A stretch of 61,961 nucleotides of DNA from Acidobacteriota bacterium (GTDB taxonomy: Bacteria; Acidobacteriota; Terriglobia; Bryobacterales; Bryobacteraceae): positions 1 to 61,961 of the forward strand of contig VFZO01000009.1 of NCBI GenBank assembly GCA_016871155.1, in the 5' to 3' direction. A model generated the notes under the pieces. It was not told the origin of the DNA and ran no database searches. It saw only the letters and a list, made by a program, of their open reading frames with translations. The translations under genes and the position numbers were made by a program. This document shows, piece after piece, positions 1-61,961 of this stretch (position 1 is the first letter of the stretch; each line of letters starts with the position of its first letter).

Positions 1-81
1 AGTAACGCGCGATCCCTGGAAGTCGATCTTGAGAAGGCCGTTGAACGAGAGCTGAAAGGGCTGGTTTTGTTTGTCACCCAT
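1..81 (-). CDS. IS1380-like transposase, N-terminal 27 residues only (runs off the window)
   Basis: The frame starts at ATG 81 and is open to base 1. It catalyses cut-and-paste or copy transposition of the insertion sequence in known family members. Only the conserved N-terminal segment (PFQLSFNGLLKIDFQGSRVT) can be seen; the DDE catalytic core is not in the window, so activity cannot be judged. Confidence 0.7.
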   Translation of the reverse strand, partial: MGDKQNQPFQLSFNGLLKIDFQGSRVT

Positions 82-186
82 TGGGTGCTGTCCTCCGCAG
101 GGGTCTTCGCTGCCTTCAAACCCCTATGGATATTGATGCGGACGAGCATCCGGGAGATTCGCACGCGCGGCTCAAAACGGAAATGT
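1..186 (-). mobile_element. Left-edge fragment of an IS1380-like insertion sequence
   Basis: Seen: at the window edge an ATG on the minus strand at position 81 opens a 27-codon reading frame beginning MGDKQNQPFQLSFNGLLKID and then FQGSRVT, which matches the N-terminus I know from IS1380-family DDE transposases. About 105 bases of non-coding DNA lie between this start and the point near 186 where an exported carboxypeptidase-regulatory protein stops making sense, which would be the element's terminal inverted repeat and leader. The rest of the element, including the catalytic residues and the other end, lies outside the window. The exact boundary (183-190) is inferred from the loss of homology in the interrupted gene, not from a visible repeat pair. 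Confidence 0.7.
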
Positions 187-398
187 GGGTTGAAAAAGAA
201 GACTCCCTCTTGGTTGGTCACGACTTCGCGGTTATCGCCCTGCGCGGTGTCGACTAGGACAACCTTCGCGCCCGGGACGACGCCACCGCCCGAGTCCCTG
301 ACGGTACCTCGGATGGAGCCTGATGACTGCTGTGCATACGCGGCTAAACTGATCGCGGCGGCGAGCAACCCTGCCCGGCGCGGCCATAAAAACGCCAT
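186..398 (-). pseudogene. 5' fragment of a TonB-receptor/carboxypeptidase-regulatory-like protein, truncated by the IS
   Basis: The ATG at 398 is followed by a signal peptide (MAFLWPRRAGLLAAAISLAA, ending YAQ) and then by the start of a carboxypeptidase-regulatory (CNA-B-like) beta-sandwich: SGSIRGTVRDSGGGVVPGAK, then a TNQEGVFFFNP stretch at residues 61-71. In intact Oar-type receptors, such as the two further genes in this window, the next words are a PGxY motif and then the TonB plug. Here the sequence instead changes to unrelated arginine-rich residues (HFRFEPRVRI) and runs into the insertion sequence. The reading frame happens to stay open to the window edge, so a short chimeric peptide could be made, but the receptor itself is lost unless its remainder lies beyond the element. 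Confidence 0.7.
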
Positions 399-488
399 TC
401 GAAAACCCCTTTCAGTGAGTACTAACGACCGGAAGAGGAGCCCTTCGCTCCTCTCCATTGGGAGCAATCATACCAAACCGAGCCGGGC

Positions 489-1349
489 TTATCGGCGTAT
501 TCTGTGGTCCGTAAATGTCAAGAACGGCATGGGTGAAGACTTCGGCATGTGGCAGGAGGCGCAGTCCGGACGGCAGTTTTGTTTCGGAGCGTGGCATGCG
601 CGGCAGGCGGCGTCATAGGTCTTCGAGTCCGCGAGATCGGTGTGCGGGTCATGGCAGGTGACACAAGTCAGTCTGCCGCCGCTCATCAGAAAACAGCGGC
701 TGGCTTGCAGACCGACCGGGGCGAAGCGAATGGAAGCGGTGTCGTCAAGTTCCGGTGTGGAAGAAGCGTGGCGCTCATTGGGAGCGCGATGGCAAGTGGC
801 GCACAAAGCGACCGACCGGTCGCGCCGGATGGACGCGGCCGCGGCCGGGTGCGAATCACCGGCGCCGTGGCAGGATTCGCAGTGCACGCCTGGGCGTCCG
901 CTGGTCATGTGGCAACCGAAACATCTCCGTTCATTCTCCTTGGTCTGCACAATGCCCAGCGCAGTAGCGATGGAGTCGGCAGGTTGGCGGGAGTGGCCGG
1001 GAGTCAGGCTGAGCCGGTCGCCTGCGGTGTAGCGGCTGACCCGGTGTTCTATCCACTCGCCGTCAATTCGCAACAGCGGAGTTGCGGCAAAGTGCCCGGC
1101 GCCGAAGAGCCATTGAATAGCCGCTTCGCGCGACTCACCGTCGCGGGTGATGGTGACGCCGCTGGCTGAGTAGCGATACTCGGTGCCACCGCGTTCCCGC
1201 AGCGTTTTGCCCGCGAATCCGGCCCCATCATACGGGCGGAGCGCCTTGGCGTGGCGGGAGCGGGATTGAGCCGCCGCCTTCCCGGCGTGGCAGGTAGCGC
1301 ATGGCGAGGCTAGGGCGGCGGCTCCGAGAATAAATCCAACTGCTCGGAT
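489..1349 (-). CDS. Multiheme c-type cytochrome (seven CxxCH motifs), start uncertain
   Basis: A periplasmic electron-transfer protein. The frame holds seven CxxCH heme sites: CATCH near the N-terminus, then CFGCH, CESCH, CATCH, CVTCH, CRACH and CASCH in the second half. Between heme 1 and heme 2 lies a beta-rich region with an EYRYS strand and an EHRVSRY motif, a layout I know from secreted cytochromes often paired with TPR proteins in Acidobacteria. A hydrophobic stretch (VGFILGAAALAS) directly before the first heme looks like a signal peptide. No in-frame ATG, GTG or TTG exists between the ATG at 1490 (deep inside the TPR gene) and the first heme; I give an ATC at 1349, next to an AGGAG, as a placeholder, and an ATT at 1331 is the other option. 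The gene overlaps the end of the TPR gene, so the two are probably translationally coupled. Confidence 0.75.
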   Translation of the reverse strand: MRAVGFILGAAALASPCATCHAGKAAAQSRSRHAKALRPYDGAGFAGKTLRERGGTEYRYSASGVTITRDGESREAAIQWLFGAGHFAATPLLRIDGEWIEHRVSRYTAGDRLSLTPGHSRQPADSIATALGIVQTKENERRCFGCHMTSGRPGVHCESCHGAGDSHPAAAASIRRDRSVALCATCHRAPNERHASSTPELDDTASIRFAPVGLQASRCFLMSGGRLTCVTCHDPHTDLADSKTYDAACRACHAPKQNCRPDCASCHMPKSSPMPFLTFTDHRIRR

Positions 1350-2392
1350 CGCTCCTTGTCGGCGATGACCTTTACGCGGGCGTACATGCGGTCCGCGTCC
1401 GCCTTCCGGCCCATCGACTGGTAGATGCGCGCAAGCAGATAATGCGCTTCGCGCAAATTCGGGTCGGACTTCACGGATCTCTCCAAGCATGGAATTGCTT
1501 CGGGCGCCTTGCGCTGCTGCCAGATTAGTTTAGCCAACTGGTAATTGGCGCGCGCGTGGGCTGGCTTCTTCGCGAGCACTCCCCGCAGCAGGCTCTCCGT
1601 CTCCTTGGGGTCGCCGCCAGTGAGCAACAGCGCAGCCCCGAGAGTGTAGGCGGCCTCCGCGTCGGACGGAAATCTATTCCGTTCGCGGCGCCATTCCGCC
1701 ACCGCCTCGGCGTTCTGCTTCTTCTTCCACAGGGCCGCGCCAATGTAAAGGCCGGCCATAGGCAGGTCTGGTTTGAGCTCGCGCGCTTTGCGGAAGGCGG
1801 CAAGTGCATCGTCGTTCTGCCCTTCCTGAAAAAGGGCCTGCCCGAGAATAAGCTGGAGTTCGGGCGAGTCGCCGCTGGCGATAAGCGGAGCGAGAAGCTT
1901 CTGCGCTTCGGCGCCTCGTCCGGATTTCACGTACGCGGTAGCGAGCCCGATCAGGACCGTGGTGTCCGCCGCGGGCAGAAGCGCTTCAAAGGCGCCGGCC
2001 GCGTCGTCGTAACGCTCCAACTCCAGCAGGCACATGCCGCGAAGCTGGGCCGCCTGGCGGTTACCGGGGAGCTTTTCGAACGACGCGGCGGCGCTGGCCC
2101 ATTGCCGCGTCTTGAAGTACGCCAGGCCAAGGTTGAGATGGAGCGGCGCCAGATCCTGCCGCAGCTTCAAAGCGCGTTGATAGAACGAAATCGCCTGGGA
2201 AAACTGCTCGCGCCGGGATAGCAGCGAGCCCAGGTTAGCCAACGCCTCGACATGATGCGGATTCGCTTTCAGATGCCCCCGGTACGCGGCCTCCGCTTCC
2301 ACCAGCCGTCCGGCGGCGAAATGCTCGTTGCCCCGGTCGTAAAGCGACTGCGCGAGCAGCGGCAGGGCCAGAGCTATGGAGAGCGTCTTCAT
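1310..2392 (-). CDS. Exported tetratricopeptide-repeat protein
   Basis: 360 residues. A short signal peptide (MKTLSIALALPLLAQ) is followed by about nine TPR units across residues 17-345, recognisable by repeats of the W/L-G-Y-A-P pattern (e.g. AEAAYRGHLKANPHHVEALA, LAPLHLNLGLAYFKTRQWA). TPRs form a superhelix for protein-protein contacts; the likely partner is the multiheme cytochrome encoded directly downstream and overlapping its 3' end. The start ATG overlaps the recQ stop (ATGA), so the protein is probably translated by coupling from recQ. No catalytic domain is visible. Confidence 0.85.
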   Translation of the reverse strand: MKTLSIALALPLLAQSLYDRGNEHFAAGRLVEAEAAYRGHLKANPHHVEALANLGSLLSRREQFSQAISFYQRALKLRQDLAPLHLNLGLAYFKTRQWASAAASFEKLPGNRQAAQLRGMCLLELERYDDAAGAFEALLPAADTTVLIGLATAYVKSGRGAEAQKLLAPLIASGDSPELQLILGQALFQEGQNDDALAAFRKARELKPDLPMAGLYIGAALWKKKQNAEAVAEWRRERNRFPSDAEAAYTLGAALLLTGGDPKETESLLRGVLAKKPAHARANYQLAKLIWQQRKAPEAIPCLERSVKSDPNLREAHYLLARIYQSMGRKADADRMYARVKVIADKERSEQLDLFSEPPP

Positions 2393-3873
2393 GATTCCAG
2401 CGCGACGAACAGCGCCTCAAGAATATCTTCGCCGTATTTGCGCGCCTTTTGCGGGCCGATGCCTGGCACGAGCATCAACTCATCCACCGTGGCCGGCTGC
2501 CGGATCAGCAACTCAGTCAGCGTCCGGTCATGCAGAACAACGTAGGCTTGCACGCGCAACTTGCGCGCATAGTCCCGCCGCCACAATTTCAGCGCCGCCA
2601 GTTGGCTTGGACTTACGCCGGAGTCAAACACCACGCGGCGCACGGGCGCATCATCCTTGGCCATCCATTCGGGCAGCCCGCCGCACACGTCGCATGTGCC
2701 GCACGCACTCCAGGATTTCGGGGACTCGCCAAAGTACTCGCAGATTTGGAGCATGCGGCACGCATCCTGATCCACCAGGCGTTTCACGGCGTGATAGCGC
2801 TGCCATGCGGCTTCCTTGTTGTCCTTCTCTTCCAGCTTGTCGATGAACGAAACCAGCACTCCGATATCGCCGCGCGACCAGAGAAGAACGCAGTCGGCCG
2901 GCTGCCCATCGCGGCCGGCGCGCCCGGCCTCCTGATAGTATTGCTCGGGGCTCTTGGGCAAGGAGAGGTGAACCACGCAACGCACGTCGGGTTTGTTGAT
3001 ACCGAGGCCGAAGGCCACTGTGCCTACCATCACATCGGCTTCGCCGTTCATCCACTGCTCCTGATGCACCCGGCGCTTGCCTGTCTCCATTTGGCCGTGA
3101 TAGTGCAGCGCCGAAACGCCGCGTTCATTGAGCAGCGCGGCCGTCTCCTCCACCATGCGTATGGTCGGGGCATAGACGATTACGGATTCGCCCTTGTGCT
3201 TGCGAATGGCGCGCAGCAGTAGCTTCTCCTTTTCCTTCTTGGTCGATTCGCGCACGATGTAGTTCAGATTGCGCCGCGCGAAGGATGTGATAAACGTTTT
3301 CGGCTCTCGCAGTTTGAGCTGCGAAAGAATGTCGTGCCGCACGCGGCGAGTGGCGGATGCCGTGAACGCGGCGATGGGCACGCCGGGGAATTTGTCCCGG
3401 AGCGTGTGCATTTGGCGGTACTCGGGGCGGAATTCGTGCCCCCATTCGGAGATGCAGTGCGCCTCGTCCACGGCGAAAAAGCCGGGCTGAATCTTTTCCA
3501 GCCACTCCACCGTCGACGGCACGGCCAGGCGCTCCGGTGACAGGTACAGTAAACGCAAGTCGCCGCGATACAGCCGCCGGAAGACATCCTTGCGCTCCTC
3601 CTGCTCCTGCGAACTGTTGAGCACAGCCGCCGGAATGCCGAGTTGCGTGAGTTGAGACGCCTGGTCCTGCATCAGCGCGATGAGAGGCGAGACGACAACG
3701 CACAGCCGGCCGCTGACAACGGCCGGCAGTTGATAGCACAGCGATTTTCCGCCGCCGGTCGGCATGACGACGGCCACATCCTGCCCGCCAAGTATGCTCT
3801 CTACGATTTCCTGCTGCTTGGGGCGGAACGTGTCGTACCCCCAGAATTCGCGCAGCGCGCCATGGATGTCCAT
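2389..3873 (-). CDS. recQ: ATP-dependent DNA helicase RecQ
   Basis: A 3'-5' DNA helicase of recombination and fork repair. Visible features: FRPKQQEIVE (motif 0, about residue 16), Walker A PTGGGKS (38-44), DEAHC box (136-140), the motif VI region with QEAGRAGRDGQ, a zinc-binding RecQ-Ct segment with the cysteines of CRMLQICEYFGE and CGTCDVC, and a C-terminal HRDC-like segment ending VPGIGPQKARKYGEDILEA. At 494 residues it is shorter than E. coli RecQ (about 610): the winged-helix region is compressed and the HRDC follows soon after the zinc site. It heads a three-gene unit with the TPR protein and the cytochrome, joined to the former by an ATGA overlap. Confidence 0.95.
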   Translation of the reverse strand: MDIHGALREFWGYDTFRPKQQEIVESILGGQDVAVVMPTGGGKSLCYQLPAVVSGRLCVVVSPLIALMQDQASQLTQLGIPAAVLNSSQEQEERKDVFRRLYRGDLRLLYLSPERLAVPSTVEWLEKIQPGFFAVDEAHCISEWGHEFRPEYRQMHTLRDKFPGVPIAAFTASATRRVRHDILSQLKLREPKTFITSFARRNLNYIVRESTKKEKEKLLLRAIRKHKGESVIVYAPTIRMVEETAALLNERGVSALHYHGQMETGKRRVHQEQWMNGEADVMVGTVAFGLGINKPDVRCVVHLSLPKSPEQYYQEAGRAGRDGQPADCVLLWSRGDIGVLVSFIDKLEEKDNKEAAWQRYHAVKRLVDQDACRMLQICEYFGESPKSWSACGTCDVCGGLPEWMAKDDAPVRRVVFDSGVSPSQLAALKLWRRDYARKLRVQAYVVLHDRTLTELLIRQPATVDELMLVPGIGPQKARKYGEDILEALFVALES

Positions 3874-3900
3874 CCGCAGCTTATATGGTACCGTCGTGCC

Positions 3901-5901
3901 TCACCACAGCTTGCACTGCCGGTCTTCGTCGCGCACCATGGCGTCGCCGCGCTTGCAGCCGAACGCCTTGTGAAACTCCGGAATATTCATCAGAGTGCCG
4001 TTGGCGCGATAGCGGGCGATCGGATGCGGATCGGTCTGGAGCCGCATGCGGATCGCTTCCGGCCGCAAATTGGTTCCCCACACTTTCGCGAAAGCAATGA
4101 AGAAGCGCTGATCCGCCGTGTATCCGTCGATCACCGGCGGCGCGGGCTTGCCCCGCAGCGAGCGTTGGTAGGCGCGATGTGCGAGCGTGACGCCCCCAAG
4201 ATCTCCGAGCGCTTCGCCGACAACCAGGCGGCCGTTGTGGCGCAGACCGGGGCCTAGGTCAAACGTATTGAATTGCTCGATTACGCATTGCGCGCGAGCC
4301 TCGAATTTCTTGCGGTCTTCGGAGGTCCACCAGTTCCTCAGGTTGCCAGCGAAGTCGAATTTGGAACCCTGATCGTCGAAACCATGCCCCATCTCGTGGC
4401 CGATTACGCTGCCGATGGCGCCGTAGTTCACCGCGTCGTCGGCCTCCATGTCGAACATCGGCGGCTGCAGAATGCCGGCGGGGAAGGCGATCTCGTTCAT
4501 CGGAGGGCTGTAATAGGCGTTGACCGTTGGCGGAGTCATCATCCAATCGGTGCGGTCCACAGGCTTTCCGATCTTGCCGAGCATGTACCGCCGGGCTGCA
4601 AGCCCCGCGGACCGGAGGCTCTCCAGAAGCGCGTTCGGTTGGATCACGACGCTGGAATAGTCGCGCCATTTGTCCGGGTACCCGATCTTGGCCTGGAAGG
4701 CGTTGAGTTTGGCGATGGCGTTCTTCCGGGTCTCGTCTTCGAGCCAGTTTTGTTTGGAGATTTCCTCGCGAAGCGCGGCGCGCATGTTCTCCACCATTTC
4801 GTTCATGCGCTTCTTGGCGGCGGGCGGGAAGTGCTTGGCGGTGTACAAGCGCCCAAGTTCAAAACCCACGGCTTGATCCACCAGTTCGGTGCAGCGCTGC
4901 CAGCGGGGCTGCTCCTCCTTCGTTCCATTGAGGACCGTCGAAAAGAAGCGGAAGTTCTCGGTGGCGAACACCGCCGGCAGGTGGGGCGCGGCGTTGTTCA
5001 GGACGCTCCACTGCAGCCACAACTTCCAGGTCTCGAGCGGCGCTTCCTGAATCTGACGATTGAAATGCTCCAGCACTTTGGGCGTCGAGACGATGAGAGA
5101 ACCGGTTACCGGAACGCCGATGCCGGTCAAGGCGCGCCGCCACTGGAATTCGGGCGCCAGCGCTTCCAGGCCCGCTATATCCTTCTTGTTGTAGCGGCTG
5201 TACGGATCGCGGCGTTCTACATTAGTCGGGGTAACGCTGGCCACCGCGGTTTCAAAAGCCAGAAGCGTCTCGCCCGCGTTGGGAACGGTAATGCCGGCGG
5301 CAGCGAGTTGCCTCCCGGCGTGGGTGGCGAATTCGGTCCGGACAAGCTTGGAGCGGGCATCGTCGCGAAAGTAGAAGTCGCGGTCGGGCAGCGAGAGTCC
5401 GCCGAAGTGGATGTAGGGTACGACGGAGGTGGTGTCTTTCAGGTCGGGAGACGCGGTGACGGCCACGAGCGCGCCGCGCGGGGAGTCGATGAATAGGGCG
5501 GTAAGGGTGTCTTTGAGTTCTTCGCGGCTGGCGATTTTCTGGATGCGCTCCAGCCGTGCTGCGATGGGTTTAAGGTCGAGGGTTTCGATACGGGCCGTGT
5601 CCATGCAGGCGGCGTAAAGGCCGCCCACGCGGGAGCCTTTCTTGCTGGACTCGGTTTCGAGCAGCACGCGGAGGCGTTCCTTGTTGCCTTCCGAGACAAC
5701 GGACATCGTGCCCCAGGAGGACTTACTCGCAGGGATCGGGTTGCGGTCCAACCATCCGCCATTCACGAATCGCCAGAAATCGTCGCACGGTTTGCACGCC
5801 GTGTCGAATTCGTTGGGAGTAATTCCGCTCTTAGGCGGAGGCGCGGCAAACAGTAGGCCGAGGGTAATCAGGCCCGCCGCGCGGAAAGCATGCGGTCGCA
5901 T
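3901..5901 (-). CDS. M13-family zinc endopeptidase (neprilysin/PepO-like)
   Basis: 666 residues, a normal length for this family. The N-terminus is an export signal (RAAGLITLGLLFAAPPP). The zinc site is HEMGH at about residues 502-506 inside VIGHEMGHGFDDQGSKFD, and the third ligand is in GEALGDLGG about 60 residues on. The substrate-binding NAYYSPPMNEI motif precedes it, and the protein ends with the family's typical CKLW. Known family members cleave small peptides outside the cytoplasm. The start is ATG 5901; two small inverted repeats lie immediately upstream (5903-5917 and 5925-5947). Confidence 0.95.
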   Translation of the reverse strand: MRPHAFRAAGLITLGLLFAAPPPKSGITPNEFDTACKPCDDFWRFVNGGWLDRNPIPASKSSWGTMSVVSEGNKERLRVLLETESSKKGSRVGGLYAACMDTARIETLDLKPIAARLERIQKIASREELKDTLTALFIDSPRGALVAVTASPDLKDTTSVVPYIHFGGLSLPDRDFYFRDDARSKLVRTEFATHAGRQLAAAGITVPNAGETLLAFETAVASVTPTNVERRDPYSRYNKKDIAGLEALAPEFQWRRALTGIGVPVTGSLIVSTPKVLEHFNRQIQEAPLETWKLWLQWSVLNNAAPHLPAVFATENFRFFSTVLNGTKEEQPRWQRCTELVDQAVGFELGRLYTAKHFPPAAKKRMNEMVENMRAALREEISKQNWLEDETRKNAIAKLNAFQAKIGYPDKWRDYSSVVIQPNALLESLRSAGLAARRYMLGKIGKPVDRTDWMMTPPTVNAYYSPPMNEIAFPAGILQPPMFDMEADDAVNYGAIGSVIGHEMGHGFDDQGSKFDFAGNLRNWWTSEDRKKFEARAQCVIEQFNTFDLGPGLRHNGRLVVGEALGDLGGVTLAHRAYQRSLRGKPAPPVIDGYTADQRFFIAFAKVWGTNLRPEAIRMRLQTDPHPIARYRANGTLMNIPEFHKAFGCKRGDAMVRDEDRQCKLW

Positions 5902-5902
5902 C

Positions 5903-5917
5903 CCACTAGAATAGTGG
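5903..5917. promoter_or_regulatory. Inverted repeat abutting the M13 peptidase start codon
   Basis: CCACTA-GAA-TAGTGG: two perfect 6-base arms round a 3-base centre, ending one base before the ATG at 5901. It covers the place where a ribosome-binding site should be, and no good Shine-Dalgarno sequence is seen elsewhere. It could be an operator or a small hairpin that masks the start; either reading is inference. Confidence 0.4.
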
Positions 5918-5924
5918 AGCGTGC

Positions 5925-5947
5925 AGTACTTTTGCCCAACAAGTACT
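5925..5947. promoter_or_regulatory. Second dyad upstream of the M13 peptidase gene
   Basis: AGTACTT-N9-AAGTACT, two perfect 7-base arms whose centres are 16 bases apart, roughly 1.5 helical turns. Together with the dyad at 5903-5917 it makes a compact candidate regulatory region in a gap of only 123 bases. Confidence 0.4.
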
Positions 5948-5968
5948 TGAATCCAAGAAATGGGCGCT

Positions 5969-5982
5969 GGCCGGGCCCGGCC
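5969..5982. repeat. 14-bp perfect GC palindrome between the kelch and M13 genes
   Basis: GGCCGGGCCCGGCC lies just after the stop of the kelch gene as transcribed on the minus strand. It could act as a terminator stem, but no T-run follows on that strand, so it is only a candidate. Confidence 0.3.
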
Positions 5983-6024
5983 CCGTTTTCGCGATTTCCA
6001 GTTCGTTGAGACGGCAGGGGGTGC

Positions 6025-7578
6025 TCAGCGGCAGACCTGCTCCGGCCGGTACACCTGGTGCTGAGTGCCGCCCGAAGAGCCGCCTTGCGCCGTACCGCCG
6101 CCCGGCAGGTAGATCAGCCCGGCCCGGAACGCCAGGCCGGTGACGCCGTGGATTGGAACCGGCAGATCCGCCAGATGGGTCCACGTGTTGGTCACAGGAT
6201 TGTATACGTCGTGGTCGGGAAACACTCCGTTCGGCGCCAGCGTGTTTCCTTCGCCGCCGAAGGTGTGAATACAGCCATTGGCCTCAACGGCGTTCAAGCC
6301 GCCCCGCGGGCGGGGCAGCGGGGCGCCCTTCGACCACGTATTCGCCGCCGGGTCGAAAATCTCCACATCGTCGAGCACCGGGCTCTGAAAACCCGCCTGC
6401 GTGCGCCCGCCAATCACGTAGATCCGGTTGTTGGCCGCGACGACCGCCAAATGGTTGCGCTGCGTTGGGAGATTCGGCAACTCGGTCCAACGATCGGTAG
6501 CCGGATCATAAACGGCGAACTCCGCTCCGCCCGGAGGCCTGCCGCCAGCGACGTAGATCTTCCCATTCAGAGCCGCGGCGGCGCCTCCGCCCCTAGGCCG
6601 GGGCAGCGGAGCCCGGCTCCGCCATTGCCTCGTCTCGGGATCGTACTCGAAGTTCGACGCTACAAAACTCGAATTCCCGGCGTCCGATTGCCCTCCGATC
6701 AAGTAGACCTTTCCGTTCGCGACCGCGGGCATCGTATGATTGACGGCTGCCGGCAGTGGCGGCCCGAGGGTCCAAACATCGACAGCCGTATCGTAGACCT
6801 GCACCTGATTCGAGGTGACCCGCGAGGCCGGGTACCCGCCCATCACATAGATCTTCCCGTTCCACTCCGCCACGCTCATTTCGCTGTTGGCCAAGGAGAG
6901 CTCCGCCCGTCTGGCCCAGCCGTTGAACCCTGGAGTGGACGGCCGCAGCGTCAACGAATTCGCGGCGATGCCGTCGACGGTTAGGCGCAGCGGCTGGATT
7001 CCCTCCCGATTCGTCAACGCTTCCGGCACCGGACCCAGATTCACCTGATCCAGCCCGGCGAATTCGCTCTGCGGCCCGGCTGCCAGCACGCCCACCGGAA
7101 TGCCACCCAGCGTCGCACTCACCTCCGTTCGCGTGCCCCGGATGCCCGTCCCGAACAAAACCAGATACGTCTGGCCCACCGGATCGAAAGGATCCGAAAG
7201 ATTCGTTGTGCTTCTCGATCCGTCGGGATTCACGCGCAACACGAGTCCCGCGTCGAACAGGCCGGGCGCGACGTTCCCGATCCGCACGGTCGTTTGCGCG
7301 ACAGTCTGATTGTTGCGCCGCAGTTGGATTACGGCGTCTCCGTTGGCCAAGGCCGCGGGCAACACGAAGTTCACCTGCCCGGCCACGGCGCCGAGCGGCA
7401 CCACAGGCGATCCTGCCACCAGAATTTCAACCGGCGGCACGATGAGCGGTGAGAATCCCGACACAATGGCGCCGGGCGCAAGCGGCGCATTGACCGCGTA
7501 ACTTGCCGCATTGACGACGGAAAACGCCGGAGTCTGCGCCTGCGCGATCGAGCCGAGGAGAAGGAAGAGGGCTTTCAT
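6025..7578 (-). CDS. Exported kelch beta-propeller protein with N-terminal TIGR03437-type domain
   Basis: 517 residues. Start taken at ATG 7578 (MKALFLLLGSIAQAQ, a clean signal peptide); it overlaps the alr stop as ATGA. Residues about 18-230 are the TIGR03437-type domain known from Solibacter proteins (VVNAASYA, PLAPGAIVSGF, VNFVLPAAL, YLVLFGTGI, GLDQVNLGPVPE). The rest is a kelch propeller of about six blades, each with the double glycine and a spaced Tyr/Trp (KIYVMGGYPA, KVYLIGGQSD, KIYVAGGRPP, RIYVIGGRTQ, CIHTFGGEGN). Probably secreted or surface-bound and carbohydrate- or protein-binding; no catalytic motif is seen. In most proteins of this kind the TIGR03437 domain is C-terminal, as in the cyclophilin fusion at 19359, so this order is reversed. 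Confidence 0.88.
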   Translation of the reverse strand: MKALFLLLGSIAQAQTPAFSVVNAASYAVNAPLAPGAIVSGFSPLIVPPVEILVAGSPVVPLGAVAGQVNFVLPAALANGDAVIQLRRNNQTVAQTTVRIGNVAPGLFDAGLVLRVNPDGSRSTTNLSDPFDPVGQTYLVLFGTGIRGTRTEVSATLGGIPVGVLAAGPQSEFAGLDQVNLGPVPEALTNREGIQPLRLTVDGIAANSLTLRPSTPGFNGWARRAELSLANSEMSVAEWNGKIYVMGGYPASRVTSNQVQVYDTAVDVWTLGPPLPAAVNHTMPAVANGKVYLIGGQSDAGNSSFVASNFEYDPETRQWRSRAPLPRPRGGGAAAALNGKIYVAGGRPPGGAEFAVYDPATDRWTELPNLPTQRNHLAVVAANNRIYVIGGRTQAGFQSPVLDDVEIFDPAANTWSKGAPLPRPRGGLNAVEANGCIHTFGGEGNTLAPNGVFPDHDVYNPVTNTWTHLADLPVPIHGVTGLAFRAGLIYLPGGGTAQGGSSGGTQHQVYRPEQVCR

Positions 7579-8690
7579 ACGTAGAAGCGCGGTACGCGCG
7601 ACGAGATGCCGCACAGCACGCTGTAAGAAATAGTACCCGCTAAGCGCGCAATTTGCTGCGCGTCGATCGACTCATTTTCGTTGGCGCCTAGCAACGTCAC
7701 CGGGTCTCCGGGCCGTACCTCGACATGCGACACGTCAATTGTCGTCACGTCCATCGACACGGCCCCGATCACGCTGGCCACCGTATTCTGAATGAGGACC
7801 CGCCCTTTGTTTGACAACCGGTGCGGATAGCCGTCCGCGTAGCCGGCCGCGAGAATCGCGATGCGGGCCGGCTTCGACGTAGTATGGATGGCGCCGTAGC
7901 CGACCGGCGCGCCCGCCGGTATGTCCTTCACTTCCAGCACGGTGGCCTTCCATGTCAACGCCGGATGCACGTCGAGCGACTGCGCGGGCGCCTGCCCCTT
8001 CACCGGCGAAACGTAACCATAGATGGCGTGGCCGGGCCGGACCAGATTGCCCCACGCCTCCCGCCGCTGATACGCGATCGGCACCGTGGACGACAGATGA
8101 AAGAACGCCGGATGTACGCCGCCAGCCCGCAGATGCTGGAGGACCTCGGTAAAGGTGGCCACCTGTTCATCGGTCTGCGGGCGGTCGTAGTTCGGAGCCG
8201 AGGCGAAGTGCGTCATCAGCCCCTCCAACCGGGCCGCGTGCGTCCCCGCGATCTCGTTCAGAATCTCCGCCGCGGTGGCGCGCGTGCCCAACCGGCCCAT
8301 GCCGGTGTCGATCTTCAGGTGATAGTTGGCGGTGCGCCCGGCGTTGCGCGCCAACCGTTCGTAGTCGCGGATTCCCTCCAGCGAGTGGATGGCCGGCGTC
8401 AAATTGTAGTCGAGAAAAAGTGGACGGGACGAAGGCAGGAAATCGGCCATGACCAAAACGTTCGACGTAATCCCGGACTCGCGCAGAACGATCCCCTCAT
8501 GGACGTTGGATACCGCCAGCCAGCGAGCGCCGGCCTCCTCCAGAGTTCGAGACACTTCCACCGCGCCGTGGCGATACGCGTCCGCCTTCACGACGGGCAT
8601 GACGGCGATGCCGGGGCCGACGGTCTTCCGGATGGCCCGGAAGTTGGCAGCGATTTGGCCGAGTGACACCTCGAGCCAGGAGCGGTGCAT
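7575..8690 (-). CDS. alr: Alanine racemase
   Basis: 371 residues, the usual length. It interconverts L- and D-alanine for peptidoglycan. The PLP-binding lysine is K35 in VMPVVKADAYRHG (most family members have AYGHG; here Gly is Arg). The DTGMGRLG motif of the barrel and the catalytic tyrosine region AAGYADGYPHR are both present, as is VSMDVTTIDV near the C-terminus. Start set at ATG 8690 because the reading frame further upstream is only the shadow of the cytochrome gene. It follows the small cytochrome by 32 bases and overlaps the kelch gene by four. Confidence 0.95.
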   Translation of the reverse strand: MHRSWLEVSLGQIAANFRAIRKTVGPGIAVMPVVKADAYRHGAVEVSRTLEEAGARWLAVSNVHEGIVLRESGITSNVLVMADFLPSSRPLFLDYNLTPAIHSLEGIRDYERLARNAGRTANYHLKIDTGMGRLGTRATAAEILNEIAGTHAARLEGLMTHFASAPNYDRPQTDEQVATFTEVLQHLRAGGVHPAFFHLSSTVPIAYQRREAWGNLVRPGHAIYGYVSPVKGQAPAQSLDVHPALTWKATVLEVKDIPAGAPVGYGAIHTTSKPARIAILAAGYADGYPHRLSNKGRVLIQNTVASVIGAVSMDVTTIDVSHVEVRPGDPVTLLGANENESIDAQQIARLAGTISYSVLCGISSRVPRFYV

Positions 8691-8722
8691 CCTTTGATGG
8701 TAATATCCGGCACCGGCGCCGG

Positions 8723-9346
8723 CTACGGAGCCAAAATCACTTCCACTGGGCCGCCCTGGATCCTGGCGCCTCGTGGCAGCGAAACCGGCTCGCGCAGAAT
8801 CATCCACTGCCGGATCCGGGGCTTTGCGTCGATCGTCCAGACAAGCGGCGCGACGCTGCCATCCGGCAGCGCCACCCAGCGCTTGCCGGACGTAGTGGCC
8901 CGTACGGCCGCAATCCGCCCGGCCCGCGGCGTCTTCGCCACGATGCCCTTCGGCGTTGCCGCCGGCCGCCACACCGGTACGGCGAAATCCGGCTTGCGAT
9001 GCTGTGGGTCGCCTTCTGGAGAACCTCCTTCGGCCCACTCCGCGATCAGGTTGATCTCTTCTTGAGGGAGCGAGATATCGTTGGAAAACTCGCCGAACCC
9101 CTTGGCTGCGCCCCACGGCGGCATGGTGCGCCGCAGGACCTCCTCCTTTATCGCCACCGCCCATGGCCGGGTTTGCGAATAGGTCCGGAACGCCATCGGC
9201 GCCGCGCCGCCATCCTGGTGGCAACCCACGCAGCGCTTTTCAAAAAGGCGGGAGATCTCGCGGTTCCAAGTCAACTTCGTGGTTGGAGTTTCATGCCCGT
9301 GGATTGCCAGAGCAAACAAAAATCCGCTGGCAATTTTCCGCCACAT
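8723..9346 (-). CDS. Small exported monoheme cytochrome c-like protein
   Basis: 207 residues from ATG 9346 (MWRKIASGFLFALAIHGHE, signal peptide), two bases after the stop of the upstream gene. One heme site, CVGCH, is followed by APMAFRTYSQTRPWAVAIK, TMPPWGAA and a WAEGGSPEGDP end: the same module as residues 25-110 of the neighbouring 420-aa protein (CQSCH, APMSLISYKDARPHAKSI, QMPPWFAD, WADSGAAEGNP). The C-terminal half (residues 115-207) has no PHM-like copper domain and is unrecognised. It looks like a paralogue carrying the heme module alone, probably periplasmic and working with its neighbour. Confidence 0.85.
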   Translation of the reverse strand: MWRKIASGFLFALAIHGHETPTTKLTWNREISRLFEKRCVGCHQDGGAAPMAFRTYSQTRPWAVAIKEEVLRRTMPPWGAAKGFGEFSNDISLPQEEINLIAEWAEGGSPEGDPQHRKPDFAVPVWRPAATPKGIVAKTPRAGRIAAVRATTSGKRWVALPDGSVAPLVWTIDAKPRIRQWMILREPVSLPRGARIQGGPVEVILAP

Positions 9347-9348
9347 CG

Positions 9349-10611
9349 TCAATTTGCCGCCGGTTTCTTGCGCCCGCGCACAATGTCGGCAGCGGTGACG
9401 TCCGGAGCGACGGCCACCTCGAAGAATCCGATCATCATCTCCTCCCAACTCTGTTCGCCAAAGCGCACGGCGGCCGTGGCGTCTGGGTTGGCCTTGTTGT
9501 TCGGCGAGTTGTCAAACCAGGCCTTGCAGGCGATCTTCGTTCCCGCTGGCAACGCCTTCTGGTCCTCTAATCGATAGATGAGTTGCCACGCGAAATCGTA
9601 GCGCGGGACGTTGAGCAGGGTCTCGCTCTCACCGGAGGGGTACTGGGCGCTGATCGTAAAGGCCTTGCCCCGCAGGTGCATGTGGGGCAGCAGCGAAACC
9701 AGCTTCGTGGGCTCTTTCAGCGTGATGGAGGCCTCAACCAGGTGGTTGGGAGCGCCCGGCGGAATCGAGAACTTTTCGTCCGCGGCGGCCAGCATCATCA
9801 CCTTTTCGGCCGGAGTGCCTTTGGCGAATCGAAGGCCGATGCGGGTTTGGTCCAAGGCTTGCTTACCACTCGCTGTATAGTGCATCTGGAACACGACATC
9901 CGATCCCGCCTTCACCAGCTTGCCTTGGCCGGGATTCATCTCATCCGGCGGCATGCCGGGCGCATAGGCAGCCACCCATTGGCTGAAATTGGTACCGCCG
10001 TCGCCCTGTTTGGGCAGGTAGGGTTCGCCGTAGCTGGCCTTGCGGAGCCATTTGGAATCCGGGGGGCGGATGAAGGCAATCACATGGTGTACGACTTCAC
10101 GATTACCGGGGCGAATCTCGGCCGCCTGGATCCAGGTATCTTCCTTCAGGTTCAGAGGCAGAACGAAATAGGTATAGTCGATCGTGCCGGAGGCCGGGAC
10201 GCTGTACGGTCTGGGGATCTCGGCGACCAGATCGGGAGTCCCGATGTTCCAACCTTGCACGAACTGTACCGGTTTGGGAGCCTCGGCGGGATTGCCCTCG
10301 GCCGCTCCCGAATCGGCCCAGGCCACCAAGGTGTCGATCTCCGCCTGGGTCATGGTGCGGTCGTTCATGAACTTTCCATGCTTCGCGTCGGCGAACCACG
10401 GCGGCATTTGCCGGGTCAGGACGGCTTGGCGGATCGATTTGGCGTGAGGCCGGGCGTCTTTGTAAGAAATAAGGGACATGGGGGCCGCCTCCACAGGACG
10501 ATGGCAGGATTGGCAGTTCTTCTGAAAGACCGGGACAACATCCTTATGGAACGTGACTTGCTTAGAAGAAACAGCGAAAGCGGTCAGTACGACCAGGGAC
10601 AGGCACTTCAT
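9349..10611 (-). CDS. Cytochrome c fused to a copper type II monooxygenase (PHM)-like domain
   Basis: 420 residues from ATG 10611 (signal peptide MKCLSLVVLTAFAVSS); a GTG at 10626 is an alternative, but the GGGTGAGAG upstream suits the ATG. Residues 25-110 are a heme c module with CQSCH and a QMPPW motif. Residues 130-415 resemble the two-domain peptidylglycine/dopamine monooxygenase fold: REVVHHVIAF (a His-His pair as in the CuH site), VVFQMHYTASG (HxY), LLPHMHLRGKAF (HMH) and a late EEMMIGFFEV. Eukaryotic relatives hydroxylate C-H bonds using copper and an external reductant; here the attached heme could deliver the electrons. The substrate is unknown. Confidence 0.85.
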   Translation of the reverse strand: MKCLSLVVLTAFAVSSKQVTFHKDVVPVFQKNCQSCHRPVEAAPMSLISYKDARPHAKSIRQAVLTRQMPPWFADAKHGKFMNDRTMTQAEIDTLVAWADSGAAEGNPAEAPKPVQFVQGWNIGTPDLVAEIPRPYSVPASGTIDYTYFVLPLNLKEDTWIQAAEIRPGNREVVHHVIAFIRPPDSKWLRKASYGEPYLPKQGDGGTNFSQWVAAYAPGMPPDEMNPGQGKLVKAGSDVVFQMHYTASGKQALDQTRIGLRFAKGTPAEKVMMLAAADEKFSIPPGAPNHLVEASITLKEPTKLVSLLPHMHLRGKAFTISAQYPSGESETLLNVPRYDFAWQLIYRLEDQKALPAGTKIACKAWFDNSPNNKANPDATAAVRFGEQSWEEMMIGFFEVAVAPDVTAADIVRGRKKPAAN

Positions 10612-10679
10612 GATTGAGACTCTCACCCTTCAATATACGGAACCAAGCTACGATTTCGTTCCGAAAGATCCATTTCGGT

Positions 10680-10706
10680 TAATACCTCAGGGTGAGTTTC
10701 CGATAA
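10680..10706 (+). promoter_or_regulatory. Candidate sigma-28 (FliA) promoter of the flgMNKL unit
   Basis: TAATACCT, an 11-base spacer and TCCGATAA. The sigma-28 consensus is TAAAGTTT-N11-GCCGATAA: the -10 element matches in seven of eight positions and the spacing is exact, while the -35 is weak. It lies about 47 bases before the flgM start, and the genes it serves (anti-sigma factor and hook-filament junction proteins) are classic class 3 flagellar genes. Confidence 0.6.
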
Positions 10707-10752
10707 GATTCGCAGAAGGAGACCTGCCTTCCGCAGTACAGGACGAGACAAA

Positions 10753-11055
10753 ATGAAGATCAACAACGGATATAACGCAAACGCGGCACAGGCGGCCGAA
10801 CGGGCGCAAGAGGCGGCGGCGGCACAGTCGAAATCTGGGAAAGTTGGGGCGAAGCAGCAGGGGTCAGACGAGGTCAGTCTCTCGTCCCTGGCCTCGGCCG
10901 TGCAGTCCGCGTTGTCGGACTCACCGGACCGGCTGGCGAGAGTGGAACGGCTGGCGGCGGAGTTTGCGGCCGGCAACTACCAGCCGGATGCGCAGGCGAC
11001 GGCGAACGGTCTGATCTCCGACGCGCTCTCTTCCAATGAGGACGGCAAGAGATGA
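10753..11055 (+). CDS. flgM: Anti-sigma-28 factor FlgM
   Basis: 100 residues. The first 40 are low-complexity and Ala/Gln-rich, as expected for the disordered half; the C-terminal half has the conserved DEVSLSSLA start and DSPDRLARVERLAAEFAAGN, then YQPDAQATANGLISDAL, typical of FlgM. It holds the flagellar sigma factor FliA inactive until the hook is complete and FlgM is exported. It overlaps the next gene by four bases (ATGA), and a sigma-28-like promoter stands upstream, which would give the usual autoregulatory loop. Confidence 0.9.
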   Translation: MKINNGYNANAAQAAERAQEAAAAQSKSGKVGAKQQGSDEVSLSSLASAVQSALSDSPDRLARVERLAAEFAAGNYQPDAQATANGLISDALSSNEDGKR

Positions 11056-11393
11056 AAGAGCAGGTCCCGTCTCTAGAGCAGGCGAACAACTCCCTGACGG
11101 AGCTGCAAACCCAGGTTGCGCTGTTGCACATGGACGCGGCGCTGCAGTCCTTGGAGCGCCTTTCGAAGAGCCTCCAGGACGGCGAACGGCCATCCGCCCC
11201 TGAGCAGCGTGAGATGGAACGGTCGCTGCTCAAGCTTAGGCACGAATTGCGCGAAGCCGGATACCTGGCCGAGCAGGGACTAGCGTTCTGCAAGGGCTGG
11301 GCGGACGCCCTGGCGCCGCAGGCCACCTACGCCGCAGATGGCGTATCCCGTGCCGGCGATGAGACCCGTCACGAACTTTCGGTGGAAGCGTAG
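11052..11393 (+). CDS. FlgN-like flagellar export chaperone (by context)
   Basis: 113 residues, predicted almost wholly helical with heptad spacing (LEQANNSLTELQTQVALLHM, MERSLLKLRHELREAGYLAE). The position between flgM and flgK, the length and the coiled-coil nature fit FlgN, which binds the C-termini of FlgK and FlgL before export. Sequence similarity alone is too weak for me to be certain, so the name rests on context. A C-terminal part with FCKGWADALAPQATYAADG is seen in acidobacterial and other FlgN-like proteins near flgK. Confidence 0.6.
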   Translation: MKEQVPSLEQANNSLTELQTQVALLHMDAALQSLERLSKSLQDGERPSAPEQREMERSLLKLRHELREAGYLAEQGLAFCKGWADALAPQATYAADGVSRAGDETRHELSVEA

Positions 11394-11402
11394 CGAAGAA
11401 CC

Positions 11403-12767
11403 ATGGGCAGCCTCTTTACGGCGATGGTGTCGACTGCGGATGCGATGAGCACTCTGCAGCGATCGTTGACGGTGGTGCAGAACAATATCGTCAACGCCTC
11501 CACCGTTGGCTACGCCCGGCAGGAGGCGTCGCTTGTCGCCAACCCGTTCAATCCAAATTCTAATTCCACCTCCGGCGGCGTTCGCAGCGGTCCCATGCAG
11601 TCGTCACGAAACAGCTACGCCGAGTCGCAGGTGTGGAAGCTGCAACATGCAAAGGGATTCGCCGACAATTTGACCTTTAAGCTCTCGGAGTTGGAGCGGA
11701 CGTTTCCGCTTACGGCCGGAGCGGGGATCTCCGCCGAACTGGACCGTTTCTTCGGTTCGATTTCGCAATGGTCCGTGGCCCCAAATTCGCCTGTGGCGCG
11801 TTCTCAGGTACTGGACCGTTCTCGAAAGATCGCGCAGTCCTTCAACCAGACCGCCCTTGAATTGGGAAACGCCAGCGGCCAGGCGAATAGCGAACTGACC
11901 AATACCGTTGCTACGATTAACCGCCTGGCCCGGGACATTGTCGATATCAACGTGCAACGGCGAGAAAGCCTGGTCAGTTCCGGCGATGCCGGGTTGGATG
12001 CCCGTCTTCACGCGAAGTTGGAAGATCTCGCCACCTATACCAACTACACGGCTTTGTCGCAGGAGGACGGTTCGGTTACGGTACTGATTGGCGGGCGGAC
12101 TCCCCTGGTTGTCGGCGATCACGAGTTCGACGTAACCCTCAACCAGGTTGGATCCTCGTTCGAAATATGGGACTCGACCGGCGCCGACATTACGCGTCAG
12201 CTCACGGGCGGCCGGGTCGGATCGCTGCTCGAATTCCGGAACCAACTCCTGCCGGGCTACCAAGCGGAGCTCAACACTCTGGCGCAAGGGTTCGCCGGCA
12301 ACGTTAATGGTGTGCTGGCGGGTGGCATCGATCTGAACGGCAACACTCCCGCGCAAGGGCTATTCACCTACAACACGACACCCGGTGCGGCCGTGACGCT
12401 GGCAGTCACCAATATCACGGGCGCCGAGCTGGCCGCGGCGGCGGCCGGAGATCCGGGCGGAAACACAAACGCTCTCGACTTGGCCGGTCTGCAGACCTCC
12501 GGCGTCCTTTCCGGGCTCAGCTTCTCGCAGTTTTTCGCAGGAATCACAACCCGTCTGGGTGACCGCCTCAACGAGGTGCGCTCCAGCAAGGACCTGCAGC
12601 AGCAGCTTCTGCAACAAGCCCAAAACCTTCGCGCCGAGGAGTCCGGCGTGGACATCAACGTCGAAGCGACGAAGCTCCTCGAGTTGCAAAGAGGATTCCA
12701 GGCGGCCGGGCAGGTCATCTCGGTTCTCAACCAGATGACCGAAACGGTCATGAATATGGTGAGGTAA
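11403..12767 (+). CDS. flgK: Flagellar hook-associated protein 1 (FlgK)
   Basis: 454 residues, near the usual length for a compact FlgK. The N-terminal helix has the axial-protein signature (STLQRSLTVVQNNIVNASTV then GYARQ), and the C-terminal helix ends ELQRGFQAAGQVISVLNQMT, then ETVMNMVR, which forms the coiled-coil in the hook-filament junction. The middle contains the D2/D3-like domains (LIGGRTPLVVGDHEF; TRQLTGGRVGSLLEFR). It follows the FlgN-like gene by nine bases and precedes flgL by two. Confidence 0.95.
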   Translation: MGSLFTAMVSTADAMSTLQRSLTVVQNNIVNASTVGYARQEASLVANPFNPNSNSTSGGVRSGPMQSSRNSYAESQVWKLQHAKGFADNLTFKLSELERTFPLTAGAGISAELDRFFGSISQWSVAPNSPVARSQVLDRSRKIAQSFNQTALELGNASGQANSELTNTVATINRLARDIVDINVQRRESLVSSGDAGLDARLHAKLEDLATYTNYTALSQEDGSVTVLIGGRTPLVVGDHEFDVTLNQVGSSFEIWDSTGADITRQLTGGRVGSLLEFRNQLLPGYQAELNTLAQGFAGNVNGVLAGGIDLNGNTPAQGLFTYNTTPGAAVTLAVTNITGAELAAAAAGDPGGNTNALDLAGLQTSGVLSGLSFSQFFAGITTRLGDRLNEVRSSKDLQQQLLQQAQNLRAEESGVDINVEATKLLELQRGFQAAGQVISVLNQMTETVMNMVR

Positions 12768-12769
12768 CG

Positions 12770-13675
12770 ATGCAGTCCTTCCTAGACGCCCGGCAGACGA
12801 GCTTCCTTCACAACCTGAACCGCATCCAGGCCCGTTCGGAGAAGGCGCAGCGGACTTTGGCCAGCGGCCTGCGTATCGAGAACGCCTCCGATAGCCCGGA
12901 CGAAGTGAGTTCTCTGTTGCAGGCCAGGGCTGAGCTTGCCTCAAGCGAGCAGACCCGGTCGAACCTGAATCGCGTCCGGACCGAAGTGGAGGCCGCAGAA
13001 AACGCGATCCAGGGCGGTCTCAAAGCGGTGGAGCGAGTCCGGGTACTCGCGGCTCAGGGTGCATCCGGTACTCAGACGGCGGCGACACGCACCATGATCG
13101 CTCGAGAGGTGGAAGCGGTGCATCGCCAGTTGGTTGGCATTTCGAATACCTCGATCGACGGGCGCTACATCTTTGCCGGTTCGGCCGATCAGACCGCGCC
13201 CTACGCGGTCGACCTCAACACAACCTCCGGCGCGACTCTCTATGCCGGCGCTACCGCCACCCGTCAAATTCGCGACTCGTCCGGGGTCCGGTTCCCGGTG
13301 GCCCGGTCTGGCGAGGACATCTTCGACAACTCCGTTGCGAATCGCAACGCGTTTCGCGTTGTGAAATCCGTTCGCGATGCGCTGCTTGCCAATGATGACG
13401 CGGCGTTGGAGACAGCTCTGGCGGACATCGGTACCGCGCTCGAGCACATGAACGAGCAACTCGCCTACTACGGCACCGCGCAGAACTCGATTACGGAGGC
13501 CATCGCCACCGCCGACAAGAAGATCCTGTCGCTGAAGACGCAGATCGCCGATACCGAAGGCGCTGACTTGGCCGCCACGATTCTTGAAATGCAGGACGCC
13601 AACACCCACCGGCAGGCGGCGCTCCAGGCCAAGGCCCAGGAAGATCTTAGAACGGTCTTCGATTTCATCCGCTAG
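12770..13675 (+). CDS. flgL: Flagellar hook-associated protein 3 (FlgL)
   Basis: 301 residues, with a GAGGTAACG ribosome site before ATG 12770. It has the flagellin-like N-terminal helix (LNRIQARSEKAQRTLASGLR, NASDSPDEVSSL) and a C-terminal helix (LSLKTQIADTEGADLAATIL, EMQDANTHRQAALQAKAQ) characteristic of FlgL. It is the second junction protein between FlgK and filament. Its last four bases overlap the end of a convergent minus-strand gene. Confidence 0.93.
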   Translation: MQSFLDARQTSFLHNLNRIQARSEKAQRTLASGLRIENASDSPDEVSSLLQARAELASSEQTRSNLNRVRTEVEAAENAIQGGLKAVERVRVLAAQGASGTQTAATRTMIAREVEAVHRQLVGISNTSIDGRYIFAGSADQTAPYAVDLNTTSGATLYAGATATRQIRDSSGVRFPVARSGEDIFDNSVANRNAFRVVKSVRDALLANDDAALETALADIGTALEHMNEQLAYYGTAQNSITEAIATADKKILSLKTQIADTEGADLAATILEMQDANTHRQAALQAKAQEDLRTVFDFIR

Positions 13676-13932
13676 GCCATCGCCGCGGCGTCAATGGCCG
13701 AAATCCGGACCACGATTCTGGAGTGCTGCTGATTGCGGCCCTCCACATACTCCAGCCCAATCGACGTGACGACGATCGAGATCGTCTGCCCATGCAAGTG
13801 GAGTGTCACGCCCTTCTTCAACTTCAGACTCTCCTCCAACACTTCGCGAATCGCGTCGCTGGCCGCGGCGCGGGCCGTTCCAGCCGCGGCCAGCGCGCCA
13901 ACCAGCACACCAAAAGTCATTCTTCGTTGCAT
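13672..13932 (-). CDS. Small exported protein of unknown function
   Basis: 86 residues: signal peptide (TFGVLVGALAAAGTARAAA), then a helix with IREVLEESLKLKKGV and a beta segment (VTLHLHGQTISIVVTSIGLE, YVEGRNQQHSRIVVRI). I do not recognise the family. It follows the 130-aa gene by three bases, so both are probably one transcript, and it converges on flgL with a four-base overlap. The length of open frame, the clear signal peptide and the coupling support a real gene. Confidence 0.6.
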   Translation of the reverse strand: MQRRMTFGVLVGALAAAGTARAAASDAIREVLEESLKLKKGVTLHLHGQTISIVVTSIGLEYVEGRNQQHSRIVVRISAIDAAAMA

Positions 13933-13935
13933 TGT

Positions 13936-14328
13936 CTATAGTCCTTTCATCAAAACCTGGTAAATTTCTCCATCACTAAACGCACCGGATAGCCCGGCCG
14001 CATAGGCACAGTGCATCTCCAGCACGCCGCCGGCAAAGCCGAGCGACTTTTCGTCCGGCGATGCCACATTCGAAAGTTTGACAGCCTTTAGCCCGTCACG
14101 AAGCGCTTCTTTGCCCAGCGGGTCCAGCGCAATTGTGCGCAGCGCCATGTTCAGCCGGTGGCAGGACACATTGTCCAGAAAATTCAGGCCCGCCGCATCG
14201 CTCTGCAGCGTGTCCCATGCCACCTCGTACCTGGCGGCCGAACCGCAAATCTCCGTGATCTCTCTTTCACGCTCCGGAAGTGTTGTCTCAGTCAGCGTCC
14301 GGATCATCTGGCGTTCTTGCAATCCCAT
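13936..14328 (-). CDS. Hypothetical cytoplasmic protein upstream of the small exported protein
   Basis: 130 residues, no signal peptide. Mostly helical: TLPEREREITEICGSAARYE, a middle with NFLDNVSCHRLNMALRTIAL, and a C-terminal part LEMHCAYAAGLSGAFSDGEI. Two cysteines (C29 and C57 area) and a late CAY are present but no known metal motif. A second start at the eighth codon (MIRTLTE) is possible. I do not recognise the family. Position between flagellar genes and an amidase says little about function. Confidence 0.55.
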   Translation of the reverse strand: MGLQERQMIRTLTETTLPEREREITEICGSAARYEVAWDTLQSDAAGLNFLDNVSCHRLNMALRTIALDPLGKEALRDGLKAVKLSNVASPDEKSLGFAGGVLEMHCAYAAGLSGAFSDGEIYQVLMKGL

Positions 14329-14415
14329 TCTGTTCCTCTCATACCCTCCTGCGCGAAGGCGCGGAAAAACTTGTCACCCGGGAATCCCGGAATGGTGTTG
14401 GGATAGAATTTGCTT

Positions 14416-14595
14416 ATGGTGCGCCGGCGAGATTTTGCGTGGTTTCTGATGGCGGCGGCTCCGCCCGCTACCGCGCAGACGGCGGCGGACGATCTCGCGG
14501 CGGCGAAGGAGCGCGTGAAATCGAACTCGCAGGAGCTGAACAAGTTCAGCCTCAGCATCGCGACGGAGCCGGCCTTTGCCTTCAAAGCTTATTAG
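14416..14595 (+). CDS. Small exported protein overlapping the amidase gene
   Basis: 59 residues from ATG 14416: an RRR-containing signal (MVRRRDFAWFLMAAAPPATA), then a short charged helix (DDLAAAKERVKSNSQELNKF) and a tail SIATEPAFAFKAY. It ends inside the amidase gene with a 20-base overlap in another frame. I recall such short signal-bearing leaders ending in EPAFxF before amidase genes in related bacteria, but that is memory rather than a search. It may be a separate partner protein, or its frame may once have been the export signal of the amidase. Confidence 0.55.
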   Translation: MVRRRDFAWFLMAAAPPATAQTAADDLAAAKERVKSNSQELNKFSLSIATEPAFAFKAY

Positions 14596-16024
14596 CGCCG
14601 ATACGTTCTGGCTCACGATCCGGGAACTGCACGCGAAGCTTGTCGCCAAGGAGTTTTCCTGCGAGGAACTCACCAAGGCCTGGGCCGAACGGCTGGAGAA
14701 AATCGGTCCGAAGTACAACGCTCTGGCGCACCCGTTGACCAAAATCGCCATGAAGCGGGCCAAGGAGATCGACAAAGAACTCAAGCGCGGGCGCACGCGC
14801 GGGCCCTTGCAGGGGGTCCCGTTCGGCGCAAAGGACCTGCTGAGTTTCGCCAACGAACCCACACGCTGGGGCGCGAAACCGTTCGAAGGCCAGAAGTTCC
14901 CGGACCACGCGGCCGCGATCGCGAAACTCGACAAGGCCGGCGCCGTCTGCATAGGCAAGCTCGGCATGGTGGAACTCGCGGGCGGCGGCGGATACCGGTA
15001 CGCCGCGGCATCACTCACTGGACCCGGCCTGAATCCGTGGGACCCTGCGCGCTGGAGCGGAGGCTCTTCATCCGGCAGCGGTTCGGCCGTCGCCGCCGGG
15101 CTGGTTCCGTACGCGCTCGGGTCTGAAACCTGGGGGTCCATTCTCACGCCGGCCGCGTACTGCAACGTGACGGGCCATCGTCCCACCTACGGATTCGTGA
15201 GCCGGGCGGGCGCGATGGCGCTCTCCTGGACGCTCGACAAGATCGGTCCCATGTGCCGCTCGGCCGAGGACTGCGGCATCGTGATGCAGACGATCGCCGG
15301 CGGCGATTCCAACGATCCGGGTTCGGCCGGCAAGAGCTTTTACTTCGCTCCCGTCCACGTCCGGCCCAACGCCGAGATTCGCGTGGGTTTCGCTCCGGCC
15401 GACCTCGACCTGCTGGTCGATGCGGACGTCCGGAAAGTCTTCGCGGACGCCTTGGACGCGTTCCGCCAGATGGGTTTTCCGATGAAGGAGGTCGCGCTGC
15501 CGGCCATGCCGTATTCGGCAGCCGCCAGCACCATCATCGCCTGCGAAGCCTCGTCGATCTTCGAAGAGTTAATCGCCAGCGGCCGCGTCGATCAGTTGGC
15601 CGACCAAAATCAGATCGCTGGGCTGAAGGCGTCTTTCGACTACACTGCGCGCGACTACCTGAAGGCCATGCGTGTCCGGACGCTTGCCGCCGAGGCCCTA
15701 AGGAAACTGTTCGTCGATGTCGATATTCTGCTTACGCCCAGCCGAATCACCATCGCGTCGAAATTGACCGACGCTCTCGACAAAATGACCGGTGTCACCC
15801 GCGAGGATGTCACGCCGAAGGACCGCGGTCTGCGTGATTTGAGCGCTGCTGGGAACCTGGCGGGTCTGCCCGCGCTGTCGCTGCCGTGCGGTTTCGCCCA
15901 CGGGATGCCGCTCGCAATGAGCGTGGTCAGCAGACCGTTTCAGGACAATCTGGTGCTGACCGTCGGCACGCGGTTTCAGGAACGTTCCGATTGGCATAAG
16001 CGGCGGCCGCCGGGGGTGGAGTAA
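14576..16024 (+). CDS. Amidase-signature family amidase
   Basis: 482 residues from a TTG at 14576, the only plausible start before residue 60. Amidase-signature enzymes hydrolyse amide bonds with a Ser-Ser-Lys triad. The lysine is in VPFGAKDLL (about residue 85); the Ser/Gly-rich loop reads GGSSSGSGSAV; the nucleophile region reads GSETWGSI where most members have GSDTGGSIR, so Trp replaces Gly next to the catalytic serine. The substrate cannot be told. It starts within the small exported protein and ends six bases before the prepilin peptidase gene. Confidence 0.88.
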   Translation: MPSKLISADTFWLTIRELHAKLVAKEFSCEELTKAWAERLEKIGPKYNALAHPLTKIAMKRAKEIDKELKRGRTRGPLQGVPFGAKDLLSFANEPTRWGAKPFEGQKFPDHAAAIAKLDKAGAVCIGKLGMVELAGGGGYRYAAASLTGPGLNPWDPARWSGGSSSGSGSAVAAGLVPYALGSETWGSILTPAAYCNVTGHRPTYGFVSRAGAMALSWTLDKIGPMCRSAEDCGIVMQTIAGGDSNDPGSAGKSFYFAPVHVRPNAEIRVGFAPADLDLLVDADVRKVFADALDAFRQMGFPMKEVALPAMPYSAAASTIIACEASSIFEELIASGRVDQLADQNQIAGLKASFDYTARDYLKAMRVRTLAAEALRKLFVDVDILLTPSRITIASKLTDALDKMTGVTREDVTPKDRGLRDLSAAGNLAGLPALSLPCGFAHGMPLAMSVVSRPFQDNLVLTVGTRFQERSDWHKRRPPGVE

Positions 16025-16030
16025 GCCCAC

Positions 16031-16552
16031 ATGGAGATCATGCCGGAAAGCCTCCGCTGGGGCATCTTCTTGCTTGCTGTCGTGTCGTCAGTTACGGATC
16101 TGCGCAATCGCACGATTCCGAATTGGCTGACCATCCCGCTGACCGTTTTCGGGCTTGGCGCCCGCTGGTACACGGGCGGTTGGGAGTCGCTTCGGGAAGG
16201 TATGGCCGGCGCATTGATCGGGTTTGGAGTTTATTTTCTGTTCTTCGTGATTCGCGCGCGAGGCGGTGGCGACGTGAAACTCATGGGCGCCTACGGGGCC
16301 TTAATGGGAACCTTTAACTGGTTTGTTCTCTTCATATTGGCGGGGGTCCTCGGCGGCGTGGTCGCCTTCGTTGTAATCGTGGCCAAGGGCAGGCTTGGGC
16401 AGACCTGGAGAAATCTGACCGGTCTGGCCGGCAAGGACCGGGTGACGCTGGACAGTAAGGAAGCGCTGTCCCTGCCACACGGCGCCGTGGCGGGGTTTCC
16501 CGCCATCGTGATCGCGTGGGCCGCGGGACTACCCACTGCTCCAATTCCTTAG
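16031..16552 (+). CDS. A24-family prepilin peptidase (CpaA/TadV-like)
   Basis: 173 residues with about five membrane segments. The two aspartates of this aspartic membrane protease are in SSVTDLRNRTIPNWL (near residue 20) and GGGDVKLMGAYGAL (about residue 80). It cleaves the leader of type IV or Tad pilins. The size matches the short CpaA/TadV type lacking a methylase domain. No pilin or Tad genes are in the window; it stands alone six bases after the amidase. Confidence 0.88.
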   Translation: MEIMPESLRWGIFLLAVVSSVTDLRNRTIPNWLTIPLTVFGLGARWYTGGWESLREGMAGALIGFGVYFLFFVIRARGGGDVKLMGAYGALMGTFNWFVLFILAGVLGGVVAFVVIVAKGRLGQTWRNLTGLAGKDRVTLDSKEALSLPHGAVAGFPAIVIAWAAGLPTAPIP

Positions 16553-16598
16553 AACCCACTAAGGGAAAATCCTGGCCATCGAGACTCTTGGAAATTTC

Positions 16599-16618
16599 AC
16601 TTTAGGCCGAAAGTTTTT
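16599..16618 (+). terminator. Weak stem-loop with T-run after the prepilin peptidase gene
   Basis: ACTTT-AGGCCG-AAAGT followed by TTTT, 46 bases after the prepilin peptidase stop. The stem is only five A/T-rich pairs, so termination would be weak. Confidence 0.25.
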
Positions 16619-16646
16619 GCCAGTACCTACCGATGGTTAAACAGGT

Positions 16647-17138
16647 ATGAATTCCGAAGCCTTGATCTGGACGCTCCTGCCGCTGTTTGTCGCCGCCGGT
16701 TCCTCGCTGCTCTCGTTTTTCATTATGCAAGCGCGCCTGGAGGTTGCCGTGGCGCGGGAACGCGAGGTGGTGGCCCAATTGCGCGCACAGCTCTCCTCGC
16801 AAAAAGAACTGACGGAAGAAAAGGTCCGAAAGGCCGAGGAGGAAACCTCCCGCCGGTCGCTCGATACCTTCCTGGGCGAATTCCGCGTGGAAGAGCGCCA
16901 CTACATGAAGGAATCGAAGTCTCTCTTTGTCAACAAGAAGAGCATGGTTCTGCAGGAACGCCTATTCTTTCGGAACATCCCGCTTTCCAATTGGGTGGAG
17001 CACGAGATGACCATGGAAGAGGGCGGCGACGTGTCCAAACTGGCGCAGGCCGCCTCCGTGTTCACACAGCGCGGGATCGGCACCGGAGCTAAAGAGCCAA
17101 CGCTGATGCCGAAGCTGCTTCGCGAGCAGTCTGCCTGA
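16647..17138 (+). CDS. Membrane-anchored coiled-coil protein of unknown function
   Basis: 163 residues. One N-terminal membrane helix (WTLLPLFVAAGSSLLSFFIM) is followed by a long charged coiled coil (residues 30-75, REREVVAQLRAQLSSQKELT) and a C-terminal part with LGEFRVEERHYMKESKSLF and NIPLSNWVEHEMTMEEGGD. Topology suggests a cytoplasmic coiled coil hung from the membrane. I do not recognise the family with certainty. Its last 50 bases overlap the 3' end of the convergent minus-strand gene. Confidence 0.65.
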   Translation: MNSEALIWTLLPLFVAAGSSLLSFFIMQARLEVAVAREREVVAQLRAQLSSQKELTEEKVRKAEEETSRRSLDTFLGEFRVEERHYMKESKSLFVNKKSMVLQERLFFRNIPLSNWVEHEMTMEEGGDVSKLAQAASVFTQRGIGTGAKEPTLMPKLLREQSA

Positions 17139-17769
17139 TCGACGGTACATCCAAGATCATGGTTTGCGCCATGGGCGGGTTCGCAATTGCCCAGGCCAGC
17201 GCATTAACCATCTCCTCGTGGGTTACCAGCCCCAGGCGTTCCGCCGCCGCCCGCCAGCGCGGGATAAACGCGGCCACCGCGTAGAAGGGAATCAGCCCGG
17301 CCGGCCACCAGTGACCCGGTCCCAGGACATACCAGGGCCGCAGGACGGTGGCGGTCAATCCGCTAGATCGCAGGCGGGCCTCACAACGCGTCCGGACTTC
17401 GACATAGTCCTTCATCACCGGAGCCGGGTGAGCCACGCTGACATAGACGAAATGGACAGCTCGGCGGAGCATGGCTGCGGCCAGGGAGGCCTCAAACGAA
17501 GCCTGATCAATGGAGCGGAACTCGGCCGCCTTGGCTGGACTCGGATGCGCCACGCCGGTCAAATGCACAACGGTGGCCCCGTAGGGAATCTCGTCCACGA
17601 AGGTGGACTCCCGGAGAGCGTCCCCCGGCACCGGAATACACTCCTTGGGCAGCTTGCGAAGCGACTGTGGCCGGGCCAAGGCGTACACCTCGAAGCCCGT
17701 CTCACTCAGCAATTCCGTGAGGGGACGGCCCAGGTAGCCTGTGGCGCCACTGATGAAAACCTGCCGCAT
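17089..17769 (-). CDS. NAD(P)-binding epimerase/NmrA-like protein
   Basis: 226 residues from ATG 17769. An N-terminal Rossmann motif FISGATGYLGRPL binds the dinucleotide; further marks are VVHLTGVAHPSPAK, FVYVSVAHPAP and a TVLRPWYVLGPGHWW segment typical of atypical short-chain dehydrogenases. No YxxxK catalytic pair is evident (the usual tyrosine spot reads APVMKDYVEVR, with K and Y in the wrong order), so it may be a sensor or a reductase with an altered site. Its end overlaps the convergent coiled-coil gene by 50 bases. Confidence 0.8.
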   Translation of the reverse strand: MRQVFISGATGYLGRPLTELLSETGFEVYALARPQSLRKLPKECIPVPGDALRESTFVDEIPYGATVVHLTGVAHPSPAKAAEFRSIDQASFEASLAAAMLRRAVHFVYVSVAHPAPVMKDYVEVRTRCEARLRSSGLTATVLRPWYVLGPGHWWPAGLIPFYAVAAFIPRWRAAAERLGLVTHEEMVNALAWAIANPPMAQTMILDVPSIRQTAREAASASALAL

Positions 17770-17803
17770 TCCACTCCTACTACGCGGCCGGCCGCCAAAC
17801 GGA

Positions 17804-18895
17804 TTACGCTTTCGGCCGTTCGTAGAGGAAAATGCAGTCCTCCAGCCGGCTATTCCCGCTGCCATCGTTGATGGCGAACCTCCGCGAGTTGAATCCGGTG
17901 TTGCGGAATTGCCCGTTCCACAACGACCCGCCGGCATACGCCCCGTCCTTGCGAAGGGCGTAGAAATTGATGTCGAACCGGTTCAGCCGCGCCTTGTCGT
18001 GGTTGTAGTTCCGCGACACCCGCTTCAATACGTCCAGCACCGCGTCCTTCGGGGACATGCCATGCCGCATGTTTTCGACGATGGAATGCGCTCCCGCCAC
18101 GCGGATGTTCTCCTCCCCGCGGCCGGTGGAGCCCGCCGCGCCCACTTCCTGATCGACATACAGGCCGGATCCGATAATTGGCGAGTCGCCCACCCGGCCC
18201 GGGATCTTCCAGGCCAAACCGCTTGTCGTCGTGCAACCGCTCATTTCGCCCTTTGCATTCAGCGCCAGGCAGTTAATCGTACCGGTGACCGGATACATCG
18301 CCCGGTCGAGCGCATAAGCCAGCAACTCCCCGGACACGCCGGGAAATTGCGCGGCCATATCCTTGCCGGGTGGCGCGTCGAGACCGTCGGACCAGTTGCT
18401 GTGTCCCCGGCCGTCGCGCAGAGTCCGCTTCCAGACCATCCAGGCCAAGCGCGATTTTTCGGTGAGCAGATTTTCCTCGCTGAAGCCCATCGCCTTGGCG
18501 AAGCGCAGCGCGCCCTCGCCCACCAGCATGATGTGGTCGGTCTGCTCCATCACCAATTTCGCGACTTTTGACGGGTTCTTAATATTTCGTAAGGACGCAA
18601 CCGCTCCCGCTCGCCGGGTGGGCCCGTGCATCACGGAGGCGTCCAGCTCCACAACTCCCTCTTCGTTGGGCAGGCCGCCGTAGCCGACCGAGTCGTCCGC
18701 CGGGTCGTTCTCGTTCACGTTGACTCCGGCGACAACGGCGTCGAGAGTGTCTTTTCCCGCGCATATGTGCGCCATCGCGATATTGCAGCAATCCAGACCG
18801 TTCGAACTCGCGATGACAATATTCTTCGCGCCGCCCGGTTGCGCGGCCGCCGGCAGGGCCGCCGCTCCGGCCATCCAGTTTCTACGGCTCAGCAT
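17804..18895 (-). CDS. N4-(beta-N-acetylglucosaminyl)-L-asparaginase family Ntn hydrolase
   Basis: 363 residues from ATG 18895, with AAGGGAG eight bases upstream deciding the start. The N-terminus (MLSRRNWMAGAAALPAAAQ) looks like a twin-arginine export signal. The precursor self-cleaves so that a threonine becomes N-terminal: here GTINCLALNAKGEMSGCTTT, followed by the substrate-binding GLAWKIPGRVGDSPIIGSG. The alpha chain carries VGYGGLPNEEGVVELDASVM and the DGPTRRAG-like HGPTRRAGAVA. The family removes asparagine from N-linked glycans or hydrolyses beta-aspartyl amides; which applies here is unknown. Divergent from the FxLYD-like gene with about 30 bases between starts. Confidence 0.92.
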   Translation of the reverse strand: MLSRRNWMAGAAALPAAAQPGGAKNIVIASSNGLDCCNIAMAHICAGKDTLDAVVAGVNVNENDPADDSVGYGGLPNEEGVVELDASVMHGPTRRAGAVASLRNIKNPSKVAKLVMEQTDHIMLVGEGALRFAKAMGFSEENLLTEKSRLAWMVWKRTLRDGRGHSNWSDGLDAPPGKDMAAQFPGVSGELLAYALDRAMYPVTGTINCLALNAKGEMSGCTTTSGLAWKIPGRVGDSPIIGSGLYVDQEVGAAGSTGRGEENIRVAGAHSIVENMRHGMSPKDAVLDVLKRVSRNYNHDKARLNRFDINFYALRKDGAYAGGSLWNGQFRNTGFNSRRFAINDGSGNSRLEDCIFLYERPKA

Positions 18896-18926
18896 AATGC
18901 GAACTCCCTTCGGTAGACTGATGTGC

Positions 18927-19334
18927 ATGCCGACGGCCTGGAAACTTGGCGCCGCCTTTGTGCTGCTTGCCACATTGTTGTATCCGCAACCGAAGAAAAG
19001 CAAGAAGGAACCGAAGGCGCCGGAGTTGACGGTCGAGAAGATCGAGATCAAACGCGACGGCGAAGTCATTCTGCTGGACGGCGTCGTCAAGAACTCATCC
19101 ATGCGGACGATGCGCGGGCTGACTCTCCATTTTGAGTTCTTCGCGCCGAACCGGAAATCGTTGACAATCCTGAACGGTCCGGTCGAATCCGCTGTTGTCG
19201 AACCGGAAGAAGAGGCCGAGTTTCGATTGCAGGTCCGCGCTCCGCACGCCGCCGTGTCACTTGTAATCGAGGCGCGGGACAAGGACTCGCGGGACTTTAT
19301 CGTCGCAAACAACGGCCCGCATCCCATCGAGTAG
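18927..19334 (+). CDS. Exported FxLYD-like domain protein
   Basis: 135 residues from ATG 18927 (an ATG two codons earlier is also possible). A signal peptide (WKLGAAFVLLATLLYPQ) leads to a lysine-rich linker and one beta-sandwich (IEIKRDGEVILLDGVVKNSS, LTLHFEFFAPN, AVVEPEEEAEFRLQVRAPHA) of the FxLYD kind found in many secreted bacterial proteins. No enzymatic residues seen. It lies 24 bases before the cyclophilin fusion and may share its transcript. Confidence 0.7.
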   Translation: MPTAWKLGAAFVLLATLLYPQPKKSKKEPKAPELTVEKIEIKRDGEVILLDGVVKNSSMRTMRGLTLHFEFFAPNRKSLTILNGPVESAVVEPEEEAEFRLQVRAPHAAVSLVIEARDKDSRDFIVANNGPHPIE

Positions 19335-19342
19335 TTGCGGGG

Positions 19343-19348
19343 TACAAT
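19343..19348 (+). promoter_or_regulatory. TACAAT, candidate -10 element before the cyclophilin fusion
   Basis: TACAAT ends ten bases before ATG 19359. Similar TACAAT hexamers stand just before the toxin-antitoxin operon (52786), the alpha/beta hydrolase (about 53515) and, on the minus strand, the TonB receptor at 61809. No convincing -35 hexamer is present. Confidence 0.35.
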
Positions 19349-19358
19349 CAAGGTCACT

Positions 19359-20741
19359 ATGTGGAATCGCATTGGTTGGGTGGCCGCACTGACGTGCGCG
19401 GCGGTTGGGGCACAGCCGAATCCCGCCGTCCGCTTTGAACTTGTCATCGGCACTTTCACCGGCGACATCGATGTCGAACTCCTGCCGCAGTCCGCGCCCC
19501 GCACCGTCGAGAACTTTCTCAACTATGTCCGTAAAGGGGCCTACAACGGCACCTTCATTCACAGGTCCGTACCCGGATTCGTTGTGCAGGGCGGCGGTTA
19601 CACGTTTCGAAACAACAACTTTGCCGAGATTCCACAGGATCCGCCGGTGGTCAATGAGTTCCGGATTTCGAACACACGGGGCACCATCGCAATGGCGAAA
19701 CTCGGTTCGGGTCCCAACACCGCCACCAACCAATGGTTCTTTAATCTTTCCAGCACCAACGCCTCGAATCTCGACAACCAGAACGGCGGCTTCACCGCGT
19801 TCGGCCGGATTATCGGCTCCACCGGCCTGTCTAATATGGATCGCATCGCCGCCGTCCGGACGTTCGCTTTGCAACAACCGTTCGACCAGATTCCGCTGGT
19901 GAACTTTACGTCCGGCCAGACGACCACCGAGGCCAATCTGGTGCTGATTAAGTCCGTCCGGGAGATCGAACTTCCGGCGGCGCCCCAGATCTCGGAGAAC
20001 GGCATAGTCACCGCGGCCAACTTCGGCGGTTTCGCCGAGGCCGCTCCCGGAACCTTTATCGAAATCTTCGGGCAGGGCCTGAGCGGCGGTGAGCCGCGAA
20101 GCTGGGCGACGTCCGATTTCAACGGCAACAACGCTCCTACCCGGTTGAACAATACAACGGTGACTGTGGGCGGCGTCCCCGCCTACATCAGCTACGTCAG
20201 CCCGACGCAGATCAACGCACAGATCTCCGGGAGCGTGCAGACCAGCGGCTCCGCGCCGGTAGTTGTCACGTTCGACGGCCGCGCGTCGCAGCCCGTACCG
20301 CTGCGGATGAAGCCTTTGAACGGCGGACTGCTGGCGCCGCCGTCGTTCAAAGTAGGCGATGTGCAGTATGTGGCGGCGCAGCACGCGGCCACCGGGAAGT
20401 GGGTTTCGAACGGCCGTATTCCCGACACCGAAAACCTACCCGCGGAACGGGGCGAAACGCTGATTTTCTACGGCATCGGCTTCGGGCAGGTCAGCCCAGG
20501 CAACGTACCCATTGCCGGACAGATTGCGCGCCAGCCAACGGCGCTGTTCAATAACATCGAGTTCAAGATTGGGGGCGTCACGGTAAAACCGGCCTACGCC
20601 GGTTTCATCCAGGGCCTGGTGGGACTCTACCAGTTCAACGTCGAGGTTCCGCAGAGCACTCCTGCCGGCGATCAGCCTTTGGAAGTGATCCTCGGCAACG
20701 AACCCATCGCTCAAACCCTCCTCCTCAGCATGAAGCCATAG
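19359..20741 (+). CDS. Exported cyclophilin-type peptidyl-prolyl isomerase fused to a TIGR03437-type domain
   Basis: 460 residues from ATG 19359 (signal peptide MWNRIGWVAALTCAAVGAQ). Residues about 22-215 form a bacterial cyclophilin: GTFTGDIDVELLPQSAPRTV, YNGTFIHRSVPGFVVQGGGY, GTIAMAKLGSGPNTATNQWF and a late GGFTAFGRIIG. Active-site Arg (HRSV) and the Q/F pair are present. Residues about 220-460 are the TIGR03437-type domain (VTAANFGGFAEAAPGTFIEI, FGQGLSG, YISYVSPTQINAQI, TLIFYGIGFGQV and a final QGLVGLYQFNVEVPQST). The isomerase probably assists folding outside the cytoplasm, with the second domain acting as an adhesion or anchoring module. Confidence 0.92.
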   Translation: MWNRIGWVAALTCAAVGAQPNPAVRFELVIGTFTGDIDVELLPQSAPRTVENFLNYVRKGAYNGTFIHRSVPGFVVQGGGYTFRNNNFAEIPQDPPVVNEFRISNTRGTIAMAKLGSGPNTATNQWFFNLSSTNASNLDNQNGGFTAFGRIIGSTGLSNMDRIAAVRTFALQQPFDQIPLVNFTSGQTTTEANLVLIKSVREIELPAAPQISENGIVTAANFGGFAEAAPGTFIEIFGQGLSGGEPRSWATSDFNGNNAPTRLNNTTVTVGGVPAYISYVSPTQINAQISGSVQTSGSAPVVVTFDGRASQPVPLRMKPLNGGLLAPPSFKVGDVQYVAAQHAATGKWVSNGRIPDTENLPAERGETLIFYGIGFGQVSPGNVPIAGQIARQPTALFNNIEFKIGGVTVKPAYAGFIQGLVGLYQFNVEVPQSTPAGDQPLEVILGNEPIAQTLLLSMKP

Positions 20742-20745
20742 TCCT

Positions 20746-22086
20746 ATGGCCTCGCCTCTGGACGATGCCGCCGCACGCGCGGCGCGCTACTTGGCCGGAA
20801 TCCGGGACCGCCGCGTTGGGCCGGTGGATATAGGCGGTCTGCCGGAGTCGGCTTTTCCGGACGAACCCGCGACACCGGAAGAAATTTTAGCCGTTCTCGA
20901 CGGCGCGGGCAGCCCGGCGACGGTCGCCACAGCCGGCGGACGCTACTTCGGTTTTGTCACGGGCGGCGCATTGCCCGCCGCTGTTGCGGCCTCCTGGCTG
21001 GTCAGCGCCTGGAACCAGAATGCAGCCCTGGAGATCATGTCTCCGGCAGCCATCCATTTCGAGGATCAGGCGATACGATGGGTGGTCGAAGCGCTGGGCC
21101 TGCCCGCGGATTCGACCGGCGCGATCGTCACGGGCGCGACGGGCGCGAACTTCACCGCCGTATGCGCGGCGCGAACTGCGCTGCTTCGCCGGGCGGGCTG
21201 GGATCCGGATGAAGATGGCCTCTTCGGCGCGCCGCCGATTCGGGTTGTGGCCGGGGAGGAGATCCACGTTTCGATGGTCAAGGCTCTCGGTTTGGCCGGG
21301 TTTGGCCGCCAGCGGCTTCACCGGGTGCCAGTGGATGGGCAGGGCCGCATGCGGGCGGACGCGCTGCCGCCGCTCGACGGCCGGACGCTGGTCTGCATTC
21401 AGGCCGGGAACGTCAACACCGGGGCGTTCGACCCTGCGGCCGGGATCTGCGCCCGCGCCCGCCAGGCCGGCGCCTGGGTTCACGTGGACGGCGCCTTCGG
21501 CATCTGGGCCGCGGCGTCGCCCAAGTACCGGCATCTGACCGCTGGCCTTAAGGACGCCGACTCCTGGGCCACCGACGCGCACAAGTGGCCGAATACTGGC
21601 TACGACGGCGGCATCGCCATCGTCCGGGACCGCAGCGCGCTGCGCCACGCCATGACGGTCAACGCCGCGTATCTGCCGGAGGGTCCCAAGCGTGAACCCT
21701 CGCAGCACGGTCCGGAGATGTCCCGGCGCGCCCGGGGCGTGGAACTGTGGGCCGCCCTCCGGTCGCTCGGCAGGCGCGGTTTGGCGGATCTCATCGACAG
21801 AACTTGCGCCCATGCGCGGGCGTTCGCCCAGGGTCTGGACGGGCAGGCCGGTCTGGAAGTTCTCAACGAAGTTGTTCTAAATCAAGTGCTTGTCTCTGCG
21901 GGAAGTGCCGAACGCACGAACCGGCTGACTCGATCCGTCCAGGCCGATGGCACCTGCTGGTGCGGCGGGACGGTTTGGCAGGGCCGGACCGCCATGCGCA
22001 TCAGCGTGTCGTCGTGGCTAACGGACGAACAGGATGTAGCCAGAAGCGTCGCCGCCATTCGCCGCCTGGCCAGCGATCTCGATTGA
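20746..22086 (+). CDS. PLP-dependent decarboxylase/aminotransferase-fold enzyme
   Basis: 446 residues, start ATG 20746 four bases after the previous stop. It belongs to the group II amino-acid decarboxylase family (glutamate/tyrosine/aromatic decarboxylases): GATGANFTAVCAART (phosphate-binding loop), HVSMVKALGLAGFG, the PLP-stacking and aspartate region WVHVDGAFGIWAA, and the PLP lysine in TDAHKWPNTGYDGG. Late in the protein WRISVSSW-like text (AMRISVSSWLTDEQDVAR) matches the family's C-terminal domain. The substrate cannot be told; the known relatives make amines from amino acids. Confidence 0.9.
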   Translation: MASPLDDAAARAARYLAGIRDRRVGPVDIGGLPESAFPDEPATPEEILAVLDGAGSPATVATAGGRYFGFVTGGALPAAVAASWLVSAWNQNAALEIMSPAAIHFEDQAIRWVVEALGLPADSTGAIVTGATGANFTAVCAARTALLRRAGWDPDEDGLFGAPPIRVVAGEEIHVSMVKALGLAGFGRQRLHRVPVDGQGRMRADALPPLDGRTLVCIQAGNVNTGAFDPAAGICARARQAGAWVHVDGAFGIWAAASPKYRHLTAGLKDADSWATDAHKWPNTGYDGGIAIVRDRSALRHAMTVNAAYLPEGPKREPSQHGPEMSRRARGVELWAALRSLGRRGLADLIDRTCAHARAFAQGLDGQAGLEVLNEVVLNQVLVSAGSAERTNRLTRSVQADGTCWCGGTVWQGRTAMRISVSSWLTDEQDVARSVAAIRRLASDLD

Positions 22087-22115
22087 CCGCTTAGGATTTG
22101 ATAGACTCTCGCCCA

Positions 22116-25100
22116 ATGCAAGGGTTTCTTTTGTTCCTTTTGTCCGTCCCGGTGGCCGCGCAGACGTTCCAGGCAACGCTCACCGGCCGGGTGCTCGACC
22201 CATCTGGCGCCGTCGTTCCCGCCGCTCGTGTGGAGACGACCAGCGCGGCCACCGGAGTGAAACAACGAACAGTCACCGGGCCGGACGGCGTCTACAACTT
22301 CCCGCTGCTGCCCCCAGGCCGCTATTCGTTGCAGGGCGTGGCGCCGGGCTTCGCCACGGTCGTCGTTGAGAATGTGATTCTCGAGGTCGGCTCCCGGACT
22401 GCGCTCGATATCGAGCTTCGCATCGACACAACTGGAACCAGCGTGCAAGTCACGGCCGACGCTGCGGCGTTGCAGATTAAGTCCGAGTCGGGCGAACGGT
22501 CCGATCTGATTACGAACCGCCAAATTCGCGATCTTGCCCTCAACGGGCGGAACATCCTCGATCTGATGAAGGTGATTCCGGGCGTGGTTTCCAACGTTTC
22601 CGGCCAGGTCTCCAACGACGGCGGAGTCCGCAATTTCAACATCAACGGTGCGCGCGGGACGCAGAAAGAAGTATCGATCGATGGTTCCTCAAACGTCATC
22701 GCCGGCGCGAATCAGCGCGTCCACGTGACCATCAACCCCGACGCGATTCAGGAGGTAAAAGTCCTCACATCGAACTATCAGGCCGAATACGGTAAAACCG
22801 CCGGCGGTTTCATTCAATACACAACCCGCTCGGGCGGAAAGGACTTTCACGCCGCCACGCGCTACTTTCGCCGGCACGATTCGATGAACGCCAACGACTT
22901 TTTCAGTAACGCGCGTGGATTGCCGCGCAGACTGTATCGGTATAACTACTCCGGCTATGATGTCTCCGGTCCGGTGATCCTTCCAGGCACCGGCTTCAAT
23001 CGCAATCGCGACAAGCTCTACTTTTTCTGGAATCAGGAGTTCTACCGGCAGCTCATACCGTCCTCACCCCGGACCGTTCGCGTCCCCACCGAGGCCGAGA
23101 AGAACGGCGATTTCTCGCGAACTACGGACGGCAACGGCAACCCGGTTTTCATTCGCGACCCGCTGACCAATCAGCCCTGCACCGCCGCCAACCGCGCCGG
23201 CTGCTTCCAGGGCAACATCATCCCCCGCTCGCGCCTATTCGCCGATGGGCAGCGCGTGCTCGGCATCTTTCCCGGCCCGAACGACTCGGTAGGCGGCAAC
23301 GTTTATAACTACAGCTCCCAGTTTTCCAATTCGACGCCGCGCCGCGAGGACGTTCTTCGCATCGATTGGAACCTCTCGTCGAAAACGCGCGTGGCCGGCC
23401 GGTATATTCAAAACTCCGAACGCACGGTGCAGCGCTACGGCGGCTGCAACAACATCGCCTACAACCTGCCGCTCTCCACGCTCGAGTCCACGCAGAGCCC
23501 GCGCAACTTCTCGCTGAACGTTGTGCACACGTTCAGCCCCACGCTGCTGAACGAATTCACCTACGCGCCCAGCCGGAGCCGGACCACCTGCGAACCGCAG
23601 GACGATAAGCTCCAGCGCGCGCCCTACGGCATTCAACTCCCGATGCTGTTCAATAACGCAGTCACAACGAAATTCCTCCCGTCTCTCGCGTTCGGGGGTA
23701 TCGCCAACCAGGCGTTCCCGTCTCTCGCCGCCGGCGCTCTGCCTGTTCAATCGGGAGACGCCAACGTCACCATCAGCAACAACCTCTCCAAGTTCATCGG
23801 CAAGCATTCCATCAAAACGGGATTCTACTATCAGCGCAACCGATTCCTGTTCACGCCGCGCAATGGCATCAACGGGGACATTAACTTTAACAACGATGTC
23901 AATAACCCGCTCAATGCCAACCATCCGTTCGCGAACGCGTTGCTGGGCGTGTACACACAGTTCTCGCAGGCCAATGAGATCGTCGACGGCCGCGTGATGT
24001 ACCACACGATCGAAGGCTTCGTGCAGGACACCTGGAAGGCGGCGCCGCGCTTGACGCTCGATCTCGGCCTTCGCATCTCGCACGTCGGCCCCAGCTATGA
24101 CGAACGGCTGCAGAGCAATGTGCTCCGGCCCGATATGTACGATCGCACCAAGGCCGTCCGCCTCTACACGCCCGTTCTTGGCGGCGGACAACAACGCGCG
24201 GCCGATCCCGCCAATCCCTCCGTCACTCTTCCGGCGGCCTTCGTGGGGCTCATCGTGCCGAACTCGGGCGACCCGTTCAACGGCATTACCTCCCCGCGCG
24301 AAGGCTATCCGCGCGGCGGCTTTGACGCGCGCCCGCCGCAGTGGGGCCCGCGCATCGGCTTTGCCTGGAATGTGTTTGGCGACAACAAGACGGTGGTCCG
24401 CGGCGGCTACGGCATCAGCTACGAACGCGTGCAGGCCAACGTAGTCCTTGGGCAGCTCAATACACCGCCGACAAATATCGTTCCGCGCCTGTTCTTCGGC
24501 AGCCTGAACGATCTGCGCAGCCAAAGCGGCACACTGGCGCCTTCCAACATCCAGGGCTTTCCGCGCGAAGGCAAGGTTCCCAACATCCATTCCTTCTCGC
24601 TTGGCGTGCAGCGGAACATCGGCAGCGGGACCGTCGTCGATATCGCCTACGTAGGGACGCTTTCGCGCCATCTTGTTCAGTCGCGCAATCTCAACACGAT
24701 CCCGTATTTCCGTACATTCGAACGCTCCGCGCAGGACCCGTCGCGGTTTGGCGGCACGGTCCCGGAGGTGGAGCCGAATCTGCCCGCCATCTATCGGGCC
24801 GCCGGATTCAATTTCTCCGGCGCCAACGCGCTGCCGCTGAATTTCCTGCGCCCATTTCCGGGCTTCGCGGAGGTCAACTACCGCGAGTTCAGCGGCTCCT
24901 CCAACTACCACTCGCTGCAGGTTGCCGCCTCGCGCCGGCTCTCGGCGGGCATCACCTTCCAGTTGGCCTACACCTTCTCCCGCGCCTTCGTTACAGGCGA
25001 CACCGATTTCGAAGGCAACCATCCGTACGATACCCGCGGCTTCGACTACGCCCTCGCCGAGTTCGACCGCGCCCACACGTTCGTCGCCAACTACGTCTAC

Positions 25101-25691
25101 GACGTCCCGCTCTTCCGCAAGTCGCGCTACTTCGGCGGCTGGCAGATCTCCGGCATTTCGCAGTTCTATACCGGCGAACCCTTCGAGCTCGGACTCGGTA
25201 TTCAAGGCGTGAATGCGGCGCAGCGGATCGTGGGCTCCTACAATTTGCCGGTCCGTCCTTTCCGCGTGGGCGGGCAGCCGGACACGGCCGGCGGACTGCG
25301 CATCAACCCGGATCAATTCGCCGTTCCGGGCATCGGAGAAATCGGCCCGTATCCGCGGATGTACCTGCGCAATCCGTGGTTCGTGAACCACGACCTTTCG
25401 ATCTTCAAAAACTTCCGTTTGGGCGAATCCGATGCGCGCAAACTGCAGCTTCGCATCGAGATGTTCAATTTTTTGAACTCCACGCAGTTCGCGGGGATCA
25501 ACGGCGGCACACAGGTTTCCACGTCCGCCGGGGCGATCGGCAACGCCGTCTTCAACAACTTCTCCGGCCTGCGCATCACTAACAATCTCCGCCAGTCCGG
25601 CTCCACACTTCCGCTTGGCCAGTTCTTCGGCGAGTACAATGCCGCCCGCGATCCGCGCATTATCCAACTCGCCGTCAAGGTCTACTTTTGA
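22116..25691 (+). CDS. Oar-like TonB-dependent receptor with carboxypeptidase-regulatory domain
   Basis: 1191 residues from ATG 22116. Order: signal peptide (MQGFLLFLLSVPVAAQ); carboxypeptidase-regulatory domain (TLTGRVLDPSGAVVPAARVE to PPGRYSLQGVAPGFA); plug domain (NRQIRDLALNGRNILDLMKV, DGSSNVIAGANQ, EVKVLTSNYQAEYGKTAGGF); then a long beta-barrel ending LAVKVYF with the terminal aromatic residue used for outer-membrane assembly. Such receptors import large substrates, often oligosaccharides or peptides, with TonB energy. No SusD partner is next to it. The region with repeated GGYGISYERV-like strands is normal for this family. Confidence 0.93.
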   Translation: MQGFLLFLLSVPVAAQTFQATLTGRVLDPSGAVVPAARVETTSAATGVKQRTVTGPDGVYNFPLLPPGRYSLQGVAPGFATVVVENVILEVGSRTALDIELRIDTTGTSVQVTADAAALQIKSESGERSDLITNRQIRDLALNGRNILDLMKVIPGVVSNVSGQVSNDGGVRNFNINGARGTQKEVSIDGSSNVIAGANQRVHVTINPDAIQEVKVLTSNYQAEYGKTAGGFIQYTTRSGGKDFHAATRYFRRHDSMNANDFFSNARGLPRRLYRYNYSGYDVSGPVILPGTGFNRNRDKLYFFWNQEFYRQLIPSSPRTVRVPTEAEKNGDFSRTTDGNGNPVFIRDPLTNQPCTAANRAGCFQGNIIPRSRLFADGQRVLGIFPGPNDSVGGNVYNYSSQFSNSTPRREDVLRIDWNLSSKTRVAGRYIQNSERTVQRYGGCNNIAYNLPLSTLESTQSPRNFSLNVVHTFSPTLLNEFTYAPSRSRTTCEPQDDKLQRAPYGIQLPMLFNNAVTTKFLPSLAFGGIANQAFPSLAAGALPVQSGDANVTISNNLSKFIGKHSIKTGFYYQRNRFLFTPRNGINGDINFNNDVNNPLNANHPFANALLGVYTQFSQANEIVDGRVMYHTIEGFVQDTWKAAPRLTLDLGLRISHVGPSYDERLQSNVLRPDMYDRTKAVRLYTPVLGGGQQRAADPANPSVTLPAAFVGLIVPNSGDPFNGITSPREGYPRGGFDARPPQWGPRIGFAWNVFGDNKTVVRGGYGISYERVQANVVLGQLNTPPTNIVPRLFFGSLNDLRSQSGTLAPSNIQGFPREGKVPNIHSFSLGVQRNIGSGTVVDIAYVGTLSRHLVQSRNLNTIPYFRTFERSAQDPSRFGGTVPEVEPNLPAIYRAAGFNFSGANALPLNFLRPFPGFAEVNYREFSGSSNYHSLQVAASRRLSAGITFQLAYTFSRAFVTGDTDFEGNHPYDTRGFDYALAEFDRAHTFVANYVYDVPLFRKSRYFGGWQISGISQFYTGEPFELGLGIQGVNAAQRIVGSYNLPVRPFRVGGQPDTAGGLRINPDQFAVPGIGEIGPYPRMYLRNPWFVNHDLSIFKNFRLGESDARKLQLRIEMFNFLNSTQFAGINGGTQVSTSAGAIGNAVFNNFSGLRITNNLRQSGSTLPLGQFFGEYNAARDPRIIQLAVKVYF

Positions 25692-25701
25692 TGGCGCGCG
25701 T

Positions 25702-26379
25702 TTAGGCGTCTTCCAGGTGCCCGTCGCGCATGCGCACGATGCGGTCGGCGAAAGCCGCCGCTTCCGGGTTATGCGTAATCATCAAAATCGTCTGGCCGAT
25801 TTTTCGGTTCAGATTCCGCAACAGGTCCAGCACCGCGTTGGAATTCTCCGTGTCCAAATTGCCGGTCGGCTCGTCGGCCAGCAGGATAGACGGATGATTC
25901 ACCACCGCGCGTGCGATGGCCACGCGCTGCTGCTCGCCTCCGCTCAGCTGCCTGGGTTTTCGGTCCAGTTTTCCGTCGATACCCAGCACGCGCAGCACCT
26001 CTTGAAATTGGGCGTCGAACGGGCCCTTGCGGTTGGCGATATCGCGAGCGATCTCAATGTTACCGCCGACCGTCAGCGTCGGAAGCAGATTGTATTTTTG
26101 GAACACAAAACCCACAGCGGTCTTGCGCAGGTTGGTGCGCTCCACATCGGAGAGATGCGAAAGGTCCTTGCCGTCGATCACGATACTGCCCGCCGCGGCC
26201 GGCGTTAACCCGCCCAGTATGTGGAAGAGCGTCGACTTTCCCGAGCCCGACGGCCCCACGACCGCCAGAAACTCCCCGCGTTTCACTGCAAGATCCACGC
26301 CGCGGAGCGCGTGCACATCCACCTCGCCGGAACGGAACGTCTTCCGCAATCCGCGAATTTCGATAATCGCGTCAGTCAT
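25702..26379 (-). CDS. ABC transporter ATP-binding protein (MacB/LolD type)
   Basis: 225 residues from ATG 26379, overlapping the permease stop by eight bases. Walker A GPSGSGKST (about residues 40-48), Q-loop QKYNLLPTLTV, signature LSGGEQQRVAIARA, Walker B ILLADEPTGNLD and the H-loop MITHNPE are all intact. The length and the ENxxVLDLLRxL text match the LolD/MacB/FtsE group that drives FtsX-fold permeases rather than importers. It works with the preceding permease in the inner membrane. No membrane-fusion (MacA) gene is next to it. Confidence 0.93.
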   Translation of the reverse strand: MTDAIIEIRGLRKTFRSGEVDVHALRGVDLAVKRGEFLAVVGPSGSGKSTLFHILGGLTPAAAGSIVIDGKDLSHLSDVERTNLRKTAVGFVFQKYNLLPTLTVGGNIEIARDIANRKGPFDAQFQEVLRVLGIDGKLDRKPRQLSGGEQQRVAIARAVVNHPSILLADEPTGNLDTENSNAVLDLLRNLNRKIGQTILMITHNPEAAAFADRIVRMRDGHLEDA

Positions 26380-27466
26380 AGGAGAGCGACTCCAGCGCAT
26401 CCTGCCGTGCCGCCTTCATGGCCGGATACAGAACACCAAGAACGGCGCCTAACATCGTTACGCCTGCGGCGATGGGCCACCAGGAATAGACGATTGACTG
26501 CGTCATCGACGCCGGAATAAACGTCGCCAGCAGCCATTTCGTACCGTAGCTCATCAGGATGCCGGCGACGCTTCCCAGCAGGGCGAGCAGCAACGTCTCC
26601 CGCAGCAGAATGCCGAGAACGTAGCCGGGAGAGGCGCCCAGCGCTTTCAGGATTCCGATTTCGCGGGTGCGCTCCAGGATGGCCGTGTACATCGCCAGGA
26701 AGACCACCAAGAAACCGAACAGCACCGAAAGGGTGACGACGACGCCGATGAACGCCTTCAATTCGGGTACGTTGTTCACGGAGAACTGCGACGCCAATTC
26801 GTCCATCGAATAGATCGGATAGTCGACCAGAGTCTTCTTGAATTCATCGATGACGGCTTGTGTGTGCGAAGAATCGTCGAGCTTCACGTAGATGACTGAG
26901 ACTTTGCCGGTGTTTGCCGTCATGTCCTGCAGCACCCGAATGGGCAGCATCATGCGCGTGAGCTTGCCCCCCCGGAAGATTCCGGAGACGATCCAATCCT
27001 TGTTCAGGATCTTGATCGTCGAGCCGACTTTCAGCTTTTTTTCCTTGGCGTAGTACTCATCGATAATCGCCTCTTGTGCCTCGCGAAAGGGCGCGCCGGA
27101 AATGTACTGAAACCCGCCGCTCATCGTCGCCAGCGTCTGATAATCCACTCCGTGCACGGTGCTGACGCCGCCAATGGGTTGGATGGCGACGCCGGTGGCC
27201 AGCTTCACGTGCTTCTGTTCCGACGCCCAAGTAACCAGTCTCTCGTTAATGCTCGGCGGCGTAATGCCGATGGCCGACGAGCCCGCGGGACGAATGATAA
27301 TGTCCGCGCCGACGCCGCGGGTGCGCGATTCCTGATCCGCGAGCATCCCCTCGCCGACACCGACCAGCGTGAGCATCATCGTCACGCCCAGCCCTATCGC
27401 CAACGAACTCAGCAACGTCCGGACCGGCCGGTGCTTCAGATTTTCCCAGACAAGCTGATAGACCAA
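26372..27466 (-). CDS. ABC transporter permease, FtsX/MacB family
   Basis: 364 residues. One N-terminal membrane helix (RTLLSSLAIGLGVTMMLTLV), a large extracytoplasmic domain (residues about 45-235), then three membrane helices with the family text AMYTAILERTREIGILKALG (coupling helix) and ASPGYVLGILLRETLLLAL. The start is a TTG at 27466; homologues begin in the same place. A TACAAT on the minus strand (27478-27473) stands only six bases upstream, which would make a nearly leaderless transcript. Substrate unknown; the family exports lipoproteins, peptides or macrolides, or transmits mechanical signals. Confidence 0.9.
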   Translation of the reverse strand: MVYQLVWENLKHRPVRTLLSSLAIGLGVTMMLTLVGVGEGMLADQESRTRGVGADIIIRPAGSSAIGITPPSINERLVTWASEQKHVKLATGVAIQPIGGVSTVHGVDYQTLATMSGGFQYISGAPFREAQEAIIDEYYAKEKKLKVGSTIKILNKDWIVSGIFRGGKLTRMMLPIRVLQDMTANTGKVSVIYVKLDDSSHTQAVIDEFKKTLVDYPIYSMDELASQFSVNNVPELKAFIGVVVTLSVLFGFLVVFLAMYTAILERTREIGILKALGASPGYVLGILLRETLLLALLGSVAGILMSYGTKWLLATFIPASMTQSIVYSWWPIAAGVTMLGAVLGVLYPAMKAARQDALESLSYD

Positions 27467-27470
27467 AACG

Positions 27471-28163
27471 TTATTGTAACCCGTCGTGGAAAAACTCCAG
27501 AACCCACGACGCGAACAGCGCGGTATCTAGCGGCTGGTCCAAGGTGGCCAGCGCGGCGTCGACGGCCGCGGGGCCGATACGCTCACGGCGGAACTCCAGC
27601 AGCGCCCGGGCATAGGCGGGTGAAAACTCGGGATGCCCCTGAATACCCAGCGATTTTCTTACGCGAATCATGGCCGCGTCGCAGTGCGCGTTCGAGGCGA
27701 GCACAACGCCGCCCGGCGGCAGCGTTTCCACCTGATCCTGGCAGCTCATCAACGCGCTGACGGCGGGTTGCGGCGGCCGCATCCAGGGCTCCTCCTTCGT
27801 CACCGCGAACCCGTGAACGCCGATGCCCCATCCCTTCGGGGACTTTGCCACGCGCCCGCCCAGCGCGTGTCCCAGCATCTGGTGGCCGAAACAGACGCCG
27901 AGGAACGGCGTTCCGGCGGCGTGGATCCGGCGCGTCAAATCGGCAAACGCTCGAATCCAGGCCTCGTCTTCATAGACGCTACGCCGGGAGCCGGTGGCGA
28001 CATAGGCGTCACACTCCTCCAACCGCGACGGGCCGCCGCCCTCAGTGAGATCGTAGATCCGCCATTCGCCGGGTAGCCACCGCGCGAACATCTCGTCGTA
28101 GTCGCCGCCGATGGAGCGGAACTCCGGAAGAACGTGATCGCATTGCAGCAGCCCCAATCTCAT
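27471..28163 (-). CDS. Class I glutamine amidotransferase-like hydrolase (candidate gamma-glutamyl amide hydrolase)
   Basis: 230 residues from ATG 28163, overlapping the aldehyde dehydrogenase stop as ATGA. The nucleophile is in GVCFGHQMLGHALGG and the catalytic His/Glu in IQGHPEF. There is no synthetase domain and no partner synthetase nearby, so it probably acts as a hydrolase. Known relatives include PuuD, which frees gamma-aminobutyrate from its gamma-glutamyl amide. Next to a glutamine synthetase-like ligase, SDR and aldehyde dehydrogenase, the best inferred role is splitting the final gamma-glutamyl amide to glutamate and a small amino acid such as glycine. Generic annotation would be GMP synthase-like amidotransferase. 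Confidence 0.85.
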   Translation of the reverse strand: MRLGLLQCDHVLPEFRSIGGDYDEMFARWLPGEWRIYDLTEGGGPSRLEECDAYVATGSRRSVYEDEAWIRAFADLTRRIHAAGTPFLGVCFGHQMLGHALGGRVAKSPKGWGIGVHGFAVTKEEPWMRPPQPAVSALMSCQDQVETLPPGGVVLASNAHCDAAMIRVRKSLGIQGHPEFSPAYARALLEFRRERIGPAAVDAALATLDQPLDTALFASWVLEFFHDGLQ

Positions 28164-29530
28164 ATCGTTCGCAGGTGAAAGGACTTCAATCGGGTCAACT
28201 GGCCGTAGCCGAGTTCGGAGAGCGAACAGCCACGCCCGGTATCCTTCACACCCGTCCACGCTAGGGCGGGGTCCAGGTAGTCACACCGGTTCATGAACCA
28301 CGTTCCAGTAGAGATGCGGTTGCCGATGCTTTCGGCCGCCGCGATGTCCTGCGTCCAGATTGCCGCCGTCAATCCGTAGGCGGAGTCGTTCATTAGCCCA
28401 ACGGCCTCATCGTCATTGGCGGCCTTCATGATGCCAACGACGGGGCCGAACGTCTCCTCGGTCATCACGCGCATGGTGTGGTTGACGTTGGTGAGTATAC
28501 GCGGCGCCATGTACGGCGTACCGGGCTGGTCCGGAATATCGACGTGTACGTGCGCCCCTTGCGCCTGGGCCTCCGCCACCTGCGCGCGAACAAAATCCGC
28601 CGCGGCCGTGCGAACCATGGGTCCCAGCGTAGTGGCTGGCTCCATCGGGTTGCCGAGCGCGTACTGGCCGGTGAGCGCGATCGCGCGTTCGACAAACTCG
28701 TCGTAAACCGGAGCCTGCGCGTAGATGCGTTCGATGCCGCAGCAGCTCTGGCCGGAGTTGAACATCGCGCCGTCAACGAGGTTCTCCACCGCGTCCGCCA
28801 GATTCGCATCCGAGCGAACGTAGGCCGGATCCTTTCCGCCCAACTCCAGTGTGGCGCCGATGAAGCGATTGGCCGCGGCGCGCTGCACCGCGTGGCCGCC
28901 CGCCACCGAACCCGTGAACACGACGTGATCCACACGCGGGTCACCAATCACGCGCTCCACATCCGCGTGGCCCAGGTGCAGGAACTGAAAGACACCTTCC
29001 GGCAGGCCCGCCTGTTGGAACGCCTGCGCGAAGCGTTCGGCGCACAGCGGTGTCTGCGCCGAATGTTTCAACACTACGGCGTTTCCGGCAACGATGGCCG
29101 GCACCACGGAGTTCACAGCCGTCAGATACGGATAGTTCCAGGGCGCAATGGTGAACACCACGCCGAGCGGGGTTTTGCGAATGAACCGGGTGAAGCCGGC
29201 GCGCGGCGCCACGGCATGATCTTGAAGCGCGGCCGGCGCGGCGTCGATCATAAAGCGCGCGCGTTCCGCAAAGCCGCGCCGGATCTCGTTCGGCGTGTAG
29301 CGAACCGGCCGGCCCATCTGCCACGTTAGCTCTTCTCCGATTGCATCGGCCTTCGCTTCCATGGCCTCTACAAAGCGCAACGCCGTCGCCATCCGTTCCG
29401 CCAGCGGCTCCTGGGCCCAGCGCTTTTGTGCCTCGGCCGCGCGGCCCAAAGCCGCCTCGATTTCGGTGCCGCCGGCGAGAGGGCGCTCGACAAAAACGCG
29501 TCCGTCAATCGGGGAGATCGTCTTCTGCAT
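28160..29530 (-). CDS. NAD(P)-dependent aldehyde dehydrogenase
   Basis: 456 residues. Catalytic glutamate in TLELGGKDPAYV (about residue 230), catalytic cysteine in FNSGQSCCGIERIY (about 265), the cofactor-binding APWNYPYLTAVNSVVPA and the C-terminal EETFGPVVGIM are present. The family resembles succinate-semialdehyde and gamma-glutamyl-aminobutyraldehyde dehydrogenases of the short (about 455 aa) type. In this operon it would oxidise the gamma-glutamylated aldehyde made by the SDR. Six bases separate it from the SDR gene. Confidence 0.93.
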   Translation of the reverse strand: MQKTISPIDGRVFVERPLAGGTEIEAALGRAAEAQKRWAQEPLAERMATALRFVEAMEAKADAIGEELTWQMGRPVRYTPNEIRRGFAERARFMIDAAPAALQDHAVAPRAGFTRFIRKTPLGVVFTIAPWNYPYLTAVNSVVPAIVAGNAVVLKHSAQTPLCAERFAQAFQQAGLPEGVFQFLHLGHADVERVIGDPRVDHVVFTGSVAGGHAVQRAAANRFIGATLELGGKDPAYVRSDANLADAVENLVDGAMFNSGQSCCGIERIYAQAPVYDEFVERAIALTGQYALGNPMEPATTLGPMVRTAAADFVRAQVAEAQAQGAHVHVDIPDQPGTPYMAPRILTNVNHTMRVMTEETFGPVVGIMKAANDDEAVGLMNDSAYGLTAAIWTQDIAAAESIGNRISTGTWFMNRCDYLDPALAWTGVKDTGRGCSLSELGYGQLTRLKSFHLRTI

Positions 29531-29536
29531 GGCGTC

Positions 29537-30295
29537 CTAGAGCGGCGTGGTGTAGGCCGCGGTGATGCCGCCATCCACCAGAAATTCGCTGCCGGTAACG
29601 AACGACGATTCGTCGGAAGCTAGGTACAGCGCGGCGTAGGCGATCTCCTTGGCCTGGCCGAAGCGGCCCATCGGAATGTGAACCAGCCGCCGCTGCTTTT
29701 TCTCTTCGGTGTTGAGGTACTTCATCAACAGCTCGGTAAACAGCGGCCCCGGGCATAGCGCGTTCACGCGAATGTTCTCGCGCGCATGGATGGCCGCCAA
29801 CTCGCGGCTCATCGAAAGCACGGCGCCCTTGCTGGCCGTATAGGCGAGTTGCGGCGTCGCGGCGCCGAGAATCGCCACAAACGACGCGGTGTTTACGATG
29901 GATCCGCCGCCCGCCCGGCGCAGTGCCGGCACTCCGTATTTGCAGCCCAGAAAGACACCCTTTACGTTGATGGCAAAGGTCAGGTCCCAAACGTCCTCGG
30001 TCGTCGATGTGGCGTCGTCATCATCGGCGTGCGAGATGCCGGCGTTGTTGAACAGAATATTTAACCGGCCGTACTCCTTCTCCGCGGCGGCCACCATCGC
30101 CTCGCAATCGGCGGCTTTCGAAACGTCCGCCTTCACAGCCCATCCGCCGCAGGCGGCAGCCACGGCCTTCGCGGCGTCTTCGTTGACGTCCACGGCGACG
30201 ACCTTCGCGCCTTCCGCCGCGAATAGCAGCGCGCTCTCCTTCCCGATCCCACTGCCCGCGCCGGTAATCAGCGCGACCTTATCCTTCAAACGCAT
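29537..30295 (-). CDS. Short-chain dehydrogenase/reductase
   Basis: 252 residues, classical SDR. Cofactor motif TGAGSGIGKESA, NNAG at about residue 88, catalytic Ser in VNTASFVA and Tyr/Lys in AYTASKG (about 157-161), and the C-terminal GSEFLVDGGITAAY. An aspartate at the end of the second strand (VVAVDVNED) indicates NAD rather than NADP. Set between the ligase and the aldehyde dehydrogenase, it could oxidise a gamma-glutamylated alcohol to the aldehyde. Three bases separate it from the ligase gene. Confidence 0.92.
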   Translation of the reverse strand: MRLKDKVALITGAGSGIGKESALLFAAEGAKVVAVDVNEDAAKAVAAACGGWAVKADVSKAADCEAMVAAAEKEYGRLNILFNNAGISHADDDDATSTTEDVWDLTFAINVKGVFLGCKYGVPALRRAGGGSIVNTASFVAILGAATPQLAYTASKGAVLSMSRELAAIHARENIRVNALCPGPLFTELLMKYLNTEEKKQRRLVHIPMGRFGQAKEIAYAALYLASDESSFVTGSEFLVDGGITAAYTTPL

Positions 30296-30298
30296 GCT

Positions 30299-31618
30299 TC
30301 AGATCCTTTCGAAATAACGTTGGCGCTCCCAATCGGTGACAGCGCACTCAAATTGTTTTTGCTCGTTGCGGTAGAAGTGCACGTAGTGCTCATGCACGTC
30401 CGCGCCCAGAGTGGACTTCGCGAACTCCGACCCGGCGAACAGATCCACCGCATGTTCCAGCGTGTACGAGACACGCGGCAGATTGCGCGCGGCGTAAACG
30501 TCTCCCTCAAATACGGGCGGCGGTTCGATCCTGTTTGTCACGCCATCCAATCCGGAGGCCACGGCCGCGGCGAACGCCAGGTACGGATTCGCGTCCGCCC
30601 CGGGGATGCGGCATTCAATGCGCAGGCTGGGCCCCTCGCCCACCACGCGGAATCCGGCCGTGCGGTTGTCCTTGCTCCAAGCAAGGCGAGTCGGCGCCCA
30701 GGACATATCCTCAAAGCGCTTGTACGAATTGATCGTTGGCGCGTAGAACACCATGAACTCGGGCGCGTGGGCGATCCAGCCGCCGAGGAACCAGCGAAAC
30801 ACATCGGCGTCCGTAAACGCCGCGAGGCTTAGGTGCAGGTGGCAGCTCGACCCGGCCTGCCCTTTCGCGGGTTTGGCCATGAAGGTAACAGCGATTCCGC
30901 ACTGCTCGGCTATCTCCTTCACGCACTGTTTCAGAAGCACATGATTGTCGGCCATCTCCAACACGCCGGAGTAGCGGACATTCACTTCATGCTGGCCAAG
31001 GCCCCATTCGCCCTTCGAATTCTCCACCGGAATGCCCGACGCCTTCAAATGGCGGCGAACACGCTGCGTGAAAAACTCCTCGCGCGTGCCTTGCAGCAGG
31101 TTGTAGTCTTCCAGATACCAGCTCAACGGTTCCAGATCGCGATACCCGTTCTTCGCCGCGTCGCGATACGTGGCGCGGTAGCCGTAGTATTCCAGTTCCG
31201 ACGCGCCCATCGGCACATGCCCCAGCGTTTGCGCCCGCGCCAGTTGCCGCTTCAGAATGTTCCGCGGAGCCTGCTCTACATGATCGGCGTCGCAGTGCAC
31301 GAACGCCGTCTTGTCCAGCCACGTCAGGATGCGTAGCGTCTTCAGGTCCGGCACAAGATGGAAGTCGCCGTAGCCAAGCTCCCAGTTCGCGAAAGAGAAG
31401 CCGGGCACTGGGTTCATCTCTGCGTCGGTGGTCAGCAGGTAATTGCAGGCGTGCGTCCCGTCCTTGGCGGCGTGCCGCCAAAAGAACTCGGCATCGAAGC
31501 GTTTGCCCATCAGCCGCCCGTAGTGATCGGTGAAGCCGGCGACGACGGTGTCAACGGCGCCGTCCTCCACCGCGCGGGCGAGTTCTTCCAGGGAGAGGAG
31601 CTTAGTGTTCTTGGACAT
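30299..31618 (-). CDS. Glutamine synthetase-like gamma-glutamyl ligase (GlnA4/PuuA type)
   Basis: 439 residues from ATG 31618, overlapping the permease stop by 17 bases. It has the glutamine-synthetase fold: beta-grasp N-domain with FTDHYGRLMGKRFDA, the catalytic GASELEYYGYR, GLGQHEVNVRYSGVLEMADN (metal/glutamate site), the ATP-site FMAKPAKGQAGSSCHLHLSL and RIECRIPGADANPYLAFAA. True ammonia-fixing enzymes read MPKPL..NGSGMH at the equivalent place; the AKPAKGQAGSSCHLH form is that of the gamma-glutamyl-amine ligases. It would join glutamate to an amine with ATP. The neighbouring ethanolamine-type permease points to ethanolamine. Confidence 0.9.
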   Translation of the reverse strand: MSKNTKLLSLEELARAVEDGAVDTVVAGFTDHYGRLMGKRFDAEFFWRHAAKDGTHACNYLLTTDAEMNPVPGFSFANWELGYGDFHLVPDLKTLRILTWLDKTAFVHCDADHVEQAPRNILKRQLARAQTLGHVPMGASELEYYGYRATYRDAAKNGYRDLEPLSWYLEDYNLLQGTREEFFTQRVRRHLKASGIPVENSKGEWGLGQHEVNVRYSGVLEMADNHVLLKQCVKEIAEQCGIAVTFMAKPAKGQAGSSCHLHLSLAAFTDADVFRWFLGGWIAHAPEFMVFYAPTINSYKRFEDMSWAPTRLAWSKDNRTAGFRVVGEGPSLRIECRIPGADANPYLAFAAAVASGLDGVTNRIEPPPVFEGDVYAARNLPRVSYTLEHAVDLFAGSEFAKSTLGADVHEHYVHFYRNEQKQFECAVTDWERQRYFERI

Positions 31619-32912
31619 GGGACCGGCGATATAAGAAGTAGTATGCAAGCATCACGGCGATAAACGCCACCGTGCCGAAGACGCCGGGCCGGAAGGACTC
31701 GACGGCGAACGTGGCGGCCAGGCACACAAACGCCAGCGCAATGCCTGTGTACGCTCCCGCGCGGCCGAGGGGGCTCACGTAGGGCCGCTCCATCGCGCGG
31801 CCCTTCAGTGTGCAGTAAGAAAGCAGCACCAGGATATACGATACGAGCGCTCCGAAGACCGCCATGTTCAATAGCGCGGCGCCCACGCTGGTGGCGTACT
31901 GTTGCGCCAGGAAACACAAAATCAGTCCGATCGCTCCGCCCGCGATCAGCGCAACGTGCGGGGTGTAGCGGTTGTTTAACCGCATCAGCGCGGCCGGCAG
32001 AAACCCGGCGCGGCTCAACGCGAAAAGCAGGCGTCCATAGGCATAGACGATCGAGTGAAAGCTCGCCACCAGTCCCGTGAGCGAAATGATCGAGAGTACG
32101 ATCGACGTGACGCTGCTTGCGTAGACGGCTCGGAAACCCGCCTCCAGCGGAGCGGCCGATTCGCCGATCCCCTGTGCGCCGGGCCCGACGCCGGAATTCA
32201 GTACGAGGGTCCCAAGCGAGAACGCCAGCAATGTGGCCATGCCCCATTTCAGGGCGCGCGGCATATCTCTCGCTACGTCGTGACTCTCCTCGGCCGAGAG
32301 CGGCAACTGCTCGATCGCCAGGTAAAACCACACGGCATACGGCATGGCGGCGAACACGCCGTACCAGCCTTTCGACGGTACGTTCAACGCCAGTTCCCAG
32401 CGGAAATGCGGCAGCGCGCCGGCGTAGAAAATCAACAGCACGAGGGCGGCCAGCGCCGTGATGAGCATCGACACGCGAAACGTCAGTGCCGCGCCGGCCA
32501 CGTTGATGCCTACGAAAAAGACGTAGAACGCGACCCACCAGATCCAATCCGCCGTGCCAGGCACGATCGCTTTCATGTAGCCCGCGATGCCCGCCACAAT
32601 CACGGCCGGCGTCGTGACGTACTCGATCGCATCGGTAAGGCCGTTCAGGAACGCCCGGTCTTTTCCGAACGCCGCGCGCGTGAAGTTGTAAAAGCCGCCG
32701 GCATCGGGTAACGCGGCCGAGAGTTCGGCGATGGAAAACACCAGGCACACGTACATCACCGCGATCAGCAGCGTGGCCAGGAAAAGCCCTTCAAATCCGC
32801 CGGCCAGAAGTCCGGTCTGCCAGCCGAAGTAGTTGCCGGAGATCACGCCGCCTACGCCGAGCGCCCATAGTTGCACCCATCCGGCGGTCTTCTTCAGTTG
32901 CTCGGCAGCCAT
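31602..32912 (-). CDS. APC-superfamily permease, ethanolamine permease (Eat)-like
   Basis: 436 residues with about 12 membrane segments. The N-terminal text GGVISGNYFGWQTGLLAGGF, GLFLATLLIAVMYVCLVFSI and AELSAALPDAGGFYNFTRAA is what I know from ethanolamine/amine permeases of the amino acid-polyamine-organocation family. The start codon ATG 32912 lies inside a perfect 19-nt palindrome (32909-32927) and no clear Shine-Dalgarno sequence is outside it. An ATG 13 bases upstream is in another frame. It is 20 bases after the ADOP permease gene and overlaps the ligase gene, so it is the entry gene of the proposed catabolic operon. Confidence 0.88.
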   Translation of the reverse strand: MAAEQLKKTAGWVQLWALGVGGVISGNYFGWQTGLLAGGFEGLFLATLLIAVMYVCLVFSIAELSAALPDAGGFYNFTRAAFGKDRAFLNGLTDAIEYVTTPAVIVAGIAGYMKAIVPGTADWIWWVAFYVFFVGINVAGAALTFRVSMLITALAALVLLIFYAGALPHFRWELALNVPSKGWYGVFAAMPYAVWFYLAIEQLPLSAEESHDVARDMPRALKWGMATLLAFSLGTLVLNSGVGPGAQGIGESAAPLEAGFRAVYASSVTSIVLSIISLTGLVASFHSIVYAYGRLLFALSRAGFLPAALMRLNNRYTPHVALIAGGAIGLILCFLAQQYATSVGAALLNMAVFGALVSYILVLLSYCTLKGRAMERPYVSPLGRAGAYTGIALAFVCLAATFAVESFRPGVFGTVAFIAVMLAYYFLYRRSHVQEH

Positions 32913-32927
32913 GCGAGACTCGCATGG
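32909..32927. promoter_or_regulatory. Perfect 19-nt palindrome over the permease start codon
   Basis: CCATGCGAGACTCGCATGG: two perfect 9-base arms round a single base. On the coding (minus) strand it spans from 15 bases before the ATG to the ATG itself plus one base. It fits a homodimeric regulator's operator, and the RNA could equally fold over the start codon. The two readings are not mutually exclusive; I have no sequence evidence for which regulator would bind. Confidence 0.6.
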
Positions 32928-32932
32928 TAGCA

Positions 32933-35485
32933 CTACAACTCGCGCAGCGCCTGCACGGGTTCCACACGCGACGCTCGCCGCGCCGGCAGCCAGGCTGCCG
33001 CGAATGCCGCCAGCAGCAGCACCGCCACAGCCGCTAGCAAGGGGCCCGGGGCCGACGGCTTCACCTCGAATAGCAGTGTTCGCAGCCAATCGGAAACCGC
33101 CGCCGCGCCGGCCAGCCCCAGCGCCACGCCGGCCAACGTCCACGCTCCCGCCTGCCGCAGCACCATAGTTCGAATCGCACCCGCCGTCGCGCCCAGAGCG
33201 ATTCGTATTCCAATCTCGCCCGTACGCTGCGCCGTCAACAGCGCGATCACGCCGTAGAGGCCGATGGCCGCCAGCAACAGACCAGTAACGGCAAAGCCTC
33301 CCAGCAGCAGCGTTCGGAAGCGCGGCCGCTCCCGGTGTTTCCCGACGCGTTCGTCGAGCGACTCCACCTCCACCACCAGGCGCGGATCGAGGGTTCGGAA
33401 CACCTCTCTTGCAAACGGGATCGTGCGGGAGTCGGCCTCGATCAGCGCCGAGAACGACCGGCGGCCACTGCTGAGCATGTACGCCTCCGGGTCCGAGGGC
33501 TCCGTCAATCCGGCGTTGCGAACGCCGGCTACAACACCCACCACTTCGCATTCGGGCTCGCCGTCCGAGGTTCGAACGCGATGGCCCACGGGATCGCCGC
33601 CTGGGAACAGCCGCGCCGCCAACGATTCGGAAATCAGCATAACGTTCGCGCCGTCACGCCGGTCCGCCTCCGTGAAGCCGCGCCCCTTCCGCACGGGAAT
33701 TTGCAACATCGAAAAGTAGTTCGGCGTCACGAAGCGCACCGCCACCATGCCGCCGGTTTGCTGGCCGCGATAGCGGGACACGCCGTCAATCTTCAGCATC
33801 GAAAAGATCACCGCCATCTGCCGGCTGAGCGGCGGCAGCGAGTCCGCGATCGCGACGCGTTGCACACCGGGCAGCGCGGCCAGCGCGGCCTCCGCCCGCG
33901 TCCAAAATTGGTGCGGCGCGTCTTCCGCACCGTATCGCGCGCGCGGCAGCTGCGCATGCACGGCGTAGAGTCCGGTGGTCGAAATGCCAACCGGCACGTT
34001 CGACAGGTTCCAGAGACTCCGCAACAACAGCCCAGCGCCGCACAGCAGCATCAGCGACATCGCAATCTGCGCCACCACCAGCGCCGGCCGCAGCCACTCC
34101 CGGCGCGGCGCGGAGGCGCGCGTTCCCGCCAATCCGGCCACCGAGGCGGGCCGCAGTGCCGGTGCCATCCCGAACAGCAGCGCCGCGAACAGTGACACCG
34201 CCGCTGCCGTGGCCGCCACGCGCCAATCCACCGTCGCTTCCGCGAGGCGCGCGATTCCCTCGGGAGCCGCCTGGCGGATCAAGGCCAAAAGCCCCACGGC
34301 CAAGCCGACACCCAACACGCACCCCAACAGGCCGATCACTGCGCTTTCGGTCAGTGCTTGGCGGGCCAGGCGGCCCGCGCTGGCGCCGATTGCTGCGCGC
34401 ACGGCCAACTCTCTCCGCCGCGCCGCCGCCCGCGCCAACAGCAGATTCGCCACGTTGGCCACCGCGATCAGCAACACCATCGCCACCGCTCCCAGCAGCA
34501 GCAGTGCCGCCGTCCGGCTGTCGCGTACCTGGCGGTCGCGCAGTGGATGAATCACCAGCTTCACTTCTTTGACGAATCCTCCCGGAACCGTCTTGAGTGA
34601 CGCCTGAAACAGCGGCTCCAAACGCGCGCGCGCCTCCACAATCGAGACTCCCGGGTTGAGCCGCGCGAAGGCAGTCAAGAGCATCCGGTTCGGGGATGAC
34701 AGCGTAGTTGCGTTCAGGCGCATCGGCTGCAAAATGTCTACGTGCGCCAGCGACGGCATCTCGAAGTTCTCCGGCAAAACGCCGGCCACCACGCTTCGCA
34801 CTCCATCCACGTCGAGGGATTTGCCGATCGCGCCGCCTCCGCCGAACCGGCGCTGCCATAGGCCGTGCGAGATCAGCACGACCGGCGGCGCGCCCTCCTC
34901 CATGTCGGCCGGGCGCAGGTCGCGGCCCGCCGCCGGCCCATAACCGAAAAGCGTTAGAAAACTGGACTCCACGCGTGCGCATCGCAGCTTCGCCGGATTC
35001 TCTTCCGACAGAGTGCAATCGGTGGCCCCGGCCGTGACGGTCATGCCGGAGAACGCCGTTTGACCCTTCGACCAAATGGCGAAATCGTTGTCCAGGACGA
35101 ACTCCGCGCCGGCGGTGATGGGCGCCGTCATGCCGAACCAGACGAGCTCCCGCTCGTTGGAGTAGGGCAGCGGCCGGAAGAGGATCCGGTCCACGAAGCT
35201 GAACACCGCCGTCGACGCGCCGATGCCGATGGTCAACGCGGCCAGCGCGGTCAACGTGAAGCCGGGCGATTTCCGCAACCCGCGCAGCGCATAACGGAGA
35301 TCCTGCCCGGCCTGCTCCAGCCAAACGGGCACCGTAACCGCGCGCACCGCCTCGTTGATGCGCCCGCGATTTCCAAAGGCCCGCTCCGCCGCTCGCCGCG
35401 CCTCGGCCGGCGTCATTCCTGCGCGAATGTTCTCCTCCGCGCGCATCTCGATATGCGATTCCATCTCCTCGCGCCAATCGCTCAT
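32933..35485 (-). CDS. ADOP-family duplicated FtsX-like permease
   Basis: 850 residues from ATG 35485, overlapping the PadR stop as ATGA. A cytoplasmic N-terminal segment (MSDWREEMESHIEMRAEENI, AGMTPAEARRAAERAFGN) is typical of acidobacterial duplicated orphan permeases. Two FtsX/MacB modules follow: residues about 70-400 (SPGFTLTALAALTIGIGAST start, ARRRELAVRAAIGASAGRLA coupling) and about 430-850 (RPALVVAQIAMSLMLLCGAG, TAQRTGEIGIRIALGATAGA, PARRASRVEPVQALREL). Each has a large periplasmic domain. No ATP-binding gene is adjacent on this side, which is why the family is called orphan; the LolD-type ATPase at the far end of the same run could serve it. Confidence 0.93.
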   Translation of the reverse strand: MSDWREEMESHIEMRAEENIRAGMTPAEARRAAERAFGNRGRINEAVRAVTVPVWLEQAGQDLRYALRGLRKSPGFTLTALAALTIGIGASTAVFSFVDRILFRPLPYSNERELVWFGMTAPITAGAEFVLDNDFAIWSKGQTAFSGMTVTAGATDCTLSEENPAKLRCARVESSFLTLFGYGPAAGRDLRPADMEEGAPPVVLISHGLWQRRFGGGGAIGKSLDVDGVRSVVAGVLPENFEMPSLAHVDILQPMRLNATTLSSPNRMLLTAFARLNPGVSIVEARARLEPLFQASLKTVPGGFVKEVKLVIHPLRDRQVRDSRTAALLLLGAVAMVLLIAVANVANLLLARAAARRRELAVRAAIGASAGRLARQALTESAVIGLLGCVLGVGLAVGLLALIRQAAPEGIARLAEATVDWRVAATAAAVSLFAALLFGMAPALRPASVAGLAGTRASAPRREWLRPALVVAQIAMSLMLLCGAGLLLRSLWNLSNVPVGISTTGLYAVHAQLPRARYGAEDAPHQFWTRAEAALAALPGVQRVAIADSLPPLSRQMAVIFSMLKIDGVSRYRGQQTGGMVAVRFVTPNYFSMLQIPVRKGRGFTEADRRDGANVMLISESLAARLFPGGDPVGHRVRTSDGEPECEVVGVVAGVRNAGLTEPSDPEAYMLSSGRRSFSALIEADSRTIPFAREVFRTLDPRLVVEVESLDERVGKHRERPRFRTLLLGGFAVTGLLLAAIGLYGVIALLTAQRTGEIGIRIALGATAGAIRTMVLRQAGAWTLAGVALGLAGAAAVSDWLRTLLFEVKPSAPGPLLAAVAVLLLAAFAAAWLPARRASRVEPVQALREL

Positions 35486-35787
35486 GCGAACCTCATCAGC
35501 CGGGCCATTCCTTTCGTCACCGACGCCCACTGCTCCCCGGCCTTGGCGAGCCTTTTGCGGCCTGCCGGCGTCAACTTGTAGAAACGCGCCTTGCGGCCCG
35601 CGGGCGTGGTGCCCCATTCGGCCGTCAATACGCCTTCCTTGTCCAGCCGGTGCAGCGCCGGATACAGAGAACCCTCCTCCACCGCCAGCAAACCGCCCGA
35701 AGCTTCCTGAATATGCAGGGTGATGCCGAACCCATGATTCGGGCCGTTCTCGAGCGATTTCAAAATCAACAGTTCCAAGGGCGCCAT
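35482..35787 (-). CDS. PadR-family transcriptional regulator
   Basis: 101 residues. Winged-helix start LELLILKSLENGPNHGFGIT, the EEGSLYPALHRLDKEGVLTA recognition/wing region with AEWG, and a short C-terminal helix (KRLAKAGEQWASVTKGMARL) match the compact PadR type that precedes ADOP permeases in Acidobacteria. Probably a repressor of its own operon, released by a small hydrophobic molecule. A CCCTAG-CGGC-CTAGGG dyad lies 14 bases upstream of the start. Confidence 0.93.
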   Translation of the reverse strand: MAPLELLILKSLENGPNHGFGITLHIQEASGGLLAVEEGSLYPALHRLDKEGVLTAEWGTTPAGRKARFYKLTPAGRKRLAKAGEQWASVTKGMARLMRFA

Positions 35788-35800
35788 CTCTAGTTATCTA

Positions 35801-35816
35801 CCCTAGCGGCCTAGGG
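35801..35816. promoter_or_regulatory. CCCTAGCGGCCTAGGG dyad, candidate PadR operator
   Basis: Two perfect 6-base arms with a 4-base centre, between the divergent padR (start 35787) and SDR (start 35862) genes. On the minus strand a TAGATAACTAG stretch follows, which could hold the -10 element, so a bound repressor would block the PadR-ADOP promoter. Confidence 0.45.
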
Positions 35817-35861
35817 ATACAAAGTCAACCGGTCACCCGCGATATACTGCGTTGTTTACAT

Positions 35862-36638
35862 ATGGTCAAGAACTTTTTCGATCTCACAGGTAAAGTGGCC
35901 GTCATCATGGGCGGCACCTCCGGCATTGGCGCGATGCTGGCCCAGGGCCTGGCGGAAGCCGGCGCGGACGTCGTTCCCGCCGGCCGCCGCGAAAGTGAGC
36001 TGAACGCGGTGTGCGACAAGATCTCCGCGCTCGGCCGCCGCACGCTTCGCAAGACCGCGGACGTGCAAAATCGCGAATCGATCGACGCGCTCCGCGACGC
36101 CGTGCTCGGCGAACTAGGCCGCGTCGACATTCTGCTGAACGCCGCCGGCATCACATTTCGTAAGCCGACCCAAGACGTCACCGAGGCCGATTGGAACCGG
36201 CTGATGGACATCAATGTGACCGGCACGCTGCGGGCCTGCCAGTCTTTCTACGAAGCGCTCAAAGCCACCGGCGCCGGGCGCATCGTCAATATCGCGTCGC
36301 TTAGCTCCTACGTCGGCCTGCTGGAGGTCTCGGCATATGGAACCTCCAAGGCAGCCGTTCTGCAGCTGACAAGGCAACTCGCCGTCGAATGGTCGCGTCA
36401 CGGAGTCAACGTCAATGCCATCGCGCCGGGCGTGTTCCGTACCGAGCTCAACGCGGCTCTTCTTGATGGCACGCCGCGCGGCCAGGAGTTTCTGTGGCGC
36501 ACGCCGCTCGGCCGCTTCGGCCAGCGGGAGGAGTTGATCGGCGCGGCCCTGCTGTTGGCCTCGCCCGCGGCCAGCTACATCACAGGACAGTGCATTGCCG
36601 TGGACGGCGGGTTCCTCGCCAGCGGTGTCAACCAGTAG
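35862..36638 (+). CDS. SDR-family oxidoreductase (gluconate 5-dehydrogenase/KduD-like)
   Basis: 258 residues. GGTSGIGAMLAQGLAE cofactor loop, NAAGITFRKP, the serine in VNIASLSSYVG and the YGTSK catalytic pair, ending YITGQCIAVDGGFLASGVNQ. The FFDLTGKVAVIMGGTSGIG opening and the RKPTQDVTEADWNRLMDINV stretch are like sugar-acid dehydrogenases (2-deoxy-D-gluconate 3-dehydrogenase, gluconate 5-dehydrogenase), though the exact substrate is not certain. It is divergent from PadR and one base from the next gene. Confidence 0.88.
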   Translation: MVKNFFDLTGKVAVIMGGTSGIGAMLAQGLAEAGADVVPAGRRESELNAVCDKISALGRRTLRKTADVQNRESIDALRDAVLGELGRVDILLNAAGITFRKPTQDVTEADWNRLMDINVTGTLRACQSFYEALKATGAGRIVNIASLSSYVGLLEVSAYGTSKAAVLQLTRQLAVEWSRHGVNVNAIAPGVFRTELNAALLDGTPRGQEFLWRTPLGRFGQREELIGAALLLASPAASYITGQCIAVDGGFLASGVNQ

Positions 36639-36639
36639 C

Positions 36640-37161
36640 GTGCCAGCGGCCGAAGCGTACGCGGTGTTGTCGGCAACGCCCGCGGCGTTGCGGGCGCTGC
36701 TGAATGGCCTGCCGCATTCCATGCTCGAATCGACGGAGGCTCCCGGGACCTGGAGTCCTTTCCAAGTGCTGCAACATCTCGTGTGGGCCGAGGTGGACGA
36801 CTGGCTCCCGCGCGTGCGAATGATCCAATCCGGTTCCGACGAACCGTTCCGCCCCTTCGTGCGCGACGAGAGCTTTCATCGCTACGCCAACTGGCCGTTG
36901 GCGCGCCTGCTCGACGAGTTCGGCCAGCTGCGCGCGGAGAATCTGGAGAGCGTGAACCTCCTCTCGCTCACGCCGGAACAACTGGCCGCGCAGGGCCGGC
37001 ACCCGGAATTCGGCCCGGTAACGCTTGGGCAACTGGTGGCGACCTGGGCCGCGCACGATCTGAGTCACATCCATCAGATCTCCCGGATTCTCACCAAAGA
37101 TATGGGCCGTCACGTAGGCCCTTGGCGGAAATATTTCAGCTTGCTTCGCGAGGAGCGTTGA
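36640..37161 (+). CDS. DinB-like (mycothiol/bacillithiol-transferase fold) protein
   Basis: 173 residues from a GTG at 36640, one base after the SDR stop. A four-helix bundle with the three histidines expected for the metal site: the first in FQVLQHLVWAE (about residue 48), the other two in WAAHDLSHIHQISRIL (about 143-149). Known family members are metal-dependent thiol-S-transferases or of unknown role; the substrate here cannot be told. Confidence 0.82.
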   Translation: MPAAEAYAVLSATPAALRALLNGLPHSMLESTEAPGTWSPFQVLQHLVWAEVDDWLPRVRMIQSGSDEPFRPFVRDESFHRYANWPLARLLDEFGQLRAENLESVNLLSLTPEQLAAQGRHPEFGPVTLGQLVATWAAHDLSHIHQISRILTKDMGRHVGPWRKYFSLLREER

Positions 37162-37194
37162 GCTTCTCCCGGAAAGAACCCGCACGCCGCGCCC

Positions 37195-38538
37195 CTACTC
37201 GCCGCCGCGTTCAATCCCCAGCTTTCGCATTTTCTCTTGCAGGCTCTGGCGCTCCAGGCCGATCGCCGCGGCCGTGCGGGTCACGTTGCCGTTGAATGCG
37301 CGCAGCTTTCGCTCGATAAATTCGGTCTCGAACAGGCGCTTGGCCTCGCGGTAGTCGTCGGCCATCGCGGCCGCCGGCGCGGGATCGCGGCGAACGTGCG
37401 CGTCCACATGGGCCGCTTGAATCGCTTCGCCGGCCGAGAGTACGAAAATTTTTTCGAGTGTATGCCGCAGTTCGCGCACATTGCCCGGCCACGCGTGTTC
37501 CATCAGGCGCGTTAGCGCCGGCTTGGTCATCTCCGTCGCCGCGCGTCCGTATTTCCGCGCCAACTCGTTCCAGAAACGCAGCGCCAGCAGGGGGATGTCC
37601 TCGCGCCGCTCCCGCAGCGGCGGAATGTGCAGCGTCACCGCGGAGAGGCGGAAATACAGATCCTCGCGAAACCCGCCCGCGGCGAGGTTCTTGTTCGTCG
37701 CGCTCAACAGCCGCACATCCACGTTGGTCGATTTGCCGCCGACGCGTTCCACGGCGCCGCTCTCGGCCGCCCGGAGAATCTTCGCCTGCGTGGGCAACGT
37801 CATCTCGCCGATCTCATCGAGAAACAACGTGCCGCGGTGCGCCTGCTCGAACTTGCCCGGGCGCGCCGCGTTCGCGCCGGTGAAGGCGCCCTTTTCGAAT
37901 CCAAACAGTTCGCTCTCCACGAGATTTTCCGGCAGCGCGGCGCAGTTCAACGCAACGAATGGCCGGGCCGCGCGATGGCTTCGCTGATGAATCTCGTTCG
38001 CCAGCACGTCCTTCCCTGTGCCGCTCTCGCCAAGGATCAAGACGCTCAAATCGCTGGCCGCCACCCGCTCGGCCATTTGAAACAGGTCCCTCATCACGCG
38101 CGTCGAGCCGGCCATCGCACCGAAGTCGCCCTCGCTGGCCAGCCGGTCCCGCAGGCCCGCCACCTCCCGCTTCAAAGATTGCCGCTCCGCCGCCCGCTCC
38201 ACCACCATGCGCAGCTCTTCCAGGTCGTACGGCTTCGCTAGATAGTCGTAGGCGCCCGCCTTGATCGCTTCCACGGCCAGCCGTTCGGAACCCTGCCCGG
38301 TCAACATGATCACCGCGGGCGCGCCGGCCGAAGCTGCCACCTCATGCAGCAGCGCCATGCCATTTTCGCCCGGCATTCGATAGTCAAGCAGCACCACATC
38401 CGGCTGCCCGGTTCGCAACTGCTCGCGCGCCTCCGCTACCGAGCCCGCTTCCAGTAACGTGCAGAGGCCATCGAACGCGCGGCGCAATGCATACCGCGCG
38501 CCCGGTTCGTCGTCGACGATCAGTACGGTGTTCGACAC
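37195..38538 (-). CDS. Sigma-54-dependent response regulator (NtrC family)
   Basis: 447 residues from a GTG at 38538. Receiver domain (VLIVDDEPGARYAL, phosphoacceptor D52 in VVLLDYRMPGENG, T in MLTGQG, K in YLAKPY); sigma-54 AAA+ domain (Walker A ILGESGTGKDVLA, the sigma-54-contacting loop EKGAFTGANAARPGKFEQAH, Walker B GTLFLDEIGEM, R-finger region GRAATEMTKPAL); Fis-type HTH at the end (FNGNVTRTAAAIGLERQSLQ). It activates sigma-54 promoters when phosphorylated, most likely by the divergent histidine kinase at 40396. It is the last gene of a five-gene minus-strand unit, seven bases after the first LSm-like protein gene. Confidence 0.95.
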   Translation of the reverse strand: MSNTVLIVDDEPGARYALRRAFDGLCTLLEAGSVAEAREQLRTGQPDVVLLDYRMPGENGMALLHEVAASAGAPAVIMLTGQGSERLAVEAIKAGAYDYLAKPYDLEELRMVVERAAERQSLKREVAGLRDRLASEGDFGAMAGSTRVMRDLFQMAERVAASDLSVLILGESGTGKDVLANEIHQRSHRAARPFVALNCAALPENLVESELFGFEKGAFTGANAARPGKFEQAHRGTLFLDEIGEMTLPTQAKILRAAESGAVERVGGKSTNVDVRLLSATNKNLAAGGFREDLYFRLSAVTLHIPPLRERREDIPLLALRFWNELARKYGRAATEMTKPALTRLMEHAWPGNVRELRHTLEKIFVLSAGEAIQAAHVDAHVRRDPAPAAAMADDYREAKRLFETEFIERKLRAFNGNVTRTAAAIGLERQSLQEKMRKLGIERGGE

Positions 38539-38545
38539 TCTGCTC

Positions 38546-38950
38546 TTATGGTACGTTGCGTCGATACACGGGCTCATGCGTTCTTCCAATGGAACCCAGG
38601 CCGGCGCCGTACAGCGCGAACGGCGGAATGTACGGGGCCGCCCCCCACGAACGCGCGATCAGGCCGGCGAAGATCGGAATGCTCGCGCCGATCAGCGCCC
38701 CCGTCGAGGCGCGCGGCAGGCGGTCTCGCCTCTTCACTGAGACTTGCAGCACCTCGCGTTTCGCGAACGACCGCTCTCCCGCTTTGGTCTGCAGCACAAT
38801 GGCATCCGGCGTCGCGGAGCCGAACCAACCCTTGTGTTTGTTCCCATCCATCGTCGTCAGAACCGTCTCCTGGCCTTCGTAAGGCGCGCGAGCGCCGATC
38901 CAGTCTTCCGCACTCAATCTAGCCCAGAGAAAAAACAGGACTCGAATCAT
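38546..38950 (-). CDS. Exported LSm-like/glycine-rich protein, paralogue 1
   Basis: 134 residues with an N-terminal hydrophobic signal. Residues about 28-75 (TVLTTMDGNKHKGWFGSATP, DAIVLQTKAGERSFAKREVL, QVSVKRR) have the pattern of an Sm/LSm-type five-strand barrel: DG turn, G after six residues, then a V-x-L strand and a final V-x-V-x-x-R. After this come a glycine-rich segment (STGALIGASIPIFAGLIARS) and a short C-terminal EPVYRRN. The same three-part build is in the next two genes upstream. SD sequence AAGGAGA. Divergent enough that the terminal motif is degenerate (VYRRNVP). Confidence 0.75.
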   Translation of the reverse strand: MIRVLFFLWARLSAEDWIGARAPYEGQETVLTTMDGNKHKGWFGSATPDAIVLQTKAGERSFAKREVLQVSVKRRDRLPRASTGALIGASIPIFAGLIARSWGAAPYIPPFALYGAGLGSIGRTHEPVYRRNVP

Positions 38951-38952
38951 GA

Positions 38953-39372
38953 CTATCTCCTTCGGGCCCGGTAGACGATTCGTTCGCCGCGCGAATTGAC
39001 CGCGCCCATCACACCGCCGTAGCCGCCCAGCGCGCCCGCGTAACGCAGGCCCACCAGCGGCCCGCCCGCCGCGATTCCAATCGCCACCGGCAGCGCGCCC
39101 AGCACCACGCCGCTGCGCAATCCAGCACGAGTCCGCCGCCCCCGTCCTGTGCGGACCTCCATAACTTCATCCTTCTTGAACACCTCATCCATGTCTTTCG
39201 CGCGGATGACGATTTCGTCGGCGTCCGCGAAAACGAAGTCGCCACGGTGTTTCTTTCCATCCATCGTTTGCACCGTCGTCCGGTGCGAATAGTCGAGCGC
39301 CGCCAGCCGCGCCCACGCCGTCTCCGCCCACGCCGGCAGGCAGAGCATCAGCAAACATCCAAGAGTACGCAT
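38953..39372 (-). CDS. Exported LSm-like/glycine-rich protein, paralogue 2
   Basis: 139 residues from ATG 39372 with a strong GAGGAG site. Signal peptide (MRTLGCLLMLCLPAWAE), LSm-like barrel (TTVQTMDGKKHRGDFVFADA, DEIVIRAKDMDEVFKKDEVM, EVRTGRGRR), then glycine-rich hydrophobic helices (SGVVLGALPVAIGIAAGGPL, YAGALGGYGGVMGAV) and a final GERIVYRARRR. The barrel resembles Hfq/LSm in strand pattern, but here it is exported, so it cannot simply bind cytoplasmic RNA. Confidence 0.75.
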   Translation of the reverse strand: MRTLGCLLMLCLPAWAETAWARLAALDYSHRTTVQTMDGKKHRGDFVFADADEIVIRAKDMDEVFKKDEVMEVRTGRGRRTRAGLRSGVVLGALPVAIGIAAGGPLVGLRYAGALGGYGGVMGAVNSRGERIVYRARRR

Positions 39373-39373
39373 T

Positions 39374-39811
39374 CTATTTTCTCCTCGCTTTGTACACAGT
39401 TTCATAGCCTGGAATGAGCGCTCCGATTCCGAATCCGGCGCCGGCATACAAGGCCGTTCCGCCGATCAGAAACCGGATGCTCTCCAAATCGCCGCTGGAC
39501 TGAAAGACCGCGGTCAGCACGATCGCGGTCGCGATCCCCGCTCCAATCCAGCCATTCCGCCACCGTTTCGACGGTTTCCGGACACTGACCTTTACGATGT
39601 CGGCCCGGTCCACCAAACGATCCGCCAAGTTCTTGCGAAGCACGACGACGTTACCCTCCACGCCCGCCAGTTCGCCTTTCAGCGTCCGGCCGTCGCGCGT
39701 GTGCACGTGCGTCGCGATGCCGACCGGCACTGCCCGCAACCGCTCCCAGGAATCGGTCTGCGCGAACATCGCCACGCCGGTGAACCAACAAATCAGGAAT
39801 ATGCGAAACAT
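39374..39811 (-). CDS. Exported LSm-like/glycine-rich protein, paralogue 3
   Basis: 145 residues from ATG 39811, with GGAGGTAACT as ribosome site. Signal peptide (MFRIFLICWFTGVAMFAQ), barrel (THVHTRDGRTLKGELAGVEG, NVVVLRKNLADRLVDRADIV, KVSVRKPSKR), glycine-rich membrane-like part (WIGAGIATAIVLTAVFQSSG, GTALYAGAGFGIGALIPG) and a final YETVYKARRK. The last motif is shared with paralogue 2 (VYRARRR). Its partner upstream is an outer-membrane barrel protein two bases away. Confidence 0.75.
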   Translation of the reverse strand: MFRIFLICWFTGVAMFAQTDSWERLRAVPVGIATHVHTRDGRTLKGELAGVEGNVVVLRKNLADRLVDRADIVKVSVRKPSKRWRNGWIGAGIATAIVLTAVFQSSGDLESIRFLIGGTALYAGAGFGIGALIPGYETVYKARRK

Positions 39812-39813
39812 AG

Positions 39814-40263
39814 TTACCTCCATGCCAAACCGATTCGAACCTGAGCCAGATTGGTACGCGGACTCAATCCATGAATGTGATTCCGGAATTCGGCGCGAAC
39901 GCCGATCCGCGGTTTCGCCCAGAACGTCGCGCCCCCGCCCACCTGCCAAATGCGCGCGTCGGCGCCGTCCAGCGCGAATCCCACAGCCGGTCCTGCGGAT
40001 ACGAAGGGAACCACCTTCCGCTTGCGGCCCGGATTGTGGTGGTAGGTCAACGACGGGGAGAAGATGCCGAACCCGGAGCCAGTACCAAATCCGACGAGCG
40101 ACAAATCCAGGTTGAGCCCCAAACCTTTCGAAAAAACCAGGTCGCCACCCGCCATCAACCCCTGACCGAGGCTGTAATCCTGCACAAACGACGGAGCGTA
40201 TCCCACGTACACTTGCCCATGGGCGGCCGTCAAAAGGAGCGCCGCTAAGAGTATCGATTTCAT
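39814..40263 (-). CDS. Small outer-membrane beta-barrel protein
   Basis: 149 residues from ATG 40263: signal peptide (MKSILLAALLLTAAHGQ), then alternating hydrophobic strands (VYVGYAPSFVQDYSLGQGLM, LGLNLDLSLVGFGTGSGFGI, KVVPFVSAGPAVGFALDGAD, QVGGGATFWAKPRIGVRAEF) and a final LAQVRIGLAWR. That is the build of OmpA/OmpW-like eight-stranded barrels, with 'FVSAGPAVGF' a frequent element. First gene of the minus-strand unit facing the histidine kinase. Confidence 0.8.
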   Translation of the reverse strand: MKSILLAALLLTAAHGQVYVGYAPSFVQDYSLGQGLMAGGDLVFSKGLGLNLDLSLVGFGTGSGFGIFSPSLTYHHNPGRKRKVVPFVSAGPAVGFALDGADARIWQVGGGATFWAKPRIGVRAEFRNHIHGLSPRTNLAQVRIGLAWR

Positions 40264-40352
40264 GCAAACAAAGAATGCACTCCGGGGGCCAAACGGTAAG
40301 TCCTCTGCCTCCAACGCCGCCGCCGCCGGCCGGTGCCAGAAATCGCTGACAC

Positions 40353-40372
40353 CCGCCAGAACATTCTGGCGG
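40353..40372. promoter_or_regulatory. Perfect dyad in the divergent kinase/outer-membrane-protein promoter region
   Basis: CCGCCAGAA-CA-TTCTGGCGG, two 9-base arms, 24 bases before the kinase start and 90 before the outer-membrane-protein start. A partly matching half-site (GTGCCAGAAATC) lies just upstream (from 40344). It fits an operator for a dimeric regulator serving both directions, possibly the response regulator encoded in the minus-strand arm. Confidence 0.55.
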
Positions 40373-40395
40373 CGGGAGGATGGCAGACTAGAACC

Positions 40396-41982
40396 ATGTC
40401 GCTGGTTGGCAATGCGTTGCTGACGGTGGCCCTTGCGACCGGCGCGGGGCTCAGCGCCCTATTCGGCGCTTTGATCGCCGCGAAGCCGCGCAAATCGCTA
40501 CAGCACTATTGGGCCGTGGCGTTATTCGCGGTATCGCTTGCCTGGCACGGTGTCGCTTTGTTGGCGATTGTCGATGAAGCCGCGCTCAGCGGGCCGCGCG
40601 CCTGGACCAGCCTGGCCGGGCCGATTCTATTTCGAGCCGGCGTCGCCATTCTGCTTCTAATGACCCGCTGGCGCTGGCTGGCGCTGGCCGCCATCTTCGC
40701 CGAGCCGCCCCGCGGCGCCGGCTTCGCAACCCTGGCCGCGCTGCTCGCGTTTGGCGGTTGGGTCCAGTTCCACGGCTGGCAGGGCGTGTACTTCTCCCGG
40801 CGCATCCGGCTGGTGGGGGTTCTCGCCCTGACGTCCACTCTATACCTGCTTGCGATTCGCCGCCTCACCGATTACCTGGCGCGCGAGTTCGACGTCTTCG
40901 GCGAACTGCTGGAGGTCATCCTGCTCTTCGCCGGCGCGCTCGGTTGGCTCGCGCTGTTCGGCTGGATGACCCGCGTGCTGTCAAAACGCACCGCGCTCTA
41001 TACGTCTTTCGGACGCCGCGTGATCGAGGAGGCGGTGCCGATTCTGGACTCGCGCCAGCGGCTCCAGTTTCTCGCCGAGGGCGTCGCAAAGACCTTTCAA
41101 CTGCGGCGCTGCCGCATCGTGTGGAGCGGCATGGACGTGCAAGCCGGTCCGGTCGAGGACGCGCCCTGGTCGCACGAATTCGAGTTGCGCTATGAAGACA
41201 CCACGCGCGGCACGTTGCGGGCCGATTGCCGGCCCCGGCCGTCGCTCGAGGAAGACGAGGCCGTCCTCGAAGACCTCTGCCGGCAGATCTCGCATTCAAT
41301 GGAAGCCTGCCGCCTGAGCGAAGAAAAGTTCGAACAGGAACAGCTGGCAACGCTCGGCACGCTGGCCGCCACCATCGCGCACGAAGTGAAGAACCCGCTG
41401 GGGCCTATGAAGACCCTGACGCAGGTGATGGCCGAGGATCCGGAGCTGCCTGCCCGCTGCCACAAGGATCTGGAAATCATGTTGTCGGAAATCGACCGGC
41501 TGAACCGCTGCGTCGATCAGTTGCTCGGCTTCGCGCGGCCTCTGCGGAATCCCGTCGCCAGCATCGACATGGCCGAACTCGTCGACGTCGCCGTGCAACT
41601 GCTTCGCCGGGAAGCGGGTCCGCGAAACGTGGAGCTGCGCCAGCACGTCAGTGAAGGTTTGGAGCTCAAAGGCAAGGACCGGCTTGGCGTTCAACAGATT
41701 CTGCTGAACTTGACGCTGAACGCGATTCAAGCCAGCCCGGAGGGCGGCAGCGTGCTGGTGGAGGCCAGCGGGGGCCGCATCGCAGTCACCGACGACGGGC
41801 CCGGCGTTCCACCCGATCTCCAACGCCGCGTCTTCGATCCCTTTTTTACCACCAAACAGCAGGGCTCCGGCCTTGGCCTGGCGATCGTCAGCAAGAACGC
41901 CCGGCAGTTGGGCGGCGTCGTGCGGCTGGAAAGTCCCGTCCGGGACGGCCGCGGAACACGGGTCTCCGTCGTATGGGGTTGA
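40396..41982 (+). CDS. Multi-TM sensor histidine kinase
   Basis: 528 residues from ATG 40396. Residues 1-205 contain about seven membrane helices with no known named sensor domain; residues about 210-310 look like a degenerate GAF-type domain (EAVPILDSRQRLQFLAEGVA, RRCRIVWSGMD); then DHp with H329 in TIAHEVKNPLGPMKTL, and HATPase with N-box NLTLNAIQASPEGGS, G1 VTDDGPGVP and G2 GSGLGLAIVSKNARQLGG. A membrane-bound kinase of the NtrB/AtoS type; its obvious partner is the sigma-54 regulator at 37195-38538. It overlaps the TPR gene by ten bases. Confidence 0.93.
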   Translation: MSLVGNALLTVALATGAGLSALFGALIAAKPRKSLQHYWAVALFAVSLAWHGVALLAIVDEAALSGPRAWTSLAGPILFRAGVAILLLMTRWRWLALAAIFAEPPRGAGFATLAALLAFGGWVQFHGWQGVYFSRRIRLVGVLALTSTLYLLAIRRLTDYLAREFDVFGELLEVILLFAGALGWLALFGWMTRVLSKRTALYTSFGRRVIEEAVPILDSRQRLQFLAEGVAKTFQLRRCRIVWSGMDVQAGPVEDAPWSHEFELRYEDTTRGTLRADCRPRPSLEEDEAVLEDLCRQISHSMEACRLSEEKFEQEQLATLGTLAATIAHEVKNPLGPMKTLTQVMAEDPELPARCHKDLEIMLSEIDRLNRCVDQLLGFARPLRNPVASIDMAELVDVAVQLLRREAGPRNVELRQHVSEGLELKGKDRLGVQQILLNLTLNAIQASPEGGSVLVEASGGRIAVTDDGPGVPPDLQRRVFDPFFTTKQQGSGLGLAIVSKNARQLGGVVRLESPVRDGRGTRVSVVWG

Positions 41983-43145
41983 AGCTCGCACTGCTGATTT
42001 CGTTCTCCGCGGCCGGCCAAACTCTGCCCGAGGACGGTGTGAAGCGGGTGCGCGCCATCATGGATGCCATCTACAGTCTCGACCATCCGAACGCCGAGGC
42101 CCTCTGCCGCAAATGGATCGCCGATGAGCCCGAAAATGCCGCCGGCTACGTCTACCTGGCCCGCACCAAATGGAGCGAAGAGCTAAGCCGCCGCCGTGCA
42201 CTGAGCCTGGAACGTTACGCTTCGCCGGAGTTCTTCTCCGAGGATGAGCGCTACCGGCTCAACGTTCCTCGCGGAACGATGGATGCGTTTCGCGCGGCCA
42301 GCGCCGAAGGCATCGCCCGCGCCAAACGCTCTCAGTCCGATGCCTGGACGCGCTTTCTTCTGGGCGTCGCCTATCAAAATGAGGCAACGCTGGAGGCCAC
42401 CTTTCAGCGCAATTGGTGGTCCGCCTTCCGCCAGGGCACCAGCGCCCTCCGCATCCACTCCTCCCTCGCAGACCAGTATCCCGGCCTGGCGGACGCCAAG
42501 TTCGTGCCCGGCGTGTACCGCTACATCGCCGGCTCGGTGTCCTGGAAAGTCCGCTGGCTCACCGCTCTGCTTGGGTTCCGCGGCTCTGTGGAAGGCGGGA
42601 CGGCCGACCTGGAATCCGTCGTCGCCGGCGGGCGGATCACCAACGACGACGCCCGCACCATGCTCGCCCTGGTCTACACGAGAGAAAAAAAGTTCGACAA
42701 GGCGCGGGAGCATCTGGCCGCATTGCACAGGCGGTTCCCGAAGAACTATCTGGTCCATCTGGATATGGGGTCCGTTGCTCTGCAGCTCCGGCGCGCCTCC
42801 GAGGCGATCGAGATTTTCGAAGATGTTCTCCGGCGCATCGATCAGAAGTCGAACGGCTACGAACGGCTGGATCGCGCCACGGTGCTGAATCATCTCGGCG
42901 TGGCGGAGCGCGGCGCCGGCCATCCGGATCGCGCGATTACCCATCATCGCCGCGGGCTGGAGGAGAAATCGGCTACGCCGTTATCAAGAGCCGTCGCCCA
43001 TCTGGAGATCGGCCGTGCACTGGATCTGCAAGGCAAGCGGACCGAGGCGCTCGCCGAGTATCAGCAGGTCGAGTCCATTCCCGGCATGCCAGGTGCGGCG
43101 CAGCAGGCGCGCTCCCACATCCAGAAGCCCTACAGGAATCAGTAG
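41973..43145 (+). CDS. Exported TPR-repeat protein
   Basis: 390 residues, start ATG 41973 inside the kinase gene (10-base overlap), so translation is coupled. Signal peptide (MGLKLALLISFSAAGQ); a middle section with FLLGVAYQNEATLEATFQRN and ADAKFVPGVYRYIAGSVSWK resembles exported TPR proteins of unknown role; clearer TPR units lie at residues about 220-380 (ARTMLALVYTREKKFDKARE, TVLNHLGVAERGAGHPDRAI, HLEIGRALDLQGKRTEALAE). Perhaps the kinase's periplasmic partner. The stop region overlaps the deoC end by seven bases on the opposite strand. Confidence 0.82.
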   Translation: MGLKLALLISFSAAGQTLPEDGVKRVRAIMDAIYSLDHPNAEALCRKWIADEPENAAGYVYLARTKWSEELSRRRALSLERYASPEFFSEDERYRLNVPRGTMDAFRAASAEGIARAKRSQSDAWTRFLLGVAYQNEATLEATFQRNWWSAFRQGTSALRIHSSLADQYPGLADAKFVPGVYRYIAGSVSWKVRWLTALLGFRGSVEGGTADLESVVAGGRITNDDARTMLALVYTREKKFDKAREHLAALHRRFPKNYLVHLDMGSVALQLRRASEAIEIFEDVLRRIDQKSNGYERLDRATVLNHLGVAERGAGHPDRAITHHRRGLEEKSATPLSRAVAHLEIGRALDLQGKRTEALAEYQQVESIPGMPGAAQQARSHIQKPYRNQ

Positions 43146-43870
43146 CCGGCCGGCGCCGCCGCCACGGCGGAGGAAACGATCGGCGGCAGTCCGAGCCGCT
43201 GCCGCGCGTCGTTCATCATCGCCGCCGTGCGAGTCGCTCCGCACCGGGAGACGCCTAACGCGCGAACCGCCAGCAGCGCATCCAGATCGCGGACGCCGCC
43301 GGCCGCTTTCACCTGCACGTGCGGCGCGGCGTGCTGGCGCATCAGCCGCAGGTCCTCGTGCGTGGCGCCGCCCGGCGCGTATCCGGTCGAGGTCTTCACC
43401 CAATCCGCGTTGCACTCGGAGCAGATTTCGCACAGCCGGATCTTCTGCGCGTCATTCAAGTACGCATTCTCGAAGATCACCTTGACCTTTTGTCCAGCCG
43501 CGTGCGTGACTTCGACTACGCCGCGAATGTCCGCGTGCACATAGTCCCAATCGCCGCTCAGTACCGCGCTGATATTCACGACCATGTCGAGTTCTTCGCC
43601 GCCGTCGGCCAGCGCCTGCTTGGCCTCGGCGATCTTGATGGCCGTCGTGTGCCCGCCGTGCGGAAAGCCAATGGTCGTGGAGGCGCGGACGCCGGTTCCT
43701 CGCAACCGCTCGGCAGCGTCCCTCAGCCGGTAGGGCATGATGCAGACGGACGCGGCGTCGTAATCGATCGCAAGCTGAATGCCCTGCTCCAAATCGGCGG
43801 CGGTTAAGACGGGGTTCAAGAGCGAGTGATCGATCATCTTCGCAACGTCGAGATAGGTGAAAGCGCTCAT
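43139..43870 (-). CDS. deoC: Deoxyribose-phosphate aldolase
   Basis: 243 residues. It splits 2-deoxyribose-5-phosphate into glyceraldehyde-3-phosphate and acetaldehyde, in deoxynucleoside catabolism. Seen: IDHSLLNPVLT, the GFPHGGHTTAIKIAEAKQAL motif, the Schiff-base lysine in WVKTSTGYAPGGAT (about residue 165) and the proton-relay lysine in VQVKAAGGVRDLDALL. The Asp of the E. coli triad corresponds to ELDMVVNI. Six bases downstream of the DUF2891 gene and probably co-transcribed. Confidence 0.95.
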   Translation of the reverse strand: MSAFTYLDVAKMIDHSLLNPVLTAADLEQGIQLAIDYDAASVCIMPYRLRDAAERLRGTGVRASTTIGFPHGGHTTAIKIAEAKQALADGGEELDMVVNISAVLSGDWDYVHADIRGVVEVTHAAGQKVKVIFENAYLNDAQKIRLCEICSECNADWVKTSTGYAPGGATHEDLRLMRQHAAPHVQVKAAGGVRDLDALLAVRALGVSRCGATRTAAMMNDARQRLGLPPIVSSAVAAAPAGY

Positions 43871-43876
43871 GTGCTT

Positions 43877-44932
43877 TTATTCTCCTTGGGCAAGCGCGTA
43901 GACCGCAAACGACGCCAGCCAATGCTCGCCGCCGTAGTTGCCGCCCGTCACGTGGGGCAGGGCCTTCGCCAGCAGTCCGGCGGCGCTCGCCTCCATTGGC
44001 TTTCGCCGGGCCGAGGCGGCCGGCAACGCCGAAGCGATGCCGCGCAGACACCAGGCACGGCTCAACGAGAGGCCATCCAGGTGGACGATCTGGTAGTCCG
44101 TTCGGTCCGAGACGACCGGCAGCTTCGACACGTTCGCCAGGCCCGCCGCACTCACATAGCGTTGGAACCAGCCGGCGAAGGCGGCCTGGGGCAACACCCG
44201 TCGCATCAAGTCCGCAACCTCGAGCGTAGGCGACAGAAAATCGGTGCCGTCGGGTTCCTGCATGGCGGTCACGGCGCGGTTCGTCAGGTAGTAGTCCTTG
44301 GCCCGTTGGACGATCATCGCCTCAAAGTCCGGGGACTTCGCCGCTCGCGCCCAGTCCAACGCAAAAACCAGGCCGAACGCAGTGTTCGGATGCACGCCTG
44401 TGCGGTTGGGGTAGGTTTGTTTTGGCAGGAAGGCCATCCAGGATGATAGGATGGTCTTCCGCAACGGGTGCAGATTTTGGCGCCATTCGCGGGCCTGCGG
44501 ATCGTCCCACTCGAGCAACTCCTGGTCGAGCTTTAACAACCAGGCCCATCCGTAGGTGCGTTCAAAAGTCGCCGCGAGTTTGGATCTCTGGAAGTATTGC
44601 GACTCGGCGAGCAGTTTGTCGGCGGTCAGACTCGATCGGAGGATCTCGCGCACGGCGGCGGCGTTCGCCATGGCCGGATAAGCGCGCAACAGGTGAACCA
44701 ACATCCAGTGCCCATGCACGCTGGAGTGCCAATCGAAGCAACCATAAAACGCGGGGTGTAACTGTTTGGGAGTCAGCCGCGCGTCGGCTTCGCCCTCAAT
44801 CGTGTGACCGGTCTTGTTCGGGTACTCCTGATGAATACACTGGAGCGGCAGCGCGGCAAGCCGCGCTGCAATCTCGGGTGTCAGGCGGGTAGCGGCGATC
44901 ATGGGGAGCGAAAGAGCGAGAAGACGAAGCAT
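43877..44932 (-). CDS. DUF2891 family protein with signal-like N-terminus
   Basis: 351 residues. The family pattern is clear (CIHQEYPNKTGHTIEGEADA, LHPAFYGCFDWHSSVHGHWM, LVHLLRAYP, FERTYGWAWLLKLDQELLEW, HPNTAFGLVFALDWARAA, FLSPTLEVADLMRRVLP, WLASFAVYAL). It is an all-helical alpha/alpha-toroid in my reading, so possibly a glycoside-active enzyme, but no function is established. The N-terminus (MLRLLALSLPMIAATRL) can be an export signal. Confidence 0.85.
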   Translation of the reverse strand: MLRLLALSLPMIAATRLTPEIAARLAALPLQCIHQEYPNKTGHTIEGEADARLTPKQLHPAFYGCFDWHSSVHGHWMLVHLLRAYPAMANAAAVREILRSSLTADKLLAESQYFQRSKLAATFERTYGWAWLLKLDQELLEWDDPQAREWRQNLHPLRKTILSSWMAFLPKQTYPNRTGVHPNTAFGLVFALDWARAAKSPDFEAMIVQRAKDYYLTNRAVTAMQEPDGTDFLSPTLEVADLMRRVLPQAAFAGWFQRYVSAAGLANVSKLPVVSDRTDYQIVHLDGLSLSRAWCLRGIASALPAASARRKPMEASAAGLLAKALPHVTGGNYGGEHWLASFAVYALAQGE

Positions 44933-44982
44933 GGCGGTCGATTGTCACCGACCATGCTACATCCCGCACAGGCCCGGCGCCG

Positions 44983-45462
44983 TTACCCCTCCGTAATCGT
45001 CACCTTTTGAATCGAGTCCCCCTGCTGAATCGCGTCCACGACCTCGATCCCCGAAAGCACTTTCCCAAAAACCGTATGCTTCCCGTTCAGCCAGGGACAC
45101 GGCACATGCGTGATGAAAAACTGGCTGCCGTTTGTGCCCGGCCCCCCGTTCGCCATCGAGATCACTCCCCGCTCATGCGTATTCGGGTTGCCCTCGAATT
45201 CATCATCAAACCGGTAGCCCGGGCCGCCCCGGCCCGTGCCCGTGGGGTCGCCGCCCTGCACCATGAACTCCGGAATCACACGATGAAAGACGATGCCGTC
45301 ATAGAAAGTATCCCGCGCCAGGAACACAAAATTGTTCACGGTTTTGGGCGCGGCCGCCGCATGCAGTTGCAGGACGATGGTCCCTTTCGTCGTCTCGACC
45401 GTGGCCGTGTAGCTCTTGGCCGCGTCGATCACCATGTTGGGGTACGAATTGTACTGTTTCAT
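44983..45462 (-). CDS. Cytoplasmic cyclophilin-type peptidyl-prolyl isomerase
   Basis: 159 residues, no signal. TTKGTIVLQLHAAAAPKTVN, DGIVFHRVIPEFMVQGGDPT (active-site Arg and Phe), GVISMANGGPGTNGSQFFIT, WLNGKHTVFGKVLSG. Cis-trans proline isomerase for folding. ATG 45462 overlaps the manC stop as ATGA, so the two are coupled. Confidence 0.95.
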   Translation of the reverse strand: MKQYNSYPNMVIDAAKSYTATVETTKGTIVLQLHAAAAPKTVNNFVFLARDTFYDGIVFHRVIPEFMVQGGDPTGTGRGGPGYRFDDEFEGNPNTHERGVISMANGGPGTNGSQFFITHVPCPWLNGKHTVFGKVLSGIEVVDAIQQGDSIQKVTITEG

Positions 45463-46535
45463 AGAAGTTCCTCTCGATTAGCGCGCTCCAGCGCCTTCAC
45501 AACGTTCGATACGTGTTGCGCCTGATTGCGATCCGCGATCAGCAACGCGTCGCCGGTGTCGATGACCACCAGATCCTTCACGCCCACCAGCGCCACCAGC
45601 TTCCGCGGCACGTCCACGTAACATCCCTCGGCGGTCTCGGTAATCACATCGGCCGATCGCAGAACATTGGCCCGCGGCCCTCGCGATTCCAGCTCATACA
45701 CCGCGTTCCAGGAGCCCACGTCGTTCCATCCGAACTCGTCACAGGCGATGCCGTGCACGTTGTCCGCCTTCTCCAGAATCCCGTAGTCCACCGAGACGTT
45801 TTCGGTTTTCGGGAACAGCTCCTTTAACTTCGGGCCGAACGTCCGGCTGCCAAAGGCCGGCAGCTTGGCTAACACCTCCGCCGTCGCGGGCATGTGGCGG
45901 CGCAGCGCGTCCAGCACAACATCGGCGCGCCAGAAAAACATTCCAGCGTTCCAGTAGTATGTACCGGCGGCCAGGAACTCCTTCGCCGTTTCCAGATTCG
46001 GTTTCTCGCGAAAGCGCTCGATCCGCACGGGCTCCTGAGCGCCCTCGGCCGTCTCGCGCGGGAACTCAATGTAGCCGTAGCCGGTCTCCGCCCACCGCGG
46101 TTTAATTCCCAGCACGCAGATCTTGCCCTGCTTGGCGGTCTTGTAGGCTGGCCGGACCAGGCGCAGATACCGCGCCGGCTTTTCAATAATATGATCGGCC
46201 GGGAAGACCCCCAGCACCGCGTCCGGATCGGACCGGTGAAGAATCTGCGCCACCAGGCCAATGGCCGGCGCCGTGTTCCGCTGCGCGGGTTCGGCGATGA
46301 TTTGTGCCTTGGGAACCTCGGGCAACTGTTTGGCGATGGCGTCGCGCAGATACTCGTTCGTGATGATCCACACCCGCTCCGGCGGAACCACCGGTTTCAA
46401 CCGGTCCACCGTCTGCTGGATCAACGTCCGTTCGCCGAAAAAGCTCAACACCTGCTTGGCCGAGCGCTTCCGGGACCGCGGCCAGAAGCGCGTGCCGCGC
46501 CCGCCGGCCAATATAACCGCGTAGTTGTTGGCCAT
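45459..46535 (-). CDS. manC: Mannose-1-phosphate guanylyltransferase
   Basis: 358 residues. Makes GDP-mannose from mannose-1-phosphate and GTP, for polysaccharide and glycan synthesis. Nucleotidyl-transferase signature VILAGGRGTRFWPRSRKRSA with KQVLSFFG; EPAQRNTAPAIGLVA; VLGVFPADHII; YGYIEFPRE; FREKPNLETAKEFL; NAGMFFWRA; DVGSWNAVYEL. The isomerase (C-terminal cupin) domain of bifunctional ManC is missing, as in other short forms. Six bases after the signal peptidase gene. Confidence 0.93.
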   Translation of the reverse strand: MANNYAVILAGGRGTRFWPRSRKRSAKQVLSFFGERTLIQQTVDRLKPVVPPERVWIITNEYLRDAIAKQLPEVPKAQIIAEPAQRNTAPAIGLVAQILHRSDPDAVLGVFPADHIIEKPARYLRLVRPAYKTAKQGKICVLGIKPRWAETGYGYIEFPRETAEGAQEPVRIERFREKPNLETAKEFLAAGTYYWNAGMFFWRADVVLDALRRHMPATAEVLAKLPAFGSRTFGPKLKELFPKTENVSVDYGILEKADNVHGIACDEFGWNDVGSWNAVYELESRGPRANVLRSADVITETAEGCYVDVPRKLVALVGVKDLVVIDTGDALLIADRNQAQHVSNVVKALERANREELL

Positions 46536-46541
46536 GTCCGG

Positions 46542-47309
46542 TTACTTCTCCCTGCCCAGCGGATACGCGCGAATGAGCATGAACGTCCGCTCCCAGCGGG
46601 TCTTCGAGAAGAAGTTCGTCACGAGATTGACCACCTGTTCGATCGAATAGGTCGCCAGATGTTCGGTGGACGCTTCGAACGACCACCAGACAATGAGCGG
46701 TTTGCCCATTATGTTTTCGCGCGGCACAAGTCCCCAATACCGCGAGTCGTCCGAATTCTGCCGGTTGTCGCCCATGCAAAGGTAGTAGCCTTGCGGCACC
46801 GTCAGTATCCCGTCCTTCACGTTGTCGCGCAGCATCTCCGCGCCGCGCGGGTAGATAAACGACAACGGCAGTTGCGTGGGGAAGTTGGCGGCGTAGCTGT
46901 CGGTGTTGCCGCCCGTGAACTGTGCGTACGGTTCCGCCTCCTGCTTTCCGTTGAGAAACAGCTTGTTCTCCACGAACTTGATTTTGTCGCCCGGCACGCC
47001 AATCACGCGCTTCACGTACGGCAGATTGATGTTCAGCGGATAGCGGAACACCACCACATCGCCGCGCTGCACGTCGCGGTACGGAAGGATGTACTTGGTG
47101 ATCGGCCCGGGCGGGGAGTACGGGATCTTGTCGACGATCAGATGGTCACCGGTCATGATGGTCGACTCCATCGATGCCGTCGGCACCACGAAGGGCTGCG
47201 CGACGGTGGAGGTGAACCACACCAGCATCACGATGTTGTATGCCCAGTCTGCGATCCAGTAGCGCTCCGGCGCGGGGGCGGGTTTCTTACTCTTGAGCCA
47301 GTTCAGCAT
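46542..47309 (-). CDS. lepB: Signal peptidase I (second copy)
   Basis: 255 residues; ATG overlaps the stop of the upstream signal peptidase gene by one base (TAATG). One N-terminal membrane helix (NIVMLVWFTSTVAQPFVVPT); catalytic serine in TASMESTIMTGDHLIVDK; lysine in VKRVIGVPGDKI; GDNRQNSDDSRYWGLVPREN (box E). It removes signal peptides at the outer face of the inner membrane. It resembles its neighbour through the whole catalytic region, so the pair is a tandem duplication. Confidence 0.92.
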   Translation of the reverse strand: MLNWLKSKKPAPAPERYWIADWAYNIVMLVWFTSTVAQPFVVPTASMESTIMTGDHLIVDKIPYSPPGPITKYILPYRDVQRGDVVVFRYPLNINLPYVKRVIGVPGDKIKFVENKLFLNGKQEAEPYAQFTGGNTDSYAANFPTQLPLSFIYPRGAEMLRDNVKDGILTVPQGYYLCMGDNRQNSDDSRYWGLVPRENIMGKPLIVWWSFEASTEHLATYSIEQVVNLVTNFFSKTRWERTFMLIRAYPLGREK

Positions 47310-48130
47310 TAGTCTTTGGAAGGGTAGCCTTGAATGAGGGAAAAGGTGCGGCGCCAGCGGGTCTTCGTGAAGAAGTTGCGGCCAAGGTCCATCACATGTT
47401 CCGCCGAAGGGGTCGAGGACTGCAGCCGGTGCGTCGGCGCGTCGTAGGACCAGTAGATGATGAGCGGTTTGCCGATAATGTTCTCCCGCGGCACGAAGCC
47501 CCAGTACCGGGAATCGAGGGAGCGGTCGCGGTTGTCGCCGAGCGCGAAATAGGCGTTGGGCGGAACCACCACCTCGTCGTCCTTTACATGGCTGGCCAGC
47601 ATGGCGCGCCCGCCCGGCTCAACGCCTGAATTGGGCTCCGCCGGAAAGTTGTCGCGGTAGGAGTCGAAGAAATCGTCCTTGTGATACTTGTACGGTTCGG
47701 TAATTTCGACGCCATTGCGAAACACCTTGCGGTCCCGAATGCGGATCCGGTCGCCGGGAATGCCAATCACCCGCTTAACGAACGTGAATTGAATGTCGCT
47801 GGGCCAGCGGAATACGATGATGTCGCCGCGTTTGATCTCGCTGTACGGCAGAAGGTACCGGCTGATCGCCCCCGGCGGTGCGTACGCCAGCTTGTCCACC
47901 AGAAGGTGATCGCCGATTAGCAGAGAGTCCTCCATGGAACCTGTTGGAATCACATACGCCTGCATCAGCGTCGTGGTTCCGAACAACAGCAGCAGCACGG
48001 TGACCGTCCACTCTGAAATCGTGTTCCGCTGGGGTTCGTCAACCTCGGTAACGGGCACCGGGGCCGCTTCGGTCAGGATAGGCGGCTCGGTGATTTCCGG
48101 CACTGGGGCTGGTGGCGGCAAGGGGTTCAT
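47309..48130 (-). CDS. lepB: Signal peptidase I (first copy)
   Basis: 273 residues. A proline-rich N-terminal cytoplasmic part (PLPPPAPVPEITEPPILTEA) precedes the membrane helix (VTVLLLLFGTTTLMQAYVIP). Catalytic serine in TGSMEDSLLIGDHLLVDK, lysine in VKRVIGIPGDRIRIRDRKVF, box E GDNRDRSLDSRYWGFVPREN. The active residues are intact as in the downstream copy, so both are likely active with different substrate ranges. Confidence 0.93.
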   Translation of the reverse strand: MNPLPPPAPVPEITEPPILTEAAPVPVTEVDEPQRNTISEWTVTVLLLLFGTTTLMQAYVIPTGSMEDSLLIGDHLLVDKLAYAPPGAISRYLLPYSEIKRGDIIVFRWPSDIQFTFVKRVIGIPGDRIRIRDRKVFRNGVEITEPYKYHKDDFFDSYRDNFPAEPNSGVEPGGRAMLASHVKDDEVVVPPNAYFALGDNRDRSLDSRYWGFVPRENIIGKPLIIYWSYDAPTHRLQSSTPSAEHVMDLGRNFFTKTRWRRTFSLIQGYPSKD

Positions 48131-48139
48131 TTCAGTGTA

Positions 48140-48523
48140 CTAGTCGAACAACCAGTGACGGAGGTAACGAAACAGCTCAATCAGCGCGATTAGGATGTTG
48201 ACCGTGCCTAATCCGCTAATCGCCACGCGAACCCACGGGTTCACCCAGACATCGTGAACACCCGGCCGCACGGACGCCAGATAGTTCTGCTCCCACCCGT
48301 CCATCCACGGGTAGACCAGCAGGAATGCGCCCAACTCGAAGCAAAGCACGATCCACGCCAGGCCGGAAAACATCGCCATCCAGGAACGGCTTTGCCCCAT
48401 CACCGGCGCAGAGACGGGCGGGGGCGGCGGGACCACGGGCGGGGCTTCCGGCGGCGCCCCAAGCGTGTCGGGGATCGTCCGGATTTCCAGCCCCGGCGGC
48501 AGCGGATCTGGCTCTTCGTTCAT
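48140..48523 (-). CDS. Small proline-rich two-helix membrane protein
   Basis: 127 residues from ATG 48523, overlapping the rnhB stop as ATGA. The N-terminal 40 residues are proline-rich ([20 protein letters not shown]); two membrane helices follow ([20 protein letters not shown] and [20 protein letters not shown]) with a C-terminal [11 protein letters not shown] do not recognise it. Position between rnhB and two signal peptidases, and the proline-rich head also found in the adjacent signal peptidase, suggest a membrane-organising role, but that is inference. Confidence 0.7.
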
Positions 48524-49221
48524 GCCCCGGCCTCCGCAAATAAGTGTACCTGCAACAGGTTCCGGACCGGCGCGAATGTCTTCCGGTGCTCCGCCGTCGG
48601 CCCTAAGCGGGCCAACGCCGCCAGATGCTCCGGCGCGCCGTATCCTTTGTGGGAGGCCAAGCCGTAGCCCGGGTATTCGCGATCCAATTCCCGTAGCCGC
48701 GCGTCCCGCGACGTCTTGGCCAGGATCGACGCTGCAGCGATCGACCGGCTCCGCGCATCGCCCTTTATTATCGACTCCTGCTCGATCGCAACATCCACCG
48801 TGCACGCGTCCACCAGCAGGTAGTCCGCCCGGACGCCCAGTGCCTCGACGGCCCGTTTCATCGCCAGCCGGGACGCCTGCAGAATGTTGATCCGGTCGAT
48901 CTCGGCGGCGGAAGCCACACCCACCGCCCAGGCCAGTGCCCGGTCGCGGATGCGCGGTGCCAAGGCCTCCCGCTCGGGCGCGCTCAGCCGTTTCGAGTCG
49001 TTCAGGCCCGCAATCGGCCGCGCTGGGTCCAGGATCACCGCCGCGGCGTGCACCGGGCCAAACAGGCAACCCCGTCCCGCCTCATCGACGCCGGCCACGT
49101 AGCGGAAGCCGCGCGCCGCCGCCCGCCGCTCGAAGTCACGCGTCGGACGCACCCCGCCCGTTGCAACGTCCAGCTCGCCCGTACGCGCCAATCGCGGATC
49201 CGAGTGCCCCGGTTTACGCAA
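48520..49221 (-). CDS. rnhB: Ribonuclease HII
   Basis: 233 residues from a TTG at 49221 with GAGG six bases upstream; a GTG at about 49152 is an alternative. It cuts RNA in RNA-DNA hybrids. The DEAGRG motif ([14 protein letters not shown]), DSKRLSAPE and the [10 protein letters not shown] and [20 protein letters not shown] motifs supply the four acidic metal ligands. Placed after rplS, as in many bacteria. Confidence 0.93.
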
Positions 49222-49239
49222 CCTTGGCCTCGATGGAAA

Positions 49240-49590
49240 CTAGTCCTCGCGTTCTTTGAGCCGGGCCGCCTTGCCGCGCAGTCCGCGCAGGTAGTACAGC
49301 TTCGACTGACGCACCCGGCCGCTGCGGACCACATCGATGTGATCCACTACCGGCGCGTGCAAAGGGAAGATGCGCTCCACGCCCGTGCCAAAGCTCATCT
49401 TGCGGACCGTAATCGTCTCGCTGACGCCTTTGTTCTTGCGGGCGATAAGCGTGCCTTCGAAAATCTGGATGCGCTCCTTGTCGCCTTCCTTGATCTTGAC
49501 GTGGACCTTGAGCGTGTCCCCGATCCGGAGAGCCGGAATGTCCGTCCGGAGGCCGGCGGCTTCTACTCTGCTGAGGGCTGCGTTTTGCAT
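49240..49590 (-). CDS. rplS: 50S ribosomal protein L19
   Basis: 116 residues, usual length. [72 protein letters not shown] and [17 protein letters not shown] are family text. It sits at the 30S-50S interface. Housekeeping operon rpsP-khpA-rimM-trmD-rplS. Confidence 0.98.
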
Positions 49591-49608
49591 GGGTGTACTC
49601 CTCTGAAT

Positions 49609-50292
49609 TTAAGTCTTGGGAAGCAAATCCGGCCGGTTGGCGGCCGTCTTTGCCAGGGCGGCGCCGTGGCGCCACTTCCGAATCTCTTCGTGGTTTCCGC
49701 CCAGCAGAACCTCGGGAACCTTGTGGCCCCGGAAATCCGCCGGACGGGTGTATTGTGGACAATCGAGCGGGCCGCGCGAAAAACTCTCGTTCTCGCTCGA
49801 AGCCTCGTTTCCGAGCACGCCCGGAATCAGCCTCGCCACCGCGTCGATAATCAACGCGGCGCCTAACTCGCCGCCGCTGAGAACAAAATCGCCAATCGAA
49901 ACTTCTTCGCCTGCCAGCTCCGCCGCTACCCGTTCGTCGACGCCCTCGTATCTGCCGCAAATCAGCAGGATTTCGTCGAGTCCGCTCCACCGCCGTGCCG
50001 TCGCCTGGTTGAACAAACGGCCCTGCGCCGACAGCAGAGCGATACAATTATTTTCGCTCTTTCGGGGCAGAATTGTTTCGGCGGCTAGGAAAATGGGTTC
50101 CGGTTTCATGAGCATGCCTTCGCCGCCCCCGAAGGGCCGGTCGTCCACGGTGCGGTGGCGGTCGAATGTCCACTGCCGCAAGTCGTGAAGGCGAATCTGT
50201 ATTTTTTGACTTTGGATGGCGCGGGCCACAACACCGTGCTCGAACGGGCCCCGGAAGAACTCCGGGAAGATCGTGAGCACATGAAATGTCAT
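49609..50292 (-). CDS. trmD: tRNA (guanine37-N1)-methyltransferase
   Basis: 227 residues from ATG 50292 (ATGA overlap with rimM). It methylates G37 next to the anticodon to prevent frameshifts. FHVLTIFPEFFRGPFEHGVV, DDRPFGGGEGMLMKPEPIF, LLICGRYEGVDERV, EEVSIGDFVLSGGELGAALI, the SAM-binding knot and RPADFRGHKVPEVLLGGNH are all present. Confidence 0.97.
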   Translation of the reverse strand: MTFHVLTIFPEFFRGPFEHGVVARAIQSQKIQIRLHDLRQWTFDRHRTVDDRPFGGGEGMLMKPEPIFLAAETILPRKSENNCIALLSAQGRLFNQATARRWSGLDEILLICGRYEGVDERVAAELAGEEVSIGDFVLSGGELGAALIIDAVARLIPGVLGNEASSENESFSRGPLDCPQYTRPADFRGHKVPEVLLGGNHEEIRKWRHGAALAKTAANRPDLLPKT

Positions 50293-50798
50293 GGGGCCAG
50301 GCCTTCCGGTAAGCGGACCCGGATGAGCCGTTCCGCGATGTTGATCTCGTAACAGATGCTTTTGGCCAGCGGGATCAGTAACTCTCCCTCGACCTCCAGC
50401 AGACCCGTGCCGCCCGGTTGTTCCAGAAATGCGGTCACGCGTCCATACTGTTTCTCGTTGCTGCCTTCCACGACCTGGCAGCCGGCCAAGTCGTCGATAA
50501 AATATTCGTCCGGACCGAGGGTGATCCGCTGGCTCTCCGGAATCGTTATGTCCGATCCCTTCAGCGCATCGGCGGCGGAAATCGTGTCCACGCCTTTGAA
50601 CTTCAGAATCGCCTGGCCCCGGTGCTCCCAGGCCTCCTCGACCTGAAACTCCCCGAGTTCCTCGCCTTCCGGTAGCACTAAATGAACCGCGCCCACTTCC
50701 AGGAACCGCTCCGGCCCGCGCGTGAAAGAATCCACCGCGACCTCGCCCCGGTTGCCCCGCGCCCTCTGCACGCGGCCTAGCACGACCCATTCCGGCAT
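50289..50798 (-). CDS. rimM: 16S rRNA processing protein RimM
   Basis: 169 residues. Needed for 30S maturation, binds S19. N-domain VVLGRVQRARGNRGEVAVDS and the PRC-barrel C-domain with DEYFIDDLAGCQVVEGSNEK, LEVEGELLIPLAKSICYEIN. Usual place between the KH protein and trmD. Confidence 0.93.
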   Translation of the reverse strand: MPEWVVLGRVQRARGNRGEVAVDSFTRGPERFLEVGAVHLVLPEGEELGEFQVEEAWEHRGQAILKFKGVDTISAADALKGSDITIPESQRITLGPDEYFIDDLAGCQVVEGSNEKQYGRVTAFLEQPGGTGLLEVEGELLIPLAKSICYEINIAERLIRVRLPEGLAP

Positions 50799-50804
50799 CT
50801 CGTC

Positions 50805-51044
50805 CTACTCGAGAATCTCGAGGTTGAAACGCCGGTTCAGCTTGACGCCGCAAGCGCCCAGCAACGTACGGATCGACCGGGCCGTGCGGCCCTGCTTCCC
50901 GATCACCTTGCCGACATCGGTTGGCGCCACGCGCAACTCGAGAACTGTCACCTGTTCTCCTTCGACTTCCTGCACCCGGACCTCGTCCGGACTGTCCACA
51001 AGAGCCTTGGCGATATCCTCGACTAACTGCTTCACCGCTGCCAT
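50805..51044 (-). CDS. khpA: KH-domain RNA-binding protein (KhpA type)
   Basis: 79 residues. A single type II KH domain with the GxxG loop in [19 protein letters not shown], preceded by the [20 protein letters not shown] helix. In other bacteria it pairs with KhpB and affects cell length and RNA stability. Here it is six bases before rimM. Confidence 0.92.
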
Positions 51045-51085
51045 GGATTACCCCTTTCTCAATACGATTGGCGAACGCGGGAAAG

Positions 51086-51331
51086 TTACGCGGCCGGCGC
51101 TGGATTGGAGGCGAGAAGGCGCTTGATTACATCGGTAGGCTGCGCCCCCACCTTCATCCAGTACTGGACACGCTCGTGATCCAGAACAACCGTGGCCGGC
51201 GAAGTGCGGGGGTTATAGTGCCCCACTACTTCCACGGCGCGGCTGTCCCGTGCGCGATCTTTATCGATCACGACAACGCGGTATGTCGGCGCTTTCTTAG
51301 AGCCGAACCGCGCGAGACGAATTGCGAGCAT
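51086..51331 (-). CDS. rpsP: 30S ribosomal protein S16
   Basis: 81 residues. [40 protein letters not shown] and the [18 protein letters not shown] end are family text. The 5' part of the ribosomal operon, 27 bases after ffh. Confidence 0.97.
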
Positions 51332-51358
51332 GCGTGAGTTACTCCTTACTAATTTGAG

Positions 51359-52738
51359 TTAAAACTTAAAATCGGACAGGTTGGGCAGCTTGCCCATCCC
51401 CATCTTGGCCAGCTTCTTGCCAAGAAAGCCCTGCCCCGAAGCCAGGCCGGAAAACTGCTTCATCATCTTGCGGGCCTGCGTGTACTGCTGCAAAAGGTTG
51501 TTAACGTCGTTCACCGTGGTTCCGCTGCCCTTGGCGATGCGCCGGCGGCGGGCCCCGTTGATAATCATGTGATTGTCGCGCTCCTTCGGCGTCATCGAAT
51601 CGATGATCGCCACCACGCGCGTCACTTCCTTGGGGTCCACTTTTTGCTTCTTCAGCTCTTTCATCATCCCCATGTCCGGCATCATGCCGATCAGGTTCTC
51701 GAGCGGCCCCAGCTTCGAGATCTGCTTGAGCTGATTCCGAAAATCCTCAAGCGTAAACTCGTTGTCCAGCAGCTTGCGCTGCAAATCCTCGGCCTGCTTC
51801 TTGTCGATTACATCTTCGACTTTTTCGATGAAGCTCAGCACGTCGCCCATGCCCAGAATGCGATTCGCCGCGCGGTCCGGGTGGAACGCCTCGAACGCAT
51901 CCGGCTTCTCGCCCAGGCCTACGAACTTCAGCGGCTGGCCGGTTACGCTGCGGATCGATAGCGCCGCGCCGCCCCGCGCGTCGCCGTCCATCTTCGTGAG
52001 AATGACGCCGCTGATGCCCAGGCGCTTATGAAATTCGTCGGCCGACTTCACCGCGTCCTGGCCCGTCATCGCGTCGGCCACGAAAAGGATCTCCACCGGA
52101 TCGAAGGTGTCCTTCAACTCCTGGAGCTCGGTCATCAGCTCTTCGTCGATATGCAGCCGGCCCGCGGTGTCGATCAGCAGCACGTCGCGGCCAGTCTGGA
52201 TCGCCTCCCGCCGCGCCGATTTCGCCAGCTCCAGCGGTTTCGCCTCGCCTTCCGCGCCCGGATAAATAGGGAGGTTGAGATTCTTCGCCAGCACCGCCAG
52301 TTGATCGCGCGCCGCCGGGCGGTAGACGTCCACCGAGACCATGATCGGCGTGTGTTGATTCTTCGAAAGCCACCGCGCCAGCTTCGCCGTCGAGGTCGTC
52401 TTTCCCGAACCCTGCAAACCCACGATCAGGATCACCGAGGGCGGCTGATTGGCGAACCGCAGCCGCGAGGCGTGCGTTCCCAGCAGCTTGATCAGTTCCT
52501 CGTGGACGATCTTTACCACCTGCTGCGAAGGATTCAGCGCGCCCAGCACTTCCGTGCCCACGGCCTTTTCCTTCACCGCTTCGATCAGTTGCTTGACCAC
52601 GCGGAAATGGACGTCGGCTTCCAGCAGCGCCACCCGAATCTCGCGTAACGCCGCCTCCATGTTCTCCGGCGTCAGCTTGCCTTCGCCGCGCAGATTTTTG
52701 AATACCCGTTGGAGCTTGTCGCTGAGAGTATCGAACAT
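51359..52738 (-). CDS. ffh: Signal recognition particle GTPase Ffh
   Basis: 459 residues, standard. N-domain; G-domain with VGLQGSGKTTSTAKLA (G1, about residue 108), DVYRPAARDQL, DTAGRLHIDEEL (G3), TKMDGDARGGAALS (G4), GLGEKPDAFEAFHP; M-domain with PDMGMM and the RRRRIAKGSGTTVNDVN RNA-binding helix. With 4.5S RNA it targets nascent membrane proteins to FtsY. No SRP RNA gene is seen here. Confidence 0.98.
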   Translation of the reverse strand: MFDTLSDKLQRVFKNLRGEGKLTPENMEAALREIRVALLEADVHFRVVKQLIEAVKEKAVGTEVLGALNPSQQVVKIVHEELIKLLGTHASRLRFANQPPSVILIVGLQGSGKTTSTAKLARWLSKNQHTPIMVSVDVYRPAARDQLAVLAKNLNLPIYPGAEGEAKPLELAKSARREAIQTGRDVLLIDTAGRLHIDEELMTELQELKDTFDPVEILFVADAMTGQDAVKSADEFHKRLGISGVILTKMDGDARGGAALSIRSVTGQPLKFVGLGEKPDAFEAFHPDRAANRILGMGDVLSFIEKVEDVIDKKQAEDLQRKLLDNEFTLEDFRNQLKQISKLGPLENLIGMMPDMGMMKELKKQKVDPKEVTRVVAIIDSMTPKERDNHMIINGARRRRIAKGSGTTVNDVNNLLQQYTQARKMMKQFSGLASGQGFLGKKLAKMGMGKLPNLSDFKF

Positions 52739-52785
52739 GGGGAACCCAAAACCAGAATAGCGCTGGGGGAGAGAGGGTTTTGCGG

Positions 52786-52809
52786 TACAATCTGACTAGT
52801 CTGACTAGT
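52786..52809 (+). promoter_or_regulatory. TACAAT -10 and tandem 9-base repeats before the toxin-antitoxin operon
   Basis: TACAAT (52786-52791) runs into two perfect copies of CTGACTAGT (52792-52800 and 52801-52809), each containing the palindrome ACTAGT. The second copy ends two bases before the antitoxin ATG at 52812. Phd-type antitoxins bind repeated palindromes over their own promoter, so this is the probable autoregulation site. The leader would be very short with no Shine-Dalgarno sequence. Confidence 0.6.
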
Positions 52810-52811
52810 AT

Positions 52812-53045
52812 ATGCGCTCTCTCCAAACCACCGAATGGCAACTCCAGGACGCCAAGGCCCGCTTCAGCGAGCTCTTCCGCCGCACGCTGGCCGATGGCCC
52901 GCAGCGGGTCACCCGCCAAGGCGGCGGAGAAGTGGTCGTCGTCAGCCGGGAGGAGTACGACAAACTCACCGGCCGCAACCGCCGCCCGGATCTCTACGAG
53001 TACCTCCGCAACTCCCCGCTGGTCGGCCAAAGTCTCTTGAAATGA
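52812..53045 (+). CDS. Phd/YefM-type antitoxin
   Basis: 77 residues. The text QTTEWQLQDAKARFSELFRR, DGPQRVTRQGGGEVVVVSRE and EYDKLTG is characteristic of the Phd/YefM fold; the C-terminal 20 residues (PDLYEYLRNSPLVGQSLL) would cover the toxin. It neutralises its toxin and represses the operon. ATG 53042 of the toxin gene overlaps its stop (ATGA). Confidence 0.93.
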   Translation: MRSLQTTEWQLQDAKARFSELFRRTLADGPQRVTRQGGGEVVVVSREEYDKLTGRNRRPDLYEYLRNSPLVGQSLLK

Positions 53046-53455
53046 ACGGCTTCCTGCTCGCCACCGACGTCGTCGCCGAGACCTTGCAGCCCGATCCGCA
53101 TCCCAAGCTGGAGGCCTGGTTCGCCTGGGCCTACGAACGGCCCAAGTACCTGAGCGTACTCACCGCCGGCGAGATGGAGCGAGCGGTCCGTCAGGTGACG
53201 GACAGTCGACGACGGTCCCAAATGGTGGCCTGGCTCAGCTTCGCCTTCCGCGGACTGGGTTCGGAACTGCTCCTGCCAGTCACACCGGCGATAGCCGCCC
53301 GCTGGGGCCAACTAGGCGCCATCGCCCCTCCCGGTGCCCAATCGCTCGATCTGCTAATCGCCGCTACCGCCGCCGAGCACGGCCTGGCCCTGGTCACCGG
53401 CCGCGAAAAGGCCTTCGCCGGGCTAGGCCTGGATCTGGTCGACCCGTTCCGGTAA
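53042..53455 (+). CDS. PIN-domain (VapC/FitB-like) toxin with altered active site
   Basis: 137 residues. PIN-domain toxins are Mg-dependent RNases using four acidic residues. The usual opening LLDTNVISE reads here LLATDVVAE, so the first catalytic aspartate is alanine (an Asp is two places on). The second acid is in LSVLTAGEME, the third in SLDLLIAATAAEHGLALVTG; the last, usually RNxxDF, reads GREKAFAG with no Asp. Two of four metal ligands seem lost, so the toxin may be weak, inactive or use a shifted site. Length and remaining fold are normal. Confidence 0.88.
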   Translation: MNGFLLATDVVAETLQPDPHPKLEAWFAWAYERPKYLSVLTAGEMERAVRQVTDSRRRSQMVAWLSFAFRGLGSELLLPVTPAIAARWGQLGAIAPPGAQSLDLLIAATAAEHGLALVTGREKAFAGLGLDLVDPFR

Positions 53456-53527
53456 GCCACCCTGGAGACGCGCCAAGCCAGCCCCAGTCCCGGCGTTCGC
53501 CGCGGCCCGCCAGAATACAATAGCGGG

Positions 53528-54340
53528 TTGGGCAACCAGATCGAGCGACATACGATTTCCGGCCGGCGGCGGCCCATCGCGGCTGTCAGATACATTTCTC
53601 CGGCGCCGCGAATGCGAGTGCTCTACGTGCACGGCTTCGGAGAACACAAGGAAATCGTTTCGTATCGCTTGTTAGCGGAGGCGCTCAATCCGGCCGGAGT
53701 GGAATTGCACGGCTTCGACCTGCCGGGTCACGGGGCCGAGCGGATGCTTCCGCCCGAGTGGCTGCCGATGCGTGAGGACCTAGACGCCGTGGTCCAGGCG
53801 GTGCAACCGGATGCGCTGCTCGGTGTCTCTCTCGGCGCCATTGTCGCTCTCGACTGGACGATGTATTCCGCAAGCCGCATACCGCTTGTTACGGCTGGAG
53901 CGCCCTTGGGTCCGGTGAACATCCCTTTTCCAATACTGCTTGTTGGCAAGCTGCTTGCGCGTGTGGCCCCCCGGACGGTTCTTTCGCCCCGTTTAGACGT
54001 CCGAAAAGTCTCTCGGAATCAGGAACTGGTGAACCAATATCTCTCGGACCCGCTCTTCCATCAACGCGCTACGGGCCCTGCCCTCGCGTCGTTTTTCCGC
54101 GCCGTGGAGGAGGTGCGTGCAGGCGCGCCACGCTTGCGGAGCCGGTTATTGATGCTCCACGGCAGCGACGACACAATCGCGAAGCCCGACCCAACCTTTC
54201 TCGCCCGGACATCATCCACGGACCGGGCCGAGAAGTACTACTCCGGTGCCCGGCACAACCTGTTGCTCGAAACGAACCGGGACGAGGTGTACGCCGAGCT
54301 GATTCAATTCTTCGCTTCCAACGGAAACGCAGCTCGCTAG
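53528..54340 (+). CDS. Alpha/beta hydrolase (lysophospholipase/monoacylglycerol lipase-like)
   Basis: 270 residues from a TTG at 53528; ATG 53612 (MRVLYVHG) is a shorter alternative. HGFGEHKEIVSYRLLAEALN (oxyanion region), GFDLPGHGAERM, the nucleophile elbow LLGVSLGAIVALDW, an acid in HGSDDTIAKPD and the histidine in SGARHNLLLETNRDEVY complete the triad order of the monoacylglycerol lipase group. A candidate TACAAT -10 lies about ten bases before the TTG. Substrate unknown. Confidence 0.85.
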   Translation: MGNQIERHTISGRRRPIAAVRYISPAPRMRVLYVHGFGEHKEIVSYRLLAEALNPAGVELHGFDLPGHGAERMLPPEWLPMREDLDAVVQAVQPDALLGVSLGAIVALDWTMYSASRIPLVTAGAPLGPVNIPFPILLVGKLLARVAPRTVLSPRLDVRKVSRNQELVNQYLSDPLFHQRATGPALASFFRAVEEVRAGAPRLRSRLLMLHGSDDTIAKPDPTFLARTSSTDRAEKYYSGARHNLLLETNRDEVYAELIQFFASNGNAAR

Positions 54341-54492
54341 CAAAAATCCGGGCCACCTTATTTCAATCAATCAGGGGCGTACAAGAGTGCAGTTCGTGAA
54401 TTCCGGCCGAAGCCCCAGCTTGCATCGACGGTAAGCGGCGGCCACTGGCCACAGCATTACTGCGTAAGTAGCCTTCGCCTGGCCCCCCGCCC

Positions 54493-55842
54493 CTACGCCA
54501 AAACCTGCCGGATCACATCCCCGTGCACATCAGTCAACCGGAAATCCCGGCCCGCATAGCGATAAGTCAGCCGTGTATGATCCATTCCCAGCAAATGCAA
54601 AATCGTCGCGTTCAAATCATGCACGTGGGTCTTATTCTCGACCGCCACGCCATCCACGTCGCAGCGCCCATACCGCATGCCGCCCTTCACCGCGCCGCCC
54701 GATAGCCACACCGTAAATCCGCGATTGTTGTGCTGCCGCCCGTCCCCGCCCGGACCCTGCTCCCAGCTCGACCGCCCAAACTCGCCGCCCCAAACCAGCA
54801 GCGTATCGTTCCACAGCCCGCGCTGTTTCAGGTCCGTGATCAACGCGCCGATCGGTTTGTCGATCGCCGTCGCGTTGGCCGTCATTCGCGTCTTCAGCCC
54901 ATTGTGATGGTCCCAGCCGCCGGTCGAAATCTCGATGAAACGCACACCCGCCTCCGCCATCCGGCGCGCCGCCAGGCACTGCGTTCCAAAATCGCGTGTC
55001 GCCTCGACGTTCAGGCCGTAGGCCTCTTTTGCGGCATCCGGTTCCTGGGCAAGCCCCAGCACCTTCGGCACGGCGGCCTGCATCCGGAACGCCAGTTCGT
55101 AGGACTCGATCAGGCCTTCCAGCTCATTGTCGGTCTGCACCTTATCGAGCATCCCGCGGTTCATCTGCTGGATCAGATCGATCTGCTTCCTCTGCTCCTC
55201 GGTCGTCATCCGCGTATTGCGAATATTGGCAATCGGGGGCTGATTGGGCGCGATCGTAATGCGCGTGCCCTGATAGGTCGCGGGCAGAAAGGCCGAACCG
55301 TACAGCGCCGCGCCGCCGACGTTCGGCGGATTCAGCGTGACGAATCCGGGCAGATCCGAGTTCTCCGTTCCCAACCCGTACACCGTCCACGAACCCAGCG
55401 CCGGACGGACGAACGTGAAGCTGCCGGTGTGCAGGAAAATCGACGCCTGCGGATGCGCCGGCGAATCCGTGTGCATGGCGTTCAACAGGCAGAGGTCGTC
55501 GGCGTGTTTCGAGACGTGCGGAAATACCGACGAGATCGGAAGACCGCTCTGGCCCTGCTTTTCAAACTTGAACACCGACGGCAGCAGGTTGCCCCGGCTG
55601 GACTCCGTCTTCTTGCCGGCGCCGCGCTCCAGCTCTTCGTTGTAGTCGAACGTGTCGTGCTGGCTCGGGGCGCCCTGCATGAACATGTAGATCACGCGCT
55701 TCACCTTCGGCGCGAAGTGCGGCTTCTTCGGCGCCAGCGGGTTCTCATACGCCTTGGCGGCCTCGGCGGCCATGGTCGCAGCGGCCAAATAGCCGAAGCC
55801 GCACGACGTGGATTTCAGAAAGTCTCGGCGCGAACGAAACAT
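54493..55842 (-). CDS. DUF1501 domain protein with Tat signal
   Basis: 449 residues. Twin-arginine-type N-terminus (MFRSRRDFLKSTSCGFGYLA), then VKRVIYMFMQGAPSQHDTFD, HPQASIFLHTGSFTFVRPAL, QIDLIQQMNRGMLDKVQTDN, FIEISTGGWDHHNGLKTRMT, WGGEFGRSSWEQGPGGDGRQ and HVHDLNATILHLLGMDHTRL, all typical. Related to the sulfatase/alkaline phosphatase fold; its metal-site residues (D, H, GGW, EFGR) are present. In Planctomycetes and Acidobacteria it is paired with DUF1549/DUF1553 proteins like the gene 12 bases upstream. Function not established. Confidence 0.93.
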   Translation of the reverse strand: MFRSRRDFLKSTSCGFGYLAAATMAAEAAKAYENPLAPKKPHFAPKVKRVIYMFMQGAPSQHDTFDYNEELERGAGKKTESSRGNLLPSVFKFEKQGQSGLPISSVFPHVSKHADDLCLLNAMHTDSPAHPQASIFLHTGSFTFVRPALGSWTVYGLGTENSDLPGFVTLNPPNVGGAALYGSAFLPATYQGTRITIAPNQPPIANIRNTRMTTEEQRKQIDLIQQMNRGMLDKVQTDNELEGLIESYELAFRMQAAVPKVLGLAQEPDAAKEAYGLNVEATRDFGTQCLAARRMAEAGVRFIEISTGGWDHHNGLKTRMTANATAIDKPIGALITDLKQRGLWNDTLLVWGGEFGRSSWEQGPGGDGRQHNNRGFTVWLSGGAVKGGMRYGRCDVDGVAVENKTHVHDLNATILHLLGMDHTRLTYRYAGRDFRLTDVHGDVIRQVLA

Positions 55843-55854
55843 GGTGGGGTCCCC

Positions 55855-58218
55855 TTAGGTACGATACCGGAATTCGGCGCTCGAAAATAGCGCCTGATAG
55901 AGCTTGGCCCATGCCTCCAGCTCGGTTTCCTTGTTCTTGGTTTCGCCCACGTAGGTGAGCGACTGGTCGATCTCCCGCGTCGACGGCATCCGCCCCAGCA
56001 CCTCTTTATAGGCGCGTGTCAGGCGTTCCTTATCGGCCGGATACGCTTTCAGCAGCCGTTCGGCGGCTACCTTCGATTGCGCGGCGACAAACGGGCTGTT
56101 GAGCAGGAATAGGGCCTGCGGCGCCACCGTCGTCACGTCCCGCTTGCCCTTCGGCTCGGACGGCTCCGGGAAATCGAACGTCTCGAAGAACCGGTTCGGC
56201 TGATTGCGGACCACCGGAACGTAAACCGAGCGGTATCCCTCGGTCAGCTCCCACGGCTCAATCTGTCCTTGGCGGCGCGCGCGCTTTGGCCCGCCGGAGA
56301 TCCAATCGGCGATGGGGGACTCGCCCGGATTCTTCGGGTCTAGTTTCCCGCTTACGTGCAGGATGGAATCGCGAATCGCCTCAACCTCCAGACGGTTGCG
56401 ATTGGCCCGCCACAGCAGCTTGTTTTCGGGGTCGATCTCGTGCGACGCCGCATCGTGGTTCGACGACAGCCTGTACGTCCTCGAAAGTACGATCTCGCGA
56501 ATCAGCTTCTTGGTCGACCACTGGTTCGCCACCAGTCTCTGGCTCAAATAGTCCAGCAGTTCCCGGTGCGACGGCAGCGAACCGCTGCGTCCGAAGTTGT
56601 CCGGTGTTTCGACGATGCCGCGCCCAAACAGATGCAGCCATACCCGGTTGGCCATCACGCGCGCCGTGCTCGGATTATCCGCCCGCGCGATCCACTTCGC
56701 CAGCTCCAGCCGCCCGCTCACGTCCTTCGGAATGGTGAGAGGCCGGCCTTCCGGCGCCAGAATTTGCAGCGAACCGCGCGCCACCTTCTCGGCCGGGTTG
56801 TGCGGGTCGCCCTTCAGCATAATCTCGGACTCGACCTTCCGCTCTGCTTCGCGCACGCCCATCACCAGGTTCTGCGGGAGCGGCAGCTTGTACCACTCCA
56901 GGCCCGTCGTCCGGACCGTCTCACGGTTGCGCGAACGCTCCGCCTGCAGCACCTTCGCCCACAACTCCTCGCGCTCCTTGGCCAGCAGGTTTCCATCTTT
57001 CCCCGGATAGGCGTCGATACCGTCCAGCCGCAGCAGCAACTGATCGTTGAAATGGATCTGGTTAAACTGCGGCCGCCGGCGCAGACCATTGGCCAGCTCT
57101 GTGGAGCGGAAGATGCCCGCCATGGCGTAGTAGTCTTTCGTCGGGATCGGATCGAACTTATGATCGTGGCAGCGGGCGCAGCCCACTGTCATCCCCATGA
57201 ACGCCTTCGATACGACGTGGATCTGTTCATCCACCACGTCCATTTCGTATTGGCGCTTGTCGAGCTCGTTCAGATCCACCGCGCCCAGCGCCAGGAATCC
57301 AGTCGCAACCAGATTCGCGTTCCGCTCGTCTGGCGTCTTGGCCTCCAGAAGGTCGCCGGCAATCTGCTTCAGGATGAACTGGTCGTACGGGAGGTCTTTG
57401 TTGATCGCGTCGATCACCCAGTCCCTATACCGCCAAGCCACCGGAAACGGCGCGTTCCGCGTGCGGCCTGTGGTTTCTCCGTAGCGGGCTACGTCCAGCC
57501 AATGGCGGCCCCAGCGCTCGCCGTAAAGGGACGAGGCAAGCAACCGGTCGACGGCCTTCTCATACGCGCTACTGCTTCTGTCGGCCAGGAAAGCGTCCAC
57601 CTCTTCCGGCGAGGGCGGGACGCCCGTCAGGTCGAGAGACACGCGCCGCAGCAGAGTGCCGCGATCGGCATCGGCAACCGGTTTCAGCTTCTTGGCCTCC
57701 ATCTTGGCCAGGACGAACTTGTCGATCGGCGCAGTGGCCCACTTGGTGTCGGCGGTCTTGGGTACGGCCGGCGTCACGGGCGGTTGAAAGGCCCAGAATT
57801 TGCGCGCGATCTCCCAGTTGATATTCGGGGCTTTCGATACGACTCTGTTTTCTTCGCGCGGATCTGGCGCGCCCATCGCCACCCACTTTTCGAAATCGGC
57901 CACGATCGACGGGCTCAGCGGGCGGCCCGGCGGCATTTTGCGCGCGCCGGTTCGGCGAATGGCTTGAATCAGCAGGGACTTCTCGGGATCGCCAGGCACG
58001 ATAGCCGGCCCGGAGTCGCCCCCGGACAGCGGCCCGGTCTTGGTGTCCAGCACTAATCCGCCGCGCGAAACCTTGCCTTCGTGGGAGTGGCAGGTGAAAC
58101 AGTTGGCAGCCAATACCGGCCGGATCTTCGATTCGAAAAACTCAATCGCCTCCGGACTCGGCTTGGCGTCCTGGGCGGCCAGCGCCGCCGCACAAATAGA
58201 AAAGAGAGCGTACTTCAC
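55855..58218 (-). CDS. PSD1-type protein: cytochrome c-like domain + DUF1549 + DUF1553
   Basis: 787 residues from a GTG at 58218 with GAGGAA upstream. Signal (ALFSICAAALAAQDA); planctomycete-type heme domain with CFTCHSHEGKVSRGGLVLDT, QAIRRTGARKMPPGRPL (residues about 20-125); DUF1549 (PIDKFVLAKMEAKKLKPVAD to YGERWGRHWLDVARYGETTG) and DUF1553 (LELAKWIARADNPSTARVMA, NRVWLHLFGRGIVETPDNFG, REIVLSRTYRLSS, LWRANRNRLEVEAIRDSIL). A second CARCHDHKFDPI motif is a heme-type site in the middle. Probably an exported redox protein acting with the DUF1501 protein downstream on a sulfated or complex glycan; the role is not established. Confidence 0.93.
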   Translation of the reverse strand: MKYALFSICAAALAAQDAKPSPEAIEFFESKIRPVLAANCFTCHSHEGKVSRGGLVLDTKTGPLSGGDSGPAIVPGDPEKSLLIQAIRRTGARKMPPGRPLSPSIVADFEKWVAMGAPDPREENRVVSKAPNINWEIARKFWAFQPPVTPAVPKTADTKWATAPIDKFVLAKMEAKKLKPVADADRGTLLRRVSLDLTGVPPSPEEVDAFLADRSSSAYEKAVDRLLASSLYGERWGRHWLDVARYGETTGRTRNAPFPVAWRYRDWVIDAINKDLPYDQFILKQIAGDLLEAKTPDERNANLVATGFLALGAVDLNELDKRQYEMDVVDEQIHVVSKAFMGMTVGCARCHDHKFDPIPTKDYYAMAGIFRSTELANGLRRRPQFNQIHFNDQLLLRLDGIDAYPGKDGNLLAKEREELWAKVLQAERSRNRETVRTTGLEWYKLPLPQNLVMGVREAERKVESEIMLKGDPHNPAEKVARGSLQILAPEGRPLTIPKDVSGRLELAKWIARADNPSTARVMANRVWLHLFGRGIVETPDNFGRSGSLPSHRELLDYLSQRLVANQWSTKKLIREIVLSRTYRLSSNHDAASHEIDPENKLLWRANRNRLEVEAIRDSILHVSGKLDPKNPGESPIADWISGGPKRARRQGQIEPWELTEGYRSVYVPVVRNQPNRFFETFDFPEPSEPKGKRDVTTVAPQALFLLNSPFVAAQSKVAAERLLKAYPADKERLTRAYKEVLGRMPSTREIDQSLTYVGETKNKETELEAWAKLYQALFSSAEFRYRT

Positions 58219-58332
58219 CGTGGTTCCTCACTCAGGTGAACCCGTATTCATGGCCTGGGTTGCTGCCTAAATGATATCTGAGCCGGATTTCAAAGGGAAG
58301 CGTCCCAAGACTGGCCAAGAAGAGGGGCCAAG

Positions 58333-61300
58333 TCAGAACGTAAACCGCGCCCCTAACTGGATCTGTCGCGGAGTATTGCCCTGCGAGTTGATCACCCCGA
58401 ACGCCGGCACTCCGAACACAACACCCGGCGCTCCAAAAATCGGCGTGTTCGTGAAATTGAACGCCTCGGCACGGATCTGCAGAATCACGCTCTCCCACAC
58501 CCGGAAGTTCTTGAACAAGGAGAGATCGAGATTCACCGTGCGGGGCTGCCGGACGTCTGGCAGCGTGCGCGGTGAGTTGCCATGCGTAAATGCGGCTGGC
58601 TGGCTGAACGTCGATATGTTGAAGTAGCGGGTGAGCCGTTCTGAAACCGGTCCGTCAAGCCGCGCGCTCGTTCCATTGTTGTTCGGACGCTGTGTTCCGT
58701 TCACTGGCGCCCCCGCGCCAATCAACTGCCCGAGCGAATTCGACGTATTGGCGCTCGTCAACGGCACCAGCGGAATTCCCGAAGAGAGCGTCGCGATGCC
58801 GTTCACCTGCCATCCGCCAAGGGCGAGATCCACCGCCCGGCCGTTGATGGACGGAAGCTGCCAGGTGCCGCTCATCACCAACCGGTGCCGCACGTCGTAG
58901 GTGGCGAGCGCGCGTTCGGCGCGCCGATTGTGCCAATCCTGAATGTAGGCGTAGGGAGGCGAGAGCCCAGTGCCCGACGTCGACACATCGTCGATCAGCT
59001 TGCCGAACGTGTAGGCGCCTAGGAACGAAACGCCCTTCGAGAAACGCCGGTCAACGCGAAGCTGCATGGAATGGTAGATCGAACTTCCAATGGATGCCTT
59101 CTCGTAGGCGATGATGTTGAACTGCGGATACGGGCGAAGCAATTGAGCCCGCGTCACCGTTGGACGGCTCAACGCCGAGGCGGGATCGCGGATCACCCCG
59201 GCGAATGGATTCGGTACTTGCTGCAGCAACGCGTTTCCTTGCGCGAGCGCTTCGGTAGTCAACTGGTTCGCGGCGCCGAAGACCGAGGGCAGCCGCGTTC
59301 CTTTCGATCCGGCATAGCTCACCTCGAATAGCGTTCCGGGGAGGAGTTCGCGCTGCACGTTGAAGTTCCACTGCTGCACATACGGCGTGCGATCGTTCAG
59401 ATCGGGCGTCTGGAAATCCAGCCCCGCGAAGGATCGCAGTCCGAGAGCACTGCCGGTCGGGAGCGAGAATCCGGTTGGATAGGGGTTCGACAAGCGATTG
59501 GCTGGGGTGAGTCCGCCATCGAGCGTCGTGAGCATGGGCGACGACGAAGCGAACCCCGCGTTCCCGCCGCCGCCCAAGGTCCCAGCCGCCGTCGCGCTCG
59601 AAGCGGAGAAGAACGCCGCATAGCCTCCGCGAAACACCAGACTCGCCGGGCCTCGCCATGCGAACCCGAACCGCGGACCGAAATTGTTCCGGTCGGTCGA
59701 GAACTGCTTGTCGCGATCGGCGCCATTAAAGCGCAGTCCTCCCCGCAACCGGTCCCGGCCGGCAATGGCGACTGACAAAGGACTGTCCGCCTCGGGATCG
59801 AACACACTCAATCTGTTGAACCGCTCGCTGCGCGGAATCTCGATCTCGTACCGCAAGCCAAAATTGAGCGTGAGTGTCTTTGACGCCTTCCAATCGTCCT
59901 GCAGAAAGACGCCGTAGTAAGGGCTCTGCGTCGACAGATGCGTGTCGTGCGTCAAGGTTCCGCTCACGGGCGTTCCCAATAGGAACGACGCCATCGGGTT
60001 TCCCGCGATCTGTGACCCGGCGTTCGGGTTCGGACCCTGCGTGAACGCTTGATTGAAAGTGAAGTTCCCGGCGGGAAAATTGCCTTGATAGAAGTTGGTC
60101 CGGTTCACACGCGTCTGCACGCCGAACTTGATCGATTGGGAGCCCCGGAACCAGGAAACATTCTGCTGCGCGGTGTACGACTCGAGGCTGAAGCGCGCGT
60201 TGAACGATTCCCCGATCGAACCGAAGCCCGTGATATTGATCGCCGGAAATCCGCGCTTGTCCGAGATCGCGGTGAGTTCTCGGGGCAGGCCGAGGTCCTG
60301 GGTAATGTCGGTGCCAAACGAGAACGACTGACGGTTGGTGAAGAGCCGCGAGTACCCGAGTGTCGTTTCCGCCAACAGATTCGGACGGACGGCAAACGAA
60401 TAGTTCAGTGCCGCGCTGTGGCCGGGCCGTGGAATTGCGTGAGGCCCCGGTTGCCCGTTCGTCCCATAGAAATTCGGATTGACCTGCCGGAAGTCGCGAT
60501 AGCTCAGACGCCCATAGACGTTCTGACGCGGCGAAATCACATGGTCGCCGCGCACATCGAAATTGTCGTCGTCGGTCGCGCCCGCCGCGCTGACAATGTA
60601 GTTGTTCAAATTCGCGGCCCCGGTACCCGGAGTGTTTGGCGTTGGATAAAACGTCAGCAGACGCGATGCGACCGGATCCATGCGCTGAGCCGGAATCCGG
60701 TTGCCCGGGAACGGCGTTCGCACGAATCCGCCGCCGGTCGCGGCCGCCGTGGTCGTGGGATCGAAGATGGTCACCGCCGCTCCGGCGGCGTTGAGTGTCG
60801 AGGAAAAGTCGCCCGTCATTTGCGCGCGGGTGGGAATCGTGGTGATGGACGTTTGCTGTGCGCGTTGGCGCAGCCCCTCGAACCCGCCGAAGAAGAACGT
60901 GCGATTCCGTCCATTGAAAATCTTCGGCAACAGCACCGGACCTCCCAGCGTGAACCCATACTGGTTGCGTTGGAACGTTCCGAGCTGCCGGCCGGCGCGA
61001 TTCAGAAACCACTGGTTCGAGTCAAGGCGGCTGTTGCGCAAGAACTCGTATACACTGCCGTGAAAGGCGTTCGTTCCGGACTTGATCACCAGATTGATCA
61101 CGCCTCCCGTAGTGCGTCCGAACTCAGCCGAGAACGAGTTCGTCTGGACCTTGAACTCCTGCACACGCTCGACGGAAGGCAGAGTCGCGGTGGCGAACGT
61201 TCCGGGGCTGTTCTCGGGAACGGTCACGGGCGCTCCATCCTGCAGGATCTCGGTCGCGCCTCCCCGGCTTCCATTCACGCTGAGATTGGCCAACTGCAGC

Positions 61301-61809
61301 GGATTGTCGCTGAATGCCGGCCCCGGCACGACGCCGGCGGTGAGCCCCGCCAGCCCGATCGGATTGCGGCCGTTGAGCGGCAAGTCGATGATCTGCCGGT
61401 TGCCGATCACCTGCCCGAGTTCGCCTCGCTCGGTCTGCAGGAGCGGCGCCGTTCCCGCCACTTCAACCGTTTCACTCACCGAGCCGAGCTCCATCGTCAG
61501 CGTCAGCGAGACGGACTCCGCGACATTGACCACAACGCCGCTCTTTACCGCGCGCTTGAATCCCGGGGCTTCTGCCGACACGGTGTAGCGGCTCGGCTTC
61601 ACGGAGACGAAGCGGACTAGCCCGGCCGGATCGGTTGCCTGGTTTGTCGCGACTCCGGTCGCTTCCTCGGTTAACTTCACCGCCGCCGCGGCAATTGCGG
61701 CGGCGGTTGGGTCCTGCACCGATACAACTACCAATCCAGACGAAGTCTGTGCGGACAGAGCCCACTGACAAATCAGGGCCAACAACGCCAGTCGGCGGAA
61801 GAGTTTCAT
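58333..61809 (-). CDS. Oar-like TonB-dependent receptor with carboxypeptidase-regulatory domain
   Basis: 1158 residues from ATG 61809. Signal peptide (MKLFRRLALLALICQWALSA), carboxypeptidase-regulatory domain (GLVVVSVQDPTAAAIAAAAV to KPSRYTVSAEAPGFKRAV), plug (NRQIIDLPLNGRNPIGLAGL, DGAPVTVPENSPG, EFKVQTNSFSAEFGRTTGGV), barrel ending LGARFTF. It has the length, order and terminal phenylalanine of an outer-membrane importer. Next to the DUF1501/PSD1 pair on the same strand, 114 bases upstream of the latter, it may deliver their substrate. Confidence 0.93.
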   Translation of the reverse strand: MKLFRRLALLALICQWALSAQTSSGLVVVSVQDPTAAAIAAAAVKLTEEATGVATNQATDPAGLVRFVSVKPSRYTVSAEAPGFKRAVKSGVVVNVAESVSLTLTMELGSVSETVEVAGTAPLLQTERGELGQVIGNRQIIDLPLNGRNPIGLAGLTAGVVPGPAFSDNPLQLANLSVNGSRGGATEILQDGAPVTVPENSPGTFATATLPSVERVQEFKVQTNSFSAEFGRTTGGVINLVIKSGTNAFHGSVYEFLRNSRLDSNQWFLNRAGRQLGTFQRNQYGFTLGGPVLLPKIFNGRNRTFFFGGFEGLRQRAQQTSITTIPTRAQMTGDFSSTLNAAGAAVTIFDPTTTAAATGGGFVRTPFPGNRIPAQRMDPVASRLLTFYPTPNTPGTGAANLNNYIVSAAGATDDDNFDVRGDHVISPRQNVYGRLSYRDFRQVNPNFYGTNGQPGPHAIPRPGHSAALNYSFAVRPNLLAETTLGYSRLFTNRQSFSFGTDITQDLGLPRELTAISDKRGFPAINITGFGSIGESFNARFSLESYTAQQNVSWFRGSQSIKFGVQTRVNRTNFYQGNFPAGNFTFNQAFTQGPNPNAGSQIAGNPMASFLLGTPVSGTLTHDTHLSTQSPYYGVFLQDDWKASKTLTLNFGLRYEIEIPRSERFNRLSVFDPEADSPLSVAIAGRDRLRGGLRFNGADRDKQFSTDRNNFGPRFGFAWRGPASLVFRGGYAAFFSASSATAAGTLGGGGNAGFASSSPMLTTLDGGLTPANRLSNPYPTGFSLPTGSALGLRSFAGLDFQTPDLNDRTPYVQQWNFNVQRELLPGTLFEVSYAGSKGTRLPSVFGAANQLTTEALAQGNALLQQVPNPFAGVIRDPASALSRPTVTRAQLLRPYPQFNIIAYEKASIGSSIYHSMQLRVDRRFSKGVSFLGAYTFGKLIDDVSTSGTGLSPPYAYIQDWHNRRAERALATYDVRHRLVMSGTWQLPSINGRAVDLALGGWQVNGIATLSSGIPLVPLTSANTSNSLGQLIGAGAPVNGTQRPNNNGTSARLDGPVSERLTRYFNISTFSQPAAFTHGNSPRTLPDVRQPRTVNLDLSLFKNFRVWESVILQIRAEAFNFTNTPIFGAPGVVFGVPAFGVINSQGNTPRQIQLGARFTF

Positions 61810-61861
61810 TGGGGCCTCGCGCAATCCGGCCTCATTGTATCTCACCCGGGATTTCCATTTT

Positions 61862-61876
61862 GGGTCTCCCGGACCC
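61862..61876. repeat. Small inverted repeat upstream of the second TonB receptor
   Basis: GGGTC-TCCCG-GACCC, 53 bases before ATG 61809. On the minus strand a TACAAT (about 61837-61832) lies between it and the start. Candidate operator or the tail of an upstream terminator; too short to decide. Confidence 0.3.
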
Positions 61877-61961
61877 CCACAGTATACACCAACGCCTCAC
61901 TCCCGTGCCGGATTTGATCAGAATCCCCTTTCCGAGGGCGGGCCAGTGCCTGCGGATGGCT

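Follow-up and report, generated by a model that had tools for sequence, protein, structure and literature searches.

In Streptomyces, GlnA4 makes gamma-glutamylethanolamide (Krysenko et al, 2019; PMC6529630). The sections of that paper on the gene cluster describe a short-chain dehydrogenase, an aldehyde dehydrogenase, glnA4, a transporter and a glutamine amidotransferase, and propose a route to glutamate and glycine in which the later steps are predictions there too. The Streptomyces ethanolamine route is repeated in the relevant passage of a 2022 review (PMC9397018). In Phaeobacter, published work on the ethanolamine locus reports higher levels of four of its proteins with phosphorylethanolamine, namely the ligase, the hydrolase and the two dehydrogenases (PMC10132767). 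Here, we describe a locus of an Acidobacteriota bacterium in which, we are reasonably confident, five genes form a catabolic cassette for ethanolamine via gamma-glutamylation, the flanking transporter sets being neighbours.

Layout of the locus and described systems

The window, a stretch of 61,961 nucleotides, is one contig of a 7.2 Mb genome of 577 contigs (99.87% complete, 6.5% contaminated). Its nearest named relatives are acidobacterial MAGs, Bryobacterales and Sulfopaludibacter among them, as found by the pattern search that also underlies the named loci discussed below and that detects close relatives only. Between positions 25702 and 35787, the minus strand carries nine genes. Re-reading their boundaries in the sequence confirmed the run described by the initial annotation, with gaps of at most 20 bases and overlaps of 4, 17, 4 and 8, and family scans agreed with the kind of gene it had named in each case:

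35482..35787, minus strand: PadR regulator of the padR_acidobact type (TIGR03433, above cut-off); partner and neighbour of ADOP, action on the cassette putative
32933..35485, minus strand: ADOP duplicated permease (TIGR03434, above cut-off); overlaps PadR by 4 bases; neighbour
31602..32912, minus strand: APC-family ethanolamine-type permease, 436 aa, cassette gene 1 (TIGR00908, E 1e-103, below cut-off); gap of 20 after ADOP
30299..31618, minus strand: GS-fold gamma-glutamyl amine ligase, 439 aa, cassette gene 2 (PF00120, E 3e-85); overlaps the permease by 17
29537..30295, minus strand: NAD-type SDR, 252 aa, putative gamma-glutamylethanolamide dehydrogenase, cassette gene 3 (PF13561); gap of 3
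28160..29530, minus strand: aldehyde dehydrogenase (ALDH), 456 aa, putative gamma-glutamyl-aminoacetaldehyde dehydrogenase, cassette gene 4 (PF00171, E 1e-119); gap of 6
27471..28163, minus strand: class-I GATase-fold hydrolase, 230 aa, putative gamma-glutamylglycine hydrolase, cassette gene 5 (PF00117); overlaps ALDH by 4
26372..27466, minus strand: MacB/FtsX-type permease with a TTG start (PF02687 and PF12704); gap of 4 after the GATase; neighbour
25702..26379, minus strand: ABC ATPase (PF00005), its start overlapping the MacB-type permease gene by 8; neighbour

For ADOP, the permease, the ligase and the GATase, the stretches used in the Pfam and NCBIfam scans were extended upstream by a few codons. 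The sequence itself shows which genes and families are present, the motifs of the active sites, the recurrence of the cassette and the grouping of the ligase. No RNA elements were found at gathering score in 25000–36600, and the promoter and terminator scan returned 1 and 7 matches, respectively, neither above shuffles (the promoter match lies inside padR, with a shuffle mean of 1.5). A foreign origin by base composition was considered and rejected, the GC content being 59–69% across 22000–38000 with no step at the cassette. On the opposite strand, a second SDR gene (35862–36638, plus) lies 74 bases past the PadR start, and its product is 40% identical to the cassette SDR.

The cassette resembles the Streptomyces GlnA4 cluster (SCO1610–SCO1615) and its homologous clusters in the five gene kinds and in the proposed steps, as far as the published description of those clusters goes. 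According to the same description, a putative ethanolamine transporter is present in homologous clusters and absent in S. coelicolor itself, and the Streptomyces regulator is EpuRI, whereas the window cassette has no comparable gene. The Phaeobacter MED193 locus (ETAGA, GETADH, GAADDH, GGAH and EtoVWX), in the portion of the study that presents it, has the ligase, alcohol, aldehyde and hydrolase steps of the cassette together with a TRAP transporter instead of an APC-family permease (PMC10132767). At a locus with the Phaeobacter layout (L062), the alcohol dehydrogenase is of the iron-containing kind and the hydrolase of the N-formylglutamate-amidohydrolase type, where the window has an SDR and a GATase. 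With the E. coli Puu pathway the cassette has in common the logic of gamma-glutamylation and the ligase and aldehyde dehydrogenase families; Puu, however, employs the oxidase PuuB and the hydrolase PuuD, in contrast to the SDR and the different GATase subfamily of the window. The Rv2857c–Rv2860c set of M. tuberculosis presumably resembles the cassette as well.

Genes that recur with the ligase

A close ligase, at least 61% identical, is present in 21 of the 150 family genomes, the window genome included, and we compared the nine window proteins with the surroundings of the ligase in the other 20 by tblastn. The SDR was found at 13 of these loci and a matching ALDH at the same 13, a close GATase at nine and the permease at eight, seven of the latter being among the 13 with SDR and ALDH; several loci are cut by contig ends, which partly accounts for the 12 of the 20 in which the permease was unseen and the 11 in which a close hydrolase was. 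Among 21 named loci, a set that overlaps the first (nine contigs are apparently common to both), the corresponding counts were 17 for the SDR, 17 for the ALDH, eight for the GATase and five for the permease. Near the ligase, no match to PadR, ADOP or the MacB permease was detected at any of the 20 family loci or 21 named loci, although the PadR protein is short, so a diverged PadR could escape detection. The ABC query gave partial matches only (30–36% identity), about 4–5 kb upstream, in 6/21 named and 3/20 family loci. Ten chosen flanking ORFs of L034, L036, L043 and L044 contained no regulator families. Judged by what recurs together in the relatives examined, the functional unit appears to be the middle five genes (permease, ligase, SDR, ALDH and hydrolase), and not the nine-gene, PadR-headed run that the initial annotation had taken for a single pathway unit.

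Some loci hold only part of the cassette. At L089, the permease and the ligase are present, with no SDR in the 1.1 kb remaining after the ligase; L037 has the ligase and ALDH with the SDR absent, L094 is a contig that ends at the ligase, and at L091 and likewise L049 the ligase stands alone, the other cassette genes not being nearby. In four of the 20 family loci, an iron-containing alcohol dehydrogenase (41–44%) occupies the slot of the SDR, accompanied by an ALDH (42–48%) and a distant GATase (27–31%). This mixed version of the pathway was seen at L090, L092, L093 and L095, two of which (L090 and L095) probably recur among the named loci as L048 and L052. Four alphaproteobacterial plasmid loci combine an iron-containing alcohol dehydrogenase with an N-formylglutamate-amidohydrolase-type hydrolase. 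The presence of unrelated alcohol dehydrogenases in the same slot argues for an alcohol-oxidising step.

Ligase matches were found in 114 plasmid records, of which 11 were examined. A plasmid of Allomeiothermus silvanus (L055, 8980–12549) carries a ligase, an SDR and an ALDH of the cassette type (65, 76 and 64%, respectively). MAGs of Chloroflexi, the Thermus/Deinococcus group and Cytophagales also contain close ligases, for which either lateral transfer or misbinning would account.

The ligase and its companion enzymes

The ligase carries AKPAKGQAGSSCHLH and matches PF00120, in agreement with the GS fold originally assigned to it. In E. coli GlnA numbering, it has P in place of D50, A in place of N264 and W in place of E327, and it keeps the six metal ligands E129, E131, E212, E220, H269 and E357, as well as H271 and R344. 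As the roles of these residues are set out in the corresponding part of Krysenko et al (2019; PMC6529630), D50 and E327 belong to the ammonia site and N264 binds glutamate. Of the five glutamate residues, the ligase thus retains four (E131, G265, R321 and R359) and has A in place of the remaining one, N264. A GlnA-like protein of the same genome (L001) keeps D50, N264 and E327. Against family models, the ligase scored far below the cut-offs of GlnA (205.3 of 429.15 bits), of type III and of gamma-glutamylputrescine synthetase (184 of 650 bits, E 4e-54). By these residue and model-score tests, the window ligase is not a glutamine synthetase. Its best solved relatives are 11zs and 5dm3, the latter presumably from Chromohalobacter.

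GlnA4 is likewise described as lacking D50 and E327, with E and F at positions 264 and 327, respectively (PMC6529630); the A and W of the window ligase differ from these. The actinobacterial ligases L057 (Embleya) and L060 (Nonomuraea), which are 43–44% identical to the window ligase and served as stand-ins for S. coelicolor GlnA4, absent from our tree, also have E and F at these positions. Both have SDR and ALDH neighbours and PuuD-like genes, and their loci gave better matches to PuuC- and PuuD-like queries than to the window ALDH and hydrolase. Alphaproteobacterial rows have F at 327 but A or V at 264, so the E and F feature does not define the wider pathway. The window ligase lacks D50 and E327 and keeps the metal and ATP residues; as the same holds for PuuA and IpuC, this combination does not single out a GlnA4-type pathway. 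IpuC, the gamma-glutamylisopropylamide synthetase of Paenarthrobacter aurescens TC1, is a GS-fold amine ligase 38% identical to that of the window, and the two share P, A and W at 50, 264 and 327. The AWDANY motif, derived from a published glnA4 primer, occurred in no aligned row, the stand-ins included. GS position 179 was aligned differently between two alignments and was not used in the residue comparison.

In a tree of 43 ligases, the window ligase fell in a set of 29 together with actinobacterial, alphaproteobacterial and Thermomicrobium ligases. With all rows included, the split between this set and IpuC, the family paralogs, PuuA and GlnA had a support of 97/99, the placement of PuuA being unsure because of its long branch, as a warning of the tree tool indicated; after removal of the long branches, the ligase clade was split from IpuC at 88/90. 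L051, L053, L054 and the second ligase-like gene of L058 were left out of the first tree, and PuuA, L003, L058 and L052 additionally out of the second. The clade also takes in alphaproteobacterial loci, including L062. At these support values, the window ligase appears to belong with the GlnA4-like ligases and the ethanolamine ligases of Roseobacter type, and to be separate from IpuC. We also observed a distant GS-like family of predicted proteins (L025–L033), 33–38% identical and present in 21 of the 150 family genomes, nine of which are represented in the trees. Eight of these nine rows keep D50, and all nine have P in place of N264 and W in place of E327.

With regard to the other cassette proteins, the permease scored 347.4 of 381.75 bits against the ethanolamine permease model TIGR00908, under the curated cut-off, and is 53% identical to a Thermomicrobium protein annotated eat. 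A Mycobacterium riyadhense locus with an eat-annotated permease had no ligase among its 12 listed genes. The SDR has a Ser, a Tyr-x-x-x-Lys, a glycine-rich motif and an Asp after beta-2, which we take to be the marks of an NAD-type SDR. Its identity is 54% with the SDR of L057 and 57% with that of L060, against 42% for the next best SDR encoded in the same genome. The Glu and Cys motifs of the ALDH are kept in the five relatives aligned, and the Cys and His-Pro-Glu motifs of the hydrolase in the eight aligned. Among solved structures, the hydrolase matches gamma-glutamyl peptidase 1 best (9k7i, E 2.5e-17), with GMP synthases and further amidotransferases ranking next; the hydrolase gave no alignment with the Sinorhizobium N-formylglutamate amidohydrolase.

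Substrate, flanking genes and meaning

The conversion of ethanolamine to glutamate and glycine is the best reading of these data, with ethanolamine as the likely substrate, and the order of steps that we infer is as follows. The permease would import ethanolamine, and the GS-fold ligase would use ATP to join it to glutamate, giving gamma-glutamylethanolamide. The SDR would oxidise this alcohol to the aldehyde, from which the ALDH would form gamma-glutamylglycine, and the GATase-fold hydrolase would release glutamate and glycine. As glutamate would be regained, the cell would gain glycine plus reducing power overall. The route put forward in the initial annotation is supported as gamma-glutamylation of an amino alcohol, most likely ethanolamine, because of the eat-type permease, the place of the ligase in the tree, the alcohol and aldehyde dehydrogenases, the gamma-glutamyl-peptidase-like hydrolase and the lack of an amine oxidase in the nine-gene run; PadR, ADOP and MacB/ABC are not supported as parts of it. 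EutB was not found in the window genome, in a search in which the E. coli control was positive. On an Aminobacter plasmid (L065, 6205–15375), the genes next to a ligase cassette are bhcRABC, which belong to the beta-hydroxyaspartate cycle. bhcABC uses glycine, and its place beside the Aminobacter cassette would fit glycine as the product.

The same chemistry might instead serve a different amino alcohol or a short amine (3-aminopropanol, alaninol or isopropylamine, for example), its final intermediate being a gamma-glutamyl amino acid. The residues shared with IpuC and the permease score below the ethanolamine cut-off are consistent with such a substrate, as is the ALDH, which scored best, though in each case under the cut-off, against models of semialdehyde, aminobutyraldehyde and betaine-aldehyde dehydrogenases. 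However, IpuC lies outside the ligase clade, the P450, ferredoxin and ferredoxin reductase of its locus are absent at the window cassette, and ethanolamine-type permeases adjoin several of these ligases, Thermomicrobium included, and we regard a different amine as unlikely. For a Puu-type putrescine route, one could point to the ligase, aldehyde dehydrogenase and hydrolase logic common to both pathways, to the match with the gamma-glutamylputrescine synthetase model and to the unsure, long-branched position of PuuA in the tree. Yet family scans of the nine genes detected no amine oxidase, PuuB had no match in the 20 family loci and the hydrolase barely aligns to PuuD (best piece E 0.02). Putrescine is therefore extremely improbable, and the earlier view that ethanolamine fits better is supported.

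A further possibility is that the nine genes form one PadR-controlled operon linking ADOP and MacB/ABC efflux to amine breakdown, as gaps of at most 20 bases, the one between ADOP and the permease included, and several overlaps throughout might suggest. Against this, PadR and ADOP are a repeated pair: each of the 22 PadR genes over cut-off in the window genome has an ADOP match immediately downstream, in the same orientation, and neither gene was found by the cassettes of relatives, as noted above for MacB too. In the one genus compared, the MacB permease was matched in 18 of 19 genomes and the ligase in 16 of 19 (13 of the 13 of good quality), and the two were on different contigs in all 15 other congeneric genomes holding both, many of these assemblies being fragmented and three having about 40 to 50 contigs. 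We consider a single nine-gene operon distinctly unlikely. Given the repeated PadR–ADOP pair and the location of MacB on other contigs in congeners, the run looks like a juxtaposition, in which PadR–ADOP (upstream) and MacB/ABC (downstream) appear to be neighbours placed beside the cassette in this lineage, and the link of the route to ADOP/ABC permeases drawn in the initial annotation is not supported. A role for PadR as pathway regulator was unsupported for the same reasons, and MacB/ABC as part of the pathway was rejected on location. Any transcript read-through from ADOP into the cassette would be putative. It is very unlikely that the cassette has come under the PadR–ADOP transcription unit, an envelope-transporter signal thereby governing amine breakdown, and that, in addition, the P/A/W pocket of the ligase serves a non-ethanolamine amino alcohol.

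ADOP matches in the window genome numbered 68, fragments included, and we observed an expansion in this one genome to 34 ADOP permeases over cut-off and 22 PadR–ADOP pairs. A conserved partner of the window ADOP in the genus was also sought and rejected: matches at E 1e-250 (56–58% identity) occurred in 2/18 other genomes, on contigs other than that of the ligase, in a genus-wide comparison that, for 8 of the 19 genomes, covered just 50 scored candidates.

The five-gene cassette that we favour for ethanolamine is probably an ordinary, well-formed member of the pathway already proposed for Streptomyces and marine Roseobacters. The suggestion that a route with an SDR step had not been described fails, since the cluster section of Krysenko et al (2019; PMC6529630) proposed the same steps for Streptomyces. 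A limited search of open-licence papers found no acidobacterial account of ethanolamine glutamylation. The locus at 25702–35787 also illustrates that tight gene spacing alone did not mark the functional unit. Read in this way, the cassette would extend the gamma-glutamylation route for ethanolamine to Acidobacteriota, a route whose alcohol-oxidising and hydrolytic steps appear to be filled by different enzyme families in different loci.
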